Shown here in pieces: positions 1 to 64,000 of a stretch of 64,000 nucleotides of DNA (positions within the stretch are counted from its first letter, which is position 1; every line of letters starts with the position of its first letter). The stretch lies in the NCBI GenBank assembly GCA_030280995.1, contig JASXTE010000012.1, positions 13,633,501 to 13,697,500 on the forward strand, read 5' to 3'. Origin of the DNA: Hemileia vastatrix. Taxonomy: Eukaryota > Basidiomycota > Pucciniomycetes > Pucciniales > Zaghouaniaceae. The position numbers and the translations under genes are program-made. Under the pieces are notes generated by a model that saw only the letters and a list, made by a program, of their open reading frames with translations, did not search any database and had not been told where the DNA came from.

Positions 1-1044
1 TTTTCCTTTAATTTCATGTTGATTATAGATTTTTTCAATATTTTCCATATGATAATATATAGGGGGAGAGGATGGATTTCAGGGCATACATTTTTTTTTT
101 GAAATCTGAATTTAAAGGATTTGTATCTAGAATCTGATTGTGTGTGCACTTTTGTGTAATCAGAATTTCTAGAAGTATTTTGTAAAATTCAAATTTTGTG
201 AGGATTTGAGTGAAATCAGAAATATTTTTAGTTGAATATTCTATCCTTTGAATATTTATATCATGTTTGATTATCAATCATTTCAGTTCAGCCTATAAAA
301 TAAGTAATAGCTTGATCAGAATGCCATAAGTGTTGGAATTTAATGTCTATTAAGTCAGTGCTCTAGCACTCAAGATTCTTTAAAACTAATAAATCTTGTC
401 TATTAGCCTCAATTTATTTCATTTGTGGTCCAAAATTCTCTCCACATAGGCTTGTGAGTATAAAGAAGAAACTTCACTTTTTGTGCTTGACAGAAGCATC
501 CACCTTTATATATTAATTTCTATGGCACTTTTTTCCATCCATAATCCCCTTTGAGATATATGGGAACCATTGGTTTTGTTTACTGGGACACATACTTCAA
601 TTACCTCATTCTCAAACTATATTTACTTGGTTTGGGTGCATAGCTGAATGGTGAAGCTCAGTTAGACCCTATTATCAACCTGCAAAGACACTCTAAAATC
701 CTTATTGTAAATATTGTCTTACTTTTCAATCAACTTGAGTTTCAGTGCTACCATTCTTAGGTTTCTCATGGTAACTCCTGCTTTTCTTTCTTTTCAAAAC
801 TCACTTGCTTCAGATCTGGAACAATATTCACTATTATTTATTACTTGAGGATTTTACCTTTGAAAAATCATCTTAAAATCTTTGGTCACTCATCACCAAA
901 GCAGTAATTTTGTAGCTCTTATTAATGCTTCAAGTGAGAATGAGCAGGCAATGTAGTGAATGCAAAAGAAAGGAATAATTTTTCACTTTAAATAACACTT
1001 ACAATTCCCAAAAATTCTGACCATGATTTCTCCACTATGTCAAA
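1..1044. other. AT-rich stretch, no gene seen
   Basis: AT-rich sequence with only short chance reading frames. I see no conserved motif, RNA gene or repeat in it. The G-rich array begins abruptly at its right edge. Confidence 0.6.
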
Positions 1045-2998
1045 TTAAGAATTAGTTTTGTGGGCATAGTGGAGGTGGGCAAAGTTGGAGTTAGTGGGGT
1101 AGTGGTGGGTGATAGCAAGGTGATGGTGGAGTGGTGGAGGTGGAGGTGGAGTTGGGAAAAGGTGGGTGGTTAAGAGGTGGATTTGGAGTTGGAGGGGTGT
1201 GAGGTGGGTGGGTGGGGGTGGAGGAGGGTGAGGTGGATGGGTGAGGGTAGACAGGTGCAAGGTGGATTGGTGGTGTGGGTGAAGTTGGGTGGGAAGGAGA
1301 GGATGGTGGTGAGAGTTGATGGGTGGGTTGGGTAAAAATGGATGGGATACGTGGGCAAAGGTGGGTGGGGGTTGAGGAGCGCAATGTGGAGAAGTGAGGG
1401 TTGAAGGGTGTGAGGTTGGTGGGTTCAGTGGTGCATGATGGGTTAGGAGGGGAGCAGGGTGGAAAAGTGAGGGTGGAGGGGAGCAAGGTGGGTGGGTAGG
1501 GATTGAGGAAAGCAAGGAGGTGAGTGGGGGTTGAGGATAGTGAGGTGGACATGAGTTGAGTGGGGGTAGTTGGTGTGGGAGGTGGGAAAGTTGAGTGGGT
1601 GGACAAGTTGGGTGAAATGGGTACAAGGTGAAGAGTTGGAGGGGAGAAAGGTGAGTGAGATGAAAAAAAAGTAAAAAAAAAAATAAAGAGGAAAATACTT
1701 GCCATGGAGGTGGATCTACCAGGAGGTGGGAAAGTGGGTTAGTGAGTGAGGTGGAGGGTGTGGCTGTGGAAGTGGTCAAGTGGTGGGAGGAGAAAATTGT
1801 GGGTTGGGTGATACATTTGGGGCTGGGCCAATTGGTTGGGGAGGTGTGGGAGGTGAGGGTGGGTGCAAGGTGTGTGGGTGGAGGTGGAGGAGCATGTGGT
1901 GAGCAAGGTGAGAAAAAACGTAAGAAATAACTTACCATAGATGTGGGAGGTGTGTGGAGCTTGTAGGTGGTGTAGGTGGTGGAGGGGGCTGTTGGATGGG
2001 GTTGAGGTGCAGGTGGCTGAAGTGGTGGAGGTAATTTTTGGAGGGGGTGGAACGTGGAGGTGGTTGAGGTGATGGTGGTGTAGGTCGGGTGGAGGGGATG
2101 TGGTAGGTGGTGGGGGTGGAGGGTTGGAGGGAGGGGGATAGTAATAAAAAAAAGAAACAGAAGACTTACCAAGGATGAGGAATTGGAGGGGTGTGGAGTG
2201 GTGGGGTGAAGCCAAGGGCCTGGAGTGTGGAGGTGTGTAAGTGAGAGGCATAACAAAAATAACTAAAAAAAAGTAAGAGAAACATACCTTGGTTAGCCTG
2301 TGTAGAGTATGGAAATGACTCCGATTGCTCCTGGGTTGAAGGTGGGGTGTTTGGTCAGTTGAATAGTGAGAGAAAAGGGAAAGGTGAGATGAGTGAGTGT
2401 GTGGGTGGGCAAGGTGAGGCAGGATGATGGTGGGTGGGGAGGTGGGAAAAGGTGCCTGTGGTGGGTGTTGAGAGTTAAGTGTGGAGGTGAGAGATGAAAA
2501 GCAAGGTGACCAATGCAAAAAAAAGTCTGTATTTAAAAAAAATCAATAAGCTTATCATAAAAGAGGGTAAATGTGATGGTGTGGTGGTGGAGGTGGTGAT
2601 TGAGATTGTGAAAAAAAATGAAATAAAAAAAACAAAGGGGAACTTATCAAGGAGGGGTGTGGAGACTTGAAAAGTGGGATGGTGGAGATGAGGGTTTTGA
2701 GTTAGGTGAGAGGCTGATGATGTTGAGTTGTATAAGTTTGGAGGTGAGTGCGAGGAAGAACATATAAAAAAATAATTATTATAGACAAAAACTTAGCAAA
2801 ATGTGGGGGGATGAAAGTTGGAGGTGTGTGAGGTGAAACTGAAAGGGTTGGGTGAGGGGGGGTATAGGAAGATAAAAAAATTTAATAAAAATGAAAAAGT
2901 ATATAAATAAATAAAATAATAATAGAAATAAAAAAATACGTACCAATTGTGTGCCGAAAGAGGGGTGGAAGTGAGGGTATGTGTATGCAAGGCAAGGG
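1045..2998 (-). repeat. G-rich imperfect tandem array with splice-donor-like spacers
   Basis: The plus strand is dominated by GGTGGG, GGAGGTGG and GTGGAGG words, broken at irregular steps of roughly 115-260 bp by A-rich spacers (near 1660-1700, 1911-1945, 2142-2180, 2251-2290, 2607-2652, 2761-2800 and 2873-2945). Several spacers end in ACTTACC or close variants, which on the minus strand read GGTAAGT, the canonical 5' splice donor. The skewed composition leaves a minus-strand frame of 403 codons open, rich in Pro, His, Thr and Ser, plus others in different frames. Because several frames are open at once I read this as composition rather than proof of a protein. It may be a decayed array of exon-like modules or a minisatellite with G-quadruplex potential. 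Confidence 0.6.
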
Positions 2999-3274
2999 AT
3001 GAGTGGGGTCAGTTAAGAAAACAGTAAAAATCAACAAAAATAAAAATTTTGATTATTGGATTTTATTCATTCTATAGAAGATAGATATTATTTTAAATTT
3101 TGTGTAAATTTTTTAAATACTTAATAAAAAGTATAAATATATTCTTCACCTCCAATGAGTTGGTGTGTAAATACCTATATATATGCAAGATAAAATGTTC
3201 TAAAATCATTCAAAATTAAGCAAAAATAGTGGAAAGTAGTCATCTTGGTTTCCAACTAAATTTTTAAAATACGA

Positions 3275-4148
3275 TCCAGCCCAAACTGGCTGTGAGTGTA
3301 ATTTTTTTTAATTGCAGAAACTAAAGTTACTCCAAGAAAAATTTGGATACTTTAATTTTTTTTCTATCAGTCAGGAAAACCTGATTTGTTGCACTTTTAA
3401 ATTTTTTTTAAGATTAAGCAAGTCACTGAAAGTGTCTCGGGTCACATATTTCATATTTCTAAATTTTGGCAGCCAGTTTGTTACTGGCTGAAAGATCTTT
3501 TATTTTTAGATAGAAATCAAAAGCACTGATAGTGACTTTGATTGCTCATTGTTTACGTACCTGCAGCCAGTTTAAAACTGGCTTCACCTCACATACTCTC
3601 TGCATGCAACCAATTTTGTCTAATGCAACTTAAATTTATGCAGCCAGTTTTAAACTGGCTGCTGTTGCTTACTTATATGAGGGCTACTAAAGTCACTTTT
3701 GTGGCTTTGGTGGCCCTAAAAAATTTATTACCCCAGCCAGTTAAGCTGGCTGGGAGGGTGCAACTGAGACAAATGTAAGAGCTACCAAAGTGGCTGAAAG
3801 CGACTTTGGTGGCAATATTGTTTATTTTACCAGCTAGGAAAACCTGTCTGGTTGGCATGTAAATTACACAAAAAAGTGACCCAAGCCACTTCAAGTGCCT
3901 CGGGTCACTAAGCTACACTTAAAGCTGGCTGCCAGCCTCATATTTTAATAAGGCAACCAAAACCACTGATAGTGGCTTTGGTTGCTTGAAAAAAAAATAT
4001 GCAGCCAGTTTTAAACTAGCTTCTTCTCACATGCTTGCTGATTGAACCAAATCTGTTTAACGCAACTTTGGTTGCATGCAACTTAAATTTATGCAGGCAG
4101 TTTTCAACTGGCTGGGAGGGTGCACCTGAGAGAAGTGTAAGAGCTACC
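3275..4148. repeat. Array of short hairpins (AGCCAGT / ACCAAAG / GTGACCC families), left part
   Basis: The segment is built from short inverted repeats following each other. At 3640-3662 the arms GCAGCCAGTTT and AAACTGGCTGC flank a single base. Similar hairpins lie near 3472-3495, 3562-3584, 3733-3752, 3999-4020 and 4092-4113. A second type pairs ACCAAAG with CTTTGGT (near 3676, 3783 and 3957). A third pairs GTGACCC with GGGTCAC (near 3878-3910). The array resumes at 9676 on the far side of a transposon. No coding function is evident; the small open frames here (3542-3778 plus, 3673-3894 minus) read through the hairpins and look like chance. Confidence 0.75.
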
Positions 4149-7100
4149 AGACACCACACAATATTTGGGGGGGACTTGCTATTAAGTCCTCAACTTGAAG
4201 TCTAATGGAACTCCGATGGAACTTAGACTGAACTCAGACTGAACTAATACTGAAATCTTACTGAGCTTTACTTTGAAGTCATATTGAGCTCTTTATCAAG
4301 TATGGATGATTCTTTACTGAAAGGATAGTGAGATTTGAATGAAAAATCAATATGAATATGGTAAGGAGAACTTAATATTCTGATTAATACATAGTATTTT
4401 TAATGAAACATAATTCATTGTTATTTTTGAGTTGAAAATGATCAATAAAAGGATTAATAATTATATTATTCATTTCAAAAATATCACTTTTAAACTGTTT
4501 AATTAATTAATTTTTTTTTTGGAAAACATATAAAATTCATACAGTGACTCTTTTTATTGGAAATTCTTGTTAACTCAGAACTTGAAACTTTAATTTTCAA
4601 GTTTTAACTGTATAAACTTATGATATCTTTGATTTATATTAATAAGTTTTAATTATTCAAGTTGTTTGTTTGAAGTTCCATTGAGTTATCTTTAAAACCT
4701 ATTGAACCATAAAAAATCTTAAATTTTATATCCTAAAATACAGTTGAAAACACACATAACTAAAGAAATCAAATATAAGAATTTGTTCTTTCCTAATTTA
4801 TGACTCAATGAATGAATCTCAAAAAAATTTTATAATAAATATTAATTGAGACATCTTTTGATTATATTTCTTAATGGAAGTCTAATTCTTATGATAGTAG
4901 AGTTTAATCCAATTTTTGGGATTTTTAAATATAAAAAGATGATTAAAAGTGACATATAATTGATTCCTGCCTTTTTTAGGTTCTATTTATTGCTCAAATA
5001 ATAAGTGATTCATACTATCAATTTTTTTAAAAAAATGAATAGCTGATAATGGAGCTATGTGTAATATATTCTCTCACCATTTCATAAGCATTATATGAGC
5101 TGTTAGAGTTATCTCATGGTTGGAAATAATTAATCATTACTCAGTAAATTTTTAATGTGACAAAAAGACATTTAAACTAAATCAAAATTTTAAAGATAAA
5201 ATAAATATAAATATATAAAAATCTTCAAACTGCATTTTAAATCTAAAGAGTGCATCAATATTATTTTTAAGGATAATAAAATTGTTTGCCTGGAAACATG
5301 AACATCATATTTTTAAAATTATTTCACATGTGAAAAGAGGTTTTTAAACTTTAATTTTAGATGTTATTTATTTTCAAGGACTCTCTCAGTAATGTGGAAG
5401 TAGCTATTTTTTATAATTCTATCAGTTTCTAATTGAAGGTCTACTATATGATGTCTAATTTTTACAAAAGATACAATATGCATTTTTAGTCATTCACATT
5501 GGAAAAAACTAGCATTAAAAAGATTAATTTTTGTTTAATATATAACCTACTACATATTTTATATTAAAGTACATAATAATTTAACTTCATGTTGCTCAAA
5601 CATAAACTAAATACAATGGTTCAGGTATACACCTTTAGTTTTTAGAAAAAAGTTTTCACAGGAGTAATTCATTACTAAAAATTAAAAAATAACTTTTAAG
5701 TAAGGAAAATGTGGCTTAAGTATTTATCAATTGTTGATTATAAATATGATAATCACACTGATAGGTAAACATTGTATTATGGTGCTATCCAATGTGTAAG
5801 TCTATGATTTAAAAACAATTGGTATTATATTAGAAATGAGACTATATAAATCTTTACAGTAATTTACCTTATCAAAAATACATAATAGTATTAATTTATT
5901 TTTATGAAAATTCATTAAAAAAAGTATTTTTTAATCTCTTCATCAATATTTTAACAACTAATTAGGTTTATAATTTTCTTTTATAAAAATATAAAATGAT
6001 GAAATGATGACTATTCTCTTTTCTAAAAAAATAGCAAGGTTATTATCCTGTTGGCTTCAATTTAGCTTATATATATCAATCAAAGAAATAAAATGATACT
6101 AAGAAGTATCTGAATAATCTTTATTTAAAACAAAAAAAATCTTTCTTTATATTATTTTAAAATTAAGCAGTATATCTGCTACCTTTTATAAATATTATAA
6201 TTCATTACTATTGTGTTTATTAATTTTCTTAACCTATCATACAGAGAAAAAGACATATCATAATTATAGCAAATATAATTACAATAAATTTTTATATATA
6301 ATATTTTATCAAAATGATACATCACCTCTATTTATTTTTAGAACTTGAAAATATTTAATTTATATTTTTTTGAAATAAAAATACACTTATTTTTAAATTA
6401 GAAAATCTTACATATAATTTTTAAAAAAATAAAAATCTTCTCAAAGTTGAACTCAGCTTGAACCACAATGTTAAACAGGATCTCATCAGTAGTTAAATTT
6501 AAGTTCCATAAAAACTAAGTTATATATTGATATAAAAACTTATATATTCATTGTAATTGAAATATTGTAGTAGGATAAAGGACACAAGTGGTTTCATTTT
6601 TTACTGAATGGATAATAGTAAATATATTAATAAAGCTTACTTATTTAATTTTCTCAAAATTTTATTTATTAAATGTCATTTTTTATGTATGTATAGTAAT
6701 CATAAAAAAAGAGGTCAAGAAATTTTTTTTAAATATTTAAATTTATTGTGTGTGAAATCTTTATTTGAATACAATAATTTAATTCAAAGCTACTTGGAAT
6801 ATCATAAACAGAATTAAAAATTATACTAAAATATAAATACACTGATCTCATAAAATCAATAAGGGCATCAGTTTAAAATTTTAACATAGGTTATGTTCAT
6901 TTTTTTGATTTTTTTTTGGAAATTTTCCCTATTTTTTTTTCTTTTTTATCCAATGTGTAGTTAACAGAAGCATTTTGTAAAATAGTTTGTAAAAAAGTGA
7001 AATAGTACTTTAAAACTAATATCTATATACTAATAAATATTCTATCATTTATTGAAGCCTATAATACCAGCAGCCAATAAATCTGTATTTTTTGTGGATA

Positions 7101-7176
7101 AATTTGTACATATGACAATACAGTAGAGGTATTGATTATTTTAAGAGACCAAAAAAAATTACTGAAAACTGACAGG

Positions 7177-7212
7177 GTGAACTCTATTCTTTAGCTGAAG
7201 AATAGAGTCCAC
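7177..7212. repeat. Inverted repeat GTGAACTCTATTCTT / GAAGAATAGAGTCCAC
   Basis: A near-perfect 36-bp hairpin with about 16-bp arms. It directly precedes a long pyrimidine-rich tract. A relative at 8678-8711 sits at the end of a purine-rich tract, as if the two were termini of the same unknown element type in opposite orientation. Confidence 0.65.
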
Positions 7213-7215
7213 CTT

Positions 7216-7935
7216 CAGTTTATTGCTGCCTTGTTTGACACACTTTTCACATCCCCTCACCTTTTGCTGCTTTTTCACCCTTTTCAGTTTGATTCACACC
7301 CCTCCCCTTTCAAAAGGTATCCTTATAATCTTGCTGAAATTTCCAGCTCTCTCCAGCCTATTTTACATTTCTTCTCACCCCTGTCCTCCCCTCCCCATTC
7401 ACTTTTTACCCCACCCGAGCTCTTTTTCTTTTCTCCTCATCCTTCCTCATCCCTTTTAAATGCCTCCATACACCAAGCCATCCCTTTTTAATCATTTTTA
7501 GGCCTTCTTTTTTTCCCTCAATCCCATAGCACCCCTTTTGTACCCCATCACATCACTCTCGCTTGTATATGTACTTTTCTTTCTCTAAAACTCAACTATT
7601 TCTTCCCCAACTCAATCCAGCGCTTTATCTTTTCACTCCACCCCTTTTTCTTACTAAATCACCACTTTCACTCCCTATGGAGTAAAAAGGGTGGCAACAA
7701 GAATGAAAAAAGTGGGGTTCAGTGAGCTGGGGTGTAGGGGGGTTTAGAGGGGAGTAAAGAAGATAGAATGGGTGTCAAACAAGTAAGGTAGGGTGAATAA
7801 TGAGGGAGAGGGGTGAAGAAAGGGGGCACAAGTGTAGAAGAGGGGAGAGGAATGAGGATATTAAATCAAAATCTAAGAGAGGGAGAGGGTGCTAGAGGGT
7901 AGGAGATTGGTATGCAGAAGAGTAGGGAACAAATT
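7216..7935. repeat. Polypyrimidine-to-polypurine strand switch
   Basis: On the plus strand about 460 bp are strongly pyrimidine-rich (CCCCTCACC, CTTTTCACCC), switching near 7676 to about 260 bp of purine-rich sequence (GGGGTGAAGAAAGGGGG). Two overlapping open frames in the first half (7223-7459 and 7231-7491) are rich in Ser, Pro, Leu and Phe and follow from composition. The arrangement could be a degenerate foldback or a triplex-forming tract. Confidence 0.5.
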
Positions 7936-8239
7936 AGTGAGAAGAATAATCTTAAAAAACATAAAATAATACAAATACACAATAAAATATAAGGAATGGA
8001 AAGTGAAATGGTGTGAAACCAAAGGAGAAGCTTATAATTATTTGGCCCTTTTTAATAGCCATATTTTTGTTCTGATAAAAATTGGACACTTACTTGTTTG
8101 ATATAGTGAAGATAACTGTAATTTAATTTTTTTAAAGTAGCACCCATATATTTTTTAAACATTTGAAATGTGTATGAACATAAATTTTAAAAATTATAAC
8201 CTAAAATAAATCTGTTATTAATGAGTTTTAAATTGTTCT

Positions 8240-9125
8240 CACCACACAATATGGGGGTCGGACTTGCTAGCAAGTCCGCAACCTTGAACCCGAATTCATA
8301 TCTTTTTGAGAACACATTGAGGAAGTGATGAAACCATCATGAAGAAGTATTGAATTTACTTTGAACACACCTTGAAGCTCATGTGAACACAAATGAGGCT
8401 ACAAGGGTTGGAAAGGCTGGAGAGAGGGGTGAGGAAGGGTATATGGGGTAGCAAAAAGGTTGGGAAAGAGTTGGAAGGGAAGATTAAGGGTTCCAAGGCA
8501 TTTTAAATGAAGAAAAGGGTCTGGGAGAGGTTGAGAGGGGTGAAATAGGTATCAAAAGAGGATGGCATACAATGGGGCTGGGAGAAAAGCGAAAGGCATG
8601 GGGAGGGAAGACAAGCATGTGTTGATAGAATTGAAAGGGATGGAGATTGGTGCAAACAGAGTGTGAAAATAGGAGGATGAACTCTGTTCTTCGGGCGAAT
8701 AACAGAGTTCACTTCTATAAAATATTAGCTGAAACATAGTTTTCAATTCTGTAAAAACAGTTTTAAGTAATAGAAAAAGTCACTGGTTTTTGTTTATGTA
8801 ATCTGAAATTTTTTAATAAAATTATTGTATTTAAGAATTGCGATATTTTCAATCAATTTTTTTTGATCAACTTAATTTAATAAAGTATTATTTTAATAAG
8901 TTGCTTCCAAAAATACTTTGCATTGAGTAGACTCATGGAATAATTTTTTATGGATTCCATTCAGTTATCCTCACAATTTCACTATGTTTTCAATATAAAT
9001 CCATTATTATTTGTGTGATACTTCAAGTGAAAGTTCAGTATTACTTCAGTCTGAGTTCCATCTGATTTCCATCTGACTTCAAGTTGCGGACTTGCTAGCA
9101 AGTCCACCCCCCATATTGCGTGGTG
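8240..9125 (-). mobile_element. 886-bp CACTA-like non-autonomous element nested in the 5.5-kb element
   Basis: The ends are CACCACACAATATGGGGG and, inverted, CCCCCCATATTGCGTGGTG, each followed inward by GGACTTGCTAGCAAGTCC. The flanks are perfect 3-bp duplications TCT (8237-8239 and 9126-9128). Its left subterminal sequence matches the right end of the enclosing element and its right subterminal sequence matches the enclosing left end, so it is inserted in inverted orientation. The middle (about 8400-8690) is purine-rich. Open frames there on the minus strand are compositional. No coding capacity is recognised. Confidence 0.88.
8678..8711. repeat. Inverted repeat TGAACTCTGTT / AACAGAGTTCA
   Basis: Perfect 11-bp arms around a 12-bp loop, at the right edge of a purine-rich tract inside the 886-bp element. 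It is the counterpart of the hairpin at 7177-7212. Confidence 0.65.
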
Positions 9126-9675
9126 TCTGAACTCTGCAAAAATATTTTCAAGCTAAAATATTTTTCAAGATTATATATTCAAACAATAAGAACAAAAAAA
9201 TATTTTTGGAAAAATTTTTACTGATAAAAATTTGATTGGCATCAATGATTCAATGAATTTTTTTTCTTGAATAATTTCTTATAATATTGGATGATTTATC
9301 TATATATTTAGAGCTAAAAAATAATATAAAAATATTTAAAATGTCTCTTAGCTCAATTTAAATGAGAAATTAATAATTTTATAAGATTACAAAAAAATTT
9401 ATAATATCTTGCATGTGCCAACCTGGTTGGGTGGTTGGGTTCAATTTTTTTAATATTACTTCAAACGTTCTTGTAGTTCAAGCCTCAAGATTATTGTTGC
9501 TAATGATTGCCCATGCTCAAATAAATTTTCAACTTATCTTCAAAGGGTATTCAAAGTAAATTCAATACTTCTTTATGATGGTTTCATCACTTCCTCAATG
9601 TGTGCTAAAAAAGATATGAATTAGGGTTCAATGTTGTGGACTTGCTAGCAAGTCCGCCCCCCATATTGCGTGGTG

Positions 9676-9870
9676 AAAGTTACTGAAAGCAACTTTGGTG
9701 GCTATATTGTTTATTTTACCAGCCAGGAAAACCTGGCTGGTTGGCTCTAAATTACACAAAAAAGTGACCCAAGCCATTTCAAGTGGCTTGGGTCACTAAG
9801 CTACACTTAAAGCTGGCAGCCAGTACTTAACTGGCTTCCAAAGCACTATTATACATAGTTCAGTGATCAG
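9676..9870. repeat. Array of short hairpins, right part
   Basis: Continuation of the 3275-4148 array after the transposon. It contains the perfect inverted repeat ACCAGCCAGG / CCTGGCTGGT near 9718-9741, the pair GTGACCCAAGCC / GGCTTGGGTCAC near 9764-9796, and the pair AAAGTTACTG / CAACTTTGG at its start. The order of hairpin types matches that at 3783-3910, so the units repeat at a larger scale. Confidence 0.75.
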
Positions 9871-12800
9871 AGCCACAGATAGGGCTTTTCTCCTTCTGAG
9901 AAGCGGCATCTTGTAAGTAGTTTTTGAATTTTTACAATAAATTATTTAATAGCCTATAAATTGTTTTACACAATTTCAATGAGAAGTTTTGGAATTTTCC
10001 TATATAATTTTATCTTCCTGTGTGCACCAAAAAATATGATGATCATGAGGCAAATTTTTATTGCAGATACATTCATCATACCATGTTTATATTTTTCTGA
10101 AAAATGAAAACTTAAATTGAAAAAAGAATCTAGATAAATATAAAAGGCAACCAAATTGCTTTGCATGTGGCTTTGATTGCCACACATATTGAACTTACAA
10201 TCACATAAAGCAAGGTTGAATTGAAAAATTTAATAAGGTGTAATTAAAGCCACATGATCACCATTTCATTAAATTTTTTTCACAATGTGCAGAGGTATAA
10301 AAACTGCTGCATGTAATTTATGAAGAAAAAAGTTAATGAACCAGCTTGCAGAAATTTGCATTACCCTATCAGTCCAAAAAAACTCAAATCCAGAATTCAT
10401 ATGATAAATTTTAAACTTACTCATTGAGTGTAGATGGAGAGTAAAAGAATACAAAAGCTTAAAAAATTTTACCTGAAGCTCCCACAAGTCTTCTTTACAT
10501 TTAAACTCACTAAATTGATTTGAAAATTTCAAGATTGGCCAATTTTTGCATAAATCCTTTTCTATTATAAATTAAAATAATCATACATATATTGTAAGAA
10601 TAATTTTCTTTTTCAAAAAATTAAGTCCATTTTTTCATGAAATGTGTTGCATGTTATTTTTTTTAGTAGGCTTAAATATTTAATGCTTGAGAAAAAATCT
10701 TTATCTTTAAGCTTAAAATTTAATATATATTTAATTAATATTAAAGAGAACTTTTTGATTAAAAATTACAAGTCAATTCATCAAATCACAAATAATTTAC
10801 ATAAATTTTTTCACTTCTTCATATAATATGTTTTAATTTTCTCTTTATTTCACTAGTTTCACCTTTTAATTTTTTTTTAAAAAATTATTATTAGAAATTG
10901 TTTTAAATGATTATACAATCAAATAAAATTTTATTCTCTCTATAAATTTCAATATAATTCACAATTTTTAACAGTATTTTCTTATTTTTTACTTAACACC
11001 AATTCTTCTTCATTCATAATGCACATTTGAATTTTCCAATATTTTTTTTTTTCATAAAAGGAACCCTCTTTTTCAATATACTCCCATTCATCTTAATTTT
11101 TTTTAATATTTATAAAATTGAGTTAATGTTCCACTTTAATATTTTAACTGTGTTAGTTTTTCTCATATGTTATGTAATAAGAAACATGATGCCATCTATT
11201 ATGGGTCTAGCTTTTCTTAATTTTTATGAGATTTTTGTAATTAATATTCATTTCCATGTATTAATCATTTTTCTTTATTTGTACTAGCAACCAAGTTTGC
11301 ATTAGTTTTATAAAGCTTTTTAAATAAATTAAGACTGTGAAATTTGATTTAATGATGATCAAAATTGAGAAAAAATAGAAAACATTTATATTTTTGACAC
11401 TTTCATTACCCTTTTATAGCTACCTGATCATATTAAAAATATTTGTCAGATATTCACTTTTCAATTATTATTGAAATTGCATTATTGAATTATTCATCAG
11501 ATATTTTATTTTTTGAGAAAATAAAGATTTTGCTTAGTATGATAATTAATTATATTTTAGAGACAATCTTATTAATTGTTGAAACATATAATATTGATAA
11601 ATCTTTGTAAGAAAAAATATTTAAGTTTAAAATTCAATCAAATAAAATTCTTATTTTTTTGTTGTATTAAAGTTAAAATCTAAAAGTGATGATTCACTTG
11701 CTATTTTTACTTTTTTTGTGCGGATATTTTGGTTTTATTATTTATATTTGTTTGATATGTCTCTAAAATTAGGAAACATGATTCATTTACTGGAAAAGGT
11801 AAAGATTAGTTGTCAGTGAGCATGATTTATCAATGAGTTTTCTTTTGATGAATTTAAAATGGAGTCTTATATTATTATATGCTTCTGAAGCATATGAAAA
11901 CCAAAATTATTTCCAAATAAATTAAAAGAAACTGAGTTAGATTGGGTATGTTGAAGCTTCATTTTATTCAGAACCCTAAAAAGTGTCCATTATTCTTTTG
12001 AAAGAATTTAAATATGAAGAAACTACATGTCTTATAAGATTTAAAATCAATGAGAAAGTTTGATTTAAGATTAGCCACTCTATATTAATAAATTTACTTA
12101 TTTGAGATAAATATATTAAAAGAAGCTGGATAAAATAATGATTCTTCCTAAAATTTGAATTTATGTAAAATAAATTGAAGCCTAAAAATCCATTTTTGAA
12201 GAATAAGAAGAGCTGCATCATTCAAAAGCATCATATTTTCCATGATAATATTAACATTTAAAGTTTTATTAAACTTATCATACATTATATGAGTGACTAA
12301 AATTCAGTATGTAGACACATTATTGCATCCAATTATTTGAAAGATACTTTGAAGTGTCTTGTTGATAACTTAAAGAATTAATTTTAAGAGTTACATATGT
12401 GTGATTTTGATTTTTGTAAAATAATTGAACCATTGAACCCTATACAAAGATTACAAATATTTTTTAAATTTTGATCTTTTCTGTGTTCTGATGCCATATA
12501 TTGATTTACATGAAATTTTTAAACAAGAATATGATTTTGTTAAATTTCAATTGACTTGTCTGGTTAAATAATTTACTTTTATCTGAAAGTGATTTGTGTC
12601 ACTATTTATTGAACAAAAATTTCAAATCATTCTTAATCAGAGGCATATTAGTTTCTAATTTGTATTCAATTGCTTTATTTTCGTGAATTAAATAAAATAC
12701 CTCTTAAGAGATTAAACATTTTTTAATATTCATTGTACATGATTAAATGAGAAGATAAAAGACATTCAATAAATTTTTTGACTTTCAAGCTATAAAAATG

Positions 12801-13518
12801 ATAGGTATCTGAATTGTGAAGCACAGTAGCTTTAAAAAAATATTTTTCTTTCTTATCAAAGGAAAATTTTTAAATTAAATAATTTTTCTCAGTCACATTC
12901 ATAGAATGTAATACTGATTTGATGTATTTTCCCTAATTTAATTCCTGAGTATTTTTTAAACCTATATTATATGTGCATTAAGCTGCAATTTGAAATATTA
13001 AAGGATTTTGAATGGATTTATATTAAAGAATAGTTAGTAGATTAAAAAAATCTGTACCCCTAGAGGTTATAGAAAACTGTAAAAGAAAAAATATATACAG
13101 GGGTCACCTTTAATAAATTTTGATTAAATTATTTTGTTACTTAATATTTTTGTTTTTCAAGTAGCACCCAAACAGTAGTGACAGAGGATATTAGAGATTT
13201 TAATATAATAAATTTTCAATAATTGGAGACATAGGCTAATTATGTTTTTTATAATTATTAAAAAAAACCTGTATATTTTTGCAAAAAATATCTTATAAAG
13301 ACTTTTTTAAAATTTATTTTCAATAACATTATGATTTTGTAATAATTGTAAAATTTTTTACCACATAGAAAAGATTTCTCACAAATCTCAATAATAGTAT
13401 GTAGAGATACTCAGGGAATCCTTTTTAAGGAACGGGAAGGAACCACTTTTAAAAAAACTACATTGCACTCACAAAAAAGGCAAAAATCTTATTTTACAAA
13501 TACGTAAATACAATTATT
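9871..13518. other. AT-rich stretch, no gene supported
   Basis: About 3.6 kb of AT-rich sequence. The open frames (for example 10269-10532 minus, 11027-11287 plus, 11976-12221 minus) are rich in Phe, Ile, Leu, Asn and Lys, as chance frames in such DNA are, and show no motif I recognise. I see no RNA gene or repeat boundary. Confidence 0.55.
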
Positions 13519-15962
13519 TTATGTGTTAATTTCTTTACTTACAGAAAAAAAGGATGAAGATGGATGAAAAATATTCCAGTGATTAAGAAAATCTAATGAA
13601 ACAACTTTAGCAATTTTAGCAGGACTAGGAGTGTCAAAATATAGTGGCAAAGGGCCGATTGAGTCTATAAGTGGCTGTAGGATAGCAAAAATATAATGAT
13701 TAAGATTTTTCCAAATTATTTCTTCACCTTTATATGTTTTCTTATTCTTGTTTCTCAGAAATCCAATTTGTGTTATGAATTCGAAGCATTCTGACACTTT
13801 GAACTGACGATAGTCATGAGATAGACCCCAAACTCCATCAAGTACGTAAAAAGCAAATGATTGAAAATTGCGGTTCCCATAATTTGTATTCATCTTCTGA
13901 ATTGATTGGTTTTGGCTCTCATCATATTTTTCAATATCAGTGTTTTTATTTTTTTTATTTAACCATTGTTGCTTCTTGATTTTGGCATTAGTCATGCTGG
14001 AATGAGCTACTCGAGATTTAATGATTATGATTGAAATAATTACATCAATGATTATATTTCGGAATTTAAGCAGTGGCATCATTTAAAAACTTGTATTGAT
14101 TGATTGCAGTGACAAGTCTTCTGAAACTTTGGGAACCTTACTTTTTAGATGTGTAACGAGGTCTATAATTTGAAGTCCTTGTTCGATAGGACAATCTGGA
14201 TTCAGGCATGATTCAGGAGTTTTGATCTTAAACTCTTGTGATGTTAGCAAGAGTTAAGATGCAACCAGGGATGCCCACATGTGATTCTGGTGAGCAGTGG
14301 GGCTTACTAATCTTGAAACCATTCATAGAATCAGTGATTAAGGGTGTGAAGTCCTCTTTGAAGCAGAAAGATTGTTTTCATTTGGTTCTTTTGCATTGTA
14401 CAATTCTTCAAGTTTTTAAAAACACATATTATCAACCACCCACATCTGCAAAGGGTTGACATCAAGAAATTACAAATCTGAATTAAAAAAAGGAAATTAA
14501 TTAGTAAGAAAAGAAATAGAAAATCAAAGAAACTGAAATAAATGGATACATACGGAGTTTATTAATTTTTGCAAGCCAATCATTGTGAGATGATTTTTTC
14601 CATAAGAATTTCAACTTTGGCATAGTAGTATAATGCTCTTCAAGGGAAACTGATTTTCGCACATTCAATAAGATATTTACATCTTTCTCAGCCTTAAGTA
14701 TCTTTTTTCCATTAATTTTACAATCAAAAAATTGATGTATCTCCGCTATTCGCTTCTGAAATTTTTGATTGATGATCATTGTAGGAGTGTAAGGGACTGA
14801 TTGATTAGGTAAAATAGCTGACAATTTATCTGATAAGATAGCTTTTGGAATTCAAATATTGACTTTAGAAGATTATTGAGTGAGATATTGAGTATTTTGA
14901 GATGAAGTTGAAGGTGTCTTCTGTAATTTTGTATCAGAATCACTTTCTTCATCTACTGATTCCTGAGCCTGAGAAGAAGAAGGATTGATAATTTTTTCTG
15001 CATGTGTTGGCCCATCAGTTGATAATTCTTCATCAACATTGTTATCATCTTCAGCTTTGTCATTATTTTCTTGAGAGGATGCTTCATTATTATTGGATTC
15101 AGAGGAGTAATGACATCTTTTAAAACTTTAATGATGGATAAAAAGAATTAGAATTAATTATAAAAAAAAGAATTAACTTGAAGTTAGCTTTGAAGTATAA
15201 AACCATACAAGAAATTTGATATCTTTACAAAAAAAACTTACTTTTTAGAAATATTTTGGGTGGCTTGTTTAGACTTTTGAGATTCTTGTTGAGATGAATC
15301 TTTGGGAGGAGGTTTGGTAGCCTGAAAAAAAGCTGAGCTCTTGAAAAATTTAACTCGTTTAGATTTTCAAAGAGTTTGTTGATTTTTGACACCAGATGCT
15401 GAACCTTCACCTTGGGAATCAACTTCATCATTGTCATTTTTATCATCATCTTTGATGAAAATTACTTGGTCAGGTGGGATGACACCTTTTTTGTAAGCTG
15501 AATCTATATAAGGTTTAATTAGAAAAGATCAATAATCATTTCAATAAAAAAAATAGAAATATATTTGAGTTTAATGCTTACATTTTTCAAGATCAATAAT
15601 ACACTCCAGAAGCTTAATGTAAGTGTTTGAAATATAAGGGGGCATTGGCCTCTTGCTAAGGATTGACACAAACTCTTGTGTCTTGTCTTTAGCGAATTCA
15701 AGTATTTCTCCATACTGAGCTCGAATGATTTTGGTCCTTTCACCTGAAAGAGAGGGGAGGTTTGGAGATTTCCTGTGAGGTGGCTGTTTTTCTAGTTGAA
15801 ATCACTTAAATTGGGAAAGTGAAAGAGATTTTGATGAAAAGCATGTTGGAGCTAATAGATCACATAATTTAAGAAAAAAAAAATTAGTAACTTTATATAA
15901 CAAATAAAGACAGAGAGAGAAAATTTACAGATGGGAGGTGTTGGGTTTCTGTAACTAGACAT
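13519..15962 (-). pseudogene. Decayed multi-exon gene of unknown family
   Basis: Function not recognised. A start at 15962 opens a short exon (MSSYRNPTPPI) followed by a GTAAAT donor. The next coherent segment, about 15600-15860, contains GERTKIIRAQYGEILEF and ends in LLECIIDLEK before a GTAAGC donor. After a CTTATATAG acceptor the frame continues YSAYKKGVIPPDQ into an acidic, then Lys/Ser-rich tail (about 15220-15510). Further exons give an acidic Asn/Glu/Ser-rich segment (about 14880-15130), a Lys-rich segment around FFDCKINGKKILKAEKD (14570-14820) and a last open frame of 187 codons (13519-14082). In-frame TGA and TAA codons break it where CGA or CAA codons would fit. It may be a host gene or a gene of an unrecognised mobile element. 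Exon borders are approximate and were not tested against RNA. Confidence 0.5.
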
Positions 15963-16711
15963 TTTGACTGGTTATTCAAGAAATTGGTTATTGATGAGAA
16001 AAAGGGTATGGATCAAGTTTTGAGAGAATAAATGATTATATTTAGATTATCAAATCAAAATATTGTATCAAGATTAATAATTTATTAGGAAAATTGAAAA
16101 GAAGTACAAAATTTGAGATTTATGGGACAGAAAATGAGGATTAATATATCAATGGAAGCTGATTTTTTCATCAGTATATTGAAAAATGGGACAATCTAGG
16201 AAGGGGGTGGGTCATTAATCTGATGATACTTTAGGGTTTAAAAACAGAAGAAAGGAAACTAATTATACTTTCAAAGGGCACTTGTACATGAAAAGCTATG
16301 AAAATTAAAAATTAAACATAAAAAAGTAAATATTGGGAGATACTTTAATTTGAAAATTGTATTTGTTGCTATATACAAACATATTTGCATAAATTTTTAG
16401 TTTGATAAAAAAAGAGAGTATTTTCCTTTGTTGTTTCAGGATCTTTTTCAAAATAAAATAAAGGGAAATACTTAAAAATAAAAACCTTACTATATAAACC
16501 AAAACAGAAAATGACTAACAAGGACTTAATTTAACCCAATGTAAGTGTAATATCTATATATCATGTGACAGGAGAAGGTTTGGGCAACTCAGTCACACGG
16601 CAGCACAAACTTGGAATAAAATTAAGTATAACAAGATATGTAAAAAAATCCAAAAATGTTAATTTTTACTTGACTTGCTCTATGAATAATTTATAAAACT
16701 TAATAGCACAC
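15963..16711. other. Short spacer before retroelement A1
   Basis: AT-rich sequence with no supported feature. Its last four bases, ACAC at 16708-16711, are probably the left target-site duplication of element A1. The right copy is ACTC at 31038-31041, one mismatch. Confidence 0.5.
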
Positions 16712-17572
16712 TGTAGACAATCATATAGAACTAGCTATAGGCCTTGACAAAGGGAGTTGTAGTAAAACCAGAAAGAAAAACCCCTGTCCCTTTATAAAAA
16801 TAAGTGAGATTTACCTGCTACAATAAATTGGTTCCTGTTTACCAAAAGATCCTTTTCCAATACACTTGACTGCTTGATCAGTCAACAAAGTAGTCTTCAG
16901 GCGGTCTACCAAACCAAAGAACTGAAATGTAGACTAATGTCCACACAAGAGAAAGAAATAATACTTGATGTAGGTTGAAAATCCACACCAGAGACAGCAA
17001 TAATACTTGATGTAGGCTGCAAATACACACCAGAGAAAGCAATGATACTTGATATAGCTTGTAAGACTACACCAGAGAAAACAGTTGCTAAGTTAAGTTA
17101 AATGAAGAACTCACTTGCAACAAACACAGCCAATTGTGTCCAGAAAACAGTGAAAACTGAGTGAGAAACAAGGATATCACCTCTGGATGGTTGAATGATA
17201 ATTAGAATTGCCCCAAACTGTCTTCTTCACTATATACACACAGTCTACTAATTAAGAGCCCATGCACACCCACAAATCTGGAGTTCCTGACCACCAAATT
17301 GCATAAAACCTCCCTAGAAGCACTTCCCATCCCTCTAGCACTGAGGCAGGAGGTCTTCCCGACACTGGGAAGCCCGCCTGAAGCAGCCTGACCACCCTGA
17401 AGCCAGAAATCCACCAAAAACACTCAAACTATTTAGAAAAATCATCTACAACTACTAAAACCCTTAAAACACATAATTACACTATAACAACTTTGGGACA
17501 AAAAATGTAGAGAAAATCCTGCTCATTCCAACAGTATTAAGCAATTAAACCTAAGACTTACGGTTAGCCCGT

Positions 17573-18805
17573 TGTAGGTAGACTCTTACAGTCGCCTTGC
17601 TGTAAGCAGAATCCAAAGGAGTTGGATAAACTGAAGAAAACCCTGTCCTTTTAAGTAAAATAGGGGTTGTTATAATAACTAAGCTCTCTAGTCTACTTGA
17701 ATGGATTGAAATATATAGATGAAACTCTGATTTTATGAACACTTATTGAGATTTAAAAATAGCAGCTGTTGGAAAAGAAATACTGATGACAAAAATTATG
17801 GTGTGCCAGTGAAAGATCTGAAAAGATAGACTTATATATTTTTATGAAGATTTTATTTCAATGAGTTAACAATAAAAACAAGTCACTGAGATGGAGAAAT
17901 TTCCAATGATACCCTATATGTGATGAAAATATAATTTTTTTGTTGTATTTCAAAAGTGTTATAAAAATATAAAATGTTATAAGGGTATTTCAATTTATTT
18001 AAATTTGTTGTTATATGTTAAAAAATTGTTAATAATCATAAGAAACTCTTATTATTGAGACTAAAAATAAAAAAACATGTAAAAGACTAAGATTCTCTCC
18101 CCCTAAATCTGATTCTCCTACTCCAGACCTTTCCAACAATACCCTACATGCATAGGATGTACAATAAACTATTGATCTAACAAGCATAATAAATTCTAAC
18201 CAAATTTCGCCACAATAGCCAAACGTACTGCAGTGAACAAACTTTGCACTGGTGATCAGACTTTTCTACAGTGACCAAACTTTGCACTGGTGATCAGACT
18301 TTTCTACAGTTACCAAACTTTACCACAGTGCCCAGACTTTTCTGCAGTGACCAAACTTTGTACTGGTGATCAGACTTTCCCATTGTGAGCAAAATTTGCC
18401 ACAATGAGCTCTTTTTTCCATAGTGAGCTTATTTGGCCAGAGTGAGCTAAATTTTCCACAGTGATTTAATTTTGCCACCATGACCAAACTTGGCCATAAT
18501 GACAGAATTTTTCCAGTACACTTTGTTTTTGCACCGGAAAATCACCAGAGCGAACCGGAGCACACTGGAAAAAAGTGGCCATTCCAAGAGCACACTTCAT
18601 TCACAAAAAATACAAATCCATAAAACCATCAAATCACAAAAGAAAAACCACATATAACCAATCCAAAACACCAAAAATCAACCCAAAAAATAATCCAGTT
18701 AACTCCCTTCAACCAAATTAACACCTGGTAACACCATGATTTTCTTCCAACCAAGTTCGAATCAATATTTCACCTAAGTGTCCTACCCAGATTTGGAATG
18801 CCACA
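17573..18805. repeat. Solo LTR of family B, copy B1
   Basis: It runs from TGTAGGTAGACTC to GGAATGCCACA and is flanked by the perfect 4-bp duplication CCGT (17569-17572 and 18806-18809). It interrupts the 3' LTR of A1, whose sequence resumes exactly after the duplication. About 18215-18520 consists of degenerate repeats of roughly 23 bp built on CCACAGTGACCAAACTTT. One end resembles family A (GGAGTTGGA ... CCCTGTCC), so B is probably a divergent relative. There is no internal region, as expected after LTR-LTR recombination. Confidence 0.85.
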
Positions 18806-19063
18806 CCGTAAAACACAAAAAACAAAATTCAACAGCAATCTTTTAAAAATAAAAAATGAGAAATTATCCCCCAAACACTTAAGCTATGAAAAATGTCTAC
18901 AAGACATAAAATATAGAGAAAGACCGGGGATATCCAATGGTAGTATCAAGATCCTTCTAGTCACAATATTTGCCGCGTAATTCCAGAAAAATGACTAATT
19001 ATTTAAATAATGCCATTTAAGGCATACCAATATAACATCAAATAAACCAACAAAGGGCTCTGC

Positions 19064-21194
19064 TGTGGTCTTTCAACATTGGAAGGGGCCTTTGTTGTGC
19101 AGTTTGGTGCTGCTTGTGCATGTCTTAATTGACATTGTTTGAAGAATAGGCCATTTTTCTGGATTTATTCCGTGAATATTTAGACTGCGGGTATGTGGGT
19201 ACTACCATTAAATAGCTTTGTATTTTCTCTATATTACATGTCTTGTGGACATTTTTCATATTCTAAGTTTTAAGGGGTCATTTCCTCATATTTCATTTTA
19301 AAAGATAGCTGTTTAATTTTGTTTTTCATGTTTTACGGGCTAACCTTAAGTCTTAGGGTTAAGTTCTTAGTACTATTAGATAGGGCTAATCTGGCTCTAC
19401 GTTTTATGTCACAATGTTGTCATAGCTTAATTTTGTGTTTTAAGGGTTTTAGTAGTGGTAGTGCATTTTTCTAAGTAGATTTGATGTTTTTAGTGGATAT
19501 CTGGCTTCAGGCAGCCTGGCTGCCTCTGTTTTAGGAGGTTGGGGAGCACTTCTGAAGGGTTTTTTATGAAATTTGGCTGGTACAGGTGTCAAATGTGTTG
19601 CTGTGCATGGATTTTAGAGGGGTGGTCCGTGTGTATTTACAATAGAGGACAGATTGGGGAAGATCTATTTATCATACAACCATCCAGTGTAGACAATCTT
19701 ATAGTACTAGCTATAGGCCTTGACCAAGGGAGTTGGACAAAAACCATAGAGAAAATCCCCTGTCCCTTTAGAAAAATAAGTGAGATTTACCTGCTACAGT
19801 AAATTGGTTCCTGTTTACCAAAAGCCCCTTTTCCAATACACTTGACTGCTTGATGAGCCAAGAAAGTAGTCCCCAGACAGACTACCAAACCAAAGAGCTG
19901 AAATGTAGACCAATGTCCACACCAGAGACAGCAAAGATACTTGATGTAGGCTGCAAATCCACACCGGAGACAGCAATAATACTTGCTATAGCTTGCAAGA
20001 CTATAACAGAGAAAACAGTTGCCAAAGTTAAGTTAAATGAAGAACTCACTTGACAACAAACACAGCCAATTGTGGCCAGAAAACAGTGAAAACTGAGTGA
20101 GGAACAATGATATCACCTCCGGATGGTTGTATGATGATTAAGGTTGCCCCAAACTGTCTTATTCACTATGTACACACAGACCACTATCAAGGAGCCCATG
20201 CACAACCACCAATTTGGTGCCTGTACCCACCAAATTGCATAAAAAACTCTCCAGAAGCGCTCCACAACCTTCTAAAACAGAGGCGGGCGGGCCACCTGAC
20301 GTCGGAGGTGCCGCCTGAAGCGGCATGGCCTCCCTGAAGCCAGAAAACCAATAAAAACACCCAATCTACTTAGAAAAAATAACTACAACTACTAAAACCT
20401 TTAAAACACGGAATATCACTATAACAACATTGGTACATGAAATATAGAGAAAAATTAGCTCTATCCAAAGGTACTAAGCACTTAGCCCGTAAAACACAAA
20501 AAACAAAATTAAACAGCTATCTTTTATAAATGAAAAATGAGGAAATGACCCCTTAAAACTTAGAATATGAAAAATTTCTACAAGACATAAAATATAGAGA
20601 AAAACCAGGGCTATCCAATGATAGTACCCACATACTCGCAGACTCAATATCCAAGGAATAAAACTAGAAAAATACCCAATTCCTTAACAGATGTCAATTA
20701 AGACATGCCCAAACAACACCAAATCGCACAACAAAGGCCCCTGCCAATGTTGGAAGACCACACCAGAGGTGATATCCTTGTTCCTCACTCAGTTTTCACT
20801 GTTGTTGGCCAAAATTTGGCTGTGTCTTGTTGCAAGTAAGTTCTTCATTAAACTTCACTAACAACGGTTTTCTCTGTTATAGTCTTGCAAGCTATAGCAA
20901 GTATCATTGCTGTCTCTGGTGTGGATTTGCAACCTACATCAAGTATAATTGCCTTCTCTGGTGTGGACATTGGTCTGCATTTCAGTTCTTTGGTTTGGTA
21001 GTCTGTCTGGGGACTACTTTCTTGGCTGATCAAGCAGTCAAGTTTTTGGAAAAGAGGCATTTTGGTAAACAGGAACCAATTTACTGTAGCAGGTAAATCT
21101 CACTTGTTTTTCAAAGGGACAGGGGTTATTCTTTCTGGCTTTACTCCAACTCGCTTGGTCAAGGCCTATAGCTAGCACTATAGGATTGTCTACA
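19064..21194 (+). repeat. Plus-strand family A solo LTR (L2) containing another LTR
   Basis: It begins TGTGGTCTTTCAAC and ends GATTGTCTACA, flanked by the 4-bp duplication CTGC (19060-19063 and 21195-21198). It lies 18 bp from the end of the A1 3' LTR and in opposite orientation. It is itself split at 19688-20762 by a minus-strand copy; without that it measures about 1052 bp. Confidence 0.87.
19688..20762 (-). repeat. Minus-strand family A solo LTR (L3), innermost of the nest
   Basis: A complete 1075-bp LTR from TGTAGACAATC to GGAAGACCACA, flanked by the perfect 4-bp duplication CCAG (19684-19687 and 20763-20766). The host LTR around it reads CATCCAG / AGGTGATATC as in uninterrupted copies (compare about 58552). 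Near 20281-20335 it has a GC-rich islet with GACGTCGGAGG, richer in CpG than its surroundings. Confidence 0.9.
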
Positions 21195-21216
21195 CTGCCA
21201 ATGTTGGAAGACCACA

Positions 21217-21226
21217 TCCTCCGTCC
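21217..21226 (-). promoter_or_regulatory. Polypurine tract of A1
   Basis: TCCTCCGTCC on the plus strand, read on the element strand as GGACGGAGGA, abuts the start of the 3' LTR. Copy A2 has GGAGGGAGGA at the same place (57613-57622). Such a tract primes plus-strand DNA synthesis in LTR elements. Its position shows that the neighbouring plus-strand genes lie inside the element rather than beside it. Confidence 0.8.
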
Positions 21227-21263
21227 AATAGAGAATTTACACATTCTCCTTACCACAACCACC

Positions 21264-21900
21264 ATGTTCAGCTTACTCTACAAATCTGCTGCTGACATGG
21301 GCCCCTGCCAGTACTGCATTGATAACAATCTCATCTACTCAATCTCACCACCGGCTCATCTCTACAGAACCTCCTGTGATGCCTGAAACTCTAGGAAAAA
21401 GACTTGCTTCAGACCTGGTACATTGTCCTCTGCAACATCTTCTCATTCTCCACAACCTGATCCACCTTCCACCAGCACCAAAAGATCCAGGCCATCTATC
21501 CTGATTCCCAGACTGGTCCACAAATTACACCCTCCAAAAAAGAGTGCCCACACCGCTACTACCGCTAGCTCTACCATCCCTGGTCCTTCTGATGGTAATC
21601 ACAAAACTTCTTCATACTGAATTCCAATCTGAAAATCCTCCAGTTCCTTTTCCTCCTGACAGCAATGATGACAATGTGGGAACCATTGAAGCACCCCCAC
21701 CTAACCCATTGCCCACCATTAAGGACAAATTTCAACATCATTCTTCTCAACAGAAGCATCTCTTACTAAACTACTTCCAATCAACTCCTGCTAGAGACCC
21801 ACAGGATCATGAGAAAAGGAACAACCTCATACACCAGTTCAAAGCCAATGCTGAACATTTTGTTACATCTCTTGATTCTCGTCTGCCTCCTGACTCTTAA
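21264..21900 (+). pseudogene. Antisense gene 1 of element A1: Zn2Cys6-like protein, broken
   Basis: It lies on the strand opposite gag-pol, starting 48 bp inside the 3' LTR. The N-terminus carries MGPCQYCIDNNLI, then SCDA-stop-NSRKKTC. Together with the A2 copy the spacing is Cys-X2-Cys-X6-(Cys)-X12-Cys-X2-Cys-X6-Cys, the fungal Zn2Cys6 pattern. Here the third Cys is Tyr and a TGA near 21385 replaces the fifth. A Ser/Pro-rich linker follows. A 49-bp intron, GTAATC to CTCCAG (21595-21643), restores the frame into FQSTPARDP and IHQFKAN, ending at TAA 21900. Both the intron and the C-terminus are conserved in A2 (56934-57574), which argues for past selection on protein. Likely a DNA-binding regulator by motif; target unknown. 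Confidence 0.72.
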
Positions 21901-21984
21901 TTAATCTCTTGACTTATAAATTAAAAAATTCTTGACCTCTCCAGACTTCCTGAAAGCTGTCAATCATCATAAAAATTCCTTAGT

Positions 21985-22100
21985 TCACAGTCTTGGGGGA
22001 CTAATCCTCAGTTTTAAGTCTTGGGGGACTAAAAGCCCTCATTTTATAGTCTTGGGGGACTCAAAACCCTCAGTTTATAGTCTTGGGGGACTGAAAAACC
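21985..22100. repeat. Tandem AGTCTTGGGGGACT hairpins, first block of A1
   Basis: Four copies of AGTC-N6-GACT about 27-31 bp apart, each separated by a CAGTTTTA-like spacer. They follow the stop of antisense gene 1. The same motif occurs in A2 at 56500-56632 and 56820-56876. Confidence 0.75.
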
Positions 22101-22159
22101 TAAATCAAAAAGACAGAACCAGAGATAAAAACATTTAAGACCCAAAGAAACAAACTAAC

Positions 22160-22240
22160 ACTCTGGGGTAACTGTTCTACAGAGCAGCCAGCTCATCAGT
22201 TACCCCCACACTTGCCTTAACAAAATTCAGAAACTCCCCC
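22160..22240. repeat. Copy of the GGTAACTG / CAGTTACC spacer repeat
   Basis: Pairs GGGGTAACTGTTCTACAG with CATCAGTTACCCCC. The same repeat occurs in A2 at about 53600-53700, 53868-53955 and 56665-56760, always in the region between or beside the antisense genes and pol. Confidence 0.6.
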
Positions 22241-22283
22241 TTGGATGCCCTCTGCAAGAATCACACCACCTCTTATATCATTT

Positions 22284-22506
22284 TATAGTCCTAAAGGACT
22301 CAACCCTTAAACCATCTTCAGTTTATAGACTTGGGGGACTGTACCATTTCTCAGTTTAAAGTCTTGATGGACTAACCATTGTTCAGTTTAAAGTCTTGAC
22401 AGACTTCCTAGTGTTCAGTTTAAAGTCTTGACAGACTTTTTGCAATTTTCAGTTTTAAGTCTTGACGGACTGTTCCAATTTTCAGTTAAGAGTCTTGACA
22501 GGCTGT
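22284..22506. repeat. Tandem AGTCTTGACAGACT hairpins, second block of A1
   Basis: Seven further copies of the AGTC-N6-GACT type, spaced about 30-35 bp and joined by TTCAGTTTA. The block ends about 145 bp before the start of antisense gene 2 (22650), a plausible upstream regulatory position. Confidence 0.72.
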
Positions 22507-22649
22507 TGCATAGCAAAGGCGGTGCCGCCTCCATGCACAATGCTCTGCAGCCAACCTGCTGAATTTCCACTCTTTCTTCACCATCTACACATCACTGATA
22601 AATCTGTTTATTCATCTCTTTTCTTTTCACTATTGCTCCTTCACAGGTT

Positions 22650-25366
22650 ATGACTGGATCACCAAATTTTTATCCATTTGACCTTCCCTGCTTCACTGCT
22701 CCTAAGGACTATGCTTGTAAACAGTGCATACACATGTGCAGACCTTTCACATTCACTCTTCCTACTTCCCAAGCCAAATTCTATAACAGGGCCTGTGATT
22801 CTTGAAGTTCCAAAAAGAAGAGGTGTGACAAAGATCCCAACTACCCAATACCTCTGCCTTAACCTTCACACAAATATATATCCAGATCACCTACTAGGTC
22901 ACCAGAGCTTGGACCTGCTTCTTCCTCTTTGTCTTCTGCTCTTCCAGAAGATCCCACCATTCTATTTCCAAGACCATTCCTAAAAGACCAGCTTTATCTT
23001 CTCAAAATCTGCTTTCCTCTCAGAAACTTCAGCAAAAATGATTCCAAAATCAGCTCCTAGGCTGCTGGACTGTGTCGAGGCGGCTCTCCCAATGTTGGGC
23101 GGCCCGCTGTAGAGTAGACTCCTACAGTCACCTTGCTGCAGGCAGAATCCAAGGGAGTTGGAAAAACAAAAAGAAATCCCTGTCCCTCTAAGTAAATGTA
23201 AGATTCAATTAACTAAGCTTGAAGATCTTTCTGAAGAGTTGGATAAGTTGAAAATCTGAGAGAAAGATTTTGAAAGTGTTGGAAACCTATAGTATAGAAA
23301 AAAAATAAGTGCAATAAATGATTACAGCCTCAAAACAAATACCTTATTCCAGATTACACTGATACAAGTCACAGAAAATACTTAGAACAAGCTGAAACAC
23401 TTGCCCCAGAGACTGAAAAGTACAGTAAAGTGCCCCAGAAACTACCCTTGGGATGATCTGTTCAAAGGTGACTTATTATAGTTCTGCCCCAGATTTACCC
23501 AGGTTCCCACCAAAATTAAAGAGTTTTCTTTATTATATTTTTATTTTATAAATTTTTTAAGAAAAGAAATAAATTTGAGTCACCAAGGATGAGAGATATC
23601 CAACGGTACCCTATATTTTGATATTTTTTATTATAATTGTTGTTATATTTTAAATATTGTTAATTATCAAAAAGAACCTTGTTATCGAAATTAAAAGACA
23701 AAAAACATGTAGAAGACTAAGATTCTCCCCTTCTATCTGATTTTCCTCCTCCAGACCTTTCCAACAATACCCTACATGGATAGGATCTACAATAAACTAT
23801 TGATCTAACAAGAATGATAAATTCTAACCAAATTTTGCCACAATAGCCAAACTTTTCTGCAGTGACCAAACTTTTCACTGGTGATCAGACTTTTCTACAG
23901 TGACCAAACTTTACCACAGTGCCCAGACTTTTCTGCAGTGACCAAACTTTGCACTGGTGATCAGACTTTCCCATTGTGAGAAAATTTTGCCACAATGAGC
24001 TCTTTTTGCCATAATGAGCTAATTTTGGCCAGAGTGAGTTAATTTTTTCACCATAACCAAACTTTTCCACAATGACAGAATTTTTCCAGTACACTTTGAT
24101 TTTGCACTGGAAAATCACCGGAGCAAACCGGAGCGCACCGGAAAAAAAATGGCTACTCCATGAGCACACTGCATCCACCAAAAATACCAGGAGAGCCCTA
24201 GAAAATCCAGTAAAACCAACACCCAATCCATGAAACCATCAAATAAAAATAGGAATACCAACATATATCCATTCCAAAACACCATAAATCCTCCAAAAAA
24301 TCACCATAAATCCTCCAAAAATCCCCATAAATCCACCCAAAAAAAATCCAGTCAACTACCTTCAACCAAATTAACACCCACTAACACCATAATTTTCTTC
24401 CAACCAAGGTCCAATCAAATTTTCACCTAAGTAGCCTACCCAGATTTGGAATGCCACACCGCCCGCCTTGTCAGAAATCAGCCAGAAAAGAACCAAAATC
24501 TTCCATCCAACACCAATAACCCAACACCACAACCTCCTAATGCTCCCAGAGCAATGCGTACTTCCACCATTTCTTCTTCTATCAACACCAGAAACTCCAA
24601 CATCTCTATAAAACTTCTCAAAAGACCCACTACAAACAGCAGAAAGGCCAACACTCTTTCTAAATGCAAAACTCCTGTTTCTTCAAGAAAAAACAACTTC
24701 AAATCTCCTCTGGCTGAAATTATTCCTGTGATACTTCTTTTTATTCTGAATCTTCATCAAGAAGATCCCAATCATCCACCAGATCACCATCTCCTAGTCC
24801 TTCCTTCAATCAACCTGGAACTCCTCCGCCAGCATCTACCAAACCTGCACCAAGCAATAATATAAACAATAACAACAACAGCCCTGCTTCTGCCATAAGG
24901 TCACAGGAGCCTCCTTCTTCTCTTTCATCTTCTCAACACCATTCAGAGGATGACCACAAAAATGCATACCTTCACCTGGTGGACCCTCCTAGAACACCTA
25001 TTTAAAACCCTTCAGCCATCCAGATTCAAGCTGCATACAAATTTGAGGATCTCCCAATCTGTGAGTACCAAAATAAGATAACAAAATTCAATTTATTCAA
25101 CAGAGAATAATTAATGGATCAATTCTTCTGTTTTTAGTTGGAACCCTGCCTCCTGCAACTGCATTTGGGACTGGCCAACCCTTAGAAACTACTTTGACGC
25201 TGGATTACGCTGATATGAAACAACACCTTAACATGATGTGTTCAAACATGCTTAAGTTCTTTGCTCTCCATGGTCCGTTGAATGATTTTGAGAAGAGTCT
25301 GAGAAAAAAACTCCTTGATGACCACTGGAATATTTCACAAATTATCAAGCACACATTCCAGCACTC
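22650..25366 (+). pseudogene. Antisense gene 2 of element A1: Zn2Cys6-like protein, interrupted and truncated
   Basis: It starts MTGSPNFYPFDLPCF and carries YACKQCIHMCRPF then RACDS-stop-SSKKKRCDK. A2 shows the intact Cys-X2-Cys-X6-Cys-X15-Cys-X2-Cys-X6-Cys pattern; here the third Cys is Phe and the fifth is lost to a stop. A Ser/Pro-rich region follows, split by the family B LTR at 23108-24457. A 77-bp intron (25061-25137, GTGAGT to TTTTTAG) joins to an exon with LTLDYADMKQHL and HGPLNDFEKSLRKKLLDDHW. The gene ends at about 25366, where a deletion fuses it tail-to-tail with the minus-strand pol. Family function is inferred only from cysteine spacing; in the Gal4 class such clusters bind DNA in the nucleus. 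Confidence 0.7.
23108..24457. repeat. Solo LTR of family B, copy B2
   Basis: It runs from TGTAGAGTAGACTCC to GGAATGCCACA, 1350 bp, flanked by the perfect 4-bp duplication CCGC (23104-23107 and 24458-24461). It interrupts antisense gene 2 inside a GC-rich islet. It shares with B1 the degenerate CCACAGTGACCAAACTTT repeat block (about 23840-24100). Confidence 0.85.
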
Positions 25367-27436
25367 CATTCCCACTCTGCATCTTTCCTGCTCAACCTCC
25401 TTAAATGTGATTCTAACAACAAAAAATCTTTAATAAAAATCCTGACATACACACAAACTCCCAAAAATCCTCTGACTTCAGTAGTACTTTCAGGCCTTGG
25501 CCATGACTGCATTTTATTAACCTTCTTCTTTGCCATAATCCTCCCTTCTTTACATACCACATGCTCAAGAATTTCCAGAGCTGGAACACAACAACAAACT
25601 TTGACCCAGAAATGGCCAAAGCAGCCTCTTCAATTCTAAACAATACTATGTCTTGAGTAATTTCATATTCCCAAACAAATCTCCTTATACCTGGGTTCTT
25701 CTTCAGCACTTCATTTCCATATTCAGTGGAGGGTCCTTTAATTCCACCGTCATCAATAAAAATACCAGCATGATTAGGCACCTCATCCTGTAAAATCCAA
25801 GCCATTTTTGCTTGATATACAGCTACTGAATTAGATGCTCCTTGAAGCAACCTAGTGAGCTGAAATCTCCCCAGAGGAGTCTCAAATGTTGTGAGTGGCC
25901 CTGAATCAGTGTGAAGTTCCCTTTCATCATAACCACCCATAATATCACCCAAACCATAACACACCCTTCCAGAAAAGGCTTCCACAAAGTTTCCCGCACA
26001 TGGCAGCATCCCGGCATCCTTGATAGTAACTCTATTCAGGCCTCTAACATCATTTACCACCATGAGATTTCCATTCTGCTTTTTAACACAGAAAACCGGA
26101 CTTGAGTAACTAGAAGTTGATTATTCATACAATCCAGACCTGACTCTTTCCCTAACAATCTCCACAAAACTATCACTGATAGGAACCGGAATTGGAATAG
26201 GTTTGATTTTCCAAAGTTCATGACAAACCACAGGAATAAAGTAAGGCTCCCCATAAGAGTGTTTCAACACACCCCTTTCCTCTTCAACAAATTCCACCCC
26301 CTTTTCCCTCAGCACAATAATGTGCAACAACAACTTCTTTTCCTCATCTGACAACCAACCATCAAGACCAAAATTTACATCCTTCAACCTTTCCGTTGTC
26401 ACTCTTGAAGTTTCCTCAAAATCAGGAGGATTATTTACCAGAGGAGTACAGTACAGATATCTTGGCAACAGAGGTCTCTTCAATGGAGGATTCAAACCTA
26501 CAGGCATAGGCTCATTGACAGGCCTAATTATCTGTGCCACCTTCTTGTACTTTGTGGCTCTACCATCAACTTGAGGGATCTTCAGGACATCTTCTCCACC
26601 AGATCTGGAACAAAAAACAAGGGTTTCCCCATTGCTCACATGTGTGGCCAAGGTAATTTTTTGAAAGGTGTAGAAGAGACCCTAGCGGTGCAAAATTGGG
26701 AGGACTTACTTTTACTCCCCAATCTCACCACTCCAAAGCTTTTCCGCAATCCCACATCTTCATCTTCACTTCCATCTACCGAATCTTCAAACCTTGATTC
26801 ATCTTCTGAATCACATCTTCTGAAACTGTGCAGTTTATCCTCCTGCAGGAGGCCCAAAACAAGATCTTGCTGATCTTCATTCTTTAAAAATTAGTGCAGT
26901 TTAACCTCTTGCTGGAGGCCCAAAATTTGATCTTCATGATCCTCACAAAAATATTTTGAATCTTCTTTCTTCATTATCTTCAATTTTTTTTCTTGATTTT
27001 CTGGAATTATCCTTAAATTTTAATTTTCTTTTCTTGGGTTTTCTTCTTGCCTACAAAAATAACCAGGGGTTTCCCAAATGCTCACAGACGTGGCCAAGGT
27101 AATGTTTTTGAAAGGTGTAGAAGAAACCCTAGCTGTGCACAATTGGGAGGACTTACTTTTAGACCCCAATCTCACCACTTCAAAACTTTTTTGCATATCT
27201 TTCAATAAAGATATATAACCAATCATCTTCCTTGAGCTTGAATTAAAAATAATTGAGAATCTTGAGAGAGAACAGAGACTTGATAAAAAACTTGAAGAAT
27301 ACTTGCAGAGAAGAGAAACATTAAAAAGAGAAGTTTGAAAGTCCACTTGGTATATCTCCAGGGGAGCTGACCTACTACAACCTGGGATTTCCTCATCTTG
27401 GGGAGAGGTTGTAGCACTAGGGTGATCAGCCCTCAT
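25367..27436 (-). pseudogene. pol remnant of A1: leader and reverse transcriptase, RNase H and integrase deleted
   Basis: It starts at 27436, where its ATG overlaps the gag-protease stop as TAATG. The leader has MRADHPSATTSPQDEE and two copies of a segment containing GVVRLGSKSKSSQLC-type sequence (about 27100-27190 and 26640-26760). The reverse transcriptase follows with RVTIKDAG, CYGLGDIMGGYDER and the catalytic FIDDGGIKG, where other Ty3 enzymes have YxDD. The Trp codon after QAKMA is intact here but is TAG in A2 and A3. Frameshifts occur near 25590, where the CCCVPALEI frame is lost, and in the leader. Sequence stops matching pol after the KDAEWEW region and runs into antisense gene 2. Not functional. 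Confidence 0.85.
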
Positions 27437-29815
27437 TACTCTGAAAAAGACAGACTCTCAATAGAGCCTGAGCCACACTCCAGAAAACCAGAGGCGGCAC
27501 CCACTTCTTTTCTCCACCTGCAACAATCCATGCATTGACACAAGGACAACAAACCAGGCCTGGTTTCCCAACCATCATCTCCAGGAGATGAAAACCTCAT
27601 GTGAAGCCTCCTTTCATCTTCACCAGTCAACTCTAGACTAATTCCCATGTCAAATTGGTAACCAATTCTTGCTTGAAAATCCATCAAGAATGGCCCACCC
27701 AAAACAGCTTTAACATTACCTTTAGCAATGTAAAAATGAGCCTTTCTGGAGGCTCCACCAACATCCAACTTCACAAATTCAGAGGTTCCCATCAACTCAG
27801 TGACATGACCACCCATCCCTCTCAAATTCCCACCAATACCATTTTTGATGAGGATGCCCAAATGAGTAGCCTCAAACAAGGAATTCAGGTTAATCTGAGA
27901 ACCTTAATCCACCAATGCCCTAGCCTCCCTTTCATACAGGGTGACATTGAAATATCCCAGAGGAGCATAAAAATGAGTTTCCAACCCCTCTTCAAATTTA
28001 TCAGCAGAATCACATATGTATTCTACCTCTCCAGAAGACACTCTTCTTCTGGTCAACAACTTCTTTTGTCTATCAGCCAATCCTGGACTGATAGCATACA
28101 ATTCCCCATAAGTAAGGGTAACCTGACCATGGTTCATCCTCTCCATAACAGAGTCCATAACATTAGATTGGCCAGAATTTACCTGCCTCTCAAAGTGAGC
28201 CCTTGGCTTCACTACCTTGGTCCTAGAGTTTTCCTGAGTACCAGAACCACCAACATATTTTCCATCTACAGGAATCAAACCAGATCCCTCACCAGAACCT
28301 CTAACTCTGGCAAGCCTTGGCAATGAAGCCAAATGATACTCCTCCTCAGATTCAGAATCCACATCCATAGACATTGGCTCACCATTCATGTCCAATGCAC
28401 CAAAACTAGGGGGCCCATATTAGTAATCCCCTTCGGCATCTTGTACAGCTCTTCTTTCTGTACTTCCTCCTAGCTGCACCCAGCTTAGGGTCCCCCTTAG
28501 AAGCCTTAGGCTTTGGTTGGGCCTGAGAGCTGCTCTTAGGCCTTCCCACCTTTCCTGCCTCTACATCATAGACACCAGCAAAGCACTCACCACTTGACTT
28601 TCTGCTGCAAGAATATAATTCTAACCCACCAAAGGAAGTAGAAAAAGAGACTTTATTCAACTCTTTCCCTTTCCCCTTGATGTCATCATCTTGCTTAAAT
28701 TACGACTTCCCTTGATCAGGAATCTCCTCAAGTATTGGTCTCCTCTTATTGAGACCAGCCCTTCTCCTGACCATATCAACAGGAGCCTGCTCTTCACTGG
28801 GATTTACAAATTTACCATCAGGGAACTTAAACACCCTGCCGTCAAACTCCACCTTGCCCTTTGACACATCTCTGTTCAGGGCCCAACAATCATTGGACTT
28901 ATGTCCCCTCCTACCGCAATAAGAACCAACCCAAGGATCACTCCTACCAGCCCGCCTGTCAAATTCTCTGGGCTGAAGAGGAGCCTTATTGGCCTTCTTA
29001 GCCTCCTGCACAATAATGTGTAGCTGTTTTGTCAGGTCAGCTAACTGTTCCACTATTGAGTCCCTCTCCTGTTTAGGAGCCTTCTCCATATTCTTTTCCT
29101 CCTTCTCTACTCTGGTCTTCTCTTCAGCCAAAGCCTCACTGAATTTTCTGACATAATTGGTGCACCCCTCTTGATAGGTGTCCACCTCCAATAACTTCAA
29201 ATGGGCCTCCAACTCCTCCTTCACCTTGTCCAGGGCAAGAAAGGTCTGGTCCCCATTAGAAAGAGTCTTCATCAAGTCTTTCCTTGATAACTCCTTCAAC
29301 ACATCCATCATAACATCTCTAGCCAGGGAGGACCAAAAAACATATTTGGTAGCATTTTCATGTGCCAGCTCCTCTAATTCCACCAAGTATTCCACCACAT
29401 GATCAAACTGTAGGAGAAAATTTCTGTAACTATGCAAGTTACCAACACCACCAAAAGACTGCCATTCACTGACAACCTTATTCAGATCCACCATAGTGAA
29501 CCTGAAACCCCATCTATATACCATCTCCCTACACAGTAGCTTCCAATCCCTCTTCTTGTAGCCAAACATGGCCACAACCTCCTTCTCCACGGCTCTATCT
29601 CCAATGAACCAGATAATTTGCTTCACCATGTCTATGTAGGAAGCACCATCCACACCAGAAGCAGTATCATACTTCTCTAGAAACCACTTTAAATCTTCAC
29701 CATTAAACTTTGTACCATCCCAAGTTTTAATTCTCACACATCCCCTAACCATAACAGCAGGCGGACCTTCCCCCCCACTGACAGTCACCACAGGAATAGA
29801 AGAACCAGAAGCCAT
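27436..29815 (-). pseudogene. gag-protease of A1, broken
   Basis: It starts MASGSSIPVVTVSGG at 29815. The capsid-like part spans about 250 residues, with an acidic/basic coiled-coil-like stretch (EEKTRVEKEEKNMEK). The zinc knuckle reads GSYCGRRGHKSNDCW, so the first Cys of CX2CX4HX4C is Gly. A TAA ends this part at 28700. Downstream a frameshift occurs near 28440. The protease active site reads VD-stop-GSQINLN where A3 has VDSGSQINLI, so the catalytic DSG is destroyed. The flap and C-terminal part (VLGGPFLMDF) follow to a stop at 27436 that overlaps the pol start. In the ancestor gag and protease were evidently one frame. Confidence 0.87.
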
Positions 29816-29884
29816 TCTTCCAGTCTAAATCACCAGAAAGAGCCAATCAAATACAACAGATATTCCAAAGAACTAGCAGGTCAA

Positions 29885-29902
29885 ACCCCACGTTGGGCGC
29901 CA
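29885..29902 (-). other. Primer-binding site of A1
   Basis: Reads TGGCGCCCAACGTGGGGT on the element strand, four bases (TTTC) downstream of the 5' LTR. The same sequence is in A3 (58993-59010), and A2 has TGGCGCCCAAAATGGGGT. It is the expected site for a tRNA primer; I cannot name the tRNA from sequence alone. Confidence 0.82.
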
Positions 29903-29906
29903 GAAA

Positions 29907-31037
29907 TGTAGACAATCCTATAGTACTAGCTATAGGTGTTGACCAAGGGAGTTGGAGTAAAACCAGAAAGAAAAACCCCTGTCTCTTTAGCAAAATCAGT
30001 GAGATTTACATGTACAGTAAATTGGTTCCTGTTTACTAAAACCTCTTTTTCCAATACACTTGACTACTTGATCAGTCAAGAAAGTAGTCTCCAGGAAGAC
30101 TACCAAGCCAAAGAACTGAAATGTAGACTAATGTCTACACCAGAGAAAGCAATAATACTTGATGTAGGTTGAAAATCCACACCAGAGACAGCAATAATAC
30201 TTGATGTAGGTTGAAAATCCACACCAGAGACAGCAATGATACTTGATATAGCTTGCAAGTCTACACCAGAGAAAACAGTTGATAAGTTAAGTTAAATGAA
30301 GAACTCACTTGCAACAAACACAGCCAATTGTGGCCAGAAAACAGTGAAAACTGAGTGAGGAACAATGATATCACCTCCGGATGGTTGAATGATAATTAGA
30401 GTTGTCCAAAACTGTCTTCTTCACTATATACACACAGACTACTAATTAAGAGCCCATACACACCCGCAAATCTGGCCTTCCTGACCACCAAATTGTATGA
30501 AACCTCCCTAGAAGCACTTCCCAGCCCTCTAGTACTGAGGCGGGCAGTCTTCCCAACACTGGGAAGCCTGCCTGAAGTGGCCTGACCACCCTGAAGCCAG
30601 AAAACCACCAAAAACACCCAAACTACTTAGAAAAATCATCTACAATTACTAAAACCCTTAAAACACATAATTACGCTATAACAATGTTGATACATGAAAT
30701 GTAGAGAAAATCCCACTAATTCCAACAGTACTAAGCTCTTAACCCTAAAACTTAAGGTTAGCCTGTAAAACACGAAAAACAAAATTCAACAGCAATCTTT
30801 TAAAAATGGAAAATGAGAAATTATCCCCCAAACACTTAAGCTATGAAAAATGTCTACAACACATAAAATATAGAGAAAAACTGGGGCTATCCAATGGTAG
30901 TATCCAGATCCTAGTAGTCCCAATATTTCCCGTGTAATTCCAGAAAAACGCCTAATTATTTAAACAATGCCATTTAAATCATACCAAATAACACCAAATA
31001 AACCAAGAAAGGGCTCCGCCAATGTTGGAAGACCACA
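29907..31037 (-). repeat. 5' LTR of A1
   Basis: 1131 bp, starting TGTAGACAATCC and ending GGAAGACCACA on the plus strand. About 30130-30265 holds imperfect 42-bp tandem repeats with ACCAGAGACAGCAATAATAC. A GC-rich hairpin islet lies at about 30538-30575 (CTTCCCAACACTGGGAAG). The base after it begins ACTC (31038-31041), the probable right target duplication. Confidence 0.9.
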
Positions 31038-31041
31038 ACTC

Positions 31042-31497
31042 TTATTGAATATTTTTTATTTACACAAAATTAAATTTATTAAAATTGAATAGAATGCTTC
31101 CTTTGCTAAATGCTTCCAATATGAAAGTAAGCATGTAAAAAAAATTAATTTTTTCACAGTTAAAAAATCCAATATGAAGAAATTGTATTGTATTTCTATA
31201 GTTTTGTATATGTAGTTAACATAATAAGAGGAAATCAAAAATCTACCAGAATTTTAAATGAAAAACAAACTTAAATTCACCACAAAATTGTGTGGTAAAA
31301 TATCAAGGATTTTCTTCTGAACTTAATACATCTTCACAATTCATGTGAGGGTAGAATGATTATATTTACACTCAAGATAATTAATATTGAAACTAAACTA
31401 CTAGAAATAAATTTATTAGTAACAAATATGCATAACAGTCTTTTTGTCAAGATTATGGCTTCATCCATCAAAAATGATATTATCAAATATTCTGACA
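31042..31497. other. AT-rich spacer
   Basis: AT-rich flank of A1 with no supported gene or repeat. It leads into the inverted-repeat satellite. Confidence 0.5.
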
Positions 31498-31835
31498 AAT
31501 GGTGCAAAGTTTCCTTTTAAACAAAAGTCCAACACTCAGAAGGACATGTTGATAATGAATTTCAAAGATGTATTATATCTATACAAATGCATGTTGTATT
31601 GATTATCAAAGTGTCCTTCTGAGCATCCGACCGGTTTATAGGAGGACACTTGAGGTAATCTGCATGTCAAAAGGTATTTTAATGGACTTGGAATTCAATT
31701 TTTGGTGAGCCATAAAAGTGAATTTTCCCCAGAATTGGTCAAAAGTGTCCTCCTGAACATTGGTCCAATTCTCAGAAGGACACTTTGATAATGCATCTAA
31801 AAATGTAATATATCTATACAAGTGCATGTTATTGT
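31498..31835. repeat. Inverted-repeat satellite, first block
   Basis: Contains TCAGAAGGACATGTTGATAA (about 31535), its inverted partner ATTATCAAAGTGTCCTTCTG (31603-31622) and TCAGAAGGACACTTTGATAA (about 31773). Between them are shared phrases such as TTTGGTGAGCCATAAAAGTG. The unit recurs many times at 33.0-34.4 kb. Confidence 0.78.
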
Positions 31836-33004
31836 CAGTATATCTAGTACATAAGTATGATATAATAGTATTTATTTATGGTCCTACTACTTATTGATAA
31901 ATAATTTAGTGATTAAAACTCAGGGGAAGACTAATAAAATAGTTTTACTCAAATAAAACTCACAATACTTGGATTTAAATGCGTGCTTAGTGGTGGAAAA
32001 TAGCTAAATAGAATATAGTTATAACTTATATAATGATAATATCAACTTATAAAAGGCTTTATAATATATTTCTAAATTTTAATAATTGTATTGAAGTGTT
32101 TTAGTGAAGTTTAGTAAGTAATTAATGCTAAATAACCGTCAAAATCCCTCCATACTTATACCCAAATCCCCTGGAGTGCACAGACCTTCAATCCAGATGA
32201 TGTCACTGCTATCCCTGGAAATTAAAGCACTGTGAGGGCCCATCACCTCCCCATGGCGTCCACTTTAAGCATATTTAACACCCAGACCTCCAGTAAGGAC
32301 CCTCCATCACAATTAATGATAACACAGACCCAAAACATAATTAGAAAATCCAGATAAAAGCGGATACCATAAAGAAACAGGTAAAATAAGTAATCCAAAG
32401 GAGATAAAATGAAACTCAAAGCATATAAAGGAAAAAAATTAAATGTAAAAGCCCCCAATAACATCCCCAAGCATCCACATTAACCCAGAAATGACCTCCC
32501 AACCCATAAATCTGTGAATATCCATCCAAGGAAGCAGATTAAGTTGTTCAAACTGAGTGTATGCGCCTGATATAGATGTCTATGCTTCTGTAGGCTTTGT
32601 GAATCCACTGATTACGTCCATATGACCTAAAATAAGCAGAAAAACAAAGGTTATAGGCTATTCAGAGGCCAAAACCCACTTATAGACCTAAATATACATA
32701 ATATACTGCATATTTCACTGAATATGAGCTTTATGTATACATTTAAGCTTATGTATGTCAATAATTACTTAATATCACTTAAGATAAGTATATTATGACT
32801 CCATTAACACCTTAATAGTTATTATTAGGCTATGGATAAGCTATTTAAACTACTATAAGCTATATAATAGTGTAATAATTATATATATATGTATTATAAT
32901 CATATATATAATTGTTTTAACCTTATTCTTAAGATATAAGCTTAATTTACTTAAATTTATCTTATTTTAAGAATAAGAAATACTCAGTCCTATGGATATC
33001 TAGG
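31836..33004. other. AT-rich interval between satellite blocks
   Basis: No gene seen. The minus-strand frame at 32243-32470 shows nothing I recognise. Around 32880-32985 the sequence is rich in TATATA and contains a loose inverted repeat built on TCTTATTTTAAGAATAAG. Confidence 0.5.
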
Positions 33005-34029
33005 CTGACAGTTATATTCATTATCAATGTATCCTTCTGAGAATTGGACTGTTTTTCAGAAGGACACTTTGAGAACTGTATATAAAGAGGGATGGAAGCA
33101 TCCTTATAATAAGCTTACATATTGATTTTTTATTAGCCATAAAAGTGAAGTTGTCCCAGACTTGGTCAAAAGTGTCCTTCTGAACAACGGACCAACACTG
33201 AGAAGGAAATTTTGATAATGCATATAATCTATGTGGTATGTCTGTATAAGTGCATGTTGTATTCATTATCAAAGTGTCCCTGTGAGCATTGGAAAATTTT
33301 TCAGAAGGACACTTTTTTCCAAGTCTGGGACAACTTCAATTTTATGGCTCACCAAAAATCTAATACCCAGACCATTAGAATACCTCATGGAATACAGATT
33401 ACCTCAAGTGTCCTTCTGAACAACGGTCTGATGCTTAGAAGGACACTTTGGAAATGCATATAAAAATTTAATATATCTATACAAGTGCATTTTGTATTCA
33501 TTATCAAAGTGTCCTTCTGAGTGTCAGACCATTGTTCAGAAAGACACTTTGATAATGCATAAAAAAAGGCCTAAAGCTCTTCTAAAGAGCTTACTTATTG
33601 ACTATTGTTTAGCTTTAAAAGTGAAGTTGACCCAGAATCAGGGAAAAATGTCCTTCTAAACAATGGTCAGACGCACAGAAGGACACTTTGATAATGAATA
33701 CAACATGAACTTAAATAGACATAATACACGTTTAATATGCATTATCAAGACGTCTTACTGAGTATTAGACCGTTGTTCAGAAGGACAATTTTGATCAATT
33801 CTGGGACAAATCAACTTGTACAGGTAACCAAAAGTCAAAAAGTAAGCTTATAAGAAGGAGCTTCTGGCCTTTATTTATGCAGTACTGAAAGTGTCTTCCT
33901 GAACAAAGGTCCCACGCTTAGAAGGACACTTTGATAATTCATATAATATATGTGGTATGTGTGTATAAGTGCTTGTTGTATTCATTATCAAAGTGTCCCT
34001 GTGAGCATTGGACTGTTGTTCAGAAGGAC
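33005..34029. repeat. Inverted-repeat satellite, main block
   Basis: At least eight occurrences of TCAGAAGGACACTTTGATAA or its inverse. A clear unit is 33499-33557, where about 22-bp arms pair around a 15-bp loop (GTGTCAGACCATTGT). A second hairpin type pairs AGTGTCCTTCTGAAC with AGAAGGACACT around GGTCTGACGC-like loops. Larger units of roughly 235-240 bp repeat these with linkers resembling AAGTGAAGTTGTCCCAGACT. Short open frames on both strands here are by-products of the repeat. Confidence 0.8.
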
Positions 34030-34032
34030 ACT

Positions 34033-34292
34033 CACCACACAATATGGGGGCGGACTTGCTAGCGAGTCTGCAACCTTGGACCCAAACTCACCCCAGAGTG
34101 AACACACATTAAGCTATTGACAAAGGAACCATACAATCAGGGATGAAAACCACTCAGAAGAACAGTTTTAGGTGGGTTTTCAAGAAGAGTTCAGTACGGT
34201 TTTAATATGAGTTCAGTCTGAGTTCCATCTGAGTTCAATCTGAGTTCAGGTTGGCGTCTAGCTAGCAAGTCCACCCCCTATATTGTGTAGTG
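34033..34292 (-). mobile_element. 260-bp CACTA-like MITE in the satellite
   Basis: The ends are CACCACACAATATGGGGG and, inverted, CACTACACAATATAGGGGG. Inner blocks GGACTTGCTAGCGAGTC and TAGCTAGCAAGTCC match the family self-complementary motif. It is flanked by the perfect 3-bp duplication ACT (34030-34032 and 34293-34295). The subterminal halves match the two different ends of the 5.5-kb element, in the same orientation as the 886-bp copy. No coding capacity; it would need a transposase from elsewhere. Confidence 0.9.
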
Positions 34293-34295
34293 ACT

Positions 34296-34395
34296 TGTGA
34301 TCAGTTCTGGGGCAACTTCACTTTTATGGATCACCAAAAATCCAATTCCAAGACCATTAAAATACCTCATGGCATACATATTACCTCAAGTTTCC
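34296..34395. repeat. Satellite remnant beyond the MITE
   Basis: Continues the satellite phrases GTTCTGGGGCAACTTCACTT and ACCATTAAAATACCTCATGG found at about 33322-33400, showing that the MITE landed inside a satellite unit. Confidence 0.7.
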
Positions 34396-35159
34396 TGCCT
34401 ACCAATGATTATTTGTGCAATTCATGTGTGGGTCATTCATATTTCCTTGATTTGGGTTTATAAAATACCTGTATTTTCAGATTTATTGATATTTGTCAAA
34501 TAATCAAAAATTAAATCCTTAAAATTTTGTATTATTTTTTTCATTTTCATTTATGTTGACTACTTTCAGAATAAAGGCAAATCTGTTATATTTTTTGATA
34601 TATGTCAAGCTGCTTGAGACTCAGAAATAATGCTATATGGTGCCTTGGTTTTGATAAACCCATAATTACTTAAGAATTAAAATACATCATCTAATAACAT
34701 TTTCACAACTCTGTTTAAAGTTTTATGTCTGGCTTTGCATACTCTTAAAGGTGGTAATATGTCCATCATGTATTAGAAATATAGTTGGCCAAGTAAATGT
34801 AGGAAATTCAATTTTATTATATAAAAAGCATTGGAATCTAAAAATTATGTAGATATATTTTATGTTTGACAAATTCAAATACATTAGTTCTATACTGTCA
34901 TTATTTTTCAAAAAAATGTTTCAAACTTTTTTTTTTTACATTCACATTTTTTTAGGATAAATATATATCAAAAATATCATGTTTGAACCTTTTTTCATAA
35001 TGAACTGGGATAAGTTATATATTTTGTATCTTAAGGATATTTGCTTAATAGGATTATCATTTTTCTTATTTATTTTACATTGGTAAATTGGACTTAATTT
35101 ATAATAAAGAACATTAAAATTTATTTCTAATTGTAATTTCTACTTTACATACATGATCA
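34396..35159. other. AT-rich stretch, no gene seen
   Basis: AT-rich sequence. The minus-strand frame at 34723-34911 has no recognisable feature. Confidence 0.5.
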
Positions 35160-36827
35160 CAGGTATAGAAAAAATGATTAAGATGACGCTGCTCTATCAA
35201 GGGCTTCATTTACCTTGTTTAAATCAATCTCTGCTCATACACAAAGTTTTTCTCTCTCATTTACCGATAATTTTGCTAAAAAGTCTGATGAGTAGCAGTT
35301 TCTTGGAAGATATTTTTGGACATTCAATGTGCCGTCTACTGGAGCTGTTTTTTTGGATGACCAATTATAAGTTTTTGCCATTGATTTTTTCTGTGCATTT
35401 GTATGGGCCAATTTCATAGTCATTTTATCCATCTTTTCAAACATATCATTGAGAGTAGGATTTTTCCATCCAGGAATTAATCAGATTGGATCTTGGAAAG
35501 GTGTAGATGGGGCTTCTGTATCTGATGAAAAACTAGTATCATGGAAAAGTGATACAAATTGTGGCTTATCACTGCACAACTCCTTGCAAAGTCATAGAAA
35601 TATTTTCCAATCTGAATTGCAATCAAATGAGTAAAATACTTGCCATCATTAAAAATATTAGGGAATACATACCTTTGATTTATAGTGTTTTACTTGTGCC
35701 CTTATTCCTTATTGCTTTCTAATTGACTCAATATTCTTGGTTGTTTGATCTTTGAGCTTTTTGATATCCTTCCCCTTGTTGATCACCTATTGCTCAATGA
35801 TTATTTGTGTAAAACTTAGTTTTGATGGATCAATATTTTTCAACGTAGAGAGCCACTTAGTACAGTGGTCACATACCACACTACCCATAACTTGATTCCA
35901 AGGTGACTCAGAAAACTTTTTACATGTCCAATCAAAAGCTAGTTTTTAAAGTCCTTTCTCCTGTAGTTCTTGCTCCAAATTTTGTTTTGCTGATAGTGGT
36001 ATAGCAGCTCCTCCTTTCAGTCCTCAAGGCTCAGGTGCATGATGAGTTTGGGGAAGATGAACTCTTGCAAGTAAGAATGCAGCAGTATTGGTTAAAATAA
36101 ATTGGAAATCAGCTTCTTTAGGTGTGTATGGTGTTTGTTGAACCTCTCTTAATGCTATTTCCACAGTTTTTTGCTTAAATTCATACCAATATTTCCAATT
36201 GTGAAGTTCTTCAGGCGTTGTAGAATTAGGAAAATTAGATATAAGAGTTGGTCCACCTAAACAGAACTTCAAAAAGTGATATATATTTCAGTTAAGAGAA
36301 TTGGAACTCCTTGAGACTTCATTCCTTTTAAATTTGCTCTGGACCTTTTGTGAGTTTCACTCATTTTGTTGAGACTCAACATCAAGTATTCTACGCTGAT
36401 CAGCAGCACAAAGTATTAGAGTAGGGTTAACTGTAAATTTTTGTAATTTGAAATTAGTAAGCTTATTTTGTACTTGTACTATGATGAGTAGAAGAGGTTG
36501 GTTGTTGTGTGTTGGTGCCAAGAAATTGATTCAACAACTGAGTATCCCAATCTGCTCCTATATGATGTAAATTTTGTTCCTGAGTAACATTTGATTGTTG
36601 GCCACCAGGATTCGGGTTAACAGATGTTCCATAATTGTGTTGACTATGAGACGCTACTGGAGGCTGAGGCATAGTCTTAGCTGTACCTTGAGGAGGAGCA
36701 GGTCTAGGTTGCTGAGGGGGATCAGAACATAAACCATAACCAGAATGGTAAGGAGGAGGATTATTTCCACCACCAAAGCTACCGAATCTGGACTGTCAAT
36801 ATTCATTGCATCAAAACTATCAGCCAT
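35160..36827 (-). pseudogene. Decayed gene of unknown family, Gln/Pro/Asn-rich N-terminus
   Basis: Not recognised. It begins MADSFDAMNIDSPDS at 36827, shifts frame, and continues with a disordered Gly/Pro/Gln/Asn/Ser-rich region (SHSQHNYGTSVNPNPGG, ADWDTQLLNQFLG, about 36463-36780). Further down in one frame are ADQRRILDVESQQNE, GGPTLISNFPNSTTPEE, NWKYWYEFKQKTVEIA and QFILTNTAAFLLARVHLP (36024-36430), then VCDHCTKWLSTLKN (about 35850) and, in the last part, KTYNWSSKKTAPVDGTLNV (35235-35444). Many stops sit where CAA or CGA codons would fit. The complexity of these segments argues for a real former gene; whether host or transposon is unclear. Confidence 0.5.
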
Positions 36828-36839
36828 TCTGAGCTGTAT

Positions 36840-37353
36840 AAAAACAGATGAATGAAATTAATAGTCAGAAATTATACATGTAAAATATAAAAAATAAATC
36901 AGTTACATTTGTTAATGGTGATTTGATTATATGCTTTTTTAACCAAAAAAATAAAGTGAAAAAGTTGAGCTATTGGCTTCTTGAAAAATTTTGTGATATT
37001 TCTCAAGAATGATTTGAATATATATATCATTTTTTCAATGCAACCAAGGAAAAATATAATAATTGAATTCCTTTCAAAATTATCTTTTACATTTACTACA
37101 AAAATGTCTCAATAACAGCAGGCATTCTAAAGTTTGTAAAATTCCCATATTACTATTCTCTTAATGAATATTGAAGCTCTATAAATTTCATTTAATACCC
37201 TGCACCTAACTGTTTGGAGCATCTACCAAAAAAGTGCAAACTCTCTGAAGTATCACCAAGCCTAAATAATCCCAATCATATTAATTAAAAAAAATACCAT
37301 TTTATTAATTTCGTTACTTACCAATGTCTGCAATCCTACAGCTTTAAGGACGT
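36840..37353. other. AT-rich spacer before A2
   Basis: No gene seen. Bases 37350-37353 (ACGT) would be the left target duplication of A2; the right partner lies beyond the window. Confidence 0.5.
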
Positions 37354-38425
37354 TGTGGTCTTCCAAAATTGGCAGGGGCCTTTGTTGTGCGGTTTGGTGC
37401 TGTTTGTGCATGTCTTAATTGACATTGCTTGAAGAATTGTATGTTTTTCAGGATTTATTCCGTGAATATTTTGACTTCAGGTATGTGGCTACTACTATTG
37501 GATAGCCCCGGTTTTTCTCTACATTTCATGTCTTGTGGACATTTTTCATATTCTAAGTTTTAAGGGGCCATTTCCTCATATTTCATTATAAAAGATAGCT
37601 GTTTAATTTTGTTTTTTGTGTTTTACGGGCTAACCTTAAGTCTTAGGGTTAAGTGCTTAGTACCATTAGATAGGGCTAATTTGGCTCTACGTTTTATGTC
37701 ACAATGTTGTCATAGCTTAATTTTGTGTTTTAAGGGTTTTAGTAGTGGTAGTGCATTTTTCTAAGTAGATTAGATGTTTTTAGTGGTTTTCTGGCCTCAG
37801 GGAGGCGGGGCCGATGTCTGGCGGCCCAGCCACCTCTGTTTTAGGAGGTTGGGGAGCGCTTCTGAAGGGTTTTTTATTCAATTTGGCTAGTACAGGTGCC
37901 AAATGTGTTGCTGTGCATGGATTCTAGAGGGTGGTCTGTGTGTATTTACTGTATAAGACAGTTTGGGGAATCTCTAATTATCATACAACCATCCGGAGAT
38001 GATATCCTTGTTCCTCACTCAGTTTTCACTGTTGTTGGCCACAATTTGGCCATGTCTTGTTGCAAGTAAGTTCTTCATGTAACTTTACTAGCAACTATTT
38101 TCTCTGTTATAGTCTTGCAAGCTATAGCAAGTATCATTGCTATCTCTGGTGTGGATTTGCAACCTACATCAAGTATAATTGCCTTCTCTGGTGTGGACAT
38201 TGGTCTGCATTTCAGTTCTTTGGTCTGGTTGTCTGTCTGGGGACTACTTTCTTGGCTGATCAAGCAGTCAAGTGTATTAAAAAAGGGGCTTTTGGTAATT
38301 AGGAACCAATTTACTGTAGCAGGTAAATCTCACTTGTTTTTCTAAAGGTACAGGGGTTATTCTATCTGTTTTTACTCCAACTCCCTTGGTCAAGGCCTAT
38401 AGCTAGTACTATAGGATTGTCTACA
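37354..38425 (+). repeat. 5' LTR of A2
   Basis: 1072 bp from TGTGGTCTTCCAAAATTGG to GGATTGTCTACA. A GC-rich islet occurs at about 37797-37838 (GGAGGCGGGGCCGATGTCTGG). The U5 part has fewer of the 42-bp repeats than A1. Confidence 0.9.
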
Positions 38426-38429
38426 TTTC

Positions 38430-38447
38430 TGGCGCCCAAAATGGGGT
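38430..38447 (+). other. Primer-binding site of A2
   Basis: TGGCGCCCAAAATGGGGT, after a TTTC spacer following the LTR. It differs from A1 and A3 at two positions. Confidence 0.8.
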
Positions 38448-38518
38448 ATAGAACCTGGTAGTTCTTTGGAATCTCTGTTTTCTTTGTTTGGCTCTCTTTG
38501 CTGTTTTGTTCTGGAAGA

Positions 38519-39169
38519 ATGGCTTCTGGTTCTTCTATTCCTGTGGTGACTGTCAGTGGGGGGGATAGTCCTCCTGTTGTGATGGTTAGGGAGTGTGTTA
38601 GGATTAAAACTTGGAAAGGTACTAAGTTTAATTGTGAAGATGTGAAGTGGTTTCTATAGAAGTATGAAACTGCTGCTGGTGTGGATGGTGCTTCTTACCT
38701 GGACATGGTGAAGCAAATTATCTTCTTCACTGGTGATAGGGAAGTGGATAAGGAGGTTGTAGCCATGCATGGCTACAAGAAGATGGATTGGAAGTTGCTG
38801 TGTAGGGAGATGGTAGACAGATGGGGTGTCAGGTTCACTATGGTGGATCTGAACAAGGTTGTCAGTGAATGGAAATCCTTTGGTGGTGTTTGTAACTTGC
38901 ATAGTTACAGGAAGTTTCTGCTACAGTTTGATCCTGTGGTGGAATATTTGGTGGAAGTGGAGGAGCTGGAACATGAAAATGCTACCAAGGATGTTTTTTG
39001 GTCTGCCCTGGCTAGAGATGTCAGGATGGATGTGTTGAAGGAGCTGTCAAGGAAGGACTTGATGAAGACTCTTTATAATGGGGATCAGAAGTTTCCTGCC
39101 TTGGAAAAGGTTAAGGAGGCTGTGGAGGCCCATTTGAAGTTATTGGCTGTGGACACCTATCAGGAGGGG
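38519..39169 (+). pseudogene. gag of A2, N-terminal part
   Basis: It starts MASGSSIPVVTVSGGDSPP, matching the start in A1 and A3. A TAG at about 38657 replaces the Glu codon of the WFLEKYE segment. The rest (DGASYLDMVKQIIFF, CREMVDRWGVRFTMVDLNK) stays open until the insertion of element D after the codons for YQEG. It forms the capsid-like part that assembles the retrotransposon particle. Confidence 0.87.
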
Positions 39170-39962
39170 TGTCAAGGGGTCCTTTGATCTAGAAGATTTA
39201 TTCAAGGGTAATACAAGGATTTTAAGGGTTTTAATGGACTCTCAAAGACAAAGTACGTATTTCTTAATCTAATTGATTGTTTTTACTCAAATTATAAGAG
39301 GTGTTTGAATATTAATATATTTTATAGCTTAGAATTACCTTGATGTAAATACTAATGTTATAAATCATAGAAATAATGATTTGTTTATTGTAAGTGTAAT
39401 AAGTAAATAAGGAATGAATTTTATGAAAAGCACAAAAGTGAGGGCCTTTTATAGGCAAAACATGAGGGAATAAAAGACATGGATTTTACACCATCTACTC
39501 TAAGAATGTGAGAAAGAAGATGACTAAAAGGAGTATATATATGACATAAGAAAATAAATTAATTGGTATGTCAACAAGGGCATCAAATTTATTAGTAATA
39601 AAGTATGAGTTCCTTGGACTGTCACAATTAATTACATCACAATTAAATTAATTATATTAATTTCATGGAATTCCAGATCTCTCAATGAATTAATATAATA
39701 ATCTTAAGGTTTTTATATTATAAGTTTATTATTAAATTTTATTGCCAATCAACTATACTATTGAGCATGGTGTTAGGGAGTAAAAATGTATGGGACATTT
39801 ATTTACCTTAATTATTTATATAACTTAATATACTTAACTAGTTATTTGTAAGTAATACATAAGAAAATAATTAAATATTAATAAGTATTTTAAAAAGGCG
39901 TGGCTTCACCTTAGTAAAATAATTAATTATTTTAACAGGTAAGTCTAGTAGCCCGGCTGACA
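39170..39962 (-). repeat. 3' LTR of D
   Basis: Runs TGTCAAGGGGTCC to CCCGGCTGACA on the plus strand, 793 bp. In element sense it begins TGTCAGCCGGG. Confidence 0.92.
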
Positions 39963-39974
39963 CTCCCTCACTCT
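39963..39974 (-). promoter_or_regulatory. Polypurine tract of D
   Basis: CTCCCTCACTCT on the plus strand, read AGAGTGAGGGAG on the element strand, abuts the 3' LTR as expected for the plus-strand primer. Confidence 0.7.
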
Positions 39975-40010
39975 AAAAAAAACAATAAAAAAATGCTATG
40001 ATTTTTTCTT

Positions 40011-41165
40011 TTAATACTTTTTTAGTAGAGTAGGAGTATTAGATATCTCCTTCCCAGGTATCCAAGAATCATATTCAGATGATTTATTCTTGAATCTCAA
40101 TAAGTATTCTGTACCTTTTTCAGCAGTGACTATTCTGTCATACAGAATTTTTTCAATTTCTGCTGTTTCAGTGATCTCATTTGGGGTCTTCTTTGGTCTT
40201 CCCCTCCTTTTTGAAAATAAATCACTATTAGATGTGTAAGGTTTCAGAAGAGATATTGGAAAAACAGGATTTTTTCTGTCATATGGAGAATACAAAATAA
40301 CCTCAACTGCATTATCTTTAATCATTCTTCTGACAACAAATGGACCAACAAATGGATCTTTCAATTTTTTATTACCTTGTAAATTGAAGTGGACTGTAGA
40401 AATCAACACTTCATCACCCTTTTTAATAGTGTATTCTTTACGGGATTTGTCCCATATCTTCTTCTCATATTCAAATGATTTTTCAATACATTGTTGAGCA
40501 TGATTTCTGCACAATTGTTGCATTTGAAGAAAAGACTTTACACCAGGATGTATATCCAATTTAGGTATTTTGTTATTGAGAATTTGGGCAGGAGTATTTG
40601 GAACATATCCAATCCAGAGCTCAAAAGGCTTTCTTTGAGTAACAGAATGAACAGTGCTATTATAAGCAAATTCCAACCCAGGAAGTAAAGTAACCCAATC
40701 ATGAGTGAATCTGTCATTATCTTTATACTCAAGGCCAAAGACACAATACCTTCTTATCATGTCCTCTAAAGTCTGAATAATTCTTTCAGCTAAACAATCA
40801 GTCTGTGGATGATGGGCAGTAGAAAGTTTCAGGTCACAACCACAAACATCCATCAGAGACACCCAAAATTCAGAAGTAAATTTAGGATCTCTGTCAGAGA
40901 TTATGACTTTAGGAAAACCAGCAGTATTAAACATATGAGACCACCATAAGAATGCTAATTATTTAGTGGAAACATCCTTGTGGGTAGGGATAAATTTACA
41001 CATTTTAGTGAATCTGTCCACAACAACCCAACAAGAGTTATAACTGTATTTTCCAGCAATAGGTAATCCTGTTACAAAATCCATGTTTATTATCTGCCAT
41101 GGTGCATCAGGAGGTTCAATATTTTGCATTAATCCTGCTCTTTTACCAGTCAATCTTTTTGATTT
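40011..41165 (-). pseudogene. D pol, integrase core and C-terminal chromodomain
   Basis: The catalytic core is recognisable from PWQIINMDFVTGLP (first Asp region), VIISDRDPKFTSEFW (second Asp) and HHPQTDCLAERIIQT (Glu). It continues through a GPF module (LKDPFVGPFVVRRM) to a chromodomain-like tail (IEKILYDRI, EYLLRFKN, DSWIPGKEI), ending at 40011. Chromodomains of such elements can bind histone marks and bias insertion to heterochromatin. A TAA after DVSTK near 40957 and a stop after FESCDSC near 41166 break the frame. Confidence 0.9.
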
Positions 41166-42811
41166 TTAGCAAGAATCACAAGATTCAAAATATAATTTTG
41201 GGTCTTCAGACATATTAACCCACAAAGCAGTGTTCTTAATTCTGATCATGGTTTTTTCAAGATCAAAATGTCCAGCTAATATGTCATCATGACCAATTTT
41301 CAAGATGATTTCTCTCATAGAAGGAGGAATAACAATAACATTACTCAACTTTCTCCTATAATATAGAAATCCTTCATCTAAAGAAAATTTACCTTCTTCC
41401 AAAGCCTTCTGGTACTTTGGTTGAAGGGTTTTAATTAATGCTTGTATTGAAGCATTTTTTGGATCATTTAATATAGTGCATAACTTTTTCAAGTCAATGT
41501 CTTTATCATATGCATCCAGAATAAGCTGTAATAGCTCTTCCTCCATATCAACCACATATATCCCATGTATATGAATAATTTCATCCTCAGGATCATAAGC
41601 AGGATTAGAGTCATCATTTGGTAAAGGTAACCTTGATAACATATCCACATTTGAGTGAACAATACCAGCCCTATGAATTATTGTCATTCTTCCTCTGTAT
41701 TCTTGAACAGCTAACTGCCATATGAACATATGTCTGTTAGGTGTTTTCAAGCTTAAAAGGGATTTAACTGCACTTCAGTCAGTCACAAGTTCAAATTTCT
41801 GGTCATCTAGGTAATAATGTAGCTTCTCTAGAGCCCACACTACAGCTAAAAATTCCAATTGAGTAGCACGATATTTCAATTCACTATTTCTAAAGGTTCT
41901 TGAACTATAACAAATTACTACTTCTGAAACTTTATCATTTATCACTTGTTTTTGATGGAGGGAAGTACCAAGACAAATGAAACTGGAATCAGTGTACAAA
42001 ACAAATGGTTGATTAAAGTCAGGTAAAGCAAGAATTGGTGCTGACATCAAACAGTTTTTCATAGTGTCAGAGGCTCTTTGTCTTTCACTGTTCCAGACAA
42101 AAGCAACATCCTTTCTAGTTAATTGGGTAATGGGTAAAGCTATGACTTGGTAATTTTTAATATACTGTCTATAGTATCCACTTATTCCCAAAAAACTCTG
42201 GAGCTCCCTAACTGTAGTAGGATATTTCACCTTTTGTATGGCTGCCACTTTGTTTTGGTCAACACATATCTGTAAGCCTGAAACAACATGACCAAGAACT
42301 TTTAAAGAATGAAAACCAAATTTATATTTCTTCAAAGCAAGTGTCATATTTATTTCATCCATTTTCTGGAACACTTTACACAGGTGGTAAGATGGTCCTC
42401 AAATGTTTTTGAGAATATAATGATATCATCAATATAAACCATCAGCCATCCTTCAATTATCTCTTGATGGAATGTGTTATCCATGAATTTTTGGAAAACT
42501 GAAGGGGAATTTTTAGGGCCAAAAGGCATCCTAATATACTTGTAAATACCCATATGAGTAGCAATCATCAGAAAATTTTAAGAATTTTTCTCAACAGGTA
42601 CCTGGTGATATCCCTTTTTACCATCCAAACAGCTGATATATTTAGCACCCTGTAAAGTAGCATGTATAGAGCTTATTCTAGGTAAAGGGTAGATATCATC
42701 AACAGTATAAGTATTTAGTGCTCTATAATCACCACAAAACCTGGCTTTATCTTTCTCATAAGAAATTAGGACAGGTGAGATAACACAATATTTAGGTGTT
42801 TCAACTACCTT
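41166..42811 (-). pseudogene. D pol, reverse transcriptase and RNase H
   Basis: The reverse transcriptase runs from about 42811 down with ARFCGDYRALN, ISCLDGKKGYHQVPV, MPFGPKNSPSVFQ and the catalytic YIDDIIIFS (42350-42568). The connection follows (FLGISGYYRQYIKNY), then RNase H with VLYTDSSFICLG and RATQLEFLAVVWALEK (41775-42374). The linker and the zinc-binding part of integrase (GHDDILAGHFDLEKT, FESCDSC) end at 41166. Stops occur after VEKNS, KCSRKWMK and FELVTD. Confidence 0.9.
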
Positions 42812-43546
42812 TTAAATAATATTCATTTTTAAAAGGGTAGAGATATTGTCTACAATATCTTTTCTATTTGTGGGAGAAGCAGGATAAGGCTTCTTTTTTA
42901 AACTAGTTGGTATATCAGTTAATGGACAAGACAATGAAAGTTTCATTTCCTCTTTAACTAATCCCACTTCATGTGACCCATGAGCAAAGGCCATAGGAAA
43001 AGACTTTATCAAGTTAATGATGGAATCATCATCCTCACCAGAAAGTTGTTCTCCAAAAGAGGCATTGTCAATTTCAGACATAAGGGCATGCATTTCTTTT
43101 GTAGATATTCCTTTATATTGAACTACAGAATTACATGTGTTAAATTCTGGTTTTAATAATTTTTTGGAGGAAGAAATCTTAAATTTTCTTTTCCCATTCA
43201 TCCCCATTGTGAAACATTGGTTTGAAGGATCCAATTTTATGCCATACTTGGTTAAAATATCATTCCCTATAATAAACCAATTGCTTAAGTTATCATTTTT
43301 CATGACAACAAAATCACAAATAGCTCTTACAAAACCATGGTTATATTTAAAAAACACTGTGGCTTTGTATTTACCAATGAGGGACAAAACAGAACCATAC
43401 CCTGTCCAATTTTCAGAAATGATAGGCATCAGTTTTGATTTTTAGTCTTGATCCACTGAAGCAAGTGCTCTTTCAGATACTAGACTTCCTCCAGCTCCAG
43501 AATCCAGAACAACTTCAATGCTGGTTCCATTGATCAAGACTGGTGC
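42812..43546 (-). pseudogene. D aspartic protease and linker
   Basis: The active site is VVLDSGAGGSLVS, in the same frame as gag after one TAG (43547-43549). A further stop follows SVDQD. The remainder (ICDFVVMKND, FIIGNDILTKYGIKLDP) includes the hydrophobic-Gly motif typical of the C-terminal part of retroviral-type proteases, then a linker to reverse transcriptase. The protease cuts the Gag-Pol polyprotein. Confidence 0.87.
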
Positions 43547-44635
43547 CTAGAGAGGGGCAATAACAATTGAGCTATCCTCAATGTTCTTTATGATCTCAGA
43601 ATCCTCAACTTTAGATAAATCAATATTATCAACATCAATAGTATATAAAAAATGAATATCTTCTTCCAGCATCAAGATTTCTTGTTGAGATTCATATGAA
43701 ATATTGCTTGCACAATCACTTGAAGTATCATTCAGTGCTATTGGGTCATCAGCCTGCTCCTCTGTTTTTTCTACAAGATTTATCTTCTTGTCACAAACAT
43801 GGCCCTTCTGCCAAGGTTTGTTGCACTTGAAGCAAGTGTTTGTTGCATACTTTTTAGGTGTAACAGGGGCAGAAGGCTTCCCAACCTTTTCCAGAGGTTT
43901 CTGTTGGTAAGTTGAGGGTTTCTCCCAAGTGGTTCTAGGAATGAATCTTCTAGCATCATACTTGTTGTTTAGAAGAATCTCATTACAATTATTGATGAAA
44001 GAAGAAGGTTCTCTGGTGAACTCAGTCCTAGCCACTATCAAGTCTCTTAAAGACATTGGCAATTTATAAAGGATCCTGTCCTTCCATAACTCAAACTCCA
44101 GTTTTGGGTCCATAGCTCTTAAGATTTTTACAAGTTTCATTAAGAACTCAATAGGTTTATCAGTAGAAGAAATATATTTAGTTTCCTCATACTGCCTTTG
44201 TTGAGCCATCCTAAACTTGGAGCCCCCAAATTGTGCTTTAATTAATTTCTTTCAATCTTCCCATGAGTAAATATTCCCATCAAGGAGGACAGATTCATAC
44301 CACATTAGGGCTACATTGGTAAATAAAGAAATTAACTTAGACACAACTTCCTCATCTGGGAGTTTGTAAGTGTTTTTTAAGTTATAAATTCTGAAAATAA
44401 ATTGTTGCCAATCAGAAGAAGAATCACCATCAAATGTTGGATATTGGTCAAGTTTTGGCCAATTCTTTTGATTTGAAGGAGTCTCCTTAGTACTAGCTTG
44501 TTTCTGAGTAAGAAGCAGCTGTAACTTCTCCAATTGGGCTGTAATCTCATTGTTCAATACCTCTGTTGAAGATCCTGGTGCATCATCAATTTTTGATGGA
44601 AACTCAGTGGTATCAACAGGTATCTCTGGAAACAT
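43547..44635 (-). pseudogene. D gag with zinc knuckle
   Basis: A 127-codon part (44252-44635) with DQYPTFDGDSSSDWQQFIF and ALMWYESVLL, then after one stop a 220-codon part (43547-44209) with RQYEETKYISSTDKPIEFL. The knuckle is CFKCNKPWQKGHVC, of the CX2C ... GHxC kind seen in some Ty3 gag proteins. An acidic tail leads into the protease. The stop between the two halves follows the YSWED codons. Confidence 0.88.
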
Positions 44636-44746
44636 TTTTACTTTAGATGAAGTAGCTACAGGTAATATTTAAGCATCCTGCACTATATGTTCTTTTAAAG
44701 AGATGTCAGAATATTTTTGTTCATTCAACAATGAGTTCAATTTCTC

Positions 44747-45994
44747 TTAAATGGTTGTTAGTCTTTTTTTCATTCTTTGAAGACTAGATAAACTCTCATT
44801 GATGGTTGCAAAAGATAACTGATTTTTATTTTGAAAAGATGAATAATGGTCATTCAATCTCTTCAGATTCATCTTATCTATCTCCAGCTCCTGACAACAG
44901 ATAGATACAGTGTCTTTTAATTTGGACAAATCATTTTTGATATTTTGCCACAAAGAAACCTTCTTTTCATGAGTTGCTTTATAATTAAACAAATCATCAG
45001 AGACTTTCTGCAATTCACTCCTTAATGATTGATACCCTTTCTCAGTTAATAAACAATTAAACTTCTGAGTTAATTGCATATTGTTCATAATATAATTCTG
45101 CTTTGCAATAATATCTCTCAAATGATCATCATTAATTTTTACTACATCTGGAGTGATTCTAAATAAGGAAACAGAGTAACTTTCCAGACTCTCATAAAAC
45201 TCAGGGTCAAGAGTTTCATCAATTACAGCCATATCAGGGTAAATCATTGAAGTAGCAATTAAAAGTAAAGGATTAGATACATGAGTGATTTGTCTACTAC
45301 TCCCAGCCTCTACTGGTCTCAAGGTTTCATCTTCCCTCTCAGATTTACCTGAAGGAACAGAATCAGCTACAAGAAATGGCACTTGAGAATCAATAGAAGG
45401 GCTTACCAAGGTTTGCTGGGGAAGACCATATTGGATTTTATCCTTCTGACTCCTTGATATGGGTGAGGAGGTGTGGGGTTGACTTGGCTGGGTCTTGACG
45501 GACCTGCCTGAGGCAACTGATTCTGATTTTGAGACAGGTAGTCCCACTGAGTGTTTAACCAATCCCACTTTCTCTGGATGCTGAGGAGCCAATTGTTGAT
45601 GATCCCTGGGGGAAGAGGTTTCCTCTTCTCTTGAAGAAAGGAATCTATCTTTCTTACCTTTTCTTCCAGAGCATCTACTCTTGCCCTTACTCTCAAGTTT
45701 TCTGTACTTAGTTCCTTTATGTGAGTTGACAGATTCTTTACCTGTTGAGGCAATGACATCTTTTTTATTCTGAATCCTTTTGGAAGTTCTTCTGGGAGTT
45801 TTATTACAGGTTTCTGATCCTGAGTTGTGTCTACCAGGATTTCCACTTCTTCCATCTCCACATCCTGTTTGGGGCAAGGATTGATTAATTTGAGATATTT
45901 TTCTTGTCAAAGGAGAACTCACAGAAGTAGCCTCATCATAAGCAATTAAGTCTAGTTCCTCTTCACCTGCAGCAGAAACACTTTGGTCAGCCAT
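44747..45994 (-). CDS. D 5'-proximal ORF, coiled-coil gag-like protein
   Basis: An open frame of about 415 codons from MADQSVSAAGEEELDL (an in-frame upstream Met lies at 46027). The first third is acidic then Ser/Lys/Arg-rich. The C-terminal half is predicted by eye to be helical coiled coil (RSELQKVSDDLFNYK, QNIKNDLSKLKDTVS, NESLSSLQRMKKRLTT). It is the most intact frame of D and lies upstream of the knuckle-bearing gag, separated by about 110 bp with a frame break. It may be the N-terminal part of gag or a separate protein. A second long frame (45403-45861) overlaps it. Confidence 0.65.
   Translation of the reverse strand: MADQSVSAAGEEELDLIAYDEATSVSSPLTRKISQINQSLPQTGCGDGRSGNPGRHNSGSETCNKTPRRTSKRIQNKKDVIASTGKESVNSHKGTKYRKLESKGKSRCSGRKGKKDRFLSSREEETSSPRDHQQLAPQHPEKVGLVKHSVGLPVSKSESVASGRSVKTQPSQPHTSSPISRSQKDKIQYGLPQQTLVSPSIDSQVPFLVADSVPSGKSEREDETLRPVEAGSSRQITHVSNPLLLIATSMIYPDMAVIDETLDPEFYESLESYSVSLFRITPDVVKINDDHLRDIIAKQNYIMNNMQLTQKFNCLLTEKGYQSLRSELQKVSDDLFNYKATHEKKVSLWQNIKNDLSKLKDTVSICCQELEIDKMNLKRLNDHYSSFQNKNQLSFATINESLSSLQRMKKRLTTI
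45403..45861 (-). CDS. Overlapping ORF in D, 152 residues, coiled-coil/Trp-rich
   Basis: Open in another frame within the 44747-45994 ORF. It starts MEMEEVEILVDTTQDQKP, has heptad-like NLSTHIKELSTENLRVRARV and ALEEKVRKIDSFLQE, then WLLSIQRKWDWLNTQWDYL, and ends Pro-rich. It looks more protein-like than the frame it overlaps in this interval, which is low-complexity Ser/Lys/Gly. Either the real gag changes frame here because of old indels or both frames were used. Confidence 0.5.
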   Translation of the reverse strand: MEMEEVEILVDTTQDQKPVIKLPEELPKGFRIKKMSLPQQVKNLSTHIKELSTENLRVRARVDALEEKVRKIDSFLQEKRKPLPPGIINNWLLSIQRKWDWLNTQWDYLSQNQNQLPQAGPSRPSQVNPTPPHPYQGVRRIKSNMVFPSKPW

Positions 45995-46027
45995 TTGAAA
46001 TTCAACTGAAATGAAGAAAGGAGACAA

Positions 46028-46840
46028 TAAGATGAATTAGTCTTTTATTTTTACTTTTTATTTGAAAGAAATAAAATAAAAATAATAATAAAAATTTTTT
46101 AGAATAAAAATCAACTAAATAATAATTAATTTATTAATTCAAAATAATTTAAAACTATGAATATAAAATAATCAACTGAAGAAATAAATAAAAAAAATTT
46201 TATTAATAATTTTATGATAATTATTATCAGGATTTAAATCAACTGATTAATTAACTACCAGGACTTAATTTCAACTGAAGTAATTAAATATTAATTTTAT
46301 TAATTAAAAAAAATTTATTGTAAGGAAAATTTTTCAACTGGAAAAAATAAATTTTAATTTATCAGGACAAAAATTTAACTGAAAATTATAATAATTAATA
46401 TTAAAATATAATTTTTTATTACTTCTAGGACTAAGAACACAATTGCTCTATTATTGTCAACTAGGAAAAATAAAAAATAATATAATTAAAAAAAAATAAT
46501 TCCAAATTACCAGACACCTCCCCCTGTAAAATGAACAAATTAATGCCACTTACAGAGTGCTGAGTAAAAGGAAATACATAGCAGATGAAGAGTGTAAAGT
46601 GACCCACAAATAGTAATTTCAATAATTACCACAAAATATACGATGTTTAGTCAATATATGAACCTAAATTTTGGAGTGCGGTTTGATTCCCGTTTGTAGC
46701 AAAAATTTTTGTCACGTGATTTATGACGTTCTTCATTTTGTCGCTCTCTCATCCTTACAGGTACTTGAATGGCAATGGTCCCTTCAATTTTCTGGCCTCA
46801 AATAACGATGCGCCATCGATAATTCGGGAAGGCCTCCATT
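46028..46840 (-). promoter_or_regulatory. AT-rich leader of D with putative primer-binding site
   Basis: The untranslated region between the 5' LTR and the first ORF. It is extremely AT-rich, with recurring TCAACTGAA and CAGGACTTAA phrases. Directly next to the LTR (about 46817-46840, element strand) is AATGGAGGCCTTCCCGAATT; the TGG after two bases is where a primer-binding site would start. No tRNA assigned. Confidence 0.6.
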
Positions 46841-47630
46841 TGTCAAGGGGTCCTTTGGTCTAGAAGATTTATTCGAGGGTAATACAATGATTTTAAGGGT
46901 TTTAATGGACTCTCAAAGACAAAGTATGTATTTCTTAATCTAATTGATTGTTTTTACTCAAATTATAAGAGGTGTTTAAATATTATTATGTTTTATAGCT
47001 TAGAATTAACTTGATGTAAATACTAATTTTATAAATCATAGAAATAATGATTTATTTATTGTAAGTGTAATAAGTAAATAAGGAATGAATGTTATGAAAA
47101 GCACAAAAGTGAGGGCCCTTTATAGACAAAACATGAGGGAATAAAAGACATGGATTTTACACCATCTACTGTAAGAATGTGAGAAAGAAGATGACTAAAA
47201 GGAGTATATATATGACATAAGAAAATAAATTAATTGGTATGTCAATAAGGGCATCAATTTTTTTAGTAATAAAGTATGAGTTCCTTGGACTTTCACAATT
47301 AATTACATCACAATTAAATTAATTATATTAATTTCACGGAATTCCAGATCTCTCAATGAAGTAATATAATAATCTTAAGGTTTTTTTTATTATAAGTTTA
47401 TTATTAATTTTTATTCCCAATCAACTATACTATTGAGCATGGAGTTAGGGAGTAAAAATGTATGGGACATTTATTTTCATTAATTATTTATACTACTTAA
47501 TATACATAACTAGTTAGTTGTAAGTAATACATAAGAAAATAATTAATTGTTAGTAAGAAAAAGGGGCGTGGCTTCATCTCAGTAAAATAATTAATTATTT
47601 TACCAGGTAAGTCTAGTAGCCTAGCTGACA
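46841..47630 (-). repeat. 5' LTR of D
   Basis: Runs TGTCAAGGGGTCC to CCTAGCTGACA on the plus strand, 790 bp, followed by the target duplication AGGGG. Confidence 0.92.
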
Positions 47631-49371
47631 AGGGGTGTGCCAAGTATGTCAGTAAAGTCAGTGAGGCTTTGGCTGAAGAGGAGGTTAGGGTGAAGAGGGA
47701 AGAGAAGAATATGGTGCAGGTTCCCAAACAGGAGAGGGACCCAGTGGTGGAGCAGTTGGCTGATCTGACAAAACAGCTACATATTTTTGTTCAAGAGGCT
47801 AAAAAGGTCAATAAGGCACCTTCTCAGCATAGAGATTTTGATAGGAGGGCTGGTAGGAGTGATCCTTTGGTCTGCTCTTATTGCAGCAGGAGGGGGCACA
47901 AGTACAATGATTGTTGGGCTCTGAACAAGGATGTGTCTGATGGGAAGGTGGAGTTTGATGGAAGGGTTTTCAAGTTCCCTTATGGTTCATTTGTGAAGCC
48001 CAGTGAGGGGCAGGCTCCTGTTTATTTGGTCAGGAGAAGGGGTGGTCTCAATCAAAGGAGGCCAAGGTTTGAGGAGATTTCTGATTAGGGGAAGTCTTCT
48101 GGTAAGGAAGATGATGATGTCAAAGGAAAGGGAAAGGGGAAGTAGTTTAATAATGTCTCTTTTTCTGCTTCCTTTGGTGGCTTAGAGTAGTATTCTTGTG
48201 GTGGACAGTCAAGTGGTGAATGCTTGGCTGGTGTTTATGATGTGGAAGCAGGAAAGGTGGGAAGGCCTAAGAGTAGTTCTCAGGCACAACCAAATCCAAA
48301 GGCTTTAAAGGTGGATCCTAAGCTGAGTGCAGCTTGGAAGAAGTACAGCAAAGAGGAGCTGTACAAGATGCAGAAGGGTATTGCAGACATGTGCCCCCCT
48401 AGTTTTGGTGCATTGGACATGAATGGTGAGCCAATGCCTATGGATGTTGATTCTGACTCTGATGAGGATGTCCCTTTGGCTTCATTTCCAAGGCCTGCTG
48501 GATTTAGAGGGTCTGGTGAGGGATCTGGTTTGGTTACTGTTGATGGTAAATCTGTTGGTGGTGCTGGTCTCAAGAAGCTTCTAGGACCAAGGTGGTGAAG
48601 CCAAGGGCTCATTTTGAGAGGCCAGTGGTTTCTGGCCAATATAATGTTATGGACTCTGTCCCGGAGAGGATGAATCAGGGTCAGGTTCCCCTTTCTTATG
48701 GGTAATTGTATGCTATCAGTCCTGGGTTGGCTGATAGAAAAAAAAGGTTGTTGAACAGGAGAAGGGTTTCTTCTGGGGAGGTAGAATACATTTGTGATTC
48801 TACTGAAAAGTTTAGTGAGGGGTTGAAAACTCATTTTTATGCTCCTCTGGGTTATTTCAATGTCACTCTGAATGGCAGGGAGGCAAGGGAATTGGTGGAT
48901 TTAGGTTCTCAGATTAACTTGATATCTTTGTTTGAGCCTACTCATCTGGGCCTCCCCATCAAGACTGGTATTGGTTGAAATTTGAGAGGGATTGGTGGCC
49001 ATGTCACTGAATTGGTTGGAACTTCTGAGTTTGTGAAGTTAAATGTTGATGGAGCCTCAGGGAAGGTTCATTTTTATATTGCCAAAGGAACAGTTAAAGC
49101 TGTTTTGGGTGGGCCATTCTTGATGGAATTTCAGGCAAGAATTGGTTATCAGTTTGACATGGGGATCATTTTGGAGTTGACTGGTGAAGATGAGAGAAGG
49201 CTTCACATGAGGTTATCATCTCCTGGAGATGATGTTTGGGAAACCAGGCCTTGTTTGTCTTTCATGTGTCAATGCATTGATTGTTGTAGGAGAAGAAGAG
49301 ATGTGGGTGCTGCCTCTGGTTTTTTGGAATGTGGCTCAGGCTCTAGTGAGGGTCTGTCTTTTTTAGAGTGA
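47631..49371 (+). pseudogene. gag C-terminus and protease of A2
   Basis: It resumes the gag frame after element D with CAKYVSKVSEALAEEEVRV. The zinc knuckle CSYCSRRGHKYNDC is intact (CX2CX4HX4C). A TAG near 48086 replaces a Gln codon; more stops occur near 48145 and 48184. A frameshift after GGAGLKKLL (48575) is followed by a stop-interrupted segment. The protease site reads VDLGSQINLI, so the catalytic DSG has Leu for Ser. The gene ends at TGA 49369-49371, which overlaps the pol start as TGATG. Confidence 0.87.
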
Positions 49372-49651
49372 TGAGGGCTGATCACCCTAGTGCTACAACC
49401 TCTCTCCAAGATGAGGAAATCCCAGGTTGTAGTAGGTCAGCTCCCTTGGAGATATACCAAGTAGATTTTAAAAACTTCTCTTTTTAATGTTTCTCTTCTC
49501 TGCAAGTATTATTCAAGTTTTTTATCAAGTCTCAGTTCTCTCTCAAGATTATCAATTATTTTTAACTCAATTTCAAAAAAAAAGATTGGTTATATATCTT
49601 TATTGAAAGATATAGGGAAAAGCTTTGGGGTGGTGAGAATGGGGTCTAAAA

Positions 49652-49757
49652 GTAAGTCCTCCCGATTGTGCACTGCTAGGGTTTCTTCTGCACCTTTAAA
49701 AAACATTACCTGGGCCACACCTGTGAGCATTGGGGAAATTTCTGGTTATTTTTGTAG
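49652..49757 (+). other. Intron-like 106-bp segment in the pol leader, first copy
   Basis: Begins GTAAGTCC and ends TTATTTTTGTAG. An equal-length relative lies at 50013-50118. Removal would change frame because 106 is not a multiple of three. Splicing is not demonstrated. Confidence 0.35.
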
Positions 49758-50012
49758 GTCAGAAGAATACTCAAGAAAAGAAGATAAAAATTTCAAGATA
49801 ATTCAAGAAAATCAAGAAAAAAAATCTGAAGATAATGAATAAAGAAGATCATAAAGATCAATTTTTGAGCCTCCAGCAAGAGGATAAACTGCACTATTTA
49901 AGAAGAGTGGATTCCAAAGCAGAATCAATATTAGAAGATTTGGAAGATGGAAGTGGAGATGAAGATTTGGGATTGCGGAAAAGTTTTGGAGTGGTGAGAT
50001 TGGGGTCTAAAA

Positions 50013-50118
50013 GTAAGTCCTTCCAATTGTGCACCGCTAGGGTTTCTTCTACACCTTTCAAAAACATTACCTGGGCCACACATGTGAGCAATGTGGAAAC
50101 CCTTGATTTTTATTCCAG
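50013..50118 (+). other. Intron-like 106-bp segment in the pol leader, second copy
   Basis: Begins GTAAGTCC and ends TTTTTATTCCAG. Same length as the first copy, consistent with tandem duplication of the leader. The pol frame also reads through it. Confidence 0.35.
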
Positions 50119-53100
50119 GTCTGGTGATGAAGATTTCCTAAAGATCCCTCAAGTTGAAGTTGGAGCCGCAAAGTATAAGAAGGTGGCGCAGAAGATTAGG
50201 CCTGTCAATGAGCCTATGCCTGTGGTATTGAATCCCCCGCTGAAGAGACCTCCATTGTCAAGTGATCTGTACTGTACTCCTTTGGTGAAGAATCCTCCAG
50301 ATTTTGTAGAGACGGCTAGGGTGACTGTGGAAAGGTTGAAAGTTGTTAATTTTGGTCCTGATGGGTGTTTGTCTGAAGAAGAAAAGAAGTTGTTTTTGCA
50401 CGTTATTGTGCTAAGGGAAAAAGCTGTGGCATTTGCTGAGGAGGATAGGGGTGTATTGAAACTCTCTTATGGGGAACCTTATCTGATTCCTGTGGTTTGT
50501 CATGAACCTTGGCAAATAAAACCTATTCTGATTCCAGCTGCTATCAGAGAGGATTTTGTGGAGATTTTTAGGGAAAGAGTCAGGACTGGGTTATACGAAC
50601 AATCAACATCCAGTTACTCAAGTCCGTTTATCTTTGTAAAGAAGCAGAATGGAAAGTTGAGGGTGGTTTACGATCTTAGAGTCTTTAATAGAGTCACAAT
50701 CAAGGATGCTGGTATGCCACCAAGTGCAGAGGATTTTGTTAAAGCTTTTTCTGGAAGGGTGTGTTATGGATTGGGTGATATTATGGGTGGTTATGATGAG
50801 AGGGAACTCCATACGGATTCAAGGCCTCTCAAAACTTTTGAGACTCCTTTGGCAAGATTTCAGCTCACTAGGTTGCCTCAAGGAGCAACTAATTCAGTGG
50901 AAGTTTATCAAGCACAGATGGCTTAGATTTTGCAGGATGAGGTCCCTACTCATGCTGGTATTCTTTTTGATGATGTTGGAATTAAAGGACCATCCACTGC
51001 TTAAGGTAATGTGGTACTAAAATAGAATCCTGGTATAAGGAGGTTTGTTTGGGAATATGCAATAACTCTAGAGAGTGTGTTGTTTAGGATTGAAGAGGCT
51101 GGTTCGACCATTTCTGGGTCAAAATTCTGTTGTTGTGTTCCTGCTTTGGAAATTCTGGGTCATGTGGTAAGTTGAGACAGAAGGATTATGGCAAAGAAAA
51201 AGATTAATAAAATTTAGTCATGGCCAAGGCCAAAAAATACTACTGAAGTCAGGGTATTTTTGGGTGTGTGTGTTTATGTCAGGATTTATATAAAGTATTT
51301 TTTTTGTTGGCTTCACCTTTAAGGAGGCTGACCAGGAAAGATGCAGATTTGGAATGGACTGAAGAGTGGGAAGAGGCTTTTCAGAAGTTGAAGAAGGTGG
51401 CTGGTGAAGATATTGTCCTTCACAATTTGGATTATGGTCTTATGGCTGGAAAAATTTATCTGGCGGTGGACTCAAGCTATATTGATGCTGGTGCTGTTTT
51501 GTCTCAGGAAGATAAAACTGGGAGGGTCAGACCAGTAAGGTATGAGTCTATGGTGTTTAACAAAGTGGAATCTAGGTGCTCTCAGCCTAAGTTGGAATCG
51601 TGTGGTATAGCAAAAATTTTGAATAAGCTACAAACTGTTTTGTGGGGGCAGAATTTTGAGCTTCAGGTGGATGAAAAATCTCTGGTTCAGATGATCAACA
51701 CACCTTGTCTTCGGAATGCTCCAATGACTAGGTGGGTGGCATTTATTCAACATTTTTCTTTTGACCTGGTACACAAACCGGGAAAAAAGTTTACAATGCC
51801 TGATGGATTATCAAGGAGGCCACCTACAGATGAGGATTCTGATTCTGAAGATTTTGATGAAGATGTTCCAGTGGTTAGGGCCAGCACAAAGGGTGCTGAT
51901 GATTTTTCTCTCCTCCCCCTTGATACTAAACTGGATGATTGTTCTGACGTCCCCCAAAAGGTTAAACTGGCTGGATCTGATCTTGATTCTGGTGATCAGA
52001 ACGCTTTTGTTGATGAAGATGGAGTTGTTGTTTGGGGCAGCTCAAAGTTGGAGAGTGGTGTCTTTGTTAGCAAACTGGATTCTCATAAGATTCAGTGGAA
52101 TAAGGAGGATGTGCCAAAATTTAAAGATTGGTGTCATGGTTGGGCTGGCCAATTGGCTCATCTTTACACTGATGATTTTGATGAAAGTGTTGTACCCTTG
52201 GATTTTGTTTTGTTGGATTTTGATAGTGAGACCTGGGGTCAGTCTGGGTTTTATTTCACTGTGGTGGAATATCTGTTGACCTTGAAGAGGCCAGATAGTT
52301 GTGATGATGATACTTGGCTGGCAATCAAGAAGAAGAGTCCTGGCTTCTATGTGTCAGGAAGAAGACTGATGAGAAGGAGGCATCCTAATCCTCAAGTTGT
52401 GGTGACTCAGAAGAAGGGTCAGGAAGTTGTGTTGAAGTCCTTGCATGAAGACCTTGGTCATAGAGGCTTTGGGGCGACTGATCAAAGAGTAGCAGACAGA
52501 TTTCGTTGGCCAGGTATGAAGTTGGCTGTGCAGGGTTGGGTTCAATCTTGTGAAGAATGTCAAAGAAGAAGTCATTTGAAACCTAAAGAGGTTGGCCGTG
52601 CTGCTGGTGAGACAACTGTGTTTGGAAGATTCAGTCTGGATGCTGTCCATATTAAAGAGGGCAGGTATAAATACTTGATTTTTGCTAGGGATGATTTGTC
52701 TGGTTGGGTTGAGGCAGTCCCTCTGGTTAATTTGACTGCCAAGAACGTGGTAGAATTTTTTAAGAAAGAGTGGGTTTATAGATATGGGTTGATGAAGTTG
52801 GTGACTGTTGATGGTGGGCCAGATTTTGGAGCTGAATTTAAAGAAGCTGTGGAAAGTGTTGGCTCTAAAGTTAGAGTAGCAAAACCCTATTATCCTGAAG
52901 CTGAAGGCATGTTTGAATGAGGCCATCAAGTTATCAAGAATGCTTTGGTGAAAATGTGTGGAGATAGTGCTGAAAAGTGGAGGCATTATTTACCCTTGGT
53001 GTTATTTTCTGATAGGGTCACTGTGAAGAGGACAACTGGATATTCTCCTTATAAATTAATTTTTAATCAGAAAGCGGTTCTGCCAGTGGACTTGGATTCT

Positions 53101-53505
53101 GTATCATATCTTGGAATTGATTGGGATGATCTGTGCTCAACAGAAGATTTGCTCTGCTCCAGGATGCAACAGTTGGAATGTAGAGAGGAATATCAGGAGA
53201 AGGCATACTCTAGAATGATGAAGATAAGAAATCAATCAGTCAGATACTGGGACAAGAATTTGGCTCATAGAATCAGGAATCCCTTGAAACCTGGTTGTTT
53301 TGTTTTGGTTTATAATAGAAGTTTGGAGAGTTAGTGGGGAAAGATGTTTTCTGACAGATGGAATGGACCTTACAGAGTCAGATCTCAGGCGTCTGGAGGT
53401 TCTTATGTTTTGGAAGAGTTGGATGGTGCAGTCTTAAAGAAGAGAGTGGCTGCAGATCAGGTGAAGAGGTTTTATTGCAGAGGCACAAAACATGAAGAAG
53501 ATTGA

Positions 53506-54779
53506 CTCCGCAAGGAGGATAAACTATGGACCATTCTTTAAATTTGGTTTTTTTTGTGGTGATGCTGTGCATCTGTTTGTTGGAAACTTTTGTTAGAGGG
53601 TACCCATGGGCGGGGCCTCTAGATTTTGCCTTGGCAAGTGTGGGGGTGACTGATGGGCTGGCTGCTCTATCAACAGTTTCCCCAGATTGTCTGTTTGCAA
53701 CCCCTTTTCTTAATTTGGTTGAACCCTAGTATTGGTTTCTTTTTACAGGTTTTAGTCCTCTATGATTTAAACTTGAAATTCCTTTGGTCTTCAAGTGCCA
53801 TACACTTCACTTTTATTTGTTTTGGTTTATTGTGTTGGATTTTGTGTTTTGTTGGTTAGAAGTTACCCAGGGGGGGCTTCTAGATTTTATTTTGGCAATT
53901 GTGGGGGTAACTGATGAGCTGGCTGCTCTGTAAAACAGTTACCCCAGAATGTCTGTCTCAATTCTTTTCTTGTCCAAGTTGAATTCTAGTTCTGTTGTTA
54001 TTATTCAGGTTTCTAGTCCACTATGACTTTAAACTGGATTGCCTGGGATGTCTCTTGGTGCTTTTGGATTGGTGGTGGATCACTGGTGGTCTCCCATCAT
54101 TTTTACTTATTGGAGGGAGCACACCTAGTGATCTTTTCTATGGAAGGGACTTTCTATTACTAGACCTTCTCTGAATCTGGACCATCTATGGAGCTGGACT
54201 GTCTTTTATTTTGTATTTATGTTTTTGCTAGATAGTAGTTTTAGATTATTTTCTTTTTTCTCTTTTTTTCTTTTAATTTTTATGGGGGTTGTTTAAAATT
54301 ATTAAATCAAAAATATAGGTTTTTACTACATCAGGGTCACCTGGATGTGGGCAAGCATTGGTGGGGAAAGGCTCATCAATTGGTTAGGCAATGCTATTTC
54401 CTTTTTTATTTATTTCATTTATTTCTGTGTTTTATTATTTTTATTATCTTCTTAAGTTTCTAAGTTTTTTATCGTTAATCATTTAAAATATTTAATTGTG
54501 TATCCACATCAAGGTGCACTTGGATGTGGGTAAGGTATCAGGGGATCAGCTCATCAATTGGCTGGGGCATACCATTTTTATTTTTTATTTTTATATAATT
54601 ATTTATTTCATATTATTTTATTTATTTCCTTTTTATTTTATTTTCAAAATTTCTTATGATTAGTAGTTTAGTAGGATAATATCAAGTTAAAAAAATTTTT
54701 TTTCTGAAATTATTTTTTTATTATTGTTTTATTATTATTATTAATTGCTTTTTTTAATTTTTCATTGTGTTGCGGGAGC
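53506..54779. other. Non-coding spacer of A2 between pol and the antisense genes
   Basis: Holds two copies of a repeat with GGGGGTAACTGATG and CAGTTACCCCAG (about 53600-53700 and 53868-53955). Further on are two copies of a block with CACCTGGATGTGGG or CACTTGGATGTGGG followed by CTCATCAATTGG (about 54320-54400 and 54500-54580). The two small frames at 53526-53729 and 53653-53859 overlap this repeat and I do not support them as genes. The right end (54590-54740) is T-rich and would be the 3' untranslated side of antisense gene 2. Confidence 0.6.
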
Positions 54780-56354
54780 TCATTGTCTGGATGATGAAGC
54801 TTCTGGAGGCTGTTTTGTATTGTGTTGGTGTTTTTGCTTTTTGTTGGGATTGTGGGAAGCGCTGTGATCTTTGAAGTGGATCCTGCTGGAAATATGGTAC
54901 AGGTTGTAATGGGCAGGAATTGGATTAGAAGGAAGTTCAGAGAAGGAAGAAGAAGAGGAAGTAATGAAGTGTTGGAAGGTGTGCTTAATGATCCTAGACA
55001 TCTTCCAGTGGTCATCCAACAGTCGTTTTCTCAGGGATTTCTCAAAGTCATTTAAAGGTCCATGGAGGGCAATGGCTTTCAGCATGTTAGAAAACATGGT
55101 GCTAAGGTGTTTCTTCATGTCTCCATAATCCAAGGTTAAGGAATTTTCAAGAGGTTGGCCAACTCCAATAGTAGATTCAGGGGGAGGGGTGCCAACTGGA
55201 CAAGAAAAATTGGATCAGTAATTATTTTTTTGGTTGCTGAAGAAATGGGATGAATTAATTTGGTACTTACATATTGGGAGCTCATCAAATTTGTAAGCGG
55301 CCGGGATTTGGATTTCTGAAGATTTTGAAAGGGTGATAGTTTGGGGATCAATCAGGGAAAGATATGGATTCTCTTGGTCTTCCTCTGAAAGGTTTTGAGA
55401 AGGTTAACTAGGAGGCTTATTTTCCTGGGGACTACTTGGAGCAGCAAGGATGTTGTTAATGTTGTTTATATTTGGGTTGGTTTCAGCTGGAATAGGTGCT
55501 GGTGATGGAGTACTAGGGTTGTTATAGGATGGAGTAGGAGAGGGTGATATGAAAGCTTATTGATCTCTTTTGGATGGAGCTCTTGAAGGAATGGAACTGT
55601 CAGAAGAATAGTTGGCTGAAAGAGGAGAGGTGTAGTTTCTTTGCCTTAACTGGGGGTGAAGATTTTGCTTTGGTGCTGTGTTGGGGGCTCTGGCGCCTTC
55701 CTGAAGTCCTCTGGCAGGTCTCTTAGAATTTTGGGAAAATTTGGTATTTTTCGACCTTGGAAAGGTTGGCTGCATTGCTCTGGGAGCAGTGGGAGGTGGT
55801 TGCTTAGAGTTGTTGTTGTTGGTTGGAGGAATTTGGTTGTTTTCTGGTTGTTTTAGGAAGTTTTGAGCCAGAGTTTCACTGTCTAGTGAGGCAGGCGGGC
55901 TGCCCGACGTCCGCCTGGCCGCCTGGAGGTGGTCTAGCAGCCTAGGGGACGATTTTACAGCTTTTGAATCTGGATTAGCAGAGATAAAAGCTGCTTCTTG
56001 GGGAGCTAAGGCTGGTCTTTTGGGAAGAGTTCTGGAAGCTGAGTTTATGGATCTTCTGGAAGGTTCTGAGGATAAAGAGGAAGAGGATGGACCAAGCTCT
56101 GGGGATCTGGTAGGGGATCTTGAAAGGTATTTATGAGAAGGTGAAGGAGGAAGAATAGGGTAGTTTGCATCTCTGTCACATTTCTTCTTCTTGGAGTAGC
56201 AAGAGTCACAGGCCTTGTTGTAGAGTTTGGCTTCAGGAGCTGGAAGAGTGAATGTGCAAGGTCTGCACATGTTGATGCACTGTTTGCAGGCATAGTCCTT
56301 GGGAGCAGTGAAGCAAGGAAGGTTAGAAGGGTCAACATTAGGAGATCTGGCCAT
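54780..56354 (-). pseudogene. Antisense gene 2 of A2: Zn2Cys6-like protein, near-complete
   Basis: It starts MARSPNVDPSNLPCF at 56354. The cluster reads YACKQCINMCRPCTF, then KACDSCYSKKKKCDRD, giving Cys-X2-Cys-X6-Cys-X15-Cys-X2-Cys-X6-Cys with a basic loop in the second half. A long Ser/Pro/Asn-rich linker follows, containing a GC-rich islet (about 55892-55930) and in-frame stops at 55557-55559 and near 55408. A 75-bp intron (55270-55196, GTAAGT to TTGTCCAG) joins to the last exon with LTLDYGDMKKHLSTM, HGPLNDFEKSLRKRLLDDHW and a basic tail, ending at 54780. Total about 500 codons. Same architecture and intron as in A1. The motif suggests a nuclear DNA-binding protein; this is inference. Confidence 0.78.
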
Positions 56355-56499
56355 AATGCGTGGTGAGGAGGAGATGAAGAAAGAGATAAGAAAAGGTTTG
56401 TCAGTGTCTGGGTAGATGATGAAGTGAAATGCAGAAGTTCAGCGGACTGGCTGTGGCTGTATTCTGCATGGAATTGACTGGGTCCTTTCTATGCAAATT

Positions 56500-56632
56500 C
56501 TAAGTCCCTCAAGACTTTAAACTGAAACTAAGTCCGTCAAGACTTTAAACTGAACACTGTTTTAGTCCCCTAAGACTTTAAACTGAGGATTGTTGGTGGT
56601 TTAGTCCCCCAAGACTATAAACTGAGGAATGG
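56500..56632. repeat. AGTC-N6-GACT hairpin array of A2, block next to gene 2
   Basis: Four copies, read on the plus strand as AGTCCCTCAAGACTTTAAAC and variants, each followed by TTTAAACTGA. The block lies about 150 bp upstream of the gene 2 start (minus strand), as in A1. Confidence 0.73.
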
Positions 56633-56664
56633 TTTTTGTTGTTGGAGTTGGTTTGAAAGATTGC

Positions 56665-56760
56665 AGAGGGTATCCACAGGGGGAGCCTCCAAATTTAGCA
56701 AAGGAAAGTTTGGGGGTAATTGATGGGCTTGAAGCTCTATTCACAATTACCCCAGAATGT
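56665..56760. repeat. GGTAATTG spacer repeat of A2
   Basis: A third copy of the GGGGGTAATTGATGGGCT ... AATTACCCCAGAATG repeat, between the two hairpin blocks. Its counterpart in A1 is at 22160-22240. Confidence 0.62.
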
Positions 56761-56819
56761 TAGTTTTTTCTTTTTGTCTTAATGTGGTTGATCTCTGGTT
56801 CTGGGTTTATGATTTAGGT

Positions 56820-56876
56820 TTTGAGTCCCCCAAGACTATAAAATGAGGATGGTCCCCCAAGACTTAAAACTGAGGG
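56820..56876. repeat. AGTC-N6-GACT hairpin array of A2, block next to gene 1
   Basis: Two copies (AGTCCCCCAAGACTATAAAA and a second lacking the first A). They lie just past the stop of antisense gene 1. Confidence 0.65.
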
Positions 56877-56933
56877 TTGTTTGTGGTTACATCCTATAGA
56901 GGGTGTGGTCAGTTTTTCTTTTCTGAATCAAGA

Positions 56934-57574
56934 TCAAGTACTAGTGGAATTACAGAGGGAATCAAGAGATGAAATGAAGTGTTCAGAATTAGCCTTGAAC
57001 TGGTGGATGGGGTGCCTTCTTTTCTCAATGTCATGTGGATCTCTAGCAGGAGTGGATTGGAAGTAGTGAAGCAGAAGTTGTTTCTGTTGAGATTTGTGTT
57101 GTTGGAACTTGGCCTTAATTGTGGGCAGGTGGTTTGGTGTTGTTGGTGCAATGGATCCTACATTGTCATCATCACCATCAGAAGATGGAGGAACTGAGAA
57201 GTCATCAGTTTTAAAGTTGAAGGAAGAAATGAAAGTTCCTTACCATCAGATGGAGAAGGGACAGTGAAACTTGTGGTTTTAAGGGTTGTGGAACTCTTCT
57301 GGGAAGGGTGTAGCTTTTTGATGATTCTGGGTATCAGGATGGATGGCCTAGATTTTTTGGTGCTGGTAGAAGATGGACCAGGTTGAGATGGAGGCAAAGG
57401 TGTTGCAGAGGATAATGGACCAGGTCTGTAGCAGGTCTTCTTTCTAGAGTAGCAGACATCACAGGACGTTCTGTATGGATGGGCCGGAGATGTGATGGTT
57501 CAGATTAGATTATTGTCAATGCAGTATTGGCAGGGGCCCATGTCAGTAGCAGATTCGAAAAGAAAGCTGAGCAT
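56934..57574 (-). pseudogene. Antisense gene 1 of A2: Zn2Cys6-like protein
   Basis: It starts MLSFLFESATDMGPCQYC at 57574, 49 bp from the 3' LTR. The cluster is CQYCIDNNLI-stop-TITSP, then SCDVCYSRKKTCYRPG. The only missing cysteine, the third, is a TGA (one base from TGC or TGT), giving Cys-X2-Cys-X6-(Cys)-X12-Cys-X2-Cys-X6-Cys. After a Ser/Thr/Pro-rich linker a GTAAGG donor lies exactly where A1 has GTAATC, with an acceptor TTCTCAG. The last exon has QQKQLLLHYFQSTPARDP and IHQFKANSEHFISSLDS and stops at TGA 56934-56936. About 195 codons. Confidence 0.75.
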
Positions 57575-57612
57575 GGTGGTTTTGGTATAGGAGAATGTGG
57601 ACATTCTCTATT

Positions 57613-57622
57613 GGAGGGAGGA
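57613..57622 (+). promoter_or_regulatory. Polypurine tract of A2
   Basis: GGAGGGAGGA immediately before TGTGGTCTTCC of the 3' LTR. It fixes the inner border of the element and shows the antisense genes are internal. Confidence 0.82.
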
Positions 57623-57897
57623 TGTGGTCTTCCAACATTGGAAGGGTCCTTTGTTGTGCGGTTTAGTGCTGTTTGTGCATGTCTTGATTGACATTGGTTG
57701 AAGAATTGGGCATTTTTCTGGATTTATTCCATGAATACTTTAACTGCAAGTATTTGGGTACTACCATTGGATAGCCCCGGTTCTTCTCTACATTTTATGT
57801 CTTGAGGACATTTTTCATACTCTAAGTTTGAAGGGGTCATTTTCTCGTATTTCATTATAAAAAATAGCTGTTTAATTTTGTTTTACATGTTTTACAG
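57623..57897 (+). repeat. 3' LTR of A2, first 275 bp, cut by A3
   Basis: Begins TGTGGTCTTCCAACATTGG and matches other A LTRs until TTTTACAG at 57897. Uninterrupted copies continue TTTTACGGGCTAACC, so A3 inserted there; the flanking ACAG is the expected left duplication with a G-to-A change. The remainder of this LTR should appear after A3, beyond the window. Confidence 0.87.
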
Positions 57898-58988
57898 TGT
57901 GGTCTTCCAACATTAGCAGGGGCCTTTGTTGTGTGATTTGGCGCTGTTTGTGCATGTCTTAATTGACATCTGTTGAGTAATTGGGTATTTCTCTGGTTTT
58001 ATTCCGTGGATATTGGGTCTGCGGGTATGTGGGTACTACCATTGGATAGCCCCGGTTTTTCTCTATATTTCATGTCTTGTAGACATTTTTCATATCCTAA
58101 GTTTTAAGGGGTCATTTCCTCATTTTTTATTTAAAAAGATAGCTGTTTAATTTTGTTTTTTGTGTTTTACGGGCTAACCTTAAGTCTTAGGGTTAAGTAC
58201 TTAGTACCATTGGATAGGGCTAATTTAGCTCTATATTTTATGTCTCAAGGTTGTTATAGTGAAATTCCGTCTTTTAAAGGTTTTAGTAGTTGTAGCTAGT
58301 TTTTCTAAGTAGATTAGGTGTTTTTATTGGTTTTCTGGCTTCAGGGAGGACGGGCTGCTTCAGGCGCGCCTCCGACGTTGGGTGGCCCGCCCACCTCTGT
58401 TGTAGAAGGTTGGGGAGCGCTTCTGGAGGGTTTTTATTCAATTTGGCGGGTACAGGCGCCAAATTTGTTGGTGTGCATGGGCTCTTAGACAGTGGTCTGT
58501 GTGTGCATAGTGAATAAGACAGTTTGGGGCAACCTTAATTATCATACAACCATCCAGAGGTGATATCATTGTTCCTTACTCAGTTTTCACTGTTTTTTGG
58601 CCACAATTGGCTGTGTTTGTTGCAAGGTTAGTTCTTCATTAAACTTAACTTTAGCAACAGGTTTTCTGGTATAGTCTTGCAAGCTATATCAAGTATTATT
58701 GCTGTCTCTGGTGTGGATTTGCAGCCTACATCAAGTATCTTTGCTTTCTCTGGTGTGGACATTGGTCTACATTTCAGTTCTTTGGTTTGGTAGTCTGTTT
58801 GGGGACTACTTTCTTGGCTCATCAAGCAGTCAAGTGTGTTGAAAAAGGGCTTTAGCAAACAGGAACCAACTTACTTTAGCAAGTAAATCTCACTCTATTT
58901 TTCTAAAGGGACAGGGGATTTTCTCTCTGGTTTTTTTCTCCAACTCCCTTGGTCAAGGCCTATAACTAGTACTATAGGATTGTCTAAA
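57898..58988 (+). repeat. 5' LTR of A3
   Basis: 1091 bp from TGTGGTCTTCCAACATTAG to GATTGTCTAAA; the terminal CA seen in other copies is AA here. A GC-rich islet with GGCGCGCCTCCGACGTTGGG lies at about 58350-58395. Confidence 0.9.
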
Positions 58989-58992
58989 TTTC

Positions 58993-59010
58993 TGGCGCCC
59001 AACGTGGGGT
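58993..59010 (+). other. Primer-binding site of A3
   Basis: TGGCGCCCAACGTGGGGT after a TTTC spacer, identical to A1. Confidence 0.83.
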
Positions 59011-59079
59011 GGAACTTTCTAGTTCTTTAGAATCTCTGTTTTCTTTGGTTGGCTCTTTTTCGTGTTTTGGACTGGAAGA

Positions 59080-61460
59080 ATGGCTTCTGGTTCTGCTATT
59101 CCTGTGGTGACTGTCAGTGGGGGGGAGGGTCCTCCTTCTGTGATGGTTAGGGAGTGTGTTAGGATTAAAACTTGGGATGGTACCAAGTTTAATGGTGAAG
59201 ATGTGAAGTGGTTTCTAGAGAAGTATGAAACTTCTGCTGGAGTGGATGGTGCTTCCTACCTGGACATGGTGAAGCAGATTATTTTCTTCATTGGTGATAG
59301 GTCAGTGGAGAAGGAGATTGTGGCCATGTCTGGCTACAAGAAGAGGGATTGGAAATTGCTGTGTAGGGAAATGGTGGATAGATGGGGTGTCAGGTTCACC
59401 ATGGTGTATCTGAACAAGGTTGTCAGTGAACGGAAATCTTTTGGTGGTGCTGGTAACTTGCATAGTTACAGGAAGTTTCTGCTACAGTTTGATCCTGTGG
59501 TGGAATATTTGGTGGAAGTGGAGGAGCTGGCACATGAAAATGCTGCCCAGGATGTTTTTTTGTCTGCCCTGGCTAGAGATTTCAGGATGGATGTGTTGAA
59601 GGAGCTGTCAAGGAAGGACTTGATGAAGACTCTTTATAATGGGGATCAGAAGTTTCCTGCCTTGGACAAGGTGAAGGAGGCTGTGGAGGCCCATTTGAAG
59701 TTATTGGCTGTGGACACCTATCAGACGAGGTGTGCCAAGTATTTCAGCAAAGTCATTGAGGCTTTGGCTGAAGAGGTGGTTAGAGTGAAGAAAGAGGAGA
59801 AGAATATGGTTCAGGTTCCCAAACAGGAGAGGGACCCAGTGGTGGAGCAGTTGGCTGATCTCACAAAGCAGCTGCATATTTTTGTTCAGGAGGCTAAGAA
59901 GATCTATAAGGCACCTTCTCAGCCTAGAGATTTTGATAGGAGGGCTGGTAAGAGTGATCCTTGGGTCTGCTCTTATTGCATCAGGAGGGGGAACAGGTCC
60001 AATGATTGTTGGGTATTGAACAAGGATGTGTCTGAAGGAAAGGTGGAATTTGATGGCAGGGTTTTCAAGTTCCCTGACAGTTCATTTGTAAAGCCCAGGA
60101 GGGGTAGGCTCCTGTTGATCTGGTCAGGAGAAGGGGTGGTCTCAATCAAAGGAGGTTAAGATTTGAGGAGATTCCTGAGCAAGGGAAGTCTTCTGGTAAA
60201 GAGGATGATGAAGTCAAGGGAAAGGGGAAGGAGGTCAATAAGGTCTCTTTTTCTACTTCCTTTGGTGGTTTGGAGTTGTATTCTTGTGGTGGGCAGTCAA
60301 GTGGGGAATGCTTGGCTGGTGTTTATGATGTGGAAGCAGGAAAGGTGGGAAGGCCTAAGAGCAGTTCTCAGGCCCAACCAAAGCCAAAGGCTTCAAAGGT
60401 GGATCCTAAGCTTAGTGCAGCTAGGAAGAAGTACAGAAAAGAGGAGCTGTACAATATGCAGGAGGGTATGGCTGACATGGGCCCCCCTAGTTTTGGTGCA
60501 TTGGAAATGAATGGTGAGCCAATGCCAATGGAGGTTGATTCTGACTCTGAGGAGGATGTCCCTTTGGCTTCATTGCCAAAGCCTGATGGAGTTAGAAGTT
60601 CTGGTGAGGGATCTGGTTTGGTTCCTGTTAATGGTAAATCTGTTGGTGGTGCTGGTTCTCAAGAAGCTTCTAGGACCAAGGTATTGAAGCACAGAGCTCA
60701 CTTTGAGAGGACAGTAGTTTCTGGTCAAGTTAATGTTATGGATTCTGTCCTGGAAAGGATGAATCAGGGTCAGGTTTCTTTATCTTATAGGGAATTGTAT
60801 GCTATCAGTCCAGGGTTGTCTGATAGACAGAAAAAGTTGTTGACCAGGAGAAGAGTTTCTTCTGGGGAGGTGGAATACATCTGCAATTCTGCGGAAATGT
60901 TTGGTGAGGGGTTGGAAACTCATTTTTCTGCTCCTCTGGGATATGTCAATGTCACTCTGAATGGCAGGGAGGCAAGGGCATTGGTGGATTCAGGTTCTCA
61001 GATAAACCTGATTTCTTTGTTTGAGGCAACTCAATTTGGCCTCCCCATCAAAACTGGTATTGGTGGGAATTTGAGAGGGATCGGTGGCCATGTCCCTAAA
61101 TTGGTTGGAACTTAAGAGTTTGTGAAGTTAGATGTTGGTGGAGCCTCAGGGAAGGTTCATTTTTACATTGCTAAAGTTAATGTAAAAGCAGTTTTAGGCG
61201 GGCCATTCTTGATGTATTTTCAGGCAAGAATTGGTTATCAATTTGATTTGGGAATCAGCTTGGAGTTGACTGGTGAAGACAAAAGGAGGCTTCATATGAG
61301 GTTATCATCCCCTGGAGAGGATGGTTGGGAGACCAGGCCTGGTTTATCTTCAATGTGCCAGTGCATGTATTGTTGCAGGAGAAGGAAGGAAGTGGGTGCT
61401 GCCTCTGGTTTTTTGGAGTGCGGCTCAGGCTCTATTGAGAGTCTGTCTTTTTTAAAGTAA
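59080..61460 (+). pseudogene. gag-protease of A3
   Basis: It starts MASGSAIPVVTVSGGEG; the upstream in-frame Met at 59062 is not shared with A1, so the second Met is preferred. The capsid-like part is open to a frameshift near 60092 (a base lost after FVKP). The knuckle is CSYCIRRGNRSNDC, with Asn for the zinc-binding His. The Gag C-terminus and protease continue from 60180 in another frame with VDSGSQINLISLF, so the DSG active site is intact. A TAA at 61113-61115 interrupts the protease, and VLGGPFLMYF follows. The gene ends at 61460 in a TAATG overlap with pol. Confidence 0.88.
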
Positions 61461-64000
61461 TGAGGGCTGATCACCCTAGTGCTACCACCTCTCCCCAAGA
61501 TGAGGAAATCCCAGGTTGTAGTAGGTCAGATCTCCTGGAGATATACCAAGTGGACTTTCAAACTTCTCTTTTTAATGTTTCTCTTCTCTGCAATTATTCT
61601 TCAAGTTTTTTATCAAGTCTCTGTTCTCTCTCAAGATTCTCAATTATTTTTAATTCAAGCTCAAGGAAGAAGATTGGTTATATATCTTTATTCAAAGATA
61701 TGCGGAAAAGTTTTGGAGTGGTGAGATTGGGGTCTAAAAGTAAGTCTTCCCAATTGTGCACCGCTAGGGTTTCTTCTACACCTTTTAAAGACATTACCTT
61801 GTCCACACATGTGAGCATTGGGGAAACCCCTGTTTATTTTTGTAGGACAGAAGAAAACTCAAGAAAAGATGAAAAAAATTTCAAGATAATTCATGAAAAT
61901 CAAGAAAAAAATCTGAAGATAATGAAGAAAGTAGATCATCAAGATCAATTTTTGGACCTCCAGCATGAGGTTAAACTGCAGAAAATTATGAAGAAAGGAG
62001 ATCATCAAGATCAATTTTTTGACCTCCAGCATGAGGTTAAACTGCAGAAAATTATGAAGAAAGAAGATCATCAAGATCAATTTTCGGGCCTCCAGCATTA
62101 GGTTAAACTGCAGAAAATTATGAAATAAGAAGATCATCAAGATCAATTTTTGGGCCTCCAGCATGAGGATAAACTGCACAATTTTAAAAGAGTTGATTCT
62201 GAAGATGAACAAGATTTGATGATTTGGAAGACGGAAGTGAAGATGAAGATTTGGTATTGCGGAAAAGTTTTGGAGTGGTGAGATTGGGGTCTAAAAGTAA
62301 GTCCTCTCAATTGTGCACTGCTAGGGTTTCTTCTACACCTTTCCAAAACATTACCTTGGCCACACATGTGAGCAATGGGGAAACCCTTGATTTTTGTTCC
62401 AATTCTGGTGGTGAAGATTTCGGGAAGATCCCTCAAGTTGAAGGTGGAGCGGCAAAGTATAAGAATGTAGTGCAGAAGATTAGGCCTGTTAATGAGCCTA
62501 TGCCTGTGGGTTTGAATCTGACCTTGAAGAGACCTCCTTTGTCAAGAGATCTGTACTTTACTCCTTTGGTGAAGAATCCTCCAGAATTTGTAGAGACGGC
62601 TAGGGTGACTGTGGAAAGGTTGAAAGTTGTTAATTTTGGTCCTGATGGGTGGTTGTCTGAAGAAGAAAAAAAGTTGTTTTTGCACATTATTGTGCTAAGG
62701 GAAAAAGCTGTGGCTTTTGTTGAAGAGGAAAGGGGTGTGTTGAAGCCGTCTTATGGGGAACCTTACTTTATTCCTTTGGTTTTTCATGAACCTTGGCAAA
62801 TCAAACCTATTCCAATTCCAGCTGCTATCAGAGAGAAGTTTGTGGAGATTGTTAGGGAAAGATTCAGGACTTAGTTATATGAGCAATCGACATCCAGTTA
62901 CTCAAGTCCAGTTTTCTGTGTAAAGAAGCAGAATGGAAAGCTGAGGGTGGTTCATGATCTTAGAGCCTTGAATAGAGTCACTATCAAGGACGCTGGTATG
63001 CCACCAAGTTCAGAGGATTTTTTTGAAGCTTTTGCTGGAAGGGTGTGTTATGGTTTGGGTGATATTATGGCTGGTTATGATGAGAGGGAACTTTATACGG
63101 ATTCAAGGCCTCTCACAACTTTTGAGACTCCTTTGGGAAGATTTCAACTCACTAGGTTGCCTCAAGGAGCAACTAATTCAGTGGCGGTATATCATGCACA
63201 GATGGCTTAGATTTTGCAGGATGAGGTTCCTAATCATGCTGGTATTTTTATTGATGATGGTGGAATTAAAAGACCATCCACTGATTATGATAATGAGGTG
63301 TTAGAGGAGAACCCTGGTATAAGGAGGTTTGTTTTGGAATATGCAATAACTCTAGAGAGAGTGTTGTTTAGGATTGAAGAGGCTGGTTTGACCATTTCAG
63401 GGTCAAAATTCTGTTGTTGTGTTCCTGCTTTGGAAATTCTGGGTCATGTGGTATGTAAAGAGGGAAGGATTATGGCGAAGAAGAAGATTAATAATATCCA
63501 GTCATGACCAAGGCCTAAAAATACTACTGAAGTCAGGGGATTTTTGGGTGTATGTGTATATGACAGGATTTTTATTAAGGATTTTTCTTTGTTTGCTTCA
63601 CCTTTAAGGAGGTTGACCAGGAAAGATGCAGATTGGGAATGGACTGAAGAATGTTAATCAGAAGTTAAAAAGGGTTGTTGGTGAAGATATTGTTCTTCAT
63701 TAGTTGGATTATGGCGTTGGTGCTGGAAAAATCTATCTGGCAGTGGACTCAATCTATATTGCTGCTGGTGCTGTTTTGTCTCAGGAAGATAAAACTGGGA
63801 GTGTCAGACCAGTAAGGTATGAGTCTGTGGTGTTTAATGAGGTGGAATCTAGGTATTCTCAACCTAAGTTGGAACTGTGTGGGGTAGCAAAAATTTTGAA
63901 GAAGCTACAGACTGTTTTGTGGGGGAGCATTTTGAGCTGCAGGTGGATGAAAAATCTTTAGTTCAGATGATCAATACACCTAGTCTTCCAAATGCTCCAA
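61460..64000 (+). pseudogene. pol of A3, leader to RNase H, continues beyond window
   Basis: It starts at the ATG of TAATG (MRADHPSATTSPQDEE). The leader is open for 213 codons through the first GVVRLGSKSK segment and into a 66-bp tandem repeat, ending at a TAG in its third copy (62099-62101). After a frame change near 62220 the second leader segment and the reverse transcriptase follow: RVTIKDAG, CYGLGDIMAGYDER, LPQGATNS and FIDDGGIKR. Stops are at about 62873 (TAG), 63208 (TAG, the same Trp codon as in A2) and 63506 (TGA). RNase H has IYLAVDSIYIAAG and continues to the window edge. Confidence 0.88.
61922..62185 (+). repeat. 66-bp tandem repeat in the A3 pol leader, four copies
   Basis: Units start ATGAAGAAAGTAGATCATCA at 61922, 61988, 62054 and 62120 (the last with an in-frame TAA). 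In frame they encode KKxDHQDQFxxLQHEVKLQKIM. A2 has one copy (about 49838-49900) and A1 about two (26820-26990), so copy number varies between elements. Confidence 0.85.

What the first reader, a model, noticed from the sequence alone, without database searches (positions are those of the whole stretch)
54780..57574. Ty3/Gypsy retrotransposon with two antisense Zn2Cys6-type genes between pol and the 3' LTR
Seen: two minus-strand genes lie between the end of pol (53505) and the polypurine tract and 3' LTR (57613-57623) of A2. Gene 2 has Cys-X2-Cys-X6-Cys-X15-Cys-X2-Cys-X6-Cys intact. Gene 1 has the same with X12 and one Cys codon turned to TGA. The same two genes in the same place occur in A1 (21264-25366). 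Known: this cysteine spacing is that of the fungal Zn2Cys6 (Gal4-type) DNA-binding class, and extra or antisense ORFs near the 3' LTR are described in some plant Ty3 elements and in deltaretroviruses. Inference: the element encodes its own antisense transcription regulators, for self-control or for control of host genes. I do not know a described fungal element with this layout.
Basis: partly seen in the sequence, partly recalled or inferred. Interest (0 to 1): 0.95.

Follow-up and report, generated by a model that had tools for sequence, protein, structure and literature searches.

The report
Retrotransposon with two antisense zinc-cluster genes
A high-copy jumping element of a rust fungus carries, on its opposite strand, two related genes that look like DNA-binding gene switches with the two halves of the usual fungal zinc cluster in swapped order, and selection has kept their proteins, so the element probably brings its own regulators.

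Summary
In a 748-Mb rust-fungus genome (order inferred from pol relatives), element A2 carries two minus-strand genes between pol and the 3' LTR. So do A1, A3 (which runs past the window's end) and 20 of 20 further copies fetched. Each gene has an intron at a fixed place, readable only on the antisense strand. A1/A2 dN/dS is 0.13-0.33 outside gene 2's linker (0.58); pol blocks give 0.22, 0.27 and 0.71. Among copies, shared changes are frame-specifically synonymous in gene 2, as in pol; gene 1 is weaker (exon 1 P 0.005, not with transversions alone; exon 2 not significant). The Zn2Cys6 label needs a correction: Pfam's Zn_clus matches the two cysteine triads in swapped order, at or below its cut-off, which suggests a circularly permuted cluster. 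A dyad, AGTC-N6-GACT, is repeated upstream of gene 2 in 21 of 21 copies; looser dyads lie in the LTR. Most likely the proteins regulate the element's own transcription. Zinc and DNA binding, expression and direction of control are untested. Closest layouts: plant Retand elements, and Boty with antisense gene brtn in Botrytis.

The parts
37354..38427 (+). A2 5' LTR
   Evidence: self-BLAST; 93.6% identical to A2's 3' LTR over 1050 columns, measured over the parts on both sides of A3
38428..53505 (+). A2 gag-pol (decayed), interrupted by a nested LTR element at 39170-47630
   Evidence: Pfam RVT_1 (below its cut-off), RT_RNaseH, Integrase_H2C2, rve (just below its cut-off); nested LTR pair 94% identical
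54780..55195 (-). gene 2 exon 2 with stop codon: about 137 aa, helical hairpin, basic KKQK stretch near the end
   Evidence: helices 25-44 and 51-81 of the 139-aa model, pLDDT block means 66-82 over residues 21-80 (the modelled stretch begins 4 bases inside the intron)
55196..55270 (-). gene 2 intron, 75 nt in A2 (68-72 nt in most other copies), GTAAGTACC...CAG
   Evidence: donor and acceptor at the matching places in A1
55271..56354 (-). gene 2 exon 1, 1084 nt; zinc cluster at residues 23-59; 2 in-frame stops further down in this copy
56355..56933 (.). spacer upstream of gene 2 with an array of AGTC-N6-GACT dyads (exact GTCTTNNNNGAC, minus strand, at 56504, 56532, 56565, 56604, 56825, 56852)
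56934..57193 (-). gene 1 exon 2 with stop codon
57194..57243 (-). gene 1 intron, 50 nt, GTAAGG...CTTCTCAG
   Evidence: same place, 49-51 nt, in 20 of 20 fetched copies
57244..57574 (-). gene 1 exon 1 with the half-swapped zinc cluster; third Cys codon is TGA in this copy
57613..57622 (+). polypurine tract
   Evidence: sequence
57623..57897 (+). first 275 bp of A2's 3' LTR, interrupted here by A3; dyads at 57681 and 57799
57898..64000 (+). A3: copy of the same family nested in A2's 3' LTR (5' LTR 57898-58988, then gag-pol; its pol end, both antisense genes and 3' LTR lie just beyond the window, in L042)
   Evidence: LTR pair 96.2% identical
21216..31037 (-). A1: more diverged copy on the minus strand (5' LTR 80-82% identical to those of A2 and A3), antisense genes on the plus strand from 21264; 3' part of pol missing, insertion in gene 2, 3' LTR broken by further LTR pieces

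Best explanation
The two antisense genes are standing genes of a high-copy Ty3/Gypsy family. They encode two paralogous proteins, gene 1 about 196 aa and gene 2 about 500 aa in open copies. Each has an N-terminal Zn2Cys6-like cluster in circularly permuted order (the C-x2-C-x6-C half that normally comes second comes first; the basic C-D-x-C-x-S-K/R-K-K-x-C half comes last) and a Ser/Pro/Asn-rich linker; gene 2 adds a helical hairpin and a basic stretch. They most likely act in the nucleus as DNA-binding regulators of the element's own promoters. Gene 1 has only 48 bp between its ATG and the 3' LTR, so its transcript should start in or next to that LTR (inferred). Gene 2 would start in the spacer that holds the AGTC-N6-GACT array, a plausible binding site for a dimer; looser GTC-N5/6-GAC dyads lie near the LTR start, where both the sense U3 and gene 1's upstream region are. 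The result would be a self-regulating circuit. Shown: anatomy, introns, conserved frames and cysteines, dyad array. Inferred: expression, zinc binding, DNA binding, targets, sign of regulation.
For: Same layout in 20 of 20 fetched copies and in A1, A2, A3. GT..AG introns at fixed places on the antisense strand: gene 1 in 21 of 21 rows, gene 2 donor 21 of 21, acceptor 19 of 21; gene 1's intron is 44% identical between A1 and A2 while the exons keep frame. A1/A2 dN/dS: gene 1 exons 0.33 and 0.21, gene 2 zinc part 0.17, exon 2 0.13; pol blocks 0.22, 0.27, 0.71. Shared against singleton changes, syn/nonsyn: gene 2 exon 2 44/20 vs 34/109, exon 1 86/77 vs 60/172, pol 31/8 vs 46/116; the other two frames show no excess, and transversions alone keep it for gene 2 and pol. 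Pfam Zn_clus at E up to 10 matches 12 of 12 gene 1 and 12 of 13 gene 2 members. Of ten gene 1 proteins scanned singly, seven have their best stretch at residues 13-30 = profile 17-35 and three, all with the first Cys lost, at residues 36-50 = profile 1-15; gene 2's is residues 47-62 = profile 1-16. The clusters of gene 1 and gene 2 are paralogous, 38% identity over 39 columns, E 2e-6. Dyads: spacers 153 seen, 3.8 expected; LTR 30 vs 5.2; gene 2 bodies 1 vs 8 (base-composition shuffles); 142 of 151 AGTCTT in spacers have GAC at the right distance.
Against: Zn_clus scores stay at or below Pfam's cut-off (best 21.0 bits, cut-off 21; gene 2 E 0.31 at best). My own small profiles were mixed: gene 1 scored highest on the permuted order (mean 10.8 bits; first half twice 8.5, canonical 8.2, second half twice 6.5), but gene 2 scored highest on first half twice (11.5; canonical 10.3, second half twice 2.0, permuted 0.1). 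No confident structure of the cluster. Gene 1 exon 2 shows no excess of shared synonymous change (P 0.49), and exon 1 loses it with transversions alone (P 0.2). The two LTR dyads are no better conserved than the rest of the LTR (rank fractions 0.63 and 0.115). Spacer dyads are tandem copies, so few independent events. No expression data. 12 of 20 copies fail the test of a stop-free gene 1 exon 1 with all six Cys.
Confidence: 0.55

Rival explanations
1. The proteins are element genes and bind nucleic acid, but serve another step: integration targeting, nuclear import, RNA packaging or chromatin tethering.
For: Selection on the proteins does not tell the step served; gene 2's C-terminal part is conserved and helical and three copies of it had no Pfam match up to E 10.
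Against: The dyad array sits upstream of gene 2 in 21 of 21 rows; the second triad resembles the DNA-reading half of Gal4-type factors (the role of that half is recalled).
Confidence: 0.25
2. The antisense transcripts matter, not the proteins: they form double-stranded RNA that holds the element in check, and the frames are leftovers of a captured gene.
For: Antisense RNA roles are discussed for other elements (passages of PMC7264820).
Against: Amino-acid-level selection in gene 2, frame-specific, at a strength like pol's for exon 2; kept splice sites.
Confidence: 0.08
3. Host regulator genes were carried along without use to the element; the apparent selection is left over from the host.
For: Many copies are decayed: only 49 of the 144 scored places have no stop in gene 2 exon 1 (my count's table). 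No relative was found outside, so the source is unknown.
Against: A1 and A2, which share the layout, keep dN/dS 0.13-0.33 outside the linker at dS 0.56-1.65, and close copies share mainly synonymous changes in gene 2.
Confidence: 0.05
4. The cysteine cluster is an unrelated zinc-binding module that only resembles swapped Zn_clus halves. (Not exclusive of the other readings.)
For: Scores at or below the cut-off; gene 2 scored 0.1 bits on the permuted profile and best on a first-half-twice profile; an extra Cys at position 30 of gene 2; weak RING and DUF3716 matches in 2 and 1 of 13 members.
Against: Pfam's own model places gene 1's first triad on its second half and the second triad on its first half; gene 2's cluster is a paralogue of gene 1's.
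Confidence: 0.2

Closest known systems
Retand lineage of plant Ty3/Gypsy elements (PMC11963269; passages including the abstract seen)
   Same: Long region between pol and 3' LTR, antisense ORFs there, 97% of clusters with a TRP28 domain predicted to bind DNA, tandem-repeat arrays in about half; a regulatory role proposed.
   Different: Other host kingdom and another domain (TRP28 against a half-swapped zinc cluster); that text had no hit for 'intron', 'zinc' or 'transcription factor'.
Maize Grande gene23, rice RIRE2, PvRetro13 (PMC7264820; passages seen)
   Same: Antisense extra ORF between pol and 3' LTR; gene23 is transcribed antisense from a promoter upstream of it; some products are nuclear.
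   Different: That review states no clear similarity of these products to other proteins.
Boty-like elements of Botrytis cinerea with antisense gene brtn (Zhao 2011; not read, seen as a citation and in a methods passage of PMC8365987)
   Same: Fungal LTR element with an additional antisense gene.
   Different: Ascomycete host; its product and intron content were not seen by me.
Gal4-type Zn2Cys6 transcription factors (Pfam PF00172)
   Same: Two C-x2-C-x6-C triads; basic triad CD-x-C-x-S-K/R-K-K-x-C.
   Different: Order of the two halves reversed, linker 12 or 15; at or below the curated cut-off.
HTLV-1 HBZ (recalled; only mention antisense genes of HTLV)
   Same: Antisense regulator made from the 3' LTR side.
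   Different: bZIP protein of an animal retrovirus; no relation in sequence is claimed.

Membership tests
Ty3/Gypsy LTR retrotransposon | LTR pair, primer-binding site and polypurine tract, pol order RT-RH-IN | tested here: met
   LTR pairs; TGGCGCC just after the LTR (as a primer-binding site: recalled) and GAGGGAGGA before it; RVT_1, RT_RNaseH, Integrase_H2C2, rve in that order, RVT_1 and rve below their cut-offs in these decayed frames
Zn2Cys6 (Zn_clus, PF00172) | C-x2-C-x6-C-x(5-12)-C-x2-C-x(6-8)-C (spacing recalled) | tested here: inconclusive
   gene 1 fits with linker 12 (all six Cys in 8 of 12 stop-free exon 1 rows); gene 2 has linker 15, outside the recalled range (its six Cys kept in 20 or 21 of 21 rows)
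Zn2Cys6 (Zn_clus, PF00172) | match to the whole profile, in order, over the curated cut-off | tested here: not met
   halves match in swapped order; one of ten gene 1 proteins reaches 21.0 bits at a cut-off of 21, nine lie below; gene 2 at most 11.5 bits in the rows printed
Zn2Cys6 (Zn_clus, PF00172) | two-zinc six-cysteine fold | tested here: inconclusive
   AlphaFold2 on a single sequence, mean pLDDT 52
Zn2Cys6 (Zn_clus, PF00172) | binds DNA at paired triplet half-sites (recalled) | not testable with these tools
   only dyads in suitable places
Retand-like antisense-ORF elements | antisense ORFs between pol and 3' LTR | tested here: met
   20 of 20 fetched copies (chosen by stop-free gene 2 matches), plus A1, A2, A3
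Retand-like antisense-ORF elements | TRP28 domain (PF04195) | tested here: not met
   PF04195 is not listed in the Pfam scans of the antisense proteins up to E 10 (HMMER's filters drop most weak matches)

The most novel reading that the evidence does not exclude
A fungal retrotransposon family has evolved a pair of circularly permuted zinc-cluster transcription factors, encoded by spliced antisense genes, that bind dyads upstream of gene 2 and in the LTR and so run the element's own two-strand regulatory circuit; the permuted cluster would be a zinc-cluster architecture not described before.
Probability: 0.35. Interest if true: 0.88.

Novelty: new variant of a known kind. Interest (0 to 1): 0.77.

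Why it matters
What the antisense genes near the 3' LTR of plant elements do is still open. Here is a fungal family whose products have a recognisable DNA-binding signature, where selection can be measured over many copies and candidate binding sites sit upstream of a gene, so the self-regulation idea becomes testable. A half-swapped Zn2Cys6 cluster would also be a new arrangement of a large fungal transcription-factor class. With very many copies in a 748-Mb genome, such regulators, if active, could also reach host genes that bear the dyad (inference).

Tried and rejected
Protein relatives outside the genome: none for gene 2 exon 1 at E up to 0.01 (1254 candidates) or for a 13-row alignment at E up to 10 (only the 7994 candidates sharing most words were scored, and the query is Ser/Pro/Asn-rich, so this is weak absence). 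Gene 1 was not searched there. Viral contigs: none for pol or gene 2. PDB by sequence: two chance-level matches. DUF3716 as another name for the domain: one weak member hit, none in the genome, but nothing rang in the controls either, so absence is not shown. AlphaFold2 on single sequences: useless for the cluster, fair only for the C-terminal hairpin; no fold search was made. Own half-order profiles: mixed. LTR dyads as conserved footprints: not supported. Copy number: not estimated; 15,145 first-look candidates are not confirmed copies. Papers: the listings (titles and starts of abstracts; 10 to 15 rows each, 5, of up to 218 papers) show no zinc-cluster gene antisense in an LTR element; no held paper has both 'circular permutation' and 'Zn2Cys6' (0 papers); the texts of two rust papers had no hit for 'antisense' or 'zinc'. 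The library lacks most subscription papers.
Full report
Host and setting. The window is G000:C103:13633501-13697500 of a 747.6-Mb, 791-contig genome. The pol frame at 51247-52920 has 87 relatives at E up to 1e-5. The highest-scoring ones are unnamed metagenome proteins or bear general labels, and one is labelled as from a Sphingobacteriaceae bin, which I take for contamination; most of the named rest are Austropuccinia psidii, with Puccinia coronata and P. striiformis. The host is therefore taken to be a rust fungus; the species was not identified. The genome is far larger than the 88 Mb given for wheat stem rust in an abstract listed (PMC3579696).

Element anatomy. Self-comparison and the sequence beyond the window show three copies of one family. 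A2 runs from its 5' LTR at 37354 through gag-pol, broken by a nested LTR element at 39170-47630, to pol's stop at 53505, then about 4.1 kb, then the 3' LTR at 57623. A3 is inserted in A2's 3' LTR: its 5' LTR starts at 57898, and its pol end, both antisense genes and 3' LTR lie just past the window. LTR pairs are 96.2% identical in A3 and 93.6% in A2, in line with A2 being the older insertion. A1, on the other strand, is more diverged (its 5' LTR is 80-82% identical to those of A2 and A3; its own LTR pair was not measured) and lacks the 3' part of pol. A1 and A2 share the order LTR - gene 1 - gene 2, with gene 1's ATG 47-48 bp from the LTR.

Genes. Gene 1: exon 1 of 331 nt, intron of 49-51 nt, exon 2 of 260 nt in A2. 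Gene 2: exon 1 of 1084 nt in A2 and 1063-1087 in the others, intron 75 nt in A2 and 68-72 in most others (one copy measured 102, two had no acceptor), exon 2 of 137 codons where open to the usual stop. The 20 fetched copies (L009-L028) were all chosen because gene 2 exon 1 had no stop's table, so they are not a random sample. Of these 20, 20 have parts of both genes in the same order (gene 1 exon 1 is only partly present in two), 18 a recognised LTR beside them and 16 a recognised pol end in reach. Donor and acceptor of gene 1's intron are kept in 21 of 21 rows including A2; gene 2's donor in 21 of 21, its acceptor in 19 of 21. In 8 of 20, gene 2 has no stop in exon 1, a donor and an acceptor, and at least 124 open codons in exon 2 (my count). 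In 8 of 20, gene 1 exon 1 has no stop and all six cysteines.

Selection. Between A1 and A2: gene 1 exon 1 dN/dS 0.33, exon 2 0.21; gene 2 first 135 codons 0.20, zinc part 0.17, distal linker 0.58, exon 2 0.13 (dS 1.65, near saturation). Three pol blocks give 0.22, 0.27 and 0.71. Among copies, changes present in three or more copies, which mostly predate insertion, were compared with changes seen once: pol 31/8 against 46/116 synonymous/nonsynonymous (16 rows); gene 2 exon 2 44/20 against 34/109 (21 rows); gene 2 exon 1 86/77 against 60/172 (21 rows); gene 1 exon 1 22/26 against 32/100 (20 rows, P 0.005; transversions alone P 0.2); gene 1 exon 2 6/12 against 24/56 (21 rows, not significant). 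The two wrong frames of gene 2 and of pol give no excess. So gene 2 is under protein-level selection while the element replicates, as pol is; gene 1 is supported by the older comparison and only weakly by the younger. dS is higher in the antisense genes than in pol between A1 and A2, which may reflect exchange of modules between subfamilies; not followed up.

The domain. Pfam Zn_clus is the family that recurs: 12 of 13 gene 2 members and 12 of 12 gene 1 members, at E up to 10; RING-type and DUF3716 models match 2 and 1 gene 2 members weakly. In gene 2 the second cysteine triad (residues 47-62) matches profile positions 1-16. Of ten gene 1 proteins scanned one by one, seven show two stretches, the better being the first triad on positions 17-35 (the place of the second stretch is not printed); in the other three, which have lost the first Cys, the one stretch is the second triad on positions 1-15. 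The halves are thus in the opposite order to Gal4. A tandem copy of the domain that lost its outer halves would give this arrangement (inference). Small profiles of my own agreed for gene 1 but not for gene 2, which scored best on a first-half-twice model. The clusters of gene 1 and gene 2 align at 38% identity over 39 columns, so they are paralogues. One of ten gene 1 proteins just reaches the curated cut-off and nine do not, so the proteins are not filed as plain members of the family.

Dyads. Exact GTCTTNNNNGAC occurs 20 times in the window against 1.3 in dinucleotide shuffles: 14 in the spacers of A1 and A2, 5 near LTR starts and one (45492) in the nested element. Over 21 rows, GTC-N5/6-GAC occurs 153 times in spacers against 3.8 expected, 30 times in LTR matches (19 rows) against 5.2 and once in gene 2 bodies against 8 (base-composition shuffles); AGTC-N6-GACT was the only four-letter dyad with spacing 0-12 above 40 occurrences, in 21 of 21 spacers. 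Of 151 AGTCTT in the spacers, 142 have GAC at the right distance. Around 145 distinct units, chosen by the dyad itself, about 23 bases are well kept, three positions excepted, while the linkers vary. The copies arose by tandem duplication, so the numbers overstate independence, and the two LTR dyads are not better conserved than other LTR positions.

Reading. The best-supported account is a retrotransposon with its own antisense regulators. Shown: the anatomy, intron-bearing antisense genes, protein-level selection (strong for gene 2, weaker for gene 1) and a half-swapped zinc-cluster signature. Inferred: zinc and DNA binding, the dyads as targets, self-regulation. The layout matches plant Retand elements, including tandem repeats in the same region, but with another domain (passages of PMC11963269); a fungal antisense gene, brtn, is on record (original not read).

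Noticed in passing
53590-53690, 53850-53950, 56660-56760: Three copies of a stretch of about 100 bases holding an inverted repeat (GGGGTAA...TTACCCC or near it) in the pol-LTR region; a partner copy is seen in A1 near 22160-22250.
   Followed up: no
57593-57606: A palindrome-like GAATGTGGACATTC lies between gene 1's ATG and the polypurine tract; also before A3's 3' LTR.
   Followed up: no
18181-18510 and 23772-24063: 19-bp tandem-repeat blocks inside a similar stretch that is inserted in A1's gene 2 and in its 3' LTR region.
   Followed up: partly
1001-3000: Very strong GC skew (up to 0.78) with Pro/His/Ser/Thr-rich minus-strand frames, probably low-complexity sequence.
   Followed up: no
27904-28416: Weak Pfam DUF4100 match between gag and pol of A1 (E 0.0055, under the cut-off).
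   Followed up: no
39170-47630: Nested element inside A2 with chromodomain and integrase zinc-binding matches on the minus strand, LTRs 94% identical.
   Followed up: partly
21216-25402 against 54929-57647: dS between A1 and A2 is higher in the antisense genes (0.56-1.65) than in pol (0.15-0.50), as if modules had been exchanged between subfamilies.
   Followed up: no
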